A DNA stretch of 64,000 bases from Patiria pectinifera (lineage: Eukaryota > Echinodermata > Asteroidea > Valvatida > Asterinidae), in assembly GCA_029964075.1 (NCBI GenBank), contig CM057146.1:5909501-5973500 (forward strand), written 5' to 3'. Below, in pieces: positions 1 through 64,000 of this stretch. How positions within the stretch are numbered: position 1 is the stretch's first letter; every line of letters begins with the position of its first letter. Made by a program: the position numbers and the translations under genes. The notes under the pieces were generated by a model. It ran no database searches. It was not told where the DNA came from and saw nothing but the letters and a program-made list of their open reading frames with translations.

Positions 1-2300
1 ATCAATTATTTAAACATTATGAACTATTTAATGTTTGCTGCCTTAGGCTTAAAACACTCACTGCGTGTCACGCTGGCTCACCAGATGTGAAATTTAAAAC
101 TACATGTATATCCAGATAATGTCTGTCTTCTCAATACATGTACTTCAAGCAGAGCTGTGCCTGTGTTTCTACATGTACAATCTTTAACCCACGAGAGACA
201 GGGATAAAATAAATGAGCCTCTTGTTTCAAGTTGACCCTGAAGTCAAGGATATTTCTCAAATTTAAAGGGTAACCAAAAACCCTGGTTGAGAGTTAAAGC
301 GCCAGCCTGGTTTACGCATTTTTATGTAATCTAAACAACTTCATGTTCAAATGTATGTACGTAACGATCAAAATGTTGGTTCTTCCGCAAGTTTATGGTC
401 TTGGTAGTCGGCATTGCATTAGGCCTATGGTGCTCGTTTCAGAAGTGTATTTAAGGTGTTTGTCGCTGATACCTTTTGACCAATCAATTTAGTGACTGCG
501 ATGGTTAGTTTCTTAATACACGTACCTTGAATTTTGGCCCTTCTGGATAACCAAGCACAATCGGCCGGCTGCCATTTCTAAAAGTTCATGCGAAGTCATG
601 TCATGCAGGTACCTGAATATAATACAGAAAATATTTGATTACCAAAGAGCTCAAGCTTTTTTTAAGTAATTTAAATTTCACACGAAACAATTGCATTAAA
701 TGTTAAGAAGAACCGTCCAGTAGCAGTTTTGATATGCGCATAATTATTTTATGCGAATACACACTGGGTACACAGTGTTTATACGTCGGTGAAGGGCAAA
801 ACCTAATTTGATTCATAATTATTTTGATTAAAGATCCGTTGCCTACGCTACTTTCGAGTTTCACCCCGAAAGTTTATTTACTTTTTTTCAACTGCTATTT
901 TCCTGCGAAATACAAGTTATTCATGTTTGAAAGACATCTAACGATAAAAATTATAAAGTTCATTGCATTTTTTCACAACATTGAAGTTAATACCTGCTAG
1001 AAAATTAATCAGCTCTCGCCAGGGAGGTTCACGCAAAATGTGTGGGTTTTTTGGGTTATTTTTAGAGAGCATTGGGCACGCATCTTTTCTGGCGCATGAC
1101 TCGACAAGAATGACTTTGTTAAGGCGGACGTGGTAGTATGAAAATTTTGAGTTTGAAGGATTTGGATATGCATGCATTGGGTTCACGGTCTTGAATTTTA
1201 TAGTATAGATAAATTTCATGAATACATAAATTTAATTAATATAGGTGTCTGGTGAACGTCAGGTAATCACTTAACAAATTTCGACCAAGGTGTATTTTCA
1301 ACACATTTCAAAAGTTAATTTCACCATCTTACAGAGATACATGTAAAGAGGTCAGTGTATGTTGAATTACTTACAGCAGGCTTGAAGAGATGTATGGGGT
1401 GGTTTTCAAAATAATTAGAAACTTCCTCCCTCGAAGACTGCTGAAGTTAAAAGTTTAAACATGCCACATCCTGCAGCCAGTGCTCTCACGTATAGCATAC
1501 CTGTGTACTGCCTACCTGGAGAAAGAAACGATGTTTTTTAAGGTTGAGAAATATATAAAACTAATCAAGTTTGAACACAGTGTAAATATGATGTCCCCGT
1601 GCTCTTCAACCCACATAATGTCTTATTTTCACGAAAAAAACTAGTCTACAAATGACCCTTTTTAGAAAAGGCTTTTATAGTTCGCGTATTTTTCATTGAT
1701 CTTGTAACAGTGCTGACCTGGCCCTGAACCCTACTCCACACACTTTGGTCAAACTCCCATAAATCACACCAAACCCTGGGAGCTATACGGCCCGAAAGCC
1801 AGGATTGAAACTGTATACACTTGTTATGTACAAGCCAACGAAAGCCAGATGACCGTTTATACGTGTACGGTCCTGGTACGTGAACTTTAGGCCTGACCCT
1901 TGAGACTGAAATGCTAATGCGCGTTGCTATTACAACCGTACACTGTGTCTTTGAGCGGGAATTTTATAACGGACTGTTTATGCTCAAATTTGCGCTAGTT
2001 TTAGTTGAGAGAAAATCAAATCAGATCTATAAATTAAGAGATACCCCAGGTAACAATTTCACGGTTGTTGGCTCGGGTATCATGGGTATCTCAATACAAT
2101 ATTGTTACATTTTGATTAATTCATCAATTTGAAAAAAAAAATACAAACATAGGCATATAGTATAGTACACAAAACAAAAGTCTTCTCGATATAATGTATA
2201 CACTTTTGCCATTTTTGCCATTTGCTAAAACAATATATGTTTTATGTAAAATTATAACTATCGAACAAATAACTTTCCAACCTAAAACGTTGTTAAAAAG
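1..2300. other. AT-rich non-coding stretch
   Basis: I see no recognisable protein, RNA gene or complete transposon here. The open frames are short, lack family motifs and show no convincing splice signals. The sequence is AT-rich with a few homopolymer runs. Confidence 0.5.
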
Positions 2301-2302
2301 GT

Positions 2303-2485
2303 CTAACATGTCGCCCATGAATTCGAGTAAATCTGATCCACATGTATAATATTTCCTTGGAATAATACCAAGATTTCATTATCAAATTGAAAACCAGATG
2401 ACTTGAACGTTTCTTTCAGTGTATGATCCTCCAAAACTGTTCGCATTGACGAGCCTCCAATCTCAATTGAGGCACATATTTTCAC
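2303..2485 (-). CDS. Possible small coding exon, unrecognised 60-residue product
   Basis: This minus-strand frame of 60 codons starts MKICASIEIGGSS and has mixed composition with no low-complexity bias. I do not recognise it. Upstream on the same strand are a possible acceptor (TTCTTCAG near 2517), a possible donor (AG|GTAGGA near 2702) and a perfect NRF1-type palindrome at 2872-2883, so a short gene reading away from ALKBH5 with a 5' UTR intron is conceivable. No polyadenylation signal is obvious after the stop. A chance frame is about as likely. Confidence 0.2.
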   Translation of the reverse strand: MKICASIEIGGSSMRTVLEDHTLKETFKSSGFQFDNEILVLFQGNIIHVDQIYSNSWATC

Positions 2486-2871
2486 TCTTAATTAATCTAC
2501 ATTTATTCTGATCGAGTCTGAAGAACATTTTCAACATTTATTAAAACTTGAAAACAAAGATGATAGGCATAGGAAAATCTTCATTTTTTGACAGCGACTT
2601 TGTTCGAAAAGTTGTTTTACTTTAATTTGATCCTTTCATCAGATTTTTAGACAATGTGTTCGACACAAGACTGAAGTCAAGATACAGAAAATTTTATTCC
2701 TACCTTCTAAGAAATGCTGTAGTGAAAATAACTTGCTTGGCGACCTTACTTCACATCAACTGGACGGCGAGTCGGCGACCGTTATAGTGTGCTGCTGCTC
2801 GATTGCTGACTCGACTGAGCAGAGCAATTCAAATGAGCTATCACGCGGTCTGGACGTGGAATTTCTGCTGA

Positions 2872-2883
2872 TGCGCATGCGCC
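2872..2883. promoter_or_regulatory. NRF1-type palindrome
   Basis: TGCGCATGCGCC matches the NRF1 consensus (YGCGCATGCGCR) closely. NRF1 sites typically mark TATA-less housekeeping promoters. It sits 2 kb upstream of the ALKBH5 start codon and about 390 bp upstream of the minus-strand frame at 2303-2485. Only the motif is seen; promoter use is inferred. Confidence 0.35.
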
Positions 2884-3279
2884 ATGGTAATATTTTCTTT
2901 GAGAACGGGAATCATATTTCTAGTTACGTTGGTGTGTGCAATAAAGTACATGTGTATACACATTTAGTACATGTATTCAACAATGAATAAAAGCGGGAAA
3001 CAGTCGCGCTTTGACCACGATCTCATCCATCTTAGACCATTAGAAAAATATCTGGAAACATTATATTCCTACTACGACAAAACAAACATGATGATGTTCG
3101 AAATTTCATGAGTTACATCATTAATGCAAGGCGGCATCCAAATGTTAATTATTATCAAATAAAACATCATTAATTAAAACATATTATGTTCACTTCACAT
3201 TCAGTAAATCGTAATCACAATGTTTTTGTCAATACCACAACAGCATGGATCGTAACGCATAGCATAATTGCAATTTAAA

Positions 3280-4020
3280 TTCAGTGTCAAAACACCTTAT
3301 AAAACGTTACAGCAACGTGAGCTCTCAACATAACAGCCACGCTGTGAAAATACCAAACTGCAATGTCACGACAACATGATATTTACAACTTAACAACAAC
3401 ATCATGATGAGACTTTTATGCAACGTCATCATAACGTCATGAACACAGCAACGTGGTGTAAATTGTTATCTACAACGTCATGACAACGTGAGAATAACAA
3501 CATACCAACAACGTTGTGAAAGTACCCACGTACAATGTTACAACAACGTCATGATTTTTACATCACCGCAACGTTTTGAAATACTAAACTACAACGTCGT
3601 GACAATGTGATTTTCACAACTGAAAAAAAACGTTATAAAATAACGTAGATGGAACGTTAACTCAACGTCATGATTATAACCTCACAGCAACGTTGTAAAC
3701 ATTCTAAATTACAACGTTCTGACAACGTAACATTGACAACTTAAAAGCAACGTCATGAAAACACCTACATTTAACGTAACCACAACGTCATATTTATTAC
3801 TTTATTACAACGATTGTGAAACGACCACCATACAACGTCAATACAATGTCATATGATGACTTTCGTACAACGTTGTACAGATTACCAATATACAACATTT
3901 TTACAACCAACAATTATACAGTCAAACGTTGTGTCAACGTTGCTTGAATGTCATCGTGACACGTTACCAAATTACAACATTTTCACAACTTTGCACAACG
4001 TTGTGGCAACGTGATGTGTT
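3280..4020. repeat. Degenerate tandem array, period about 60 bp
   Basis: The phrase CAACGTTGTGAAA and its variants recurs near 3509, 3569, 3627, 3686, 3745, 3807 and 3866, a spacing of 58-62 bp. Each period also carries ACAACGTCATGACAACGTGA-like sequence, so AACGTT and ACGTCA words recur throughout. The array starts more diverged on the left and ends sharply near 4020. Confidence 0.8.
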
Positions 4021-4027
4021 AGCTGGG

Positions 4028-4100
4028 TAGGCGCTACAGGCGAAAAATCAAAGTGCGCCACGTTGGGGGCCGCGCCACGTTAGGGTACATCAACAATATA
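4028..4100. repeat. Terminal fragment of the GCGCCACGTTAGGG repeat family
   Basis: The segment GGCGCTACAGGCGAAAAATC plus two GCGCCACGTT words matches, in inverted orientation, the left end of the element at 46649-47252. It abuts the 60-bp array, so the array may have been part of or next to a copy of that family. Confidence 0.6.
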
Positions 4101-4224
4101 TTCTCAATTTATCATTTTTTCGAGCGTGAGCAGGGGAGCATTTGCCTTAACAACCCCCCCCCCCCATCAAATTAACAGAAATATGGCTTCGCACCTCTTT
4201 TTCCTTCCCCCCCCCCTTTTTTTT

Positions 4225-4440
4225 TTGTCGGGAGGGGGTGGGGGGAGGCAATTCTGTCAAATTATCTGTCAAACTCGTTTTTTTAACAAACAATCTGTCA
4301 AAGTTAGCCGAAAATCGGCTAAAACGGTCACCACGATTATGGGATTGTCACGACACGATTCGTTTCCCTTTACAAAATCGAGGAGTTTTTTACAATGTCT
4401 GTCACACTTGTGTTGGATTTTCTTTGACACAATGAATTAA
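4225..4440. repeat. Dispersed repeat with AGCCGAAAATCGGCT palindrome
   Basis: CTGTCAAA words followed by AGCCGAAAATCGGCT and a following ACGGTCAC recur at 7255-7330 and, inverted, at 21525-21610. The open frames across it are repeat-derived and include poly-C and poly-T tracts. Confidence 0.6.
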
Positions 4441-4835
4441 TGTTTTTTTGTACAGTAATTTACATTGTGTTTATAAGATTAATGCGATATTAAATGAACA
4501 CTGGGTCAACTGCGGTCAACCTTTGGACGTGGAAAAAGGAACCAGACTAATGTACAGATGCGAACGATAACAAATTCTCGACCGCACATTAATAAGTGTA
4601 TCGAGGTCTGGGAACCCGTCAGCGACTGCGTTAGATTGTCTGGTTTCAGTCTCGTCCTAGAATGTTCGCCCGCCAGATTCTTACAGAGGTAAATAAGGTA
4701 CACCAGACTACCTTAATTCATGCGTAACTTGACTGAGGAAACTGTGGCGTCTGAGTTGAACTAGTTTAATACACACATATGGAAACGTGCTCTTCACTTT
4801 TAAAGTTTTCTTTGAAAACTTAAGTTTTCACTTGA

Positions 4836-12664
<7,829 letters not shown>

Positions 12665-12974
12665 GTTTTTTTGGAAATAGACAGCTCCGCTATGCCCCAC
12701 CTCATGGTGTTTTTAGCAATCACAGCCGTTATTTATGTCCAACATGCATGCAAAATTAGTAGACATGTGTGCATGCATGTATGATGCACACGCCTTATGC
12801 ATACAGTGTGCCATTGAAGAGGCACATGTTTCCCACTTGTCTTGGTGTAAGGCGTTCTTAGCTGGGCAGTGCACAATAGATGGGAGCAGCATTCATTCAT
12901 GAACCTGTCTTGGACGACGAATTATGTCGACGCAAAGAATGTCTTAGGAATTTCGCATTGCAACAGGGCGTGAC
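12665..12974 (+). other. Probable ALKBH5 3' UTR start
   Basis: Non-coding sequence after the ALKBH5 stop with CATGCATG repeats near 12740-12785. I could not place the polyadenylation site; no clear AATAAA occurs before the next MITE. Confidence 0.4.
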
Positions 12975-13333
12975 TTAACCCTAACCACCCCAACTCCATC
13001 AAAATCCATCCCCCCCCCTCCCACCCCCATTTTGGTGGATTTTGGGGGAATTGGTCCAGAAGGCCTGGCGTGACTAAATATTGATGGAGAATGATGAACT
13101 TGGGCCTAATAGGCTGAAGCAGTGCTAGGGCCTAGGGGTATCCGACTGATTTGCCTAGCTTCCTATACTGCTGTTGTAAAAGCCATGTGTAGCAAGTCCA
13201 TGAATATCAACCAGTGCGTCAGTGGTGCATTCCATTACATCATGTACAGTTTTGTATTGGAAGCACAGTGATTGATGGATTTTGATGGAATTTGTCCAGT
13301 TCCTGGTAAAAGACGCTAGGGAGTTAGGGTTAA
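12975..13333. mobile_element. TTAA MITE with telomere-like ends (copy 1)
   Basis: The left end TTAACCCTAACCACCCC and right end GGGAGTTAGGGTTAA are inverted, bounded by TTAA as expected for Kolobok/piggyBac-type insertion. The interior contains repeated TCCATCAAAATCCATC and its complement. Confidence 0.7.
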
Positions 13334-13862
13334 TATGCAAAATAGCAGCATGTGCACATTGGTGGTAACAAAAGAGTTGTTCTGAAAAACCATTAGTCGG
13401 GTGATGTACCAGTACACGTGCAATCGATGGCACTAGTCGCTAACTGGTCGTCCAAACTGAAGCTCGAAGTTTCCCCCGAGCAGAAATACGAAATCCCCAA
13501 GACGTCTTTGTGCGCTGTTTATGTAGGTATGTGCATGTTAAGGGCGCCCGCTTCCGTGAATCGCTGCATAGTCCAATAACCCGTGCGCGCTGAAACATCG
13601 CACCGCTTAGGACGTCTTGGTATCAAGACTAGTTGCCCACGTGAACGCAGTGGGCAGAGTCTTCTGGATCAGTCTATCTTGCTTGCATTCACCACCAAAC
13701 AGAAAACAGTGATGAATTACAATATCTTTTACAAAACATTGCGAAAGGAAAAACACGGCACTCAGGGTAAATTTCAAGTGCAATCATTGTGTTCATACAG
13801 TAGTCTTGACCCTGGGTCATCGGTTATACAATCTATCCAATGAGAACCCAAAGAAATAGACT

Positions 13863-14422
13863 AATCCATTAAGCCCCGCCCACTGCATGCGGGGCGAAAC
13901 AACACATGCGCCCCTCCCATGCCACAGTGCATGTTCCTGCTGCACTTATCATATACTTCGGACATTAACCCTAACCTTCCCAAATCCTCCAAAATCCTCT
14001 TTGCAAAATGGAGGATTTTGCAGGATTGAGGCTATATGGCAAAAATGTATGGCTGATTTTGGAGGATGCACTGTGTCAAGGTCTTGGGCCGGACCTTGTG
14101 TTGTTTATGCTCAGCCGTGCATAAATTTAGGCCTAGATTATACTTGAAATCCTCCGCACTGCTCCAGGATGTCACTGGCTCTGCCTCAACATAATGACAG
14201 TGATTGCTGGAGGATTTTGCAGGATTGAGGCAGTGGTCACCCCTCCAAGGAACACATTCAAGAAATAATGGATGATTTTGGAGGATTGAGGCCGTATGCA
14301 AATTTTACATGGAGGCAGTTGGAGGATTTTCCAGGATTGAGATTTGAGCAAAAAAATGCCCTGGGAGTTAGGGTTAAAAAAGGGCTGTGATTGTTCAAAG
14401 CGTAATGGGGCGGGGCTTGATA
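13863..14422. mobile_element. Nested MITEs: AAGCCCCGCCC ends outside, TTAACCCTAAC ends inside
   Basis: The outer ends (ATTAAGCCCCGCCC near 13869 and GGGGCGGGGCTTGAT near 14407) are inverted. Inside, 13975-14377 has TTAACCCTAACCTTCCC and GGGAGTTAGGGTTAA ends and several copies of GGAGGATTTTGCAGGATTGA in both orientations. Confidence 0.65.
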
Positions 14423-14511
14423 GCTCAGTCTTTTAAACATCACCAGTATCCATTGATTGGGTGTTGGGCTCAAACAAAAATAAGAGTCACAGGGAAATTG
14501 TTTGGTTGAAC

Positions 14512-15072
14512 TTAAAGGTAGAGTATATCATTTGTCATTTATGCATTATTTTTCATTTGAAGCAGCAAAAGTGCCCAAAATCTAAAGAAGGGTGCTTAAC
14601 AACTAACCTGATGAAGTTTTAGCTCAGTGAATGCTGTATATTTCGAGAAAACAATATTCTAGGATCTTGATTTTAATTCAAAAGTCTCAATTCAAAAGTT
14701 GCATTGTGCCCGATATCAGCATCTGGGACACATTCTCTTTCAGCTGATTGCAGCTTCGCGATGTCACGCACTGACACCGATGAATCAAAGCCACCGCACG
14801 CACGCGTGCGCCATGTCAACGGTTGCACGCACTCATTCATGGCCTCGCCGAATTAAAAAACGAAGTACTAACGGAAATTCCAAAAATGTGTCTTCAGATG
14901 CATCCCAGGAAAGGGCCTCCTTTTATTGTTTTCTTCAAAATGACAGCATGCCAGAAAGGATAATTTCACAGAGAGTTTAGTGCCTCTACCATCTTTAAAC
15001 CAAATATGCTTTTCAACAATAATTTTGTCAATTACTTTTTGGATAACTGCAAATGATGTACTCTACCTTTAA
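14512..15072. mobile_element. TTAA MITE, ends TTAAAGGTAGAGTA
   Basis: TTAAAGGTAGAGTATATCA at the left and GATGTACTCTACCTTTAA at the right are inverted and bounded by TTAA (561 bp). Related sequence, including GATAATTTCACAGAG-like words, recurs in ST8Sia intron 5. Confidence 0.75.
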
Positions 15073-16200
15073 CGAGATGAGCATCAAATGAAGCCCCCAA
15101 AAGGAACTTAATGTAAATATTTCATTGTTATGTAGAAAAAAGCAAAGCATTTTCCAAAAATTTCCATTTAAGTCATGAATTATTTCCTCCTTTTTACTCC
15201 TTTTATTTTTTCGTGTATATTCATTCTAAGGAGTAATGAAAAATTGGGAGGAAAATTACAAAAGAGAAGAGAAAGTCTTGTGCCACCAGAAATTTCCTTT
15301 TTTCTTTCTTCTTTTTCCCCCCACTACTCAGTTGCATGTTACGACCAATTTGTAAGCACATTCTAGGATGGAAAAGGCATATAGACGCTGCCTATATTAA
15401 ACATTATGCTAAGGATATACAAGAGCAGTATAATTTTATTGTGGTCTAGCCTAATAGTTGGAAAGAAACATTTACAGTTTATGAGATATGCAGAGTGCAT
15501 AAAATTATTGAACACGCAGATGGTGTTCCATATAGTTTGTGCGCTTACATGTATGAGATGCACCATACTTTAGCTGGCTTGAGTATTAAGCCCATAGAGC
15601 TATTTTCTATTACTAGAGCGCTGACTCCTCATTTTTGTGTGCAGAGACGCTTTGAAGCCGCTCTGGGCGCAGACATTTTGAATTTATGTGCGTGTTTGTA
15701 GAATGCAATCAAAATAGATGGATTGAATTTTAAAAGTGTACTCTAAATGCAACGTGCAAGTAGAAGATACGCAAACAACTGAAGCGTGTCATGACAGTTA
15801 AAAAAAACGTCACGGCGAAAAGCATTTGCAGCGGAGGGACGCGCACACGTTGCACTGTTTGCGTAGAGCAAAGTGAAACGCTCATTTGCTGATCGTGCGT
15901 TTCGGTTTTGGGCGTATCGGCTTCGACGCACCGGTATGGAATACAAACGCAGATATGCAAATAGCCATACAAAAGCTGTACAAAATTTTGAGTTTTCCAT
16001 AGGTTTGTGCACAAACATGGATGCGCCCATCAGGCATTACTTTGTACATCGAGTTAGCACTCTAGTAATTTGATATAGCTCTATGATTAAGCCACAATCA
16101 CCATCTACATGTACACTAACTGCACAAAGCACCAGTCACATGGGCAGTGCTAGGTCTCCTGTGATGGCAGAAGCATTGTGCCAGCCATTGTAATGAAGTG
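15073..16200. other. No gene recognised
   Basis: AT-rich up to about 15700, then of mixed composition. Several open frames of 60-95 codons exist, but they overlap on both strands without motifs or convincing splice sites. Confidence 0.45.
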
Positions 16201-16212
16201 TTTGTTTCGTTC

Positions 16213-16380
16213 AAATAGCTGGCTCAGTGGTTCAGCCATCACTGGGGGCCACAGTGAGTGTACTTCGATTCTGTACCCGCATTGGTTGCACACAAAGCAA
16301 AACACAAGTTAAAGGTCTCTTCTGCCAGTAGCTGATATTAATCAAAAGAGGGCGCTCTCACAGTGTTGTAGTTGGGGGCC
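16213..16380 (+). repeat. tRNA-derived SINE-like head
   Basis: TGGCTCAGTGG at 16220-16230 is a perfect box A, and TACTTCGATTCT near 16261 is a box B with one or two mismatches. The tRNA stems are not intact and the unit runs into unrelated sequence ending in AGAGGGCGCTCTC. Best read as a SINE fragment. Confidence 0.4.
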
Positions 16381-16999
16381 ATCACCACAGACATATCATA
16401 AAACCTAGACACCACATTAACTCCTTTCACATTGTAAATTCTTTGAGCAAAACGGGCTGCGTCACGCGGCCTAGCGCGATGCGCGAATTATCATGTGGCT
16501 TCAATTTACGCGCATACTTTATACGTATACTACGTATGCTCAGGCCAGCGCCAATTGATGCACTTGTGCACCACTTAGTTTTTTGTTTCCCGCATGCGTA
16601 CGGGACCAAAAGATTCCAAATAACGCTTGCAGTGAGACCGCCCTCTTGCGCGATGCGACGCGTTCGCGTAATACGCGTAGCATTTTGCTCACAGGCGCAG
16701 TAGCAAATGTCGTGTGTAGGTTTTGTTATATGTCTATGGCCATCACAAGTCCATCAAAAGCTTTCCTTTGAGTTTGAGATTGGTCATTCCCTGTTGGTTG
16801 TGACTAGGGCTGTGCATGCGAACTGGGTACCCAGGTACCCAGGTGTCCGAGTACCCGACTGCTAATGTCAGGAACTGGTTCCAGATTATGGAATGGAGTA
16901 CCCGTAACCAAATTCACAAACATACTTAGTAATTTCTCAGACAATGAAAAAGACAGGTTTTGAATGTCATTTGTAGGGAATTGTCAAAATGAAAACCAG

Positions 17000-18162
17000 G
17001 CTACATGTACATGGCAAAACAAAACAGATTCACGTTTGTGACGCATGCGAACACGCAATTGACATAAAAAAACACCATATTGACAAAAAGAAAAGCAAAG
17101 GGCAAACTGATACTCGAACATGTAGGCCTATGCTTACAAAACTACTGACTGGAAAAAAAAATCACAATTTCAAATGTCCCGCGCTGTGAATTTGTGGACC
17201 ATCTCCCACAATGCACTGGGAAAAATGAACTCTCCGTGGCAAACTCTTTGGGCGCACTGCATTGTGAATTGCCCGAATTGATTCCTCATTTAGTTTATCA
17301 ACCAAATACAATTAACTTTGATTTTCTTTTTGAAGGGGGTGTAATTTGTTCCCTTACATCGTTTCCATGAGAAAAAAAATCAATAAAAATGTAAAAAAGA
17401 CAAATGTACAGTGTTCTTAGAATCTGAGGGGTTTGAAAGAACCGCCTTTTAAGTATAATATCACAAGTTACATGTAGTTATTCTCTATTTTTTATCAGAT
17501 ATCACATAGACTAACAGTTTACACATTGTTCGGATCATTTGTTTAACTTGGATTAAACTTGCATGTTTTGCATTAATTGGACTTTGCATTGTTATAATGT
17601 TAATTAATTTATGATTGTAATCACTTGTACATATTTTCCATATTTGCATATAAACCTGTACATTATTCAACTGATTATGAAGATTTGTTTTTCTTTTTTT
17701 GGAAATATATACAAGGAAATTACTTAACATATTCTGAACATCAATATTTTGTTTTCGAAATGTTGACATGAATGTGGACATTTGGTTGGAGTGTTGTTGC
17801 TGTCAGTTTACACTTCATGGTGTGATTATTTACAGTGTTGGTATCAATTTTGTTTATGGTTTGTAATTTCACTTCAATGAAAACAAAATTCATGTAACAT
17901 GTAAATCTGTAAGAAAAAGAAGTTGAGATCAAAGTCCGGCCCTGCTTTGAAACTATATTATAGTGTACATGTAAATAGATACATTTCAACAGAAATAGGG
18001 ATTATTTTTGCATGTCTTGTATTAACTAAGTTTAGGACCTGTCGTGCGGAGTCAAGGCTGGGTTTTTGTTAAATTGGCACCGAGTTATGCAACTTCTTAA
18101 CATAACGTGTGTAGTCTGTTGGGCATTGCATATGTATTTAAGCTTCTGGATATCAAAACATC
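17000..18162. other. AT-rich stretch, no gene recognised
   Basis: Long AT-rich sequence with few recognisable repeats; AATAAA occurs at 17381. It could include distal UTR sequence but nothing proves it. Confidence 0.4.
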
Positions 18163-18511
18163 TTAACCCTCGTTTTGTTTGATCAGTCAGAGACAGTCAA
18201 ATATTCAGTCCTGTTCCCCTGCCAAACCTTTTTACACAGGCAAGTCACCAACAGTCAGATCACATTTCAATATGCACTGTGACAGTCAAATTCCATCAAC
18301 TGAAAAAAAAAGCAGGTAACTGATAGGCACAGCTGGTTCATCAATCACCTACAGTCAAAGCATATATATATCCGGTTTCATAACAATCACAGCCAGTCAA
18401 TCCTGCTCTATGAAGGCAGGGAGCACTCAACTGTTATAGAAACAGTCACTTGATTTATTTTGACTGCTGGGCAGGCCTTGTTGAAATTGCCAGCCAGAGA
18501 GGAAGGGTTAA
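18163..18511. mobile_element. TTAA MITE rich in ACAGTCA words
   Basis: The ends TTAACCCTCG and GAAGGGTTAA are inverted, bounded by TTAA. The interior repeats CAGTCA many times. Part of its right half (TATCCGGTTTCAT through GACTGCTGGGCAGGCC) is duplicated directly downstream at 18556-18640. Confidence 0.6.
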
Positions 18512-19234
18512 ATGAAACATTGCTGATGTCACAAAATTAGCAGTGAAAGCGTTGCTATATCCGGTTTCATTAAAATCAATATGCAAACGGTCACTTGATT
18601 TATTTTGACTGCTGGGCTGGCCTTGTTGAAATTGCCAGTAATTGCTGATGTCACAAAATTAGCTTTGATTTCTCATTCATTTTTTTTTTTTTGGGGGGGG
18701 GTCTGTTCTGTTGTGGTACCTGTAAGGGTGGGGTTCTGTTGAGAACTGGACTTGATTTCGAGTCTGTATTTGATGAGGGTTTTGTTCATGTTGGCACTGC
18801 TTGGCTGTGTTAGCCAAATATGAACATGACATGTATGTATGTAGCACGCATCAGGGGTTATCAAACACAATAGCGTTGTTGCATGGGAAACCATTGTATA
18901 AGTTTGGGGGGGGAAAATGGTTGGAACCTGACATGTGTAATTGTGAACAACTGGGGTCATAGTACATGTACATGTTTATCATAAATACCATTGGGAAAAC
19001 ATCGTTCTTGGTTGAGTTCTAGAAGCATCTGAAAATGAGTCGCATTTTTATTATCATTTATATTCCTGTTATTGTAACAAAGTATGTTGTTTTGTTCACT
19101 GTGAGAGTGGAGAATGGGTATTCCACCAATAGAATGCCAGTGTCGAGTGGGTATTTAGTCATTCCTTTCATAAAATACGCTCCCAAATTTTGCACAATTT
19201 TGATCACTTATAATGTTCAGCACCGTATAGCCGA

Positions 19235-20154
19235 GGGGCCATATTCATGAAACCTTACTAACTTAGCAGCCAACTAGGCCTTAGTAGGATACTAAAATGC
19301 CTAGTAGTCTACTATGGAGTTGACAACTAGATTGTTATTCGTGAAACCTTACTAAGAACCTTGCTAACTAGTTACATACTAGGAGAATTTAGTTGCATAT
19401 GTGAGTAACTAGAATTGGCTACTTTTTGGTTGAATAGGCATGTGTGGAATGTAATGACAACAGATACAATAGTGTGAGGTGTGTTAGGCTAATCCATGTC
19501 GAGCATTTGCGTGGTTTAGCACACACAAAAATTACCAAGGCCTATAGTTATGTTGTATAGTGTACTGCGTCTGCATGTGAGTGAATCAACATCAAATCCT
19601 CTAGCATGAATTACATATAAAGCTAGGTTATCAGACATGGGTACAAAAATGGCAAGGAATTAAGGCAAATTATTCTCAAAAAGAGAACTCTTTATGGCAG
19701 ACAAGTATGAGGAGTTAAAAGATATATTTGATGCTAAGCATAAGGATGCAAACACTAACAAGAAAAAGAAAGATGCATGGGCAGCTATTCTCATCTAACA
19801 CCGTCCAAGATTTTTACAGCTTGAAAGATCATTGGATATTTAAAACTTAGATTATCCAAATTAAAAGTTGAGTCAAGAGAATGCCTGTCAAGTATGAGAA
19901 TTAAGTCCAAGAAGGCAACCGGAGGGGGAAAGCCACCTAAAGAGCCAAGTCTGACACAACAGAAAATGAGACAGTTGCTTACTAGTGACTTAGAGTTGCC
20001 CTGGATCAACACTAACTTTAGTAAAAAATTTAGAATTTAACTTACGCTAGTAATGTTTCATGACTATCAATTAGTTACCAACTAGGCTTTGTAAACAATT
20101 ACATGCCTTTTTAGTAACCAGCTAGGCTTGGTAAGGTTTCATGAATATGTCCCC
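19235..20154 (+). mobile_element. Harbinger-like DNA transposon, degenerate
   Basis: The ends GGGGCCATATTCATGAAACC and GGTTTCATGAATATGTCCCC are inverted, followed on both sides by CTAACTTAG/ACTAGGC-type subterminal words. It carries the remains of a Myb/SANT-like gene. A second, partial copy of its left subterminal region lies at 35580-35765. Confidence 0.75.
19667..20040 (+). pseudogene. Broken Myb/SANT-like DNA-binding gene of a Harbinger element
   Basis: The frame shifts twice. Visible segments are NYSQKENSL, then MADKYEELKDIFDAKHKDAN and NKKKKDAWAAI, then LRLSKLKVES and KKATGGGKPPKEPSLTQQ. This order (acidic helix, KKDAW, GGG.PPKEPS.T tail) is that of the Myb/SANT-like protein that accompanies the Harbinger transposase. 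Stops and frameshifts make it non-functional. The family call rests on recognised motifs only. Confidence 0.7.
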
Positions 20155-22060
20155 TGTTTGTTGCCCTACCAGTCCTACACTGTAATTTATGTTCCAAGTT
20201 TGATTTTTTTTAACATGTACTAAAAATATTCATTGGATTTTCACTGGTTTCGGATGGTTTCTAGTCAAAAGAAAATTTCCCATAGAAGAAATGGTTATTG
20301 ATTTAAATGATTTTAGGAAACCATCACAGTAAATTCATACACTAGTGTCCAGATGTATTGATTTATGCACTTGGATGTTAATTATGTATGTGTTGTATTG
20401 ACTCGTGGGGTGTAAGCAAAAAAATGTTTTTTTTTGTTATCTGGGACGGAGTTCAGAAAGCTACTTAGGAGAACACTATTGTTCAGCAAATTGCTAAGCC
20501 GGGAACCAGTTACAATCGATGACGTACTTAAATTATATTTCACTTTGGCTGGTAACCAAAACATTTTCTGCATAGCAAAAGGTTGTGCTTTGTAGCCCCC
20601 TGAAATCTTTCCCCTAGGTTTTATTATTATTATTCTAATTATTATTATTTATTTATTCTCATCATGTAAAAACAAATAAAAAACACTAAAAACAATTTAT
20701 ACAAAGAATATGCGTAAAAGAGTTGGCATCTCATACAATTTTGATTATTTCATGCGCATTAGTACAAATAATTGATGATTTTCATTGAAATAACTTTGTG
20801 TGAACACAGTTTCGGTAAAGTAAAACTTTGAATCCCAAAAGTGCCTGGTTATAAGAATATTATTGTATTGTAGATTTGATTTTTTTTTTAAATAAAATTT
20901 GACGTTTTAGTTTGAGAGGGGAGCATTTGTGGAACCTGTACCTAGTAAGTATGAACATATATATGTACGTGTAAATGGTTTCAGGAAACCAGCTGATATT
21001 GATAAAAATGGTGTTACGGGGGAGAATGGTGCGTAGACTTCTTAAAGCCCAGTGCAAGACATTTGAAATAGGTTACTCGGAACTACAGTTACCCAGAAAA
21101 AAAATCGAAAAGGAAATAAAACTTCATTGCATATTTACATCAAAGACTAAAAAAAATGTTTACAAGAAACTAAGAAATACTCAAACAGATGGTTTAAGCA
21201 TTGAATTCTTTAAGTACATGGTCCTGTAACTGATCATAGTTGGTTGCTTTACTGTGTTATGTGAGCAAAGCACTCTTTATTAAAATACGAAATGTTTTCA
21301 TGTAGAATCATGTTCATTTTGTCTGCCTTTCTTCGAAATGTTAAAATGCATTAAAATGTTTTATGGGTTCAATTACAGACGTCCTTTATCCCCATTCTAG
21401 ACATTACTCTTAAAGTCGGACTTGTGTCGTCATCCACATTGCCATCTCCTTTTTAACAAGTAGGTTTCGGCGATCGCAAATTAGGGTCGAGGACGAGCCG
21501 AAGCCATGGGGATGAGGTTAGTAGGCGACCATTTTAGCCGATTTTCGGCTAACTTTGACAGAATTTATGTTACAAAAACGAGATTGACAGAAAATTTGAC
21601 AGAATGGATTTTTGGGGAAGATTTCTGGCAGAATTCTGCAAAAATGGTTATTTGACAGACAAACAGCAAATTTGAACAAAAAAGTGTACATTTGTTTAAA
21701 AAAGCTTTTAACAAACCCTTGCATAATGGGACAGGTAGGCTGGTCTAGGTGTTGAGGTTCACTGGGAAATGGACTTCGTCGTGGCCGGATCCGCATTTTG
21801 TTTAAAATTTACCAATGCATGTAATTTCACAACATCTTTATGTGACTAGATTGTTTATTTTGTAATGTTAATTTTAACTAAGGCAATACTACCAATCTGC
21901 ATGTGATTTTAAGTGTTTATAGTGTATTTTGAGTAATTCTGGGGCATTTGGCAGATTTTTGATAAATCTGACCGATTTTTGATGTGCATTTAGCAGAATT
22001 TGGTTCTGACCTTACGGTCACCCTGGAGGTTACCCATAACATTCAAGCACATTGGTGTTC
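20155..22060. other. No gene recognised; repeat fragments
   Basis: Includes TTATTATTATT low-complexity DNA near 20620-20660 and, at 21525-21730, an inverted copy of the CTGTCAAA/AGCCGAAAATCGGCT repeat. No host exon is evident. Confidence 0.45.
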
Positions 22061-22110
22061 CACGTTGGAACATTTACCTACGGAAACGTATTACCGCCAC
22101 ACATTTTTTT

Positions 22111-22325
22111 TTTCACGTACGTACGTGATAAGTTTCACGTACGTACATGATAAGTTATCTGTTTCACGTACGTACATGATAAGTTTCACGTACGTACGTG
22201 ATAAGTTTCACGTACGTACGCGATAAGTTTCACGTACGTACATGATAAGTTTCACGTACTTACGTGATAAGTTTCACGTACGTACATGATAAGTTTCACG
22301 TACGTACGTGATAAGTTTCAGTATA
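22111..22325 (+). repeat. Nine-unit array of a palindromic 22-bp repeat, left arm
   Basis: Nine copies of TTTCACGTACGTACGTGATAAG with few substitutions. The core CACGTACGTACGTG is its own reverse complement. A TTATCTG insertion separates units 2 and 3. Confidence 0.9.
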
Positions 22326-22351
22326 TCACGTGTTTTACTGCGTGCGTTTAG

Positions 22352-23018
22352 TTAGTCTGGTTCCCAGACCAAAAGATTCTGACTATTCCTGATGAATCTT
22401 AGGTCAGGCAGCCTCCGTGGCTAAAAATAAACATGACGACATTGATGGCCCTTTTTCAAAGCTCGGCTTTGTTTCCGATTTCGCTTTATCACGTTTAGCT
22501 TTTTAATGTTTTGAATTTTTAAGTAAATCACTTGCTTCGTAATATCATACAGTAATGCTAATACAGTTTGATATTTTTGTAAGATAACATTGACTAATGT
22601 TGATCTGGAATCTTCAAAATTAGGCACCCAAATAGCACTGTTAGCAGGCGGAGCCGAATGAAGACAGAGTTTTGGAAAATCTCAGTAATGGTCGTCAAAT
22701 TCAAAATTGTACATGACACAGCAAAAAGTTCGCCCATACGATCCGATTATATTTGATGCACAAAATCGTCGTTGAATTTCAAGATTTCTAAATGAAAGCA
22801 ATGAATATTAATTATCAACTCTTTTTAAAAAAATTAATAAGCAATTAGCAGTTAATTAAACCTATATTATATTCGGAAATACTCGGGCGCTATCCGATTG
22901 TCGACGAAACGAATTCGGCAAAGTTCGGAAATTTTCGGGAAAAAGGAGGAATTCCTCCCGTTTTAGTCACAAGATTCATCGGGAATAGTCAGAATGTTTT
23001 GGTCTGGGAACCAGATGA
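22352..23018. mobile_element. hAT-type MITE with 8-bp target duplication
   Basis: The ends TAGTCTGGTTCCCAGACC and GGTCTGGGAACCAGA are inverted. The 8-bp GCGTTTAG occurs at 22344-22351 and 23019-23026, the target duplication expected for hAT. A second copy in opposite orientation lies at 26838-27556. Confidence 0.8.
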
Positions 23019-23114
23019 GCGTTTAGTTTCAGTTAGTCGCGGCATGTCAACGATGTGACCAGAAGTGCGTCACGTCATACGAGCAAACTAACACGTGTAA
23101 ATGTACTTCCATAT

Positions 23115-23325
23115 GTGAAACTTATCGCGTACGTACGTGAAAACTTATCGCGTACGTACGTGAAAACTTATCGCGTACGTACGTGAAACTATCACGTACG
23201 TACGTGAAACTATCACGTACGTACGTGAAACTTATCACGTACGTACGTGTAACTTATCATGTACGTACGTGAAACAGATAACTTATCATGTACGTACGTG
23301 AAACTTATCACGTGCGTACGTGAAA
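23115..23325 (-). repeat. Nine-unit array of the palindromic 22-bp repeat, right arm
   Basis: Nine copies of the same unit inverted (CTTATCRCGTACGTACGTGAAA). The CAGATAA interruption occupies the mirror position of that in the left arm, so the two arrays are one inverted pair. Confidence 0.9.
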
Positions 23326-24445
23326 AAAAATTAATAAAAGTGTGGCGGTAATGTTGTGCCCATTCTTGAAAATCACGCATTCTCGAAAATGGGCGGGCAC
23401 ATTCTCGAGAATGTGCAACTGGATCCTTGCTCAATCTTGGCAAAAAATAACTCTTCCAGATTGAGCGCACATTCTTGAGAATGCGCGACAAGATAACGGT
23501 CTTGTCGATGCCGAGCACCGGCTGCGCTTGGCAAGTCTAGCTGCATCCTCGTTCACTGATTCTCAATAGTTATACTGTTGCAACGCAAGGCGCTGAAAAG
23601 TAGAGTGGATATGAAAAGTATACGCGTATTGGGGGAGGGGACCAGGGGAAAAAATAAGAAGAAAGAATTCAGATTTTTGGGATAATAAAAGAGGGGGGGG
23701 GGGACGTAAGAATGAAGAATGTGAAGAATGAGAATGAATGCTGCGACATCCCATAGTGCTAATGCTATTTCCCATTTAAATTGCCACCAATTTATTGTTC
23801 ACACCCCACCATAACGTCGCAGAGCTGGATTCTATCTAGTCAAAAGAGCAATTTTGGCAGCTTCTGGACATCGTTTTTTTTTCGTGGCACGCATATGATA
23901 CATACAGGGACTTGTACTTGTCTAGCCTAAACAAAGCACTTCCCAGACTAGTTCCCAGTCCTCCGTTATTACAAAACGTCCCATAAGTAGGCAGGAAAAA
24001 GCAATAATAGCAGGTTTAATTTGATTCAAATTATCGTAGTTATACGAGTACACAAGCATGGAACATTTTCTTTCCTCTTTATATGAATTGTTTCCCTTTT
24101 AACCGCTATACAATTCATTTAACATAATTATGTCGTGCAATGTTTGTTAAGATTGGGCAAAATTAATAAATTGTGCACGTGGTATTCCCACCCAATCTTA
24201 AGAATGAGCGCTCATTTTCAAAAATGAGCGCTCATTTTCAAGAATGGGCGCTCATTCTTAAGAATGCGCGCTCATTTTCGAGAATGCGTGATTTTCAAGA
24301 ATGGGCACAACACCAATACGTTTCCGTATTTACCAGTGTTGATACGTGCATGGAGAAAGTTTTATTTCTGCATCATAGTTACGTGTACTTGAAAATCCAG
24401 GTTTCGACCATGTTGCGACTATAGGCGTTGATTCCAAGTCATTGG

Positions 24446-24690
24446 GTCGTATGTATAAAAACTAGCAAATGCTAGGAATTTAAGCAAAAAGTAAAAGCAT
24501 TTACTTTGGTGTACAAGCATTAAGGAAAAGCAAATGCTTGATTCCGTCACATGAATAAAAGTTTCCTTTACTGTTCAGCATTTACTAGACAACAGGTAGC
24601 AAATGCTTCTTACTGTTGGATTGTTTACAAGGACGAATGATTGTCAACAATAGGGTGTCTTTTGTGTGTACGAACTGCCACACACTGTCC
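24446..24690. mobile_element. Truncated end of the TGGGTCGTATGTATAAAAAC MITE family
   Basis: Matches, in reverse, the right end of the copies at 35.8-39.5 kb, down to the TTTGTGTGTACGAACTGCC segment, then diverges. Confidence 0.8.
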
Positions 24691-24835
24691 AATTCAAGCA
24701 GCCGTATGGTTGCGAAGGCAAAGTGTCAGTCGTTGTCGAGGAAAGCTAATCCGATTACGTACTTAGACGCTATAATGGAGCAGTGAAATTTATGCACCCC
24801 AAAAAACATGACATTTTGAACGTTGTGTTTCTCAG

Positions 24836-25002
24836 AAAATATGCTTGGTATGATTGAAATGTTACATTCTAATATTGAAGAAGAAATTCTAAACTTCCTG
24901 TCAGTGAAAAAATCGCCGTCATCGATGCAGAAACGTCAATACTGGTTACTGTCAAAGCTGACCTTCAAGTCTGGAAGAAATCGTTCAATAACTTCCCCAA
25001 AT
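24836..25002 (+). CDS. Candidate orphan exon, unrecognised
   Basis: An open segment between a good acceptor (GTGTTTCTCAG) and donor (AAT|GTATGT). It encodes NMLGMIEMLHSNIEEEIL and further mixed sequence with no stop or low complexity. It follows directly after the truncated MITE end, so it may be interior sequence of a longer relative. No neighbouring exon is found. Confidence 0.2.
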
Positions 25003-25260
25003 GTATGTATTTTTCCCAATTCCTAGGAATTATCCCAGTTGTTATTTCACGAGTAGTTGGACATTTATATCATCTAAGTATATTTCGAATTTCAGCTTAA
25101 TTTGTTGTTGCAGACGCTAATGTTACAGCTTGAATCACCTGTTTGGAAAATTTCGAAGAGGATCAAAACATTATTTTTCTGACCCAATCCATGTGCATTG
25201 TTAGCGAAGCGCCGAAGGCGCTACGGCTGACCGATTTCGGCCAAGCAACACAATAACGTA

Positions 25261-25460
25261 TGGTAGGTGGCAGCAAGTCATTTTTTGCAAGTCCAAGTCA
25301 AGTCACAAGTCATTGTTTGCAAGTCCAAGTCAAGTCACAAGTCATTAGGTCCAGTCACAAGTCCAGTCACAAGTCATTAGGTCCAGTCACAAGTCAAGTC
25401 ACAAGTCATTTGGTCTAAAAACAAGTCAAGTCACAAGTATCTTTGTCCAAGAACACGTCA
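25261..25460. repeat. AAGTCAAGTCACAAGTC minisatellite-like repeat (copy 1)
   Basis: Overlapping AAGTC/CACAAGTC words over 200 bp. A second copy is at 26330-26485, ending in GACTCGAGTC palindromes. Confidence 0.75.
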
Positions 25461-25572
25461 AGTTGCAAATTATTTTGTGCAGCTGTAATAAGCTAAAAGA
25501 ATTAACCTGGCGTGAACTTACGAGTTATTTTGAACATGCCTCCTTAATTCCCCTTTTTCAATGTGTTGCAAT

Positions 25573-25835
25573 CATGGGCGTCGCCAGGATTTTTTCTAGA
25601 GGGGGGCAAAAAAATTTTTTGCCAAAAAATGCTTGTATTCCTCAACACATTCTCGATTTATCAGACTTAGAGGGGGGCAGGTACATTTTGCCCCCCCCCC
25701 CCAACTCATTAAATTTACACCACTTTGTCTTCGCGCCTCTTTTTCTTTTCTTTTTTTTTTTTTTTTTTGTTTTTTTTTTTTTTCAGGGGGGGGGGGGCAA
25801 GTGCCCCCCTTGCCCCCCCCCTCGCGACGCCCATG
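25573..25835. mobile_element. hAT MITE, ends CATGGGCGTCGC, 8-bp target duplication
   Basis: CATGGGCGTCGCCAGG and CTCGCGACGCCCATG are inverted. GTTGCAAT flanks both sides (25565-25572, 25836-25843). Long G, C and T homopolymers fill the interior, so the apparent 147-codon frame across it is not a gene. Confidence 0.9.
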
Positions 25836-26329
25836 GTTGCAATTACTATTCTTGTAGTTTATCACATAGGCCTATCCGTCGGATAGCCCTTTGTATACTT
25901 CAATAAATTTACTTTACATTGTAGAAATAAATGTTGAGATGACCGTGAAAAAAAGACTTCCTCACTCGATTACACGTAGTATACTAACACTTTATTGTTC
26001 AATGTTCATGTATACTAAACGCCTACCAATGGGTTAGGCTATCCGGTATTTTACATGCAATTGACAAAGGCCTGCTTCCTTTTCATGAAAGGTTCCTTTC
26101 AAAGTTTGTTCAACCAATACATTAAGCGAGAGACAATTGTTTATTGAAAACTGTAGTTTGTTGTGACAGTCTTATTGAACACTTTTTAAACTAGTGGGAA
26201 CTATTTATTTTACTGGATTCAGTCACTTAGGTCTATTTTCTGGAATGAAAAAGCTAATTAAAAGTATAATAGCTTAATTAAAGTGTATTGGGTCGCTCGA
26301 GTAGCGTCTGACTTGGGTTGGTAACAAGT

Positions 26330-26485
26330 CATTTTTTGCAATCCCAAGTCAAGTCACAAGTCATTGTTTGCAAGTCCAAGTCAAGTCACAAGTCAAAGCT
26401 GGTATTTACAAGTCAAGTCACAAGTCACAAAAATAGCGACTCGAGTCCGACTCGAGTCCAAGTCACATGACTCGAGTCAGCAACT
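26330..26485. repeat. AAGTCAAGTCACAAGTC repeat (copy 2) with GACTCGAGTC
   Basis: Same word structure as 25261-25460, continuing into GACTCGAGTCCGACTCGAGT-type palindromes. Confidence 0.75.
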
Positions 26486-26605
26486 CTGGTAGATAAGCAT
26501 ATTCATTTAGCGTCACTCGGCCTGACATGGCGTGGGTCTCGGTATCGACCATTGATCTCCATAAATGTGTGCTCCGGAGGTTTTTATCACTCTGTTTAAT
26601 ACCCC

Positions 26606-26672
26606 TTAGAGTCTGGGTGCTGATAATTACCCGAGCCGGAGGCGAGGGTAATTATCAGCACCCAGACTCTAA
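26606..26672. repeat. Perfect 27-bp-arm hairpin
   Basis: The arms (26606-26632 and 26646-26672) are perfect inverted copies starting TTAGAGTCTGGGTGCTGATA, with a 13-nt loop GAGCCGGAGGCGA. Probably a tiny MITE or recently formed foldback. Confidence 0.9.
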
Positions 26673-26837
26673 GTTTTGAATTTAGAACTATAAAATTTTG
26701 ACTCGCTGGTAGTGTTGCGCATGCCTACATGAGGACTGTGAACGTTCAACCAATAAAACGGTAAGAGGCACTGGATTTTTAGGAGTCCACATTTTATGTG
26801 ACACTGGAAAAGTGTTTAAGACCAGCTAGCCATGTCT

Positions 26838-27556
26838 TAGTCTGGTTCCCAGACCAAAAGATTCCGACTATTCCTGATGAATCTTAGGTCAGGTAGCCTC
26901 CGGTAATACAATGTATTACAATTTACATCACGTGACTAAAACGGGAGGAATTCCTCCTTTTTCCGAAACTGTCCGAAGTTTGCCGAATTCATTTCGTCGA
27001 CAATCGGATAGTGTCCGAGTATTTCCGAGTATAATATAGGTTTTATTAACTGCTAATTGCTTATTAAAAACTTAAAAAACTAGTTGATAATTAATATCCA
27101 TTGCTTTTATTTAGAAAACTTGAAATTCAACGACGATTTTGCACTCGGATCGTATACGAGGGGCGAACTTTTTGCTGCGTCATGCACTAGTTTGAATTTG
27201 ACGACCGTTACCGGCATTTTCCAAAACGCGGCGTGGTCTCAATTCGCCTCCGCCTGCTAACAGTGCTGTTTGGGTGTTCAACTTTGAAGATTCCAGGTTA
27301 AAATTAGTCAATTTGTTTACAGAAGTATTAAACTGTATATCATAACTGTATGATATATGAAGCAAGTGATTTATTTAAAAAAAAATCATCGGAACATCAA
27401 AAGCTTTATGTGATAAAGCGAATTCGGAAACGAAGTCGAGCTTTGAAAAAGGGCCTTCAATGTCGTCATGTTTATTTTTAGCCACGGAGGCTGCCTGACC
27501 TACAATTTAGACGTGTAGACGTCGGGGGAAATTGTCAGGTCGGGGAACCAGACTAC
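26838..27556. mobile_element. hAT-type MITE, second copy of the 22352-23018 family
   Basis: Same TAGTCTGGTTCCCAGACC end and matching interior (GGAATTCCTCC, CGACGATTTTG, AAAGGGCC) in the opposite orientation. The right end reads GGGGAACCAGACTA. Confidence 0.75.
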
Positions 27557-27655
27557 GGTTTCTGCACATGTATTGCAAGTGACCTTCCCCAATTTCTAAA
27601 GATACTAGAGAGGGAAAGATAGAAGAGTACGCTTAAAAAGTGAAACAGTTCACGG

Positions 27656-27981
27656 CAAGGGCGGATCCAGGGGGGGGGGGGGGCCAAAGGGGGCCATGCC
27701 CCCCCCCCCCAAAAAAAAAAACGAAACCAATTTTTTTTTTTTTATGTGACATTGCAATAAAGGCAGGCAATGAGCACACCACCATCTTTTCCTCAAACAA
27801 ACATTGGTTAAAGTGGTCAGAAGTTGCCTCAGATCGCACCACAGAGCATCTAGAATCCAAAAAAATTTCGGGGCCCTTAAGCGGGCCCCGAACCCCACGC
27901 CGTAATTTTTTTGACCCACTTTTTTGGGGGACCAAATTTTTTTTTGGCCCCCCCGAAAATTGTGTTCTGGATCCGCCCTTG
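27656..27981. mobile_element. hAT MITE, ends CAAGGGCGGATCCAG, 8-bp target duplication
   Basis: Inverted ends CAAGGGCGGATCCAG and CTGGATCCGCCCTTG, flanked by GTTCACGG at 27648-27655 and 27982-27989. Relatives: 42310-42610 (partial), 50343-50600, 53388-53505 and 54660-55045. Host flanking sequence (GATACTAGAG.GGGAAAGATA) is also duplicated on both sides (27600 and 28000). Confidence 0.9.
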
Positions 27982-28059
27982 GTTCACGGTTTCTGCACCC
28001 AGAGATACTAGAGGGAAAGATAGGACAGTACGCTTAAAAAGTGAAACAGGAAGTGCTTG

Positions 28060-29260
28060 CTCGCTATACGCGGCGCTATAGGATCTTTGCCCAAAAGGTC
28101 ACGAAGGGGAAGGGCGCCTCGTACGGTAGGTAGGTAAAAACTAGATTTTCCCCGTGCCCTCAACGTGAACACTTAAGTTATGCAAAGCCGGCCGCTAAAC
28201 TATTTTTTTTTGGGGGGGGAGGGGTTAAAATTATGTCGATATGTAACATTTTAGAGCAGATTATTCTCTGATTCATAGCACTATCCCTGTGCTTCAGGTG
28301 AAAATGCCTTGAAGTGTTTTTTTTTCAAGTTTTATGCTAAAGAGCTTTTGTACAGGTTCAGAGATAGGGGTGGTAATGTGAACAATTTATGCACTTTCAA
28401 TCATTGTCTTATTACTTTAGTTTTTATCGGGATTTTTTTCTCCAAAGGAAACAATACATTTATTAATTGATTGTTGAATTAATGAAATTAATTAACCCTA
28501 ACTCCCTAGGGGGTGTGCAAAATCGTATTGAATTTGGAGGATTCAGTACTGTTAGGGCTATTGAAATTATTAATGCATTTATATTTTATTCCTTCAGAAA
28601 TTATGAAATTTAAAAAAATTGTACAACGCGTGAAATGCAATGTAAAGCATTTTAAAAAATAATACGAATTATTATATTAATTAATTGTTAAATAAATTAT
28701 TTAGAATAATTGTTTAAATTGTTAAAGCATTTATTTTTATTTTTTTCAGAAATGATGCATTTTTAAAAAAGTGTACAGCGCTTGTAATGGAATGTTTAGC
28801 AGTTTTAAAATAATGTGAATTATTATTTTAACGTCAAAGCTTAAAAAATCATTCTATTTACGTTATGAGCAACGGGTTATAAAGGTTATAAACTGGAAAT
28901 GATTTATTCATATTTAATAATACGCTAATAAAATGCTAATTTGTTTTTCAACTTGAAGCAAGTCTCCATATTTGAACAACTTCAGGAAAGTTGTAGACTT
29001 TTAAGCAATCGCCGCTAGAGTCCTTATTGATTGCATTGCTGGGTCTCCCCCCCCCCGAAAACCAACTGATAAGCATTGCTAAATCTCAAAGTAATAATTT
29101 CATTGACTACTTTAATTCCCTTTTTATTCATTTATTCGTTCATTCATGCATTTCTTTATTTTTAAATTGACTCCTCGGTGTATTCGTCTTTTTAAAGTTG
29201 TGTTTCTTCATAAATGCAAAACCCGTTGGCATTTTACACCAGATGTCCTATAATTCACGT
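28060..29260. other. AT-rich intergenic DNA
   Basis: Mostly AT-rich with TTAATTAA and AATTATTA words. A one-sided TTAACCCTAACTCCC MITE end lies at 28492-28510. No gene is seen. Confidence 0.5.
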
Positions 29261-29270
29261 GTTAATTCAC

Positions 29271-29328
29271 CTTTCGCTCGTACCCCCCGCCCCACCTCCG
29301 CCGTTTGCAAGGCGGGGGTACGAGCGAA
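29271..29328. repeat. Short hairpin, TTTCGCTCGTACCCCC arms
   Basis: TTTCGCTCGTACCCCC and GGGGGTACGAGCGAAA are inverted within 58 bp, about 240 bp upstream of ST8Sia first exon 1a. A collapsed copy (TTCGCTCGTACC then poly-C then GAGCGAAA) is at 50882-50914. Confidence 0.8.
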
Positions 29329-29566
29329 AAATCAAATTCACCTTAGCGTCATGCGTGTTTACTTATCTGCCGTAAGCGGCGCCCTTACCCATAGCCCCAA
29401 TTCGATGACGTCATAGTGTTTCATAGGTCGCCGTACAAATAGAGACCTAGTGTCGTAACCATTGATCTCCATAGTATACACGGAGATCTATGGTCCTAAC
29501 TTCCAGACCACCGATGAACACATGCCCCGACGACAGCAGGTGGTTCTAGCAGATGTTTCTGAACTC

Positions 29567-29721
29567 ATGATGTACGTTTTATTGAGAAAAAAACGAAGAG
29601 TGCTCTTCATATTAATATTGACGGGCTGTTTAGGCTTGATGAATTTATACCGTGCATTGATCGGTGGCCAATACGACAGTCATCAACGACGGATATATCA
29701 GGAACGGACCTCTACACTCAG
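29567..29721 (+). CDS. ST8SIA: ST8Sia alternative first exon 1a (signal anchor)
   Basis: Encodes [11 protein letters not shown], a hydrophobic anchor [17 protein letters not shown], then a short stem ending ERTSTLR, with donor CAG|GTAAAA in phase 2. The frame is open further upstream, and an in-frame ATG at 29522 would add 15 residues, but similarity to exons 1b and 1c begins at MMYV/MYV. Joining to exon 2 (54268) keeps the frame. Confidence 0.8.
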
Positions 29722-32700
29722 GTAAAATTGCAACGAATATACACTCAACCAAAAAAGCCTCCCACTCAACACTTCTTTGTCTAACTCAAAAACTACTGGG
29801 CACATCTTGCTCAAATTACGACTGATCAGTATAGTACAGAAATTCTTTACCAATCCAGCCACATTCTCTATTTGGCCAAAAACAGTGATAATGTGTATTA
29901 TGCAATTTATGACAAGCGATACCGAAAACAGTTGCACGTTTGTATACGTGCAAGGTGAGTGTGAACCACAACTTGCACGTATACAAAAGTGCAACTGTTT
30001 TCGGTATCGTTTGTCATAAATTGCATAAGTTCGCACGCACACTGTTTTTGGCCAAATAGAGGATATGGCTGGAATACATAGGCCTATGTTTTTCTTAGCG
30101 CAACCTAAGCGACAGGCTTCCGCTGCATTTTGTGCAAAGCGGAAATAATCCAGAAAATCTCGAGCTCAAAAAAACGCACAATTTGTTTCCTTTTTTAGAA
30201 CAAATTGAAAGTTCATTATTCCTCTTTTAAATGATGTTTTTAGATTTTTTAAGACTTTTTAATTACTTTAAAGATCCGTCATTTTTCAAGTACAAACAGT
30301 CGGTATCTCAAATTTTACAATGCAAAAACGATGCTCACGAAGAATCCTGTCACACAACGCGGCTCATATGAACTCACAACTCTGGACGCACTCTACCGAT
30401 TTCTTTCGTTCGAGCTATAAAATAAACAGCATGAGATTGTCCAAAGCTGATGTAAAAATGAAGTTGATTGGCCAATGTTAAAGCCCGTCCATTTCAGCCT
30501 AAAGTTTTTGCGCTAATCAGAAGCGTTGTTTGAAACTGCATTGGAACGTGTACGATCAACAGATGATAAATCGACCTACTCCCATCGTTGTGCTGCCAAC
30601 TTGCTGTTTCTCTCCGGTAAGTTCTCCCCTTTACAATTCTTCAGGGACTCTAAAAACTATATGATATTCAAGCTTATAGTATAAAGATTTTCTGCATCTA
30701 AAAAAATATGAAGATACTTTATCAGAAGACATTGTAGCTGTGATGTAATTGTTGGCTTCTTATGCGATGGAAGCAGCTTTCTTGGCGCGCCGTGCGTGGC
30801 TTGAGCAAGGCACGCTGTGATTTCTGGCCAAGTCCACTTTTGTTTAGGGGTGATTAGACAGTGTTTGTACATGGGCGAACAATGGTGTGCACAAATTGCA
30901 CACGTTTTATTGACTAAATATTATTAATGTAGATATTTCTGTCATGTTTGGCAGCCCAGTTGAACTTGGTTGGAGGTATTAACTCAAAAAGGAACGCAAT
31001 TTACTGTTATGTTCATGTGATGGCCTAACAAGCTGAAGACCCGTATGCATTTTCTATGTTTAGAAAAGGAAAAAATAAAATATAAATGTTTTTTTAATTC
31101 CTTTCTTTCCTTATTAGAATCCGATGGAATTAAGGACGAAGAAAAAGATAGACTATTGTGCCCTTGACAGAGGTGAGCCCATCAAAGCTGTGGCGGAGAA
31201 GACGTGGCCAACAGCAAAAGCTGTGGTGATTTGAGACAATAGACCGCCCAATCAGAGGAAGTCAGAGCTGCCATATCTTTAGCCACATTTATCTCATTGC
31301 CAGAGCTTACTTTTTATGTTAAAAATCATGTATATGAATGTACACGTACGTATGTTAGTTGTTCCTGATAGCCATTGTAATTGTATTGTGTGTTTTGATG
31401 TTTTCACATTGTATGTTATAATTGTCTTTTATCCATACGCCTTGTTTGACGTGTGTGAAATAAAATAAAACAGGAATACATGTAATCAATTGATTTTTTA
31501 GTAATAAAGGAAGTCACCACATGTGTCGCCAATTGTTTATGCGGTTCAACAACCACTTCCTTATGCAGCCTACTCCCCCACCCCTGCTTCGAAAGTGGGA
31601 TATTCCATCAGCTCATTGCCCTTCTTCATGGAACGAACACCTTACAGACCTTGTATGAGATAAGGGCACACACATAACTCTATGGGCAGATGCACAGCAT
31701 TAATTTTGTTGAAGCATGGTTGAAGCTTCTTAAGTGTCGAAATTGACTTTGAGGAATTCATAATTTCTGTACTGCTTTAGTCGTTAGACTGCTTTAGTCA
31801 CATGTTTATTGTTCAGCGTTGGAATTGGAAATAAAGTTAAGATTGATTTATTGGTTATTTGAGCGAGAGGTGCTCAGTAGTTTTTGAGTTAGACAAAAAA
31901 GTATTGGGGGGGGGCTTTCTTTTTTGGTTGAGTGTATTACAAAATGTAGAAGTGGGCTAGCCTATAGTCATCTTGGGGTGTACCCGACTAAAGGTGTCTT
32001 ATATGTCGCATCAACATGGATTTGTTCCTTGAGATACACTATATTCCTCTTTGTCCAAAATCAGGGGGAAGAACGTTGCAACCTGACGCCACTGAACAGC
32101 GGTCGTGTACAAACTCTATGGAGAGTCAAGAACATTTTTTAAGTATTTCCTAACAAAATTGAAAATGTTTTTAAGTCCCAGATTCATGTTTTTTCATCAT
32201 TTTTGCAATGACTGACCTTCATTGAGATGATTTTCTGAAGAAAAAAGTGGCGTCAGGTTGCAACATTTTCCCCACCAAAATCATGAACGTGATTAACATG
32301 GTGGTCGGAGAAAGGGTCGGTTATAGGCAAGGAAACCTTTCTTTCGCTTGTGTGCATTTTTTGGGTCACGGTGGTTTGTCGTGGTGACGACGTATTCTCA
32401 ACCTAAGTAAAGATAATATAAGAAAATAATTAAAGTACAAGTGAGGTATGTCACTACACGTTTAAAATAATTTCAACGGTTACATACAATACAATACAAT
32501 ATAACTTTATTATCCCATTGCAGGAAATTCCATGGCCTTTTTACACGTTATTTGGTTTAAAACACATAAAAAGCACGAATGTAAAAACTACACAAATACA
32601 AAACTTAAAAAAACAAAATTAACTTATAACATCTGTCCGTAGGCAAGTAAGATATGTCAATTTACTGTGTACCTGTACTGTGAGATTAGAAGGTTTGCAT

Positions 32701-35700
32701 GGTGGAAAGATACCAAGACAAGTTAAGTCCGCGGTAGCACCACGTGAACAAATCTCCCCCGCGAGCACGTGTGGCTCCGAAAAAGAACCGGAGGGACCCA
32801 ACGCCCCGAACAGCATGCTCCGCCCGCCGTCAGGAAAATGTTCATTCTCCCGACGACAGGCAGAGCACACCGCTCGAAACACTAAGCCCCCGGCCCCCAG
32901 AACAAACACAAAAGAGACCCATCCACACGGTGCCACCGCAAACCCACACAAGGCAGCGAATTTGTGGTCACCCGGTCCTAGTACCTGTACTGTGTTATTC
33001 CTATTTGTTTAACAAAAGAACACGAACTTCGTCAAACGAACTTCGTCAACGGAGGATATTAAGGCCAACAAAAAAAAGTATCCGGTTTCTGGTATGGAGC
33101 TTGCCCAAAAAGTGGTGCGGCGACGCGGTTTTTTTTTTACCTGATTTTGTTTGCTTCAAATGTCGGCTGATGACTGCAAATGGTGCCCGACTAAACTTAG
33201 TGCAAATATATGGGAGTCCAGAGAGGCCACATAAAGCTTATTCTCGACCATAACCCAATCTAAAAACACGTTAAAATTGTGCAGCAGCAGGATTCCAGTC
33301 AAACCAGTGAGTTTGGCGGTTTTGAGACATCATCTTTTATTGAAAAAAAAACCTTTTCATTTTGCCGACGCGCATGGCTACGGCGACGCGCGCGCATACC
33401 AGAAACCGGAGACTTTTTTTTTGCCTAAGGGTTGCAATACAGCAGCTCAGAGTTCCAACTGCTCATTGTACCACCTGATAGCTGCTGGAATTGAGCTGCC
33501 ATATCGCGTAGTTCTTATCCTCCGTTGTAGAAGACGGTTACTTCGGGAGTTATGGACAAACTTTGTATGCAGCGGATGGCACCTGACATAATTAGTTGTA
33601 ATTTATTGCACATGTTAGACTTAAATAAGTCAATCAGTGGTTCCTGTTGATGGCCAATAATCCTAGCCCAAAATACATAGGGCTATTTTAGCTCGCACAC
33701 CCGCAGCGCAGAAACCCGCGGAAAGATGTAAAAATTAAGGAGTCCACTCATATGTCCGACGCGTCATAGGTCCGACGCCTCATAAGTCCGGCAAAATCGT
33801 ATCCCCCAACCAAATAAAGGCATAATAAGTCCGACGCCTCATAGCTTCGACGCCTTGAACGCTTCGTTTTTCCGACGTCGGACTTATGAGGCGTCGGACT
33901 TATGAGGTTTCGGACCGAATAAATAAATCGTATGCTTCATAAGTCCGACGCCTCATAAGTCCGAAATTTCGGACTTATGAGGCGTCGGACCCATGAGGCG
34001 TCGAACTTATGAGAGAGTCATTCTCTCAGAGGTTGGAGGAAACCCCGGTGCGGATCAAGCTTTCAATGTTGTTGTTTCGTCTGGTGCGGGTGTATCCCAT
34101 GCGTGCCGTTGTGAAAGGTAATTTTGTATAGCCCCCGCGGGTTTTTTTCTATCTGCAGCAGACATCGTCAATGATCAGGATTATTTAGCTATAAACGATG
34201 TTTATGTTCATACGAAAATAACAATAACGTCACACCATTGCTGTCACTCAGTCATGCATGTACATTGAAGCATTTCAAAGAACGGCTTTCGTCGAGCTGC
34301 CACAGTGCACTGGCCTATAGTGGATATAAGTACAAATGTAGCCGTATCTGTATCTGTATCTGTATGCTACTGCACAATCGCCTATGGTGGGGCTATGTAT
34401 ATCACGTGCAGGTAACGCTGTCATGGTGCTGATTGATTACTAAATTTTGAAGTGCGCATGGGTGGAAAATTGGCCGATATTTATCTTGTCTAGTTGGGTT
34501 TTGAAGGCGTTCAGTGTGGGTTGGTTTAGTAGCGTCAGGTAGGAGGTTCCATTCGGGGATTGTCCATGGGTATAGCGAGTGGGGATAGTTGTTTTTGTTT
34601 GACTAAATGCGTTGAAGATTTAAAGTGCTATTGGTTTGTCTGGTAGTATGTCTGGTGGTTGGCTGGTCACTGGGTAGATGAATTTGCAGGTGGGAGATAT
34701 TACTTACCAGATAGACTCCCAAGTACATAGGTGGTCGATGTCCTTTTGCAGGAGTTTAGAGTCCTCAGGAGACTTTATTTCCCGATCATCAGCAAAAAGT
34801 CTGCCGCATGATGATAGTTCGTTCGGCAGGTCGTTGATGTAGACTAAAAATAACAAGGGCCCCAGCACTGTTCCCTGTGGGACCCCGACACAACTGGCGA
34901 TGGTTGTGAAGATTCGCCATCAACGACCACTTTCTGAAGTCGTTTGGTGAGAAAGCAGTCAATCCAAGTATGAATGTTGTTCCGGATTCCTAAATGATTA
35001 AGTTTGGCCAGAAGTCTGTGATGGGGAACAGTATCAAAGGCTTTGCTGAAATCCATGATGATGAGATCCATTTGACTGCGTTTATCTAAGGTTATTTGTA
35101 GATCGTTGACAAAAGCTGCAGTTGTGTTTCACAGGACCTGCCTTTTCTAAAACCATGTTGTTGGTCGGCTAGAATCCCATGCTGTTCAAAGTGACCCATG
35201 ATATGTCCATGAATAATGTGTTCAAGGATCTTGCAGATAATCGATGTTAAAGAGACTGGGCGATAATTTGCAGGATCAGACCGGTCATTTTTTTGTAGAT
35301 AGGCGAGATGTTTGCAGTCAACCAGTCGGAAGGCAAAGTTCCTGTCGAGATGGATTTATGGAAAAGTTTCGTGACAGTGGAATAACCGCAAGATCTGTGG
35401 TTTGAACTCATGTTTCATCAAATATTTTTGTTGGTTGGGATAAGTTTAATTGAAGGGAAAACACTCCGAGAACCTAAGTGTCTTCCATCCACACAGCGTG
35501 ATATTCATGTAGGGTGCGTGATGTGATTGGTATGCTGCAAAAAAAATACGCGTCCCCCTGGTAAGTTTCCCCCGGACAAAATAATTCACCTTGCTAACTA
35601 TAGTTACATACTAGGGGAATTTAGTTGCATACCTGAGTAACTGGAATTGGGTGCTTTTGGATGGAGTGGGCATGTATGGGATGTGATGACAACGGATACA

Positions 35701-38700
35701 ATAGTGTGACAGGTGTATAACTATTAGGCTAATCCATGTCCAGCACTTACGTGGATTAGCAACTTACTGTGTATTGTACAATTTAACCTTCAATGGGGTC
35801 GTATGTATAAAAACTAGCATTTGCTTTTACTACCCATTTTTAAGCATTTACTTGCATTTGTATGAATAAAAATGAAGCAAATGCTTTTACTGGAAAGCAT
35901 TTGCTGAAAGCTAAAAGTATTTACTTTTTACTTGCTAGCTTTCGCTAGACTAGAAGTGTTTACTTCATTTCGTGTGAATAAAAAGGAGTAAATGCTTCAG
36001 ATTTCAAGCATTTACTGGTCATTTTTCAAGGCTGGGTTGGGGCAACCTTAAAAATATAAAGCAAATACTTCTGCGCAAAAAACTGCTGCATTTATTAATA
36101 TTAATCACCTAAGTGTCTTCCATCCACACAGCGTGATATTCATGTAGGGTGCGTGATGTGATTGGTATGCTGCAAAAAAATACGCGTCCCCCTGCATTTA
36201 TTAATATTAATCACCCCAAAATTTACACAAAACGTTAATAAACTACATATAATACCATACACTGTATTTTAACTAACATTTATGCGCAATTTTTATTATG
36301 TATTTTATTACTAGAATTAGAAACGATAATTTCGCATTTTGTTCACGATATGAGAAGTGTTAGCGTAAAATTCAGTGCGGCACAGAATGATTAAGGATAC
36401 ATTTTATCCAACGGCACCCTGGGGACTGAACAAAATGAAATCATTTGTTTAGTTTATTAGGTCACCAATCTTTGCAAACTATTATTGTTTTAATATTTCA
36501 ATAAACAGAACTCTTTGTGTATCGAATGTTGGTATCATTTTACCCACTTTAACACGTCTGTGATTTTTATGCAATTGTGACGTCTACAGGACACTGTGGA
36601 CCTTTACAATTTTCATGAATGATGAAAGTATACTTTTTGTATTCTGCAACTGCCGAAAAGTGTCATCATGTTTGCTGGATTTGAGGATCAAAATGTATGT
36701 ACTACTACATGTACTATATGCATCACCTTGATTTGGACTATTACACCATGTGTAAACCCTGTGTGTGTGCGTGCGGCAGTTCGTACACACAAAAGAAACC
36801 CTATTGTTGGCAATCATTCGTCCATGACAACAATCCAACAGTAAGAAGCATTTGCTATTTGTTGTCTAGTAAATGCTGAGCAGTAAAGACAAACTTTTAT
36901 TCATACGAAATCAAGCATTTGCTTTTCCTTAATGCTTGAACTCCAAAGTAAATGCTTTTACTTTTTGCTTAAACTTCCTAGAATTTACTAGTTTTTATAC
37001 ATACGACCCACTGACGCCCCTATTAGTAAAAAAAAGAAAGAGGTAAGAAGTCTTATTTCCTATTAATTCGGGCGATTCATAATGCAAGTTTACCTAATTT
37101 GGATTCAAATTTTAATCCGCGGGCAATTTTTTAGTGTGACTCGACGCCATGCATGGGAACGATGTGAGATAACGATCGTCCCCATGGCGTCGAGCAGTAC
37201 ACCGTGATTACAATATGTTGAGAGAAACGCAAAATAACTGTTTGAAAGGAGGGTTGAACATAATAATTGGCAATGGACGTAAGACATTAATGAAATGAAA
37301 ACACCAAGTATATAGACGTGCATGATACAAATCAATTAGGCCGACATATTGAAAAACTAGCATTTGCTTTTACTACCAATTTTCAAGCATTTACTTACAT
37401 TTGTAAGAATAAAAATTAAGCAAATGCTTTTACTGGAAAGCATTTCCTGAAAGCTAAAAGTATTTACTTTTTACTTGTTAGGGCCTGCTAGACTAGACGT
37501 GTTTACTTCATTTCGTATGAATGAAAAGGAGCAAATGCTTCAGATTTCAAGTATTTACTGGTCATTTTTCAAGGCTGGGTTGGGGCAACCTTGAAAATAT
37601 AAAGCACATACTTCTGCGCAAAAACTGCTGCATTTATTAATATTAATCGCCCCAAAATTAAACAAATCGTTAACAAACTACATATAATACCATACGTTGG
37701 GTCGTATGTATAAAACCTAGCATTTGCTTTTACTACCCATTTTTAAGCATTTACTTGCATTTGTATGAATAAAAATGAAGCAAATGCTTTTACTGGAAAG
37801 CGTTTGCTGAAAGCTAAAAGTATTTACTTTTTACTTGCTAGTTTTCGCTAGACTAGAAGTGTTTACTTCATTTCGTATGAATAAAAAGGAGTAAATGCTT
37901 CAGATTTCAAGCATTTACTGGTCATTTTTCTAGGCTGGGTTGGGGCAACCTTGAAAATATAAAGCAAATACTTCTGCGCAAAAACTGCTGCATTTATTAA
38001 TATTAATCACCCCAAAATTGACACAAAACGTTAATAAACTACATATAATACCATACACTGTATTTTGAATAACATTTATGCGCAATTTTTATTATGTATT
38101 TTATTACTAGAATTAGAAACGATAATTTCGCATTTTGTTCACGATATGAGAAGTGTTAGCGTAAAATTCATTGCGGCACAGAATGATTAAGGATAAATTT
38201 TATCCAACGGCACCCTGGGGACTGAACAAAATGAAATCATTTGTTTAGTTTATTAGGTCACCAATCTTTGCAAACTATTATTGTTTTAATATTTCAATAA
38301 ACAAAACTCTTTGTGTATCGAATGTTGGTATGATTTTACCCACTTTAACACGTCTGTGATTTTTATGCAATTGTGACGTCTACAGGACACTGTGGACCTT
38401 TACAATTTTCATGAATGATGAAAGTATACTTTTTGTATTCTGCAACTGCCGAAAAGTGTCATCATGTTTGCTGGATTTGAGGATCAAAATGTATGTACTA
38501 CTACATGTACTATATGCATCACCTTGATTTGGACTATTACACCATGTGTAAACCCTGTGTGTGCGGCAGTTTGTACACACAAAAGAAACCCTATTGTTGG
38601 CAATCATTCGTCCATGACAACAATCCAACAGTAAGAAGCATTTGCTATTTGTTGTCTAGTAAATGCTGAGCAGTAAAGGCAAACTTTTATTCATACGAAA

Positions 38701-41700
38701 TCAAGCATTTGCTTTTCCTTCATGCTTGTACTCCAAAGTAAATGCTTTTACTGTTTGCTTAAACTTCCTAGCATTTACTAGTTTTTATACATACGACCCA
38801 CTGTATTTTTAGTAGTTTGCGAAATTTAAATATTTTTGTACCATTGCTTTCATTACTAGAAGAAACGATAATTTCGCATTTTGTTCACGATATGAGAAGT
38901 GTTAGCGTACAGTGCGGCATAGAATGATTACGGATACATTTTATCCAACCACACCCTGGGGACTGAACAAAATGAAATATTTTTTTAAAGTTTTTTTAGG
39001 TCACCAATCTTTGCAAACTATATATTTTTTTTTTTAAATATTTCAATGCACAAAAGTATTTGTGCATTGAATGTTGGTATGATTTTACCCGCTTTAACAC
39101 ATGTCTGTGATTTGTATGCAATTGTAACGTCTACAGGACACTGTGGACCTTTACAATTGTCATGAATGATGAAAATATACTTTCTGTATTCTGCAACTGG
39201 CGAAAAGTGTCATGATTTCTGCTGGATTTGAGGATCAAATGTATACAATGTACTGTGCATCACCTTGAATTGGAATATTACCCTACGTTTAAACCCTCCG
39301 TGTGTGTGGCATGCAGTTCGTACACACAAAAGACACCCTACTGACAACAATTCGTCCATGAAAACAATCCAACAGTAAGAAGCATTTGCTACCTGTTGTC
39401 TAGTAATTGCTGAACAGTAAAGGAAAACATTTATTCATACGGAATCAAGCATTTGCTTTGTAGTCCAAAGTAAAGCTTTTACTTTTTGCTTAAACTTCCT
39501 AGCAATTGCTAGTTTTTATAAATTCGACCCACTGAATCAGATCTCCCGTGGCCAACTTCCGTTGTGCCTTGCTGCCTAGCACGTTTGTTGTTCTGTTTAT
39601 TGTATTATTTTATATACCAAATACGTAAGGAGGCTATCTGCCAATATTGTTTTCTGTTCGATTATCTGTTTTTCCCGAAATCGCATTCTTTTCGATTATT
39701 TTGGTTACAATTCCATTGAACTTCGTGTTGTGTGTTAATTACATGTTCTCCTGTTTTCAGTGTTAAGTTACAATAGATCCGTCAGATTTAAGACCCCCGT
39801 ACCGTGTAGCACCTTTAGTTCTGAACGACACCTAATGGAAGGATTCCTAATGTATTGCTTTAATTAGCCATGTTTAAACAGGAAAAAATGGAACCCATGA
39901 TGAAAGTTATAGAGCATTGTTTGCCGAACTGATTTTTTTTTTCCCCTGCAATAACATGGCTAATATTATTAAGTACTAAATTAGTAATCCTTCCATATAT
40001 GTGTCGTTTAGAACTAAGGGGGTTACAAGGGAGTCTAAAATCCGATGGATATTTAACACTTATTTCGAAAATCTAAATATGCAATAGGCCTTTTCCACGC
40101 TCAGTGTTTTACATACATGTACATGTACATGTACATTGTACATCTCGTCGCCGCCAGCACTGGTCATTCACCCATGGTGGAGAATGGTATCGCCCTATAG
40201 ATACGTACAATGATAATGAGGTTGCCATTATCAGCCAACCTCCCTGTGCAGCCAGTAAGGTCAAGAATATTTTCTGAGACATGAAAAAACTGGCAAACGT
40301 TTCCATGTACATGTACATGTGCATGACAACGATGATAGCCACACATGTACAATATTTAAGCATGTTTCCTGGCTCTGTGGTATAGGCTTGCACAGATTGA
40401 AGCACCGACTGCGGCAAAAGGTTTTGGAAGAAGATTCCCTTTCTCTTTGACAGTTTCAAAAGATGTACGTTTTATTGAGGAAAAAACGAAGAGTGCTCTT
40501 CATACTAACATTGACGGGTTGTTTAGGCTTGATGAATTTATACCGTGCATTGTGCTGTGGCCGATATGACGGTCAACAACGACGGATATATCAGGAACGG
40601 ACCTCTACATTCAGGTAAATAATACAACAATAACTATAGTATAGAATATAGAGAGTGCCAATTTTTGTTTCTTCGATGAAATTTTATATTACATTAAAGC
40701 CTGACTATTTCTCAATTTACCCCGTTCCATTTGGGTCCATAGATCCGGAAATACCATAGTGGAAGGGTGTGTGATTGCCTATTCAATGCCTATTTCTCCG
40801 GCATGATAGCCTTAGGGGCGGATTTAGCGGATGAACACCGTGGCAATAGAGCAATGGTGGTTACATACCGTCACGTGCTCATGTATCCGCTGTGCTTACT
40901 TATCCTCAGGCTGGGTTCCGAGGTATACTGCTGACACTGAGCACAGTGTTTCACTGAAATCTTTGGCCAACTAAATATAGACCTTCAATCCCGGTACAAA
41001 CCGTTATTTCGTTTTACCGTTTTGGATTTCCTCAAAAACAAAAACAGTAAACGACGAACCATTTACTATTTTGTCGTTTTATAATTACATTTTTGTAAAA
41101 TGGTCTAACGTATTCAATACTGACCGTTTTGCTGTTTTTCAAAGTTATTTGTGTATAACTGTAAAACAAAAATCATTGATCCTTATGCTGTAATGGATTT
41201 TGCTAAACTGATATAACGGAATAACCGTATTTATCTTAATACCGTTTGACCGTTTTACAAAACTGTAAAACGACAAAACAGTCAATGGTTCGTTTACTGT
41301 TTTCGTTTTTGAGTAAATCCAAAACGGTAAAACGAAATAACGAATTAACGGTATTACCTACGCATACCAACCAGGAGTTGCTCAACTAGGTCTAACACTG
41401 CCCCCCCCCAAAAAAAAAAACCCATTAAGAATACTTAATAAAGATTATCAAAATATTATTTCATTGTTGAAAATGCAAAATTGTCAATCAACAAACTACA
41501 AAGTAATTCCTAAACATGCCTTTTCCCTATGTATTTAGGGCGTTATGGGTACTTTTTTTTGGGGGGGGGAATACATGTATGTTGTCAATCACGGCCTCAA
41601 TGTATGCGCGCTTGCGGCCGCCCATTCAAAATGGCTCTCAATTCCATTGGAGGATCGGGACAAAATTCCGATAAACTAGTTGTTTAAATCAAATTTTTAC

Positions 41701-44700
41701 AAAGCAAAGAACCAAGACTTTTACAAAGATTTCAATTTAACTTCGCGTTTAAAATAAATATGCTACACAATATCTTTTTTTAAATTTGTACATCAATTCA
41801 TAGAGAACCTTTAATCAACAATACATGTATATTTGCCAATCAATTCAGTTGATATGAGTGGGTAGACTGTCAACTCCCCACAGGGGCGGCGGAACTGGGG
41901 GGGGGGGACTTGCCAACAAAAGTGTTCCTCTCGCGGTTATAAATGTGCCCCCCCCCCCCCAGATGAAAACAAAATTTAATCCTTCAAACGCACACAATGA
42001 AAGCATATGATCGCGCTACAAATAAAATTGTCTCCTCTCTTGTAATGGAAAACTGCCCCTCAAAAAACACAAGTGCCCCTCTCGCATTAACAAGATTGTG
42101 CACCTTCTCGAGATGGAAAACTATACCCCTCGAAAGCACAATTGTGTTAGTGCCCCGCTTGCAACATTAAAATTGTGCCTCTCTCATGGCAAAGTGGCCT
42201 ATAACAGTGCCCCTCCTCACGCGAATATAGAATGGTCACTGAGCTGGCCATCAAAAGCAAAAGTGCCCCTCTCGCGACAAAAAAAAATGGTTTCTCTACA
42301 TAACTAGTCAAATTCGTGGGCGGACCCACAGGGGTTACTGCCGGGGGCGGAGGGTGTGCAGTGTACCAGGGGGGGGGTCAACGCGCCATGCCTCTCCCCC
42401 CAAAAACCCCCACTAAACCCAATTTTTTTTAGTGACGTCGCAAAAAAGGGCAGCCACTACGTACGCCACCATCTTTTCACCAAAATTGCTTAAAGTGGTC
42501 AGAAATTGCCCTAGATCGCACCACGGAGCATCTAAATCATTTTTTCTTCTACCGGGCCCTTAATCGGGCCCCGGACCCCACGCTGTAAATTTGTGGACCC
42601 ACTTTTTGGACACCAACGGAAGGTGCCCCTTTTTTCTGGATAAGAGCCCCTTTTGGGTGTTCCCCCCCCCCCAGTTTGAAAAGCGTTCCGCCGCCCCTGA
42701 CTCCCCCACATTTAAATAGAACATAAAATAAAGAAATAAAGACCATCAAAAAATACTTTAAATGAGACGATGGCTTGTTCTGACACCCCCCCCCCAAGTG
42801 CTATAGGGAAGAAAACACAAACCAAATAGGGAAGCTGTGTGTGAGGAGAGGCAACTAGTGCTTCAAAACCATATAGCTGCATAATACAGCTCTATGTAAA
42901 AAAAAAACATCTTCATCTTTTAAGGTGGTGTTATTTCACCCTGTTCCTTTCATCATGAATTGAAAAAAATACTTATGTACGATGCAACAAATAATGTTGC
43001 TTTGAGTTGAGTGATAATGTGTTTACAATATTATTGTACCAGCACATATATAAGTTGACTTTTTACAGTGTTCGTAACACTTTATGAAAACAAAATTCCC
43101 TGACTCCTCTCCAAAAGTCCAAAAGTGGTATTGTTTCTGAGACATTTCCAAAATTCCCTGAGAAATATTTTTACTTTAACAAGGTTGCTGAAAAGACAAG
43201 GTTGCTACAGATAACATTCACCCTGCGTAAACACTACAAAATAACTACTCCCAAAGTCCCACGTCCTAATTCAGCCAACATAAATCTTCCATCAGACGCA
43301 ACTGCAAATAAAATTAATGACAACCCCTTTACTTGGCTGCCGACGTGCCAACGCCATCGAAGATCAGGAAGATCAACCAAGCGCGCGCCGCGAAAATTCC
43401 GGATTTGACTGGTACCCTGTAACGTCAATATCCTATGATCTTACGTGCACCAGTACAACCCCATAGAACTCAGCACACATTGGGTGCGTTCGTTTTGCTC
43501 ACCCGGCTGGGTCGACACGGGTCGTCCCGTGCCGTTCGATTAGCGCTGACGTCATTCTCGGGGCTCACCCAGGCCAAGTTCGGGCAAGGACCATTAGTCG
43601 ACTAGTGGTTGATTTGTGACGTACCTTACGCCTGCGCACTGATAGCAACGTGCGAACGTCTCTAGTCAAACGCTGGTCAATGGCAAAACGTCTGGATCCT
43701 GGCTCTCTGCTAGCGTTATGAATGCGCTCGGCTATTGGTTACCAGCGAAGCAACCAACCCCAGTAGGCTGGTTCCAAATAGTCGACTAGCGTAGTCAACC
43801 ACCGTTGACTAGACAGAGTTCGGGCAAACGTTAGTTAACCATTGGTCAACTATAGTCCTTGCGCGAACTTGGCCGATGTCAGCCACCACAGACCCAACCT
43901 CGTCCCCAGGGTGTCGAACAGTACGCGCCCATCACTACCTGCTCTCTCACCCTGGTATTGGATCATTTGCATGTGCAAGATTTTTGCACACGTATGCAAA
44001 TGATGACTAGTGTGGTGCCTTGGATATGCTTTACATTAGCGTTTGTTTTTGTATGCGGTGTCTGGGGTAAAAACAGAGTCAATTCGTCGCAGCACGAGCA
44101 CGGCGTGAGTTACGAAAACACGATTTTTAAAAATTAAACTGTTACGATCTTATCGAGACAACATGCAGTATCACATTTCATATTAATATGAACAAACTGG
44201 AAAGGAAATTAGTATTTTCGAGAAGGCGTGGACGAATGATCGCGAAAACACGTACTGCGCGTTGTAAATAATAACACCAAGTACACGATAAAAATCCATT
44301 ACTGGCCAATTACGGTATCGAATCAGGATACAGGAAGAAAGTTTCCTATCCAGGGCTTACTATTAGAAACGAGGTTGGAAATAAAGTAAGCACTGGGGAC
44401 GAGGTTGCCACAGACCCTGCTCGTGGAGCAGAGTCACCGGTGGAAGTTACGTCACGTATCAGCGTTGTTCATTCCCTAGAAACGGACAAGGAGTTCCAAA
44501 GAGATATAACACGTGGGAAACAGCTATACAATAGGCCTTTTGTTGTTCCACATCTCGGCATGGCACAGCTATAGTGTATGGGTGAGAGGAAGCAGAGAGC
44601 CTGGTTGCATGCTCAAACACCCTGACAGGAGGAACCAAGTCAAACAAACTGCTGGAACAATGTCCATGGAAACGGGACTGAGGGTGGAGTTTCGACCAGT

Positions 44701-47700
44701 AATGTAATAATTACCAATAGTGTACTACCGACCAGTAATGTTGTAAAATTCGACCACTGGTCTCAACAGGTGGCTACAAACCCACGGGTGCACGAAAGGG
44801 GTTGTAATAATGAGCCCACATCAACCAAACGAACGATTCGCTTCTGCACCCGAGATAAATGGCATTGGCAGGCAGAAGCTCCGGTCCATAATGTGGCAAC
44901 AGTACCCATCAGGGGACGTATGGTTGTCGTAATTATATAAGTACAGAATAGCATCATTAGGAGGTAACGTTTTGTGTTAAATAATTGACCCCAAGTTCTA
45001 TAGAACTAAGTAAATACAACCCAAGCACGGTCATAGGCCAACTGAGCTACCTTAGGTATATGGTTAAATTGACCCCAAGTTCTAAGTAAATACAGCTCAA
45101 GTGTAGCTTCATAACTGAAGCTTACACATTGACCCCAAGTTCTAAGTAAATACAACCCAAGCATAGCGCCATGGCCCAAGCTTGGGGTTAAATGTAATAA
45201 CCCAATCTGTTAGTCGGTAAAACTAAATTTGGTCAGTAACCCAAGCCTGGTTAAATTGACCCGGAAATTCTAACCCAAACAATTTGGGTGGGCGCAGCCC
45301 AAGTTTCGTTACAGTTTTCACCCTATATACATACTTGGCTTAAAGTTTACGCCATTTGGATTAAAATGTAACCCGGGCAGTAATGTTCAGCGTGCTCGAC
45401 CGGGCGCGTGGAGATGCGATAACCTCGTCCCCGTGGTGTCGAGCAGTACGCATTACAGTAGAGAAACGGAAAGTACTGTTTGAAAGGAGGATTGGACATA
45501 ATAATTAGCACTGAAGGTAAGACAAATGAAATAAAAAACACCAAGTATAGGCCTACACGATTCAAATCCCTTCGGCCTACATGATGCGGAATCGAATCGG
45601 AATACAAGAAGCAAGTTACCCTACCAGCCTTGATGTAGTGAGGTTCAAGAGTATGACCCTGGGAACGAGGTAGCCGTTGCGCTGGGGCCGAGATAAAGCA
45701 AACAAACAAATTCCAAATGCCGACTTGAAATCCGGTGTAGCGTGAATATCAGACTCCATGAAATATGGACTCGTTGGTAGTATTGCGCATGCGAAAGTAT
45801 GATAATAGCCTATAGACCTATAGGAGCCTGGTGAGTGACCTGTCACGTGCGAGGGATTAACCAATAATAGGGAAAATGAGTCCGATTTTCATAGGAGTCG
45901 GATTTTCATATGATATGACACCGGTCGAAGGGAATTTGAACTCTGTCACTGCTACCGTATTCTGTATAGTTCAATGCGGAGTTAATGGAGTCAATGCGAT
46001 ATGCGGTACATGATACGCGCAGAATTCTATATCCATGTATAACTTGCATCATTTTAATAATGAAAATGACCTCTCCGAGACAACGATGATAGCTAGACAA
46101 GTCATGTACAAGCTTGCACAAAAGCCCCGAAGATGGCAAAACATGTTGGCAGTTGATCCTGTTTCGCTTTGAAAAATTCATGATGCACGTTTTGTTGAGG
46201 AAAAAACGAAGGGTGCTCTTAATATTACTATTGACGGGCTGTTTAGGCTTGATGAATTTATACCTTACATTGTGCTGTTTATACGACGATCATCAAGTTC
46301 AACGATGGATATACATGTATCAGGAAGGGACCTCTACATCCAGGTAAATACATGTAATACAACAACAGCGGGCCTAGGCTCGCCATCTTGTATGTAGACC
46401 GGCGATCTACAAAGACTGGATAGCGTACAGGAAGCCGCAGAATGAAGCCATATTGGAGGGACAAATTAATAATTGCAGTCTTCATAGGCAGTTGTGATCA
46501 CGGTGTTCACTTTTGTAGCATTGTGGTTCCACCACTTCTGACCATGGTTCACGATTTTTCAAACGTCGTGGTCAGGTGTATAGGGCTACTTTTTGAATGC
46601 CGCCGTTCACTTTTTGCGACGTTTGGAAATACATATATTGTTGATGTACCCTAACGTGGCGCGGCCCCCAACGCGGCGCACTTTGATTTTTCGCCTGTAG
46701 CGCCTACCTAGAGCAAAAGTTTTAACTGAAATTTCACAGAAAGTGAAATTTCATCAAGTTCTAAACACTCCTGTTCATAAATCGCGAGTTCATTTACCCG
46801 TAACAAAGTTAGAAGAAAAATTTATTTTGGCGTGATTTTCCGATTTTATTTTCAAGTGCAAAGTGAACCCTTTGAAAATGCCCCGAAAAATAAGAAAATA
46901 ATTTTCTGACAAACATCTGGCTGGGTATGTAAGTAGAGATAATAATTATTTATCAGAATTTATCAAGTTTACAGAAATTCTTAAATGTTAATTTGGAATT
47001 TTCCGAGATTTATTCAAGTGCGCCACGTTAGGGAACACCCCGCCAATTTGTGCCCAATTTCCGGACGCCACCGTTTTTGAATTTCGGATTAAATTTCATG
47101 AAACCGAAATTGTTCACAGAGGTTAAATAGCAAGCATTAATAAGGTAAAAGTACCAGTATTTTACTGCATGAATTTGAGGTTTGTAAACAAAGAGGTTAG
47201 GCAACACTACACGAGGAAAGTCGGGTAAGCTTCGAAGTGCGCCACGTTAGGGAACACGACTATATATAAATCACGACGGAAACTTGTCCTTTTTTAGAAC
47301 ATCAGTGGTTATGATTTGGCGATAGAGTCCGAGTCGGAACCATTTATGGGACTCCAAATAAATCATCGCATACTCGGTGCCCTAAAACAGTCAGCCTATT
47401 ACCCTCAAAACAGACCCATCAAAATTCAGTCAAACTTTCAACATTAACACTCAACTAGAACGGCGAAGCCGCCATGGCTCGCTGTAGAAGGCGGGAAGGG
47501 AGGCTGAAGGTAGGGTTGGGGGTGTGCATGATGGGGATCAGGATTCTCGTTGATGTGCCAAGGTGAAGGGGTCAGTTTTTAAATGTCAACATAAAAAGTC
47601 AACAGATGACCTAATAAATACATGTGTATATATAGGTTAGCCGTCACTGCGTTATGGGAAGTTTTCCATTGCTAGGGTAATTAGGACCCAGTTGTGGAGC

Positions 47701-50700
47701 CTTTTTGCAGCCCCCACAGTGTCTTCAGGTCCCCATACTTGTATTACCATGGGAGAACTCTTGTGTAGTCCCCACAAATGCAGAACAAGAATGGGTATAC
47801 GTGTACATGTAGACACAGCACCATCACCACATGCCCCAAACATAATCCCCATCCCCCACCCGCCCCCCCACCCCAACCCCACCCAAACTCCAATCCTTAT
47901 CTCCTTCCCCCTACCCCAACCCCCTGCACCCACTTACCCTATCCTCCCCATCCCTCCTTACCCACTCCTACACATCCCCATCCTAACCCCTACTCAAATC
48001 CCTATATCCCGCCCACCGGCCCCATTCCCCCTACCCATATCGACCCATACATCCCCACCCGACCCCAACCCCTACTCCGATTCCTATATACTGCTCCCTC
48101 CCCTTACCCAGCCCCTACACCCACCTACCCATCCCCAACCACCCCTACACATCCCCACCCCAACCCCTTCTCAAATCCCTATTTCCCTCCCCCTCCCAGA
48201 CCCCCCAACCCTCCCCCTACCTGTCTCCACCCCATTTCCTTGAATTAAAAATCCTCAATAAAATAATGAAAATTACTGCAATGATATGAACCTAAGGCCT
48301 AAAAAAAAAGGTGTTATGTTGGCGTAACCCGACTGACCCTAAAAATGCGGCCGACCCTGGATATTTTTTTTTTTTGAAGGGAAGAAATATAATTAAAATC
48401 TATAGAAATGAATTTTAAATACGTTTTGAAACCATTTCTGACCGTTTCTCCTCAATTGTATGACGATAGCTCGCGTGGAACTTTGGAGTGCACAATGTTT
48501 TGCACCTTCCTCTCCATGACACAACGAACATGCAGAAGATCGCGCAGGCCTACAGGCAGTGCGCGTGCGGAGAGCTAGATCGATGCACCATGCATGCATG
48601 TACAGTACATGTATAGCCTCGTCCTCGACTGTTGCACGGCGCGAACTGCTACATACACTATTGAAAATACTTCGCTATTTATTCCATGTTAAAAAAATAG
48701 TTCATTATAATATAAATTATTTTAATTAATTTTCCACTATTTTACACGATAACAATTGATATATATTTATTCTAAAAATGGTAAACTATTCTGTAACCCC
48801 GGCGGCCGACGCGACCCGGCCGGCCCCCGGCCCGTGGTTACGCGCGTACGCCGTCACATCATGGCGCCCGGTACCGAAGCGTACAGTGTTTCCATCAAGG
48901 GCAAATGGGGATCTTCGGTCATTTTCGACCGTTTAATGCGGATAAATTTGAGTCTAGAGCTGGGGGTAATCGCCCAGAGCTGTGCCGATGGTGTAAAAGC
49001 GGGTTACACCGTACTAAAAATACAAACTTAAGGAAGGTCCATATAAAGATGTCGACGCAGATGAAACGGCTAACATTTTTGTCTGATTTTGGATTCCGCT
49101 TTTTGATATGTACCTTTGGAAAGGTTGATGATGAGTTTAAAAGTATACAAATATTGTGTGTAGCCTTGTTTTCTTTTGTTATCGTGTACTACTACCGGCT
49201 TAATGTCATTTTCGTTGCTGGGATAAAAAAAAACACACAAAAAAACAACCGACCTACCTACCCTATTTTTTTTGGCCCGTTACGCCAACATAACTTTTTT
49301 TTTGAAGTTATATATGTTATATAAGATGATAGATGTAAACTTCATTTAATTTTTTCCCCAAGTTAGCTAGAACCAAAAACTTCATCATTTTTATCTGAAC
49401 GCGGACGGCCGGACGGACGCCCGGACGTACGCCGGACGGACGGACGGACAGACGGACGGAAATTGGTATTACATAGGCTCGCATCTGCTTCGCAGCTCGC
49501 CAAAAATAAAAATTCACTGTTAGGCCAAAAAAAAGAGTCTCCGGTTTCTGGTATGCGCGCGCGTCGCCGTAGCCATGCGCGTCGGCAAAATGAAAAAGTT
49601 TTTTTTCAATACAAGATGATGTTTCAAAACCGCCAAACTCACTGGTTTGACTGGAATTCTGCTGCTGCACAATTTTAACGTGTTTTTAGATGGGGTTATG
49701 ATCGAGAATAAGATTTATGTGGCCTCTCTGGACTCACATATATTTGCACTAAGTTTAGTCGGGTACCATTTGCAGTCATCAGCCGACTTTTGAACCCCCC
49801 CCCCAAAAAAACCAGGTAAAAAAAAAAAAAGCCGCGTCGTCGCACCACTTTTGGGGCAAGCTCCATACCAGAAACCGGAAACTTTTTTTTTGGCCTTAGT
49901 TTTGACCAAAGACGTCAGTTATCGATAGCGATGGTTGCATATAGAGCGCCCCTACACAGTGTCTTCCTTTTTTACTTTCTCGCACTAACGTCTTGGGAAT
50001 CTTGCATTAATGGGGGCGTGGTCATTAAAATGTAAATACTGATATCTTCGAACGAAACAGCGGCTTCCAATGCACTATACGGGTATTCGCTCGCGACTAC
50101 CGTGGGCCCTATCACTGCGCTGCATATCGAATTAGCGCCCGCGACTGACTTTATAAACCGTTTCGCGATCGCTGATTGGTTCCCTGGTAAAACCTAGAGA
50201 GAAAATAAAGAAAAACTTACACGGCTACTACCAGATTCCCAAGACGTTAGTGCGAGAAGGCGAGCTGGTTCAAGCCTGCCGTTAGATCGATAACTAGCGT
50301 CTTACTCTTAGGCCAAGACTTATTCACTGTGTTATGCATAGGCAAGGGCGGATCGGGGGCCATGGCCCCCAAAAATAACCTAATAGGTTTTTTTTAAGTG
50401 ACGTCGCAATAAAGGCAGGCTCTGCGTACACAACCATCTTTTCCTCACAAAACATTGGACAAAGTGTTCAGAAAATTGCCTCAGATGGCACCACAGAAGA
50501 TCTAGAATCCATTTTTTTTCAGGGCCCTTAAGGGGCCATTCAGAATTTTCAATGTTTTAAAATTTCGACTTTTTTTCCAAATTATTTTGACCCACCCACC
50601 CACCCCTAATTTCGATTAATAAAAAACTGAACATGTACATGTACATGCACTTGCATGTACATGTACTTGAACACCATGTACATGTGTGTCTAGTTCAGTG

Positions 50701-53700
50701 ACGGCGTGAAGTTGTCGGTCTTCCTCGTTTGCATTGATGATATGCTGATATGCTGTTGGGAATGACAGGTTGCAGTTTTGGAAGCCACAAAGATGACCGT
50801 GGTTTTGTCGTTTTCTGTATGAGGTGGATGACATGTGACATACGAGGTTGTGCCTGTCACGTGAGGTAGCTGAGAAAAACATTCGCTCGTACCCCCCCCC
50901 CCCCCGAGCGAAAGAAAACATCAGGTTTGGGCAGACATCACATCACAGGCTGCGGTCCTCGTAGTCTTGGAGTCAAGTGGTTGAATAGTCCAGTTTGTAT
51001 AGGGATTGGATACACGTAGGCCTACATGACGTACACGTACAGTACACAGTGGCGTAGCCACGGGAGGGGGAGGGGGGCGTGGGGGGGGGGCGACAGCCCC
51101 TCCAGTCGCCCCCCAGTCGCCCCCCCCCCCCCACTGAGATTTTGAGTTTCTAAAAAAATTATCATTGATCTACATGACGCCCCCATGAAATGTTCCGGCC
51201 CCCCCCCCCACTGAAAAATTCCTGGCTACGCCACTGGCCCCGGTTGACCATGCACACCATGCCTCGAACTATAGTGTGATCCGGTACACTCGCTGGCCCC
51301 GTCCAGCTGTTGCTTCCCCGTCACTGTAGCGGTCCGCTCCCGCTTCAGTCCGGCCGTCTATGCGAAGCGAAAGCTCGTACCGTGCCCACTCGGTTCAGCT
51401 AGAATCTTTGGCATACTTGGTTCCCCCAGTTAGTGTTGTGAGACTCCGACACCGGTCTTGAAACCAAGGAAAAGCCTGACGTTGGAGGAATCCCCACGAA
51501 GTTAAACAAACCAGTAAAGTCACTGTGTGAAAGCTCTGTTTGATTCTAATATAAAGTTAATGAACTAATGGGGAATGCAACAATTTCAGGAATGAATTGC
51601 AGGGCAGCTCCGTCGCACAGCCTTTAACGTTTCACCACTTGAAACTTAGAACTGATAGACACATGGATTACAAGATAAGAGAACTGTTCAATTGCCTCAT
51701 TGATATTCTCCGAAGTCACCGTGTTAAAATTAGAAAAAGTTTTAACTATGGAAGGTTGTGAATCTTTTCTTTCAAAACTGAGGGAGGAATTATTGCAGTC
51801 ATATTTATTCTATCGTCAATGTAAAATTGTGTCATTTCATTTTGTTCCCGGGTATTTTCTTGTTGTTTCTTTTGTGTGTGTATTTAATGTGAGTGTAGAC
51901 CTATGTATGTCAACTAGGCTGTTTGTTTTTATGGTTTGCATTTTTCTCTCTGAGGCTTTAAAAATAACATCTTCATGGATTCCCAGCACAACTCCTCACA
52001 ATAAGCCCAGTGTTCACAATATTTCTCGTTGTGGGTCTGAAAATGAAAATTGTCGGTTTGTGTATTATGAATATGATCAAGTGAAATTATTTATGCAGTA
52101 TTTTTTTTTCCATTTCCCTCAAAATTGCATATTGTAATATTGTACATTTTTATCGATTTGCTAGAATATGTGATACCTCACCAACAAGTATCTTTTAACG
52201 AAATTCAATCAGAATATTTATCAATTTTTAAAAAAAAATTTAGTTGTTGTGTTACTTGTTGGTGTCCCTGCCACACTGTACGATGGCGTAGCCGTGCGTT
52301 ACTTTCGTTTTGACGGGGTTTTTACTGAATAGAGTCTGGTGACTGTACATAGAAATTTCTTTGAATAAAAGTCGAATCATTCATTCATGTGCACTTGTTA
52401 TGCAAAGCAGGGGCAGTGGTTCAAGGATATCTATGTCGACGTGCAGAAAGTGTGCAAGAACGCGACTTGAATGCTTTTATGTGTTCACAATACAACGACG
52501 CTGTCTAGTTATTTCACTGTGTGACACAGTGAGAAATTTTGGAATCATAATGGCGTCAGCGATACTTGCTGGGGAAATCTTGCGTACGACTTTCTGCACT
52601 TTGGTACTTTTGTTTCCAGGACAATTGTGTGTACGGTAACCCGACGTACCCAGATTTTTAAAGACGAAATTGCCGACCTCAAACTTGTTAGTGCCATATT
52701 TGGCAACTATATGTGCGTTATTAGTTAAATTAAACAAATGAACAGGTTTATTAAACATAGTACCATTGAAGGTACCTAAAAGTAAACATAACAGCATAGA
52801 AGACCGACAGACGAACATGAAATATTACAAAATAAACATATTTGTCTGGATAATTTTTTAGGGCGTTACCGGCAAGTTAACACAAACTTGGTGTAAAATA
52901 GATCATGGGAGTTACTTTTCTTTGACTTTTCATACAAGTTTACATAAACTTTAACTGTATGACCTGCAGTGGCGTAGCCACGGGGTGCGTGGGGGCGACA
53001 GCCCCCCGCCATGAAACCTTGTTGCCCCCCAGCCGCCCCCCCCCCTGAGATTTTGAGTTTCTAAAAAATTATCATTGATCTACATGACCCCCCCCCAAGA
53101 AATGTTCCAGCCCCCCCCCCATGCAGCGCCCCCCACTGAAAAAAATTCCTGGCTACGCCACTGACAGTACATACAGGGGACGAAGTTGGAAAGAAACACG
53201 CAAAAGAAATATCGGAACGCTTGCGCGTAGTTCAGGCAAGTCAAAAGATCTATCTTTCTTTGTTTTTTAAAAATCTTTTTTCCCATGGAAAGTGAATTTC
53301 GATTTTCAATTATTTAGCTTGACCCACCCACCCACAATTTGGAAAAAAGATCGAAATTTTAAAACATTGAAAATTCTGAATGGCCCCTAAGCGGGCCCTG
53401 AACCCCATGCCGTGTTTTTTTCGACTCTCTTTTTGGGGACCAAATGTTTTGCCCCCCCCCCCCCAAAAAAAATCCGTTCTGGATTTGCCCTTGGTATAGG
53501 TCACAGGCTAGTGTCACACAACATTTTTGAAAAGAAACGCCGGTGACTGCAGTGACGACGGGCGCTCCAGCGACTCGACTCGACTCGACTCGATTTCTGA
53601 GGACCACTTCACCCCGAAATTTGTGAATTGTTATATTTGTAAACTGTGCATTTTCAAGGTATATCTTTGTGAATGCCGTATTTATATACAATAATAATAG

Positions 53701-56700
53701 CATTTTATTCGGCAAATTGACGTATTTACACACAATTACAATAAATACATAAAATTGGATATTAAAACAAAAGGATACAAACAATAAGAAACCAAGTAAA
53801 CACTACACACGAAAGACAGAACGTGGACAGTACAGGGCTGCCGAGGAGAAGAACAAAAGTGAAACAAAACACTGTCGCCAATAGGGCGTGTCTCTGCAAC
53901 CCTGCACAATGACAGACACATAACACAGACCAAGCACAAAACAATTAAAAATACCAAAATTGCACAAGGGAGGAAAGGTCCAAGGATCAATGGAATTCAA
54001 AAAATGGGCAGGCAGATGAGGCTAAGTAAAGGAAGTGGACAGGAGAACCGGTCAGCACAACAGAGGGAGTGAGACAGAAAAGGAGAAGAGAAGGGGGGGG
54101 GGGGTTTGAAAAACCCAAACAAACAAACAAACAAACAAACAAACAGGAAGGGGAGGGTTAAACATTAAACGAAAAAAGTTTGAATTTTCTACCAATGTAT
54201 TCTATTGGTAGGCCTACTCCAGTGTGTCAGAGTTAATGCTTGATTCATTTTGCTTGGGTATTGACAGGTACAGCGAGGCATCGACATCTCAGCCAATGAC
54301 GACGCCATTGGAACACGTCACTAAGGTAGGAACAGTTATGTGCCAATAGAGCTTGCTAGTTGACCTCACAAAGCTACGATATTTTACGAAAAATACAGCA
54401 CATTCGGGCACCATGTATAACTAGGATCTAAAACGTCTATGTATATCTTTTGGCATTTATTTTGTGTTCTGACTGCATGGGCCCGCCCAATCAAGGCAAT
54501 AAATGGGTGTTTCGAAAGAAAAGAAAGCATTGCAATAATTCACAACATATAAATATCACTGCCGCTGGAACAAACTTTTGCCAGGGGGCGCTGGAATTTC
54601 TAAAGGACGGACAAAATTAATACGAAAGCGGAGCGCAAAGCCCTTACGTCGTGGCTTAATTTGGAATATGGATGCTCTGTGGTACGGTGCAATCTGAGGC
54701 GATTCCTGGCCACTTTCTATTTGACTTTTTTAGCAAACTTTTTTGAGATTATAAAGTCAATTTATTTCACTATTTTGTTTAGAATATACTTTTGCTCCTA
54801 AAACGTTTAACTGTACTGAAAGTGGAGAACCCTGTATTTTTATCTCCATTTTTTGTTCCATGTAATTCTGGGGAAAAAATTGTATCATTACGCATAACAT
54901 CGCATGTAAATATTATTGTTGCAAGGCTGCTTTCTTGCATTTAGTAAATTCCTTCGTATCTGTTTTGTTTTATTTTCCGAGCCCTTACGGCGTGGGGCCA
55001 CAGGGCCAGGTGCCCGCTTTAAGGCCCCGAAAAATGTTGGATTCTGGATGCACTGTGATGAAATATACTGAAGCATACTGAAACTTATAAAACCCGAAAG
55101 GACGTTTTTGGGTTCAAGTTAAAACAAATGGTTCCATATTGGAAGTGGATGAATTTCTGTTCATAAAAATTTTCACATAGTTCTAACTCACCAAACGATG
55201 TAGCTCTCGTAACACTTTGCAGTGTTATTTGTTTGTTACAGGGAATGGCAAATGCTAAAGTCTAAAAGACCAAATGCACCGTTATGTTTATGATCGGTAG
55301 ACGGCAAGTCTGGGGCTATAGGCAATGATTTATCGGTCTACTGAGTTTTTATGAGGGAAACTTGTAGGGAGTAACAAAACCAACATGAATAGCTCTTTTA
55401 TTAAAACGAGACTACAATGGAATTGGCATAAGGCATGACTATTCAGCCCGTGGGGATGTGTGTTCACCTTGTACATAATGCTAGCAACGTCAATGAAACT
55501 TTTAAATGAAAAGAAAAACCGTCAGGGAAAAGGAATGAACTTGTGCCCCTATTGAAAGTGGCAAGCATAATAAACTTTGCCACCATTGTCATGGCCGAGG
55601 TTATTGCTTTCGGGTCAAAGTTTGCAGTGGCGGAAATATCATAGACATGTCATGATTTTAGATACAAGATTTGAGGCTTTGCATGGTGGGGTATCGGTAT
55701 CGTTTCGGTTTGCGTTAACACCATGTGGTAATAACTACTGCTTAGAAGATATTAGTTCTGAGAAGAACTTGTCCTGCTTATTATCAACCTTGCTAAGTAG
55801 TTTTTGTTCTGTTAAGAACAGTCCTGCTGTAAGTTCTATACGAACTTGTCTTTGGTCTCAACGTTTCGACTAACCTGCTCTAGTCATCGTCAGGAGACTG
55901 AAGATAGTTGGAGATGCTACTCCTTAAGTAGGATTTGTTTGATTTTAGATACCTTGAGAGAAATATCGATTCTGCACTGCCTGAAGATTTAGAAAATACC
56001 TCCTCTTGATATTTTACAGTGTTCGTGCACGACGTTCGAAGCGCCGCGCTTAGCCGCGGCAAAAGTAGAAACGATTGAAACGAAGGAGATATTTGTAGAG
56101 CAAGCATAATGTATAGCGTAGCGGCGTAATTTCATCGTCGTAGAACACTACTGGCTGGAACACATTTTTGCCCGGGAGTAGGGGGTGCTGAAGCATATTC
56201 CAACACCCCAATCCAAAAAGTTGGGGGTGCTGCAGCACCCACAGCACCCCCCGTTCCCGCGGGCTTGAACATAATTGAAAATATTGCGAATTTGGTGACT
56301 ATATTATAACATTAAAATTGTTGACTCAACTTCCGTTCAATCGATCAAGCAGATTGGGTAAATTCAAACACGGAAGTCTGTGACTAGACTAGTCAGTGTT
56401 TGGTAACTTTGGTCCTAAGACGTAATGCACATAAAAAGAGAACGTGGATTGGCGAGACTTGCATACGGGGTGAGGCAAATAGAAATTGACCTGGATAAAC
56501 GATTTTTTTTCTTCAATTTTTTGTATCAACTTTTAAAACCAAATAATAAAGTATATACAGTCGAACCCTGATAAGAAGAGCACTGTTAATACAACATCCT
56601 GCTTATAACAAGCAAAACTTGAGGTCCCTAGTCTTACTTTTTCTTTGTTTTCCAATACTGTTAAAACAAGGTACCTGTTATAACAAGGTAATTTGTAAAG

Positions 56701-59700
56701 TCCCAAGGACCTTGTTATAGAGGTGTTCGACTGTATCTTAAAGAGCATGTTCTTCCACTCATCTGGAAAACGATATAAAATTAATGAAATTGATCCATGC
56801 TATTAGACGTTATGCATGTTTTACTAAAATAAGCCATTAATAGCTGTCCATGTTATGCCATTGGAAGCTATTGAGCGGAGTGACAGATTACGCATAGGCT
56901 TTCTAATACAAACGAGATTTTAATCATTTGAGTCGATACTGAAACATTGGTTTTACCGTCAGATTTTGTGTTTTGAACATGAAGAACAACCCTTTTTCCC
57001 CCTCAAATATTGATGGCGATTTTGTCTGTTTTCATTTGCAAGTTTTCGTTCATTCATCGTCAGTTCGTAGAACGGTAAATGATCAGTGGCGGACAGCTTG
57101 AATTCTGTGATCTTTAATATTACAATAGACATAACTTGGTAATAGAGTTATGCAAATTACGTGACATGTTCGCAGTCAATGACATATACTTTACCCCTAT
57201 GTTATTTTTATGAAATGGAACGAGCCAGATATTAAAAAAAAAAGAGGAAAAAAAACCCATTTTTTTTCTAATGCGGTAACTTTCGTTTTGACTCACCCTC
57301 ACGAAATGTCTTTACCCTAAACAGCTTAAGGGGGTGCCGATTGGGATGGGTGTAACAGGGGGCACTTTTCCCCCATCACGCCATTTGTCCTTGATCAAAC
57401 CTATTGAAGCTGTGCAAAATATTTTTGGGTTAGATTAGAAGTTCATTCATTCATTCATTCAACAAGAAACGTACTAAATGGCTTTGAGAAGAGTCTCTTG
57501 CAACGTACGTGGAACACCCCCATGAATTAAAACCCCATGATTTACAACCCATCGATAATTTAAATCAAACGAATAACACCTTGCCCATTCATTGAATTAG
57601 ACCGTGTTCAAATAGAACTTACCCACGAGGAAACCATTTTCGATCGTGTTCCCTGAATGTATTTTATAAATGTCTAAACTGTTGAATGGGATGGTGCCAG
57701 ACTATTTTATGATTAGAGTGCGTTACAAGCCTCACTTTCAATTCTTTTTTAATGTATCTGAAAAACTTTAGGGTATGTTTGATCACAAATTTTAAATTAT
57801 TCATCAGAGCAGACTGATATTAATCTCTAATGAACTCTTATTCATTGCTTTCATTTCTACTCGCAAGTTCCAAAAAAAAAGAAGACTTAACCTCGCTTTC
57901 AATTTAATATGGCCGACTCGTGAATAAGTGCGTTTTGGCGGTCATAACCAAGAATTGGTTCTGTTATTTCTCTTTGGCTGATGGTTTTGGGGGTTTGAGT
58001 ATTGCATTACCGTGAGTAATTCTAGTCCATTTAAAATTCCCGCAGAAATTCACTGACAAGAAACAACCGAACCAATTCTTGGTTATGACCGCCAAAACGC
58101 ACAGATTGAGAGTAGCAAAGTGGCTTTAAGTTTTGTTGCCGCGGCGTCAGCCGTATCCTTGGAAACTATAATGCCTGTGTGTCGCAAACGCCCTCAAGAG
58201 GCTGCGTCGCTGGATTATTCTTATGTTAAGCTAAACTAATTTCTATATTTCTTTTTTTTCCTTCAGAATATCACTGAAAGTCCTCCAATTTATGAAACAA
58301 AGAACGTCAGCATAACTAAGAGCCATTCGGTTTCAAAAAGGGGGAAGATCAAGAAGACACAAAGCCGTTCAGTTTCAAAAACAGCGAAAGTCAGGTAAGA
58401 TTCATGTATATAATGAGCTGGCCTATTTTGGAATAATAATAAAAGATAAAACTTCACTGTCGGAGAAGGAAATTTATGTGATAAAAAAAACTGGAAGGAA
58501 AAGAGGAACCACATTAAACCTCGCACGATGCTTTCGCTAGCTTTACGGCTAAACTGTGGGTTTTTCCATAATGTGATGAATTTTCGCAAGTTTATCAGCC
58601 TATTTTGTAGCTGGATTGTGAATTTCCTCGTGTTTCTTTTCCCAAAGGGTTTTTCGCAAGGTTTGAGACCATCCCGTATATTCGGCAATAGACCTAGTGA
58701 CGTCCCAACTGGCTCCATAGGAAAGCGCACATGTAAACAAAGCGTGACGTCATTATAGGTCTGATGACTACTGACGTCTTATACTTAAAAATACACTAGT
58801 GTATGCCAATATAGGTGGGCACTGACATCCGGGATCTTTTTTTTTACATTGGCTTATCTAGCTCCCAGACCTATGTTCTTGAAACTCAATGGTTCTTGAG
58901 TCTGGAGTGCTGGATGGTAACTCATGGCCGATGTGCAAATTAATAGATGTTTAATCGGATGATGTCAGCCCGCCCCATCTTTAAAGCTTTTTGTCTTGTA
59001 AATATTTTCAAAGTATCTGTTAAAATGGTCCTATATAGTCTTTGCCACCAAAGCACTTTTTTCCTTATAAATTTCTTGCTTTAGCAGCTTGACAACTTTG
59101 TTATGTAGGCCTATATAGGGCCCAAATGCGTGGAAACCCTTTCTTTGCGCTTTGGGCATTATGGGCATACCTTGGGTAAAGAAATGTAATCAATAAAACA
59201 ATTATTGTATCTTTCAGCTTATTTCAAGCGAGATATGGGTCTAGATTTACTACTCCTGAGTTAATGGCGGCAGTTGGTAAACTGAATGCAACGCTGTTAA
59301 AGTCATGGTCAGGCAATCAACAGGAGCTCGACACATTTAGGTGCGTATTACGGTTAACTTTAAAAAAGCCCCATGCATTGAATTTACACTGGAATGTATA
59401 TTTATGCATATTTCTATTCCCCTGAAATGTATGAAAACTATGAGAAATTCCTGTGCTTTTTTGGGAGAGAAAAGTACCTTTTTTTCAAACACAAACTTTT
59501 CTTGGTTTTCCAGACAACGGAGGGCACTGTTGCCGTGATTTCACTTTAGGCATACACTTTTCAATTGCTTTTCTGTTCGAATTGTGAACTGGAAAATTTG
59601 CTCAACGAAAACATTTTGTTAACGTTTAGTCATTGATCAGTTGGCATGTACTGGAACAACAATGATTCACTACAACAAGCATGAAAATTGCCGCAGCAAA

Positions 59701-62700
59701 AATTTAAACATCCTATCTCTGATTCTGTATAGCAGTTGTATAAAAGTGAACTTTCTGCATTGAATGACATCATGATATTTTTTGCTAATGAATATGGAAG
59801 TTTCATTAGCATAAACACTATAAAAAAAAAGACTCAAAGACTACTTGAAAATGTCAAAATGAAGATTGAAAATATGTTAAGAGGAACATGTATAAGTGCA
59901 TTTCAAAAAAATCCACTATGCATGGAACCCTCTGAAACTTTAGTGAAAGGAAAAATTCACACAAAATGTTAAGCAAATAACACTGCCTGTAGTGTTTCAC
60001 CCAACTTTTTGTTCAGTGTTCTGACATAATTTTGCGTGCAATATTACAGCATAGCGTGCAATATTACAGCCATATAATTATTATGATCATTTGCTGTTCA
60101 TGCATTTTGTTCGTTTCCTATGATAACACCACTCAAAATCCGTAGAAGAACGTTCAAAGCCTACAACCTGTTGAAGTTTCAGCTCTCTGTGAGTGGAAGT
60201 ATACACTTTTCAAGAAAACAGTGAAAACCATAATACGCAACCTTTTGATCACAAAACACGATGTCGTCTACACAACTCTTCATTTCGTTGGAAATCACCA
60301 ATACACACTTTCTTGATGTCTTCTAAATGACAGCAAGCCAGACGAAATAATTTCACAGGGTGATTAGTACCAGTATACGATCTTTAATGCAAGTAAGCTC
60401 TTTGCTAATTCGGTACGTTTAACTTTGGGGATAAATGCAAAATGATCCTGTTTGCCTTTAAATTCAGTGTTTGTTTTGAATAATTGCAGACAGTACCTAG
60501 TATCAGCGCTGTGGATGGAAGGTAAAACGTATCCCTTTTACCTGACAAAGGCATATATTAAAGTTGGAAACAGTCTGCCGTTTTACGGAAGCGGCCGACC
60601 ACAGAATGTATCAGAATCACTCTGGAGCAGTCTGCCGGAGGTGAGTGTTGCGACTGTGAATTATTAGCGATTTAATAAATATGTGTTGTGATTTTAATTT
60701 CAAGTTCAAGTTCAAGTTTGGTTTGTTTCCACTTTGACACAACAATAAGTAAATAAATACACTGAGCGAGAGCAATAATAATATAAGGATACTTTAGACT
60801 AAAGAAAGACTCTCTTTAAAAGAAAACTGGTGACATAGCGGAGGGGACCACATTTAGAAGCAGGGCTTGTGAGATATGGGTCCCTATTGTTACATAATAA
60901 AGTTACATAACACAAAATACAAGAACGTTTACTGAAACACAGAGAGACCGAACACAAAACGGAGAAAACAAATTCAACATGGAATTAAACACAAAGGGGA
61001 GGTAGATAAATCATTTTAATCAGATAATAACTAGGCTAAGAGTACGTAGAACAAAGGGAATTTTTTCTTGAAAGCAAACACAGTTTTGGAACATTTTAGA
61101 TTCGGAGCTAGGGAGTTCCAGTATTTAGGGCCACAGTATCTGATTGATTTGGGGGCAAAATATGTGCGAGTATCGGGGATATGAAACTGAGAGGCTTGTC
61201 TAGTTTGATGGATGTGGACCTCTAGATTTTTGGGGGAAAAAGAATCAAAGGCACTGGTGAGGTCCTTACTAATGAATTGAAAAATAAAAGAGCCGGTTTG
61301 AAGATTGTAAATATCTTGAATTTTTCAAGTATTGTGTTGCAACAAAAGAAGGTCGGAATGAGTGCAAAAATCAGCAAAATGAAAAAACAAGAGATGAATA
61401 AAAGTGGAATACAGGATCATATCCATTCATTCAGCTTACTGAGATTACTGAAACTAAACAACCTGTGGAATTATTTCGTCTGGCTTGCTGTCATTTAGAA
61501 GAAATCGAGAAAAAAAAAATAATGTAGGTGATTTCCAATCAGTCAATTGTTTGTTTTTTCTTTTGTGAAATAAAGAGCTCTATCGACGAAATTGTGTTTC
61601 GTGATCAAAATGTTGTAGGCATCATGGCATTGTTTTCTCGAAAGGTGTACAATATCCACTGAGCTGAAACTTCAACAGTTTAGGTTTTTTGAACATTCTT
61701 CTTTGGATTTCGAGTGGAGTTATTATTGGGAAAAGAACAAAAGGCATGAAAAGCAAATGATCACAATATGCCCTGAAAACATAAAACCCAGGTAGCTATA
61801 GCGTATTTCACAGGTAAACAAGAATTTTAGTGTTTTTTTTGCGCACGAGTCAGGATGCCAGGATAAGGATTCGAGGCTTACATGGAAAGCGCTGTGATAA
61901 CGCAGGCACATTATAATAAAGGCGAAATCAAGCACAAAATGTCGTGGTCAGCGAATAGACAAGAAACAAGAATAGACAAAGTACACACGGACAGTTGGAC
62001 CAAGATGTATTAACATAATGTTCGTGGCTGTGCAAAATATCAATTCCCTAGTCGATGAGGCGTTCTCGTCAGATTCAGAATAAAAAAAGAAGGGGAAAAA
62101 TGTGGAAGGGGAAAAAACGCGGTATATTCCTATAATTAGTGATTTCTTTCACATAAAACTATCTTCGAAGACAACTTGTTCCTTAAATCTTTACAGCCGG
62201 GATTATCATATTTCAACGCACGGTGTATGCTTATCTGTAGCGCTTATTTTGGGGTAAAACTGGTAAAAAAAGACTACGATTTGACAATAATGATCCGATT
62301 AAAGACGTGTTTCCGTGCATGCTCTAAAACAAAATACATTTTTTCCCCTGACGGATTTCCAATTTGTAGGTTATTTTTACGAAAAAAACACTACTGTATT
62401 CCGATTTTGGGCGTCTTCGACCGTGTGAACAAGTAATCCTATACCCTAGGTCCTCAGCTACCACCTTAGACTGATGGGTCTCCTATACCCTAGGTCCTCC
62501 CTCTACTGACACTGCAACCCTACTGTTACATTTCAGTGGGCACCAAGCTTGCTCTAGGATCCCAGCTACACAAGTATTTGCTTTCTTAGAGTTTAGGCAC
62601 TCTCCTGAACGTCGAGTTTATACCTCTGGTTCTTTTCAGAACCATTCTCTTAGTTGAGAAATTATTCGCACATGGTGTTTCCGCAAACCTTTCATTAGAT

Positions 62701-63703
62701 CCACCATGCAAAGCCTCAAATCTTACTCACAAGTGAATCCGCTCTGCGAAATCGGATTTATTGTCAGGCAGCCGTACATGGGTGACCCCAAAAAGTGCAA
62801 CCCTGAAAAATTTGCCTTCTTTCACAAACGTGATCAGTGAATTTTTATGTTTTGGAAATCAGGTTGAAGCTGAGAGCTTTTCCTTTCAAATACTGAAAAC
62901 AAAAATCATGTAAATACCATATTGGGTTGCTGAAAAAATGCCAATTATGTAAAAGAAGTGATTTTTCATCCGTTCCAACGGTGCTTCAAACAGTGAAACA
63001 TGTTACTGTATAAGCCCACTGTGCAATAATTGTCTTTCATTTGTGCAATTTCTTTAACATTTTGACATTTTTATGATGCTTTAAAATATAACTCAAAAGG
63101 ATAAGATACCTGTTCAGGTGAAAAATAAAACGCATATTCATCAAATTCATTTGTACTCGTCATAATTAGTGCCGTGTTGGTTGTAAGGATTATGACTTAT
63201 TGCGCCGCATGCATTTCATGCACAAACAGGTACGGTGTTAATCCCTTAACTGTGGTAATACCATTGGAATGGACCAAAAAAGGAGTTGTGTTACATAATT
63301 GGCATTTTCTAAGCAACCCAATGTGCTAATATTTTTTTTTCGGTATTTGAATGAAAAAGCTCTCAGCTTTAATCTAATATCAAAAACATATACAATTCAC
63401 AGATCACGTTTTTGTTTTGCAAAAAGGCAAATGTTTCAGGGTTGCAATTTTTGGGGGTCACCCTGTAACTCGAATTTTGCGAAGAAGCAATTCAATCGTT
63501 CGATGTCTCATTTAAAAGTGATTATGTTGCAAGGAAAAAGGGCAAATTGAATTCCTTTTTTTTGTTCTGTGTGTATTGCTGTTTTAGACACCCATTGTAC
63601 GGTCTGACAGACGGTTCCAAACGTGCTCGGTTGTCGGGTCCAGTGGGATTCTACTTGGGTCAGGCTGTGGACACGAGATCGACAAAGCAGAATTTGTCAT
63701 TAG
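29567..63703 (+). CDS. ST8SIA: ST8Sia-like alpha-2,8-sialyltransferase, 5' part (gene continues past window)
   Basis: A type II Golgi glycosyltransferase of family GT29, which transfers sialic acid from CMP-sialic acid to sialylated glycans. One of three first exons gives a short basic cytoplasmic tail and a membrane anchor. Exons 2-5 give the lumenal stem, and exon 6 the start of sialyl motif [21 protein letters not shown] followed by [12 protein letters not shown]. The preceding LWSSLPE and the RRF.TC.VVG block are arranged as in vertebrate ST8Sia enzymes. With exon 1b the product reaches about 242 residues by the end of exon 6, so the stem looks longer than in vertebrate homologues. Sequons NIT, NVS, NAT and NVS occur in exons 3-5. 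Phases are consistent at every junction (2, 0, 2, 2, 0, 2). Motif S, III and VS lie outside the window, so linkage specificity and activity cannot be judged. Confidence 0.88.
29853..30072. repeat. Long hairpin, about 100-bp arms with a 17-nt loop
   Basis: The left arm (29853-29952) and right arm (29970-30072) are nearly perfect inverted copies. Landmarks are CTATTTGGCCAAAAACAGTG, ATGCAATTTATGACAA, GATACCGAAAACAGTTGCAC and GTATACGTGCAAG. One arm has a short insertion near TTCGCACGCAC. Confidence 0.9.
31118..31234 (+). CDS. Possible short terminal exon inside the 2.2-kb element
   Basis: Acceptor CTTATTAG, then ATG at 31124 opening a 36-residue frame with [19 protein letters not shown] and TGA at 31232. 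An upstream donor CCG|GTAAGT lies at 30617 and AATAAAATAAAA at 31460, so a spliced polyadenylated transcript is conceivable. Product unrecognised. Confidence 0.2.
   Translation, partial: NPMELRTKKKIDYCALDRGEPIKAVAEKTWPTAKAVVI
31940..32480. other. ST8Sia intron sequence, nothing recognised
   Basis: GGAAGAACGTTGCAACCTGACGCC-type sequence at 32070-32090 recurs inverted near 32250-32275, which suggests a small inverted-repeat element. No coding sequence is seen. Confidence 0.4.
32481..33050 (-). mobile_element. Probable LINE 3' end
   Basis: Read on the minus strand it ends GGGATAATAAAGTTATATTG followed by (TATTG)n, the usual CR1/L2-type 3' end with a short tandem tail. The GC-rich sequence 32700-33000 before it would be its 3' UTR. 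No reverse transcriptase motif is seen here. Confidence 0.4.
33059..33428. mobile_element. MITE, ends TTAAGGCC and CCGGTTTCTGGTATG (copy 1)
   Basis: Subterminal CCGGTTTCTGGTATG and CATACCAGAAACCGG are inverted. An inverted full copy with the same interior (GCAGCAGCAGGATTCCAGTC, GTGCAAATATATGGGAGTCC) lies at 49520-49898. Confidence 0.85.
33736..34020. repeat. Inverted array of CATAAGTCCGACGCCT
   Basis: Multiple CATAAGTCCGACGCCT units on the left, and the same unit inverted (AGGCGTCGGACTTATG) on the right, with central GAAATTTCGGACTTATG palindromes. The organisation is that of a foldback element built from a 16-bp unit. Confidence 0.85.
34440..35400 (-). pseudogene. Truncated non-LTR retrotransposon (reverse transcriptase fragment)
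   Basis: On the minus strand: [80 protein letters not shown] (after a frameshift), YINDLPNEL and FADD. These are successive reverse transcriptase blocks of CR1/L2/jockey-type LINEs. At least two frameshifts are needed. The C-terminal part ([13 protein letters not shown] near 34540, [10 protein letters not shown] near 34500) follows after an internal deletion at about 34680. Dead, antisense in the ST8Sia intron. Confidence 0.9.
35474..35559. repeat. Donor segment of a locally copied 85-bp insertion
   Basis: This segment (CTAAGTGTCTTCCATCCACA to ACGCGTCCCCCT) occurs again at 36109-36193, identical apart from one A in the poly-A run. Confidence 0.9.
35580..35765. mobile_element. Fragment of the 19235-20154 Harbinger-like family
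   Basis: TTAGTTGCATACCTGAGTAA, GATGACAACGGATACAATAG and GGCTAATCCATGTCCAGCA match 19385-19510 with scattered changes. Terminal repeats are missing. Confidence 0.8.
35796..37010. mobile_element. MITE copy B, ends GGGTCGTATGTATAAAAACT
   Basis: Full-length copy with long inverted ends built from AGCATTTGCTTTTACT/AGTAAATGCTT words. It is interrupted by an 85-bp insertion at 36109-36193. The interior contains an 84-codon minus-strand frame (36584-36838) shared with copy D, probably incidental. Confidence 0.9.
36088..36214. repeat. 85-bp insertion flanked by a 21-bp target duplication
   Basis: A 21-bp AT-rich sequence (GCATTTATTAATATTAATCA plus C) occurs at 36088-36108 and 36194-36214, bracketing 36109-36193. 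Copy D has the same sequence once and uninterrupted (about 37988), giving an empty site. Confidence 0.9.
37340..39531. mobile_element. MITE copy C/E, older copy split by copy D
   Basis: The left half (37340-37697) and right half (38801-39531) together make one diverged element of the same family. The break falls at the sequence ACCATACACTGTATTTT, present whole in copies B and D. Confidence 0.8.
37698..38800. mobile_element. MITE copy D, ends TGGGTCGTATGTATAAAACC, nested
   Basis: A 1.1-kb full-length copy, very similar to copy B apart from the 85-bp insertion and small indels, inserted into copy C/E. An 82-codon minus-strand frame (38380-38628) differs from that of copy B by a 6-nt GTGCGT indel. 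Confidence 0.9.
39532..40320. other. ST8Sia intron sequence
   Basis: No coding sequence is recognised. A TACATG(TACATG)n microsatellite occurs at 40111-40140 and again at 40303-40325. Confidence 0.45.
40323..40462 (+). promoter_or_regulatory. Conserved 5' flank of exon 1b, shared with exon 1c
   Basis: GACAACGATGATAGC, ATGTACAA and GCTTGCACA occur in the same order upstream of exon 1b and exon 1c (46077-46179). This suggests the duplicated unit included the 5' UTR or promoter. No TATA box is obvious. Confidence 0.4.
40463..40614 (+). CDS. ST8SIA: ST8Sia alternative first exon 1b (signal anchor)
   Basis: 152 nt, phase 2 end with donor CAG|GTAAAT. Encodes [10 protein letters not shown], anchor [17 protein letters not shown], then [18 protein letters not shown] and TSTFR. 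An in-frame TGA lies 15 nt before the ATG, so this start is firm. It is the copy closest to 1a in protein sequence. Confidence 0.82.
40993..41358. mobile_element. MITE with long CGTTATTTCGTTTTACCG ends
   Basis: The ends CGTTATTTCGTTTTACCGTT and AACGGTAAAACGAAATAACG are inverted over more than 60 bp, with further inverted words (AAACAGTAAACGACGAACCA) inside. Bounded by GGTAC/GGTATTACC. Confidence 0.85.
41881..42699. mobile_element. hAT element, ends CAGGGGCGGCGGAAC
   Basis: CAGGGGCGGCGGAAC and GTTCCGCCGCCCCTG are inverted, with 8-bp flanks ACTCCCCA and ACTCCCCC (one mismatch). The interior has tandem GTGCCCCTCTCGCG-type units (41925-42290) and a nested partial copy of the GGGCGGATCC family from about 42310. 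Confidence 0.8.
43572..43874. mobile_element. MITE, ends GGCCAAGTTCGGGCAAGGAC
   Basis: GGCCAAGTTCGGGCAAGGAC and GTCCTTGCGCGAACTTGGCC are inverted; GTCGACTAGTGGTTG-type words recur inverted inside. Confidence 0.85.
43893..44412. mobile_element. MITE, ends AACCTCGTCCCCAGG
   Basis: AACCTCGTCCCCAGGGTGTC and GCACTGGGGACGAGGTTG are inverted. A related element lies at 45415-45675 (ACCTCGTCCCCGTGGTGTCG, GGGAACGAGGTAGCC), and a relative with CCCCATGGCGTCGAGCAG at 37140-37335. A short hydrophobic frame inside (44010-44137) is discounted. Confidence 0.65.
43962..44003. repeat. Hairpin carrying two inverted octamer motifs
   Basis: ATCATTTGCAT and ATGCAAATGAT flank GTGCAA...TTGCAC, making an imperfect hairpin with a 4-nt bulge. 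Both arms contain the POU octamer ATGCAAAT. Confidence 0.7.
44980..45190. repeat. Three-unit tandem repeat, ATTGACCCCAAGTTCTA
   Basis: Units begin at about 44983, 45068 and 45128 with ATTGACCCCAAGTTCTA followed by AAGTAAATACAACCCAAGC. The last unit ends in an inverted AGCTTGGGGTTAAAT. Confidence 0.8.
46180..46343 (+). CDS. ST8SIA: ST8Sia alternative first exon 1c (signal anchor)
   Basis: 164 nt, phase 2 end with donor CAG|GTAAAT. Encodes [11 protein letters not shown], anchor [17 protein letters not shown], then a stem with small in-frame insertions (VQRW, MY) relative to 1a and 1b, ending TSTSR. It is the most diverged copy and the nearest to exon 2 (7.9 kb). The first bases of its intron (GTAAATACATGTAATACAAC) still resemble those after exon 1b. 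Confidence 0.78.
46649..47252. mobile_element. Element with CCCTAACGTGGCGC ends
   Basis: CCCTAACGTGGCGC at the left and GCGCCACGTTAGGG at the right are inverted, with an extra copy of the right motif at 47015-47030. A solo end lies at 4028-4100. Confidence 0.7.
47825..48238 (+). repeat. C-rich satellite-like tract, no G-rich interruptions
   Basis: About 410 bp made of CCCCA, CCCTA and CCCAA words. A longer phrase (CATCCCCACCCCAACCCCT then CTCAAATCCCTAT) recurs near 47973, 48050 and 48150. The proline-rich frames of 150-180 codons in two phases arise from this composition. The complement is a dense G-quadruplex candidate. Confidence 0.85.
48314..49293. mobile_element. DNA element, ends TTATGTTGGCGTAAC
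   Basis: TTATGTTGGCGTAACCC and CCGTTACGCCAACATAA are inverted over a 980-bp span. Open frames inside are unrecognised. Confidence 0.7.
49390..49465. repeat. GGAC/CGGA simple repeat
   Basis: GGACGGACGGAC-type tetranucleotide runs with variants (GGACGCCCGGACGTACG). Confidence 0.9.
49520..49898. mobile_element. MITE, ends TTAGGCC and CCGGTTTCTGGTATG (copy 2)
   Basis: Inverted copy of 33059-33428 with the same subterminal words and interior. Confidence 0.85.
50343..50605. mobile_element. Partial GGGCGGATCC-family hAT MITE
   Basis: The left end CAAGGGCGGATC and body (AAGGCAGGC, ACCATCTTTTCCTCA, GATCTAGAATCC) match 27656-27981, then an unrelated segment (GGCCATTCAGAATTTTCAAT) that also occurs, inverted, at 53325-53390. 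Confidence 0.75.
51047..51236. mobile_element. hAT MITE, CAGTGGCGTAGCCACG (copy 1)
   Basis: 190 bp, inverted ends, poly-C/poly-G interior, shared body GAGATTTTGAGTTTCTAAAA and ATCATTGATCTACATGA. Confidence 0.92.
51700..52137 (+). CDS. Unrecognised 145-codon frame in composite cargo
   Basis: The longest plain frame inside the cargo. From the ATG at 51748 it reads [20 protein letters not shown], then a hydrophobic stretch ([17 protein letters not shown]), then [20 protein letters not shown]. No family is recognised, and the Phe/Val-rich middle may just reflect T-rich DNA. A polyadenylation-type AATAAA lies 228 bp downstream at 52365. Could be a captured gene fragment or chance. Confidence 0.2.
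   Translation: MIFSEVTVLKLEKVLTMEGCESFLSKLREELLQSYLFYRQCKIVSFHFVPGYFLVVSFVCVFNVSVDLCMSTRLFVFMVCIFLSEALKITSSWIPSTTPHNKPSVHNISRCGSENENCRFVYYEYDQVKLFMQYFFFHFPQNCIL
52967..53163. mobile_element. hAT MITE, CAGTGGCGTAGCCACG (copy 2)
   Basis: 197 bp, same ends and body as copy 1 in the same orientation, with longer poly-C runs. Confidence 0.92.
53388..53505. mobile_element. Right end of a GGGCGGATCC-family hAT MITE
   Basis: GGCCCCTAAGCGGGCCCTGA, ACCCCATGCCGTG and the terminal CTGGATTTGCCCTTGG match the right half of 27656-27981. Confidence 0.75.
53690..54065 (-). mobile_element. Probable LINE 3' UTR
   Basis: On the minus strand the segment ends CCGAATAAAATGCTATTATT followed by ATTG, typical of CR1/L2-type LINE tails. 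No coding blocks are seen. Confidence 0.35.
54118..54146. repeat. (AAAC)n microsatellite
   Basis: About seven uninterrupted AAAC units. Confidence 0.95.
54268..54325 (+). CDS. ST8SIA: ST8Sia exon 2 (stem)
   Basis: 58 nt, acceptor ATTGACAG, donor AAG|GTAGGA. The first base completes the Arg codon begun by any of the three first exons. It then encodes [19 protein letters not shown], a Ser/Thr-rich stem segment likely to be O-glycosylated. Confidence 0.7.
54660..55045. mobile_element. Diverged GGGCGGATCC-family element, inverted
   Basis: GATGCTCTGTGGTACGGTGC and CAATCTGAGGC match the complement of the family body, and GCCCTTACGGCGTGGGG the right part. The middle is replaced by unrelated AT-rich sequence. 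Confidence 0.6.
55577..55905 (-). mobile_element. Probable Penelope-like terminal region with hammerhead-like motif
   Basis: On the minus strand 55855-55898 reads GTCTC, CTGACGA, a GACTA/TAGTC stem-loop, GAAAC, GTT, then GAGAC. This is the conserved core order of hammerhead ribozymes found in the ends of Penelope-like elements. The further sequence AAGATTTGAGGCTTTGCATG (from 55667) recurs inverted at 62704-62724, so the family is dispersed. No reverse transcriptase is seen here. Confidence 0.45.
55854..55899 (-). ncRNA. Candidate minimal hammerhead ribozyme
   Basis: CUGANGA (CTGACGA), stem II (GACTA, loop GAGCAGGT, TAGTC), GAAA, then CGTT and stem I (GTCTC with GAGAC). Stem III is almost absent, as in the minimal type I hammerheads described from retroelements, which may need to dimerise. 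The putative cleavage triplet would be GUU. Activity is not shown. Confidence 0.4.
56555..56735. mobile_element. Tc1/mariner (Tigger-like) MITE
   Basis: TACAGTCGAACCCTGATAAG and GTTATAGAGGTGTTCGACTGTA-type ends are inverted, bounded by TA. Internal TTATAACAAG/CTTGTTATA words are typical of pogo/Tigger derivatives. Confidence 0.8.
57928..58102. mobile_element. 175-bp MITE with 33-bp perfect ends
   Basis: GTGCGTTTTGGCGGTCATAA and onward matches the right end perfectly for 33 bp, and nearly so for about 10 more. It lies in the intron just upstream of ST8Sia exon 3. Confidence 0.92.
58267..58394 (+). CDS. ST8SIA: ST8Sia exon 3 (basic stem segment)
   Basis: 128 nt, acceptor TTTTTTTCCTTCAG, donor CAG|GTAAGA. 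Begins [15 protein letters not shown], with two N-glycosylation sequons. It then has a basic region with an internal repeat: [14 protein letters not shown] followed by [10 protein letters not shown]. Phase 0 in, phase 2 out. Confidence 0.8.
59218..59340 (+). CDS. ST8SIA: ST8Sia exon 4 (stem)
   Basis: 123 nt, acceptor TATCTTTCAG, donor TTTAG|GTGCGT. Encodes [20 protein letters not shown] then [20 protein letters not shown], with an NAT sequon. It corresponds in position to the helical pre-motif-L region of ST8Sia enzymes. Confidence 0.85.
60490..60640 (+). CDS. ST8SIA: ST8Sia exon 5
   Basis: 151 nt, acceptor AATTGCAG, strong donor GAG|GTGAGT. Encodes [20 protein letters not shown], then a Gly/Pro-rich turn and [12 protein letters not shown]. 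The closing N-x-S...L.SLLPE pattern matches the segment before motif L in polysialyltransferase-type ST8Sia. Confidence 0.88.
60690..61245 (-). pseudogene. LINE ORF2 C-terminal fragment and 3' UTR
   Basis: On the minus strand, [40 protein letters not shown] then [18 protein letters not shown] and a stop. This is the conserved C-terminal tail of CR1/L2/jockey-type ORF2 proteins, unbroken over about 65 codons. The rest of the element is missing (5' truncation). Antisense within ST8Sia intron 5. Confidence 0.85.
61260..62160. other. ST8Sia intron 5, repeat fragments
   Basis: Segments around 61450-61740 are inverted relatives of 60110-60400 (GTTGAAGTTTCAGCTC, TTTCTCGAAAGG, AAGAACGTTCAAA words), forming a loose inverted pair around the LINE fragment. 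No exon is seen. Confidence 0.5.
62775..63467. mobile_element. Mariner-type MITE, ends TACAGGGTGACCCC
   Basis: TACATGGGTGACCCCAAAAA and TTTTTGGGGGTCACCCTGTA are inverted, TA-bounded, with matching subterminal GTGCAACCCTGAAA/TTTCAGGGTTGCA and AAGCTGAGAGCTTTT/AAAAGCTCTCAGCTTT. Confidence 0.9.
63588..63703 (+). CDS. ST8SIA: ST8Sia exon 6, sialyl motif L
   Basis: 116 nt, acceptor TGCTGTTTTAG, donor TTAG|GTATGT. Encodes [20 protein letters not shown] then [18 protein letters not shown]. This is the amino half of motif L, which binds CMP-sialic acid, with the cysteine and the G.EID.(H/A).FV.R pattern of GT29. The usual N of VVGNSG is S here. Phase 2 out, continuing outside the window. Confidence 0.95.
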
Positions 63704-63752
63704 GTATGTGATCGAAATTATTCTGACCAGAAAAAAAAGTCTCAACGCACTA

Positions 63753-64000
63753 TACAGGGTGAGTAAAAAAAACCCCGAAACCCAAATGTCGGGACCATTG
63801 TTTTAGTAAAGTTCTGCATGTAGCACTTTCAAAATATAGGATATGAAAGCCCAATTCATAAGCTTTCCTTTAGTACAAGAATCATTCAAATCACTAATGT
63901 ACTTTTCATGTTACGGAATTTTAAAGACAACCACCGTTTTACAATTCTGTCCACGGATCACAAAAAGGTAAAGTGTTCTTTCAGCAAAATGAAAACAATC
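63753..64000. mobile_element. Mariner-type element, left end (cut by window)
   Basis: TACAGGGTGAGTAAAAAAAA starts at a TA in ST8Sia intron 6. Its partner end would lie past 64000. Confidence 0.5.

Follow-up and report, generated by a model that had tools for sequence, protein, structure and literature searches.

Three homologous first exons and a single close set of downstream exons at a predicted ST8Sia-like sialyltransferase locus of Patiria pectinifera

The window analysed here, a stretch of 64,000 nucleotides from the sea star Patiria pectinifera, carries on its forward strand three predicted first coding exons, located at 29567-29721 (exon 1a, 155 bp), 40463-40614 (exon 1b, 152 bp) and 46180-46343 (exon 1c, 164 bp). 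Exons 1a and 1c start with ATGATG; exon 1b opens with one ATG only, and an in-frame stop lies five codons before it. All three end in phase 2, at the donor CAG|GTAAAA in 1a and CAG|GTAAAT in 1b and 1c, in agreement with the initial annotation of this DNA. An in-frame ATG at 29522, 45 bases 5' of the ATGATG of 1a, opens a possible N-terminal extension of 15 codons (29522-29566, same strand), which was read from the translation and whose use is putative. The shared exons found downstream on the forward strand are exon 2 (54268-54325), the first of them, and exon 3 (58267-58394), both encoding stem, exon 4 (59218-59340), exon 5 (60490-60640) and exon 6 (63588-63703); exons 7 (C18:5974526-5974615), 8 (C18:5976558-5976808) and 9 (C18:5978843-5979060) lie outside the window. 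Each first exon joins exon 2 in frame, as had also been claimed, and in the three cases a single frame stays open through exons 2-9, giving intact products of 429 (1a), 428 (1b) and 432 (1c) aa. A GT29 domain (Pfam PF00777, E=1.1e-44) covers residues 190-418, and the matches to sialylmotifs L and S fall in exons 6 and 9, respectively. The closest relative of solved structure is ST8SIA3 (E=1.3e-36), which accounts for two of the eight matched solved proteins (129.4 and 128.5 bits), the other six scoring at most 37 bits. Judged by these matches, the gene is a GT29 sialyltransferase of the ST8Sia-like class, a class assigned here, as opposed to ST3Gal, ST6Gal or ST6GalNAc, by similarity among solved proteins and not by a tree, and its alpha2,8 linkage activity is a prediction.

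A search of the 613.5-Mb genome with exon 1 gave three matches, all at this locus (6 candidates scored). The downstream exons gave 109 matches, of which the seven reaching at least 80% identity are all contained within C18:5967764-5979057, the remaining 102 being 29-74% identical. The single set of downstream exons proposed initially is thereby recovered as a single close set. Searches by tblastn and blastn with loose settings, which covered 93.5 kb and a further 10 kb on the upstream side, detected neither a fourth exon 1 that would convince (the next tblastn match had E 0.052) nor relics of exons 2-9 (best other E 3.8); the leftover blastn matches were stretches of 16-20 bases with E values of 0.007 or worse, and the same blastn returned a 24-base match (E 0.026) linking the flanks of 1b and 1c.

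The three first exons are homologous, as shown by alignments far above chance: 1a and 1b are 92.4% identical over 158 columns (E=1.3e-63), 1a and 1c 80.2% over 177 columns (E=2.0e-42), and 1b and 1c 75.1% over 269 columns (E=2.1e-48). The significant 1a/1b match runs from the base just 5' of the conserved ATG as far as GTAAA. The 5' flanks of 1b (40326-40462, forward strand) and 1c (46080-46179, forward strand) are homologous as well, with 54 of 74 aligned bases equal, a score reached in none of 1000 shuffles, and alignment likewise bears out the early intron sequence that this pair had been said to share. Copies differ at 8-16% of the aligned exon bases, plus gaps, and every exon gap between 1b and 1c is a multiple of three. 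The exons are better conserved than the sequences aligned upstream of them, with 12 differences in 150 positions against 16 in 62 for 1a/1b (Fisher p=0.0013) and 23 in 147 against 20 in 74 for 1b/1c (p=0.049), in tests that are mutually dependent and based on locally optimal alignments.

This organization is best explained, with a fair degree of probability, by one ST8Sia-like gene with a variable-first-exon array, in which three promoters would serve eight constant exons. The array would have originated when the exon-1 region underwent a partial tandem duplication. Each first exon would most likely possess its own promoter, and transcripts starting from 1a, 1b or 1c would be spliced from the CAG|GTAAA donor to the acceptor of exon 2, the output being three type II enzymes with a common catalytic domain, a near-equal tail and anchor, and a different upper stem of 20-25 residues. 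The copies would since have been kept by selection, to which gene conversion confined to the exons of 1a and 1b perhaps contributed. A regulatory role, the splicing of every first exon and the existence of separate promoters are inferred from this arrangement. That all three first exons are used is itself somewhat probable, an estimate set by its basis in sequence and by whole-exon dN/dS values of just 0.48-0.81.

Measured on 49-50 codons, whole-exon dN/dS amounts to 0.58, 0.81 and 0.48 for the three pairs, so that purifying selection over the entire exon is unproved; constraint is visible mainly in the tail and anchor (0.09, 0.45 and 0.41). The stem gives 2.32, 1.18 and 0.52, above 1 in two pairs, and between 1a and 1b it accumulated 7 nonsynonymous changes and 1 synonymous change. 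The changes between isoforms concentrate in the 20-25 lumenal residues of the upper stem, where a Cys-Cys pair present in 1b and 1c is missing from 1a. The initial annotation had suggested that variation of tail, anchor and stem would modify either Golgi placement or promoter use. The sequence supports three homologous first exons on a single gene body, and the upper stem does differ, but the Golgi part of that interpretation is weakened by the 24 of 29 tail and anchor residues common to 1a, 1b and 1c, and promoter choice appears as the likelier role. The three tails contain the same basic membrane-proximal stretch, and distinct Golgi signals for each isoform were discarded after comparison by eye, LLRKK being found in all of them. 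This motif conforms to the pattern (F/L)(L/I/V)XX(R/K) that PMC8840164 lists for yeast, and it agrees with the basic membrane-proximal rule of PMC8421267, a study which itself reports no obvious common sequence motif.

The array might alternatively contain one used first exon, perhaps 1c, the nearest to exon 2, or 1b, the others being undecayed relics of a partial tandem duplication, as already envisaged in the initial annotation. The flanks common to 1b and 1c show a segmental duplication, whole-exon dN/dS is only modestly below 1, and the excess of nonsynonymous changes in the 1a/1b stem points in the same direction. Moreover, 1a is closely bordered by repeats on both sides. Upstream, the segment 29360-29457 (forward strand), ending about 109 bp before the ATG of 1a, is part of an interspersed repeat with 38 matches including itself, of which the other 37 are 76-97% identical and two extend beyond 29457, the longer one to 29478; with about 109 bp of non-repeat sequence left upstream, 1a may have lost its promoter. 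Downstream, a palindromic MITE-like transposon with inverted ends (29740-31936, forward strand; searched over 29740-30140), within which a nested insertion is likely, begins 18 bp into the 1a intron. This element also serves as a clock. On the copy next to 1a, the private branch amounts to 0.072-0.092 substitutions per site, which may contain pre-insertion divergence, and there are 5 private indels, one of them lying close to where the alignment stops, whereas exon 1a shows about 6-7 substitutions and zero indels (the 20 substitutions of 1c were calculated by hand). The joint probability that a neutral exon would undergo so few changes and keep its frame is 0.0006-0.024 over four parameter settings, 0.024 being obtained with the lower rate and 2 indels rather than 5, in a simulation where substitution count and frame test were drawn separately and an in-frame indel share of 25% was assumed. 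By this clock, a neutral 1a should have changed more. In addition, frames, starts and donors are intact in all three exons, the gaps of 1c are in frame, and fewer differences are found in exon than in flank. Taken with the contrast between exon and flank, the transposon clock is a sign that the copies are kept and not decaying, which makes relics an unlikely, albeit still credible, explanation.

A more elaborate form of the three-promoter array, which is decidedly speculative, would hold tail and anchor constant while the stem diversifies so as to tune enzyme partners or cleavage rather than address, conversion homogenizing the rest; the Cys-Cys pair restricted to 1b and 1c and the 7:1 stem changes between 1a and 1b are the examples behind it. 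Conversion could also be given the main part, the likeness of 1a and 1b then resulting mostly from exchange between exons, limited by the absence of flanking homology, and not from selection on isoforms. Indeed 1a and 1b are the closest exon pair, yet the better flank is shared by 1b and 1c, and synonymous divergence is 0.126 for 1a/1b against 0.216 (1a/1c) and 0.298 (1b/1c). This proposal is nevertheless quite improbable: the 1a/1b value comes from 4 synonymous differences among 34.5 sites, numbers that are too small for a test, the repeats flanking 1a can account for its lost flank, and conversion alone does not maintain open frames. The first exons of variable-first-exon clusters are expected to lack a usable acceptor. 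Weak acceptor-like sites were found at 29507 (score 6.5) before 1a and at 40454 (4.9) and 40396 before 1b, so that unseen leader exons might precede these two exons, which would then be inclusion variants downstream of 5' untranslated exons, translation starting in the included exon. The eight real acceptors of the gene, on which the scoring was trained, span -0.1 to 12.8 when scored leave-one-out, and 29507 and 40454 fall within these limits, but such sites are common (69 of 1452 AG sites between 29000 and 58000 score at least 5), the training set is of eight sites, and upstream of 1c no acceptor-like site was seen (best score -4.4), making inclusion variants very improbable. Finally, an assembly artefact placing duplicate haplotypes in tandem, for which nothing speaks beyond the existence of similar copies, is extremely unlikely given flanks that are almost wholly different, exons that differ by the 8-16% plus gaps reported above, and repeats peculiar to 1a.

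The first exons of UGT1 encode a signal peptide and an acceptor-recognition domain, and the GCNT2 first exon encodes much of the lumenal domain; unlike that of UGT1, the first exon described here lies outside the catalytic domain. As described in PMC1885805, the UGT1 cluster combines tandem variable first exons with a single constant set, a situation comparable to the tandem homologous first exons joined in frame to one constant set at this locus. According to the same source, GCNT2 (IGNT) of human, mouse and rat has three variable first exons, in tandem and of high similarity; every one of them encodes a transmembrane segment, has its own promoter and is spliced separately to two constant exons. 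This glycosyltransferase gene resembles the array proposed here, but its variable polypeptides contain six conserved cysteines (PMC1885805), whereas the variable exon here comprises tail, anchor and upper stem only, with the sialylmotifs in shared exons and an enzyme family, GT29, that is not that of GCNT2. ST3GAL5 (GM3 synthase), another sialyltransferase, has several alternative N-termini for a single catalytic body, and its localization is reported to depend on the tail in a 2009 paper cited by PMC10243808 and PMC8840164; its isoforms derive, however, from the use of three start codons within a single mRNA (PMC10243808) and not from homologous duplicated exons, and the tails here are nearly equal. 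The long and short forms of B4GALNT2, a Golgi glycosyltransferase, have transmembrane and lumenal domains in common (PMC9959560), two forms with one anchor as against three homologous exons with an anchor each. The ST8Sia family, to which ST8Sia EX from sea urchin and amphioxus also belongs, shares the GT29 domain and contains the best solved relative, ST8SIA3, but the tandem duplications described for it in PMC2564942 concern whole genes. The variable/constant organizations of Ugt1, Gcnt2 and Ugt2a are presented in PMC1885805 as vertebrate-specific. If all three first exons are used, the array would show such an arrangement arising independently in an invertebrate, in the simple form of a duplicated promoter plus anchor exon that leaves catalysis unchanged, and would offer a natural test of upper-stem function in a Golgi enzyme. 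As for a separate gene to which 1a might belong, the sole open frame identified farther upstream in a non-systematic look is that of a 2OG-Fe(II) oxygenase at 4836-5672.

The three homologous candidate first exons of the ST8Sia-like GT29 sialyltransferase gene, 1a (29567-29721, 155 bp), 1b (40463-40614, 152 bp) and 1c (46180-46343, 164 bp), lie on the + strand of the window (C18:5909501-5973500, genome size 613.5 Mb). They had been correctly placed by the initial annotation: each ends in phase 2 at CAG|GTAAA and leads to one predicted open product, of 429, 428 and 432 aa respectively. The exon models were built by eye and by script from genomic sequence alone. The downstream gene was completed with an extra 29.5 kb fetched past the window end; exons 2 (54268-54325) to 6 lie inside the window and exons 7-9 outside, and in this predicted model every one of the seven introns from exon 2 to exon 9 has GT..AG ends. 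The 1b-form product matches the Pfam domain PF00777 (E=1.1e-44), and ST8SIA3 accounts for two of the eight solved sequences matched (129.4 and 128.5 bits), the other six scoring at most 37 bits. The N-terminus, M[YH]VLLRKKRR, is followed by a hydrophobic stretch. The usual mark for a 19-residue hydrophobic mean is 1.6; the best values are 1.82 for 1a, 1.53 for 1b, slightly below this mark, and 2.12 for 1c, and none of the three products has a stretch above 1.6 past residue 60.

When exon 1c was searched against the genome, six candidates were scored and three of them matched: 1c, 1b and 1a. The single downstream exon set was borne out as well: among the 109 matches listed for exons 2-9, the seven with at least 80% identity all come from this gene and the remaining 102 show 29-74% identity. 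Of the 142 scored PF00777 matches, this gene accounts for two, its L-motif and S-motif exons. These searches score the best candidates only, and the counts hold among the matches listed. A loose local search found neither a convincing relic of exons 2-9 nor a fourth exon 1. Taken together, these results make the predicted locus a single gene body that has three first exons. Elsewhere, PF00777 exon matches are dense at C1:15.02-15.15 Mb (14/142) and C11:13.19-13.26 Mb (12/142), which suggests tandem arrays of whole sialyltransferase genes.

The best supported reading, favored with moderate confidence, is a variable-first-exon array. The arrangement fits a plan of three promoters and one acceptor, comparable to GCNT2 and UGT1 as presented in PMC1885805. 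Among the papers listed, from a literature in which subscription journals are mostly absent, no title or abstract opening reports an array of homologous first exons for any sialyltransferase. The locus likely joins an already known kind of gene organization as a new case. A 14-base block, ACAACGATGATAGC, is present at corresponding places before 1b (40326) and 1c (46080); the + strand of the 93.5 kb examined contains no further copy, and the block is possibly a shared promoter element.

Less probably, only one of the three exons is in use and the others are duplicates that have not yet decayed. The significant 1a/1b match runs from 1 base 5' of the conserved ATG to GTAAA and then ends, edges due in part to an interspersed repeat stopping ~109 bp upstream of the 1a ATG and a palindromic transposon starting 18 bp into the 1a intron. 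Residual likeness in the 120 upstream bases has a local score reached by 1.8% (1a/1b), 7.6% (1a/1c) and none (1b/1c) of 1000 shuffles. The exon is better kept than the upstream flank for 1a/1b (12/150 aligned bases differing vs 16/62, p=0.0013) and 1b/1c (23/147 vs 20/74, p=0.049). The transposon beside 1a probably inserted after the 1a/1b split, since the 1b intron lacks it. Its private branch among 19 aligned copies is 0.092 (tree) or 0.072 (star estimate), part of which may predate insertion, and it carries five private indels, one close to the end of the aligned stretch. Exon 1a has its own branch of ~0.044 substitutions per site (hand calculation from alignment counts), with an open frame and no indel relative to 1b. 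In simulation, neutral exons were as well kept with joint probabilities of 0.0065, 0.0006, 0.024 and 0.0036 in four settings, values that are approximate, the two parts of the test being drawn separately. For 1c, ATG, GT and a stop-free frame survive 20 random substitutions with a probability of 0.17, or about 0.003-0.02 once two or three in-frame indels are added under assumed chances. Signs of constraint between the exons lie mainly in the tail and anchor (dN/dS 0.09 for 1a/1b, 0.45 for 1a/1c, 0.41 for 1b/1c) and are not clear over whole exons, where 0.58, 0.81 and 0.48, from few changes, count against exon upkeep.

Weak acceptor-like sites precede 1a and 1b, so these two could follow a hidden leader exon; no such site occurs in the 150 bases upstream of 1c.

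Within the array reading, the proposal that the first exons vary the Golgi address is disfavored, since 1a, 1b and 1c agree in the encoded residue at 24/29 tail-and-anchor codons and changes concentrate in the stem. Nonsynonymous changes in tail and anchor vs stem number 1/67.5 vs 7/48 sites for 1a/1b (p=0.008), 5/67.5 vs 13/47.5 for 1a/1c (p=0.008) and, not significantly, 6/67 vs 9/47.5 for 1b/1c (p=0.16); stem dN/dS is 2.32, 1.18 and 0.52. The common LLRKKRR tail fits the retention features given in PMC8840164 and PMC8421267. An in-frame ATG at 29522, 5' of 1a, would in translation lengthen the tail by MPRRQQVVLADVSEL, starting MPRR, and would be the one exception to its constancy; translations before 1b and 1c contain no comparable ATG.

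Between 1a and 1b (35800-39540), long similar blocks with ends like GTGGGTCGTATGTATAAAA and its reverse complement, recognized by eye, look like copies of one transposon. Finally, a 278-codon open frame at 4836-5672 matches the 2OG-Fe(II) oxygenase family PF13532 (E=2.8e-8, 34.6 bits, cut-off 31.2) and presumably resembles ALKBH5.
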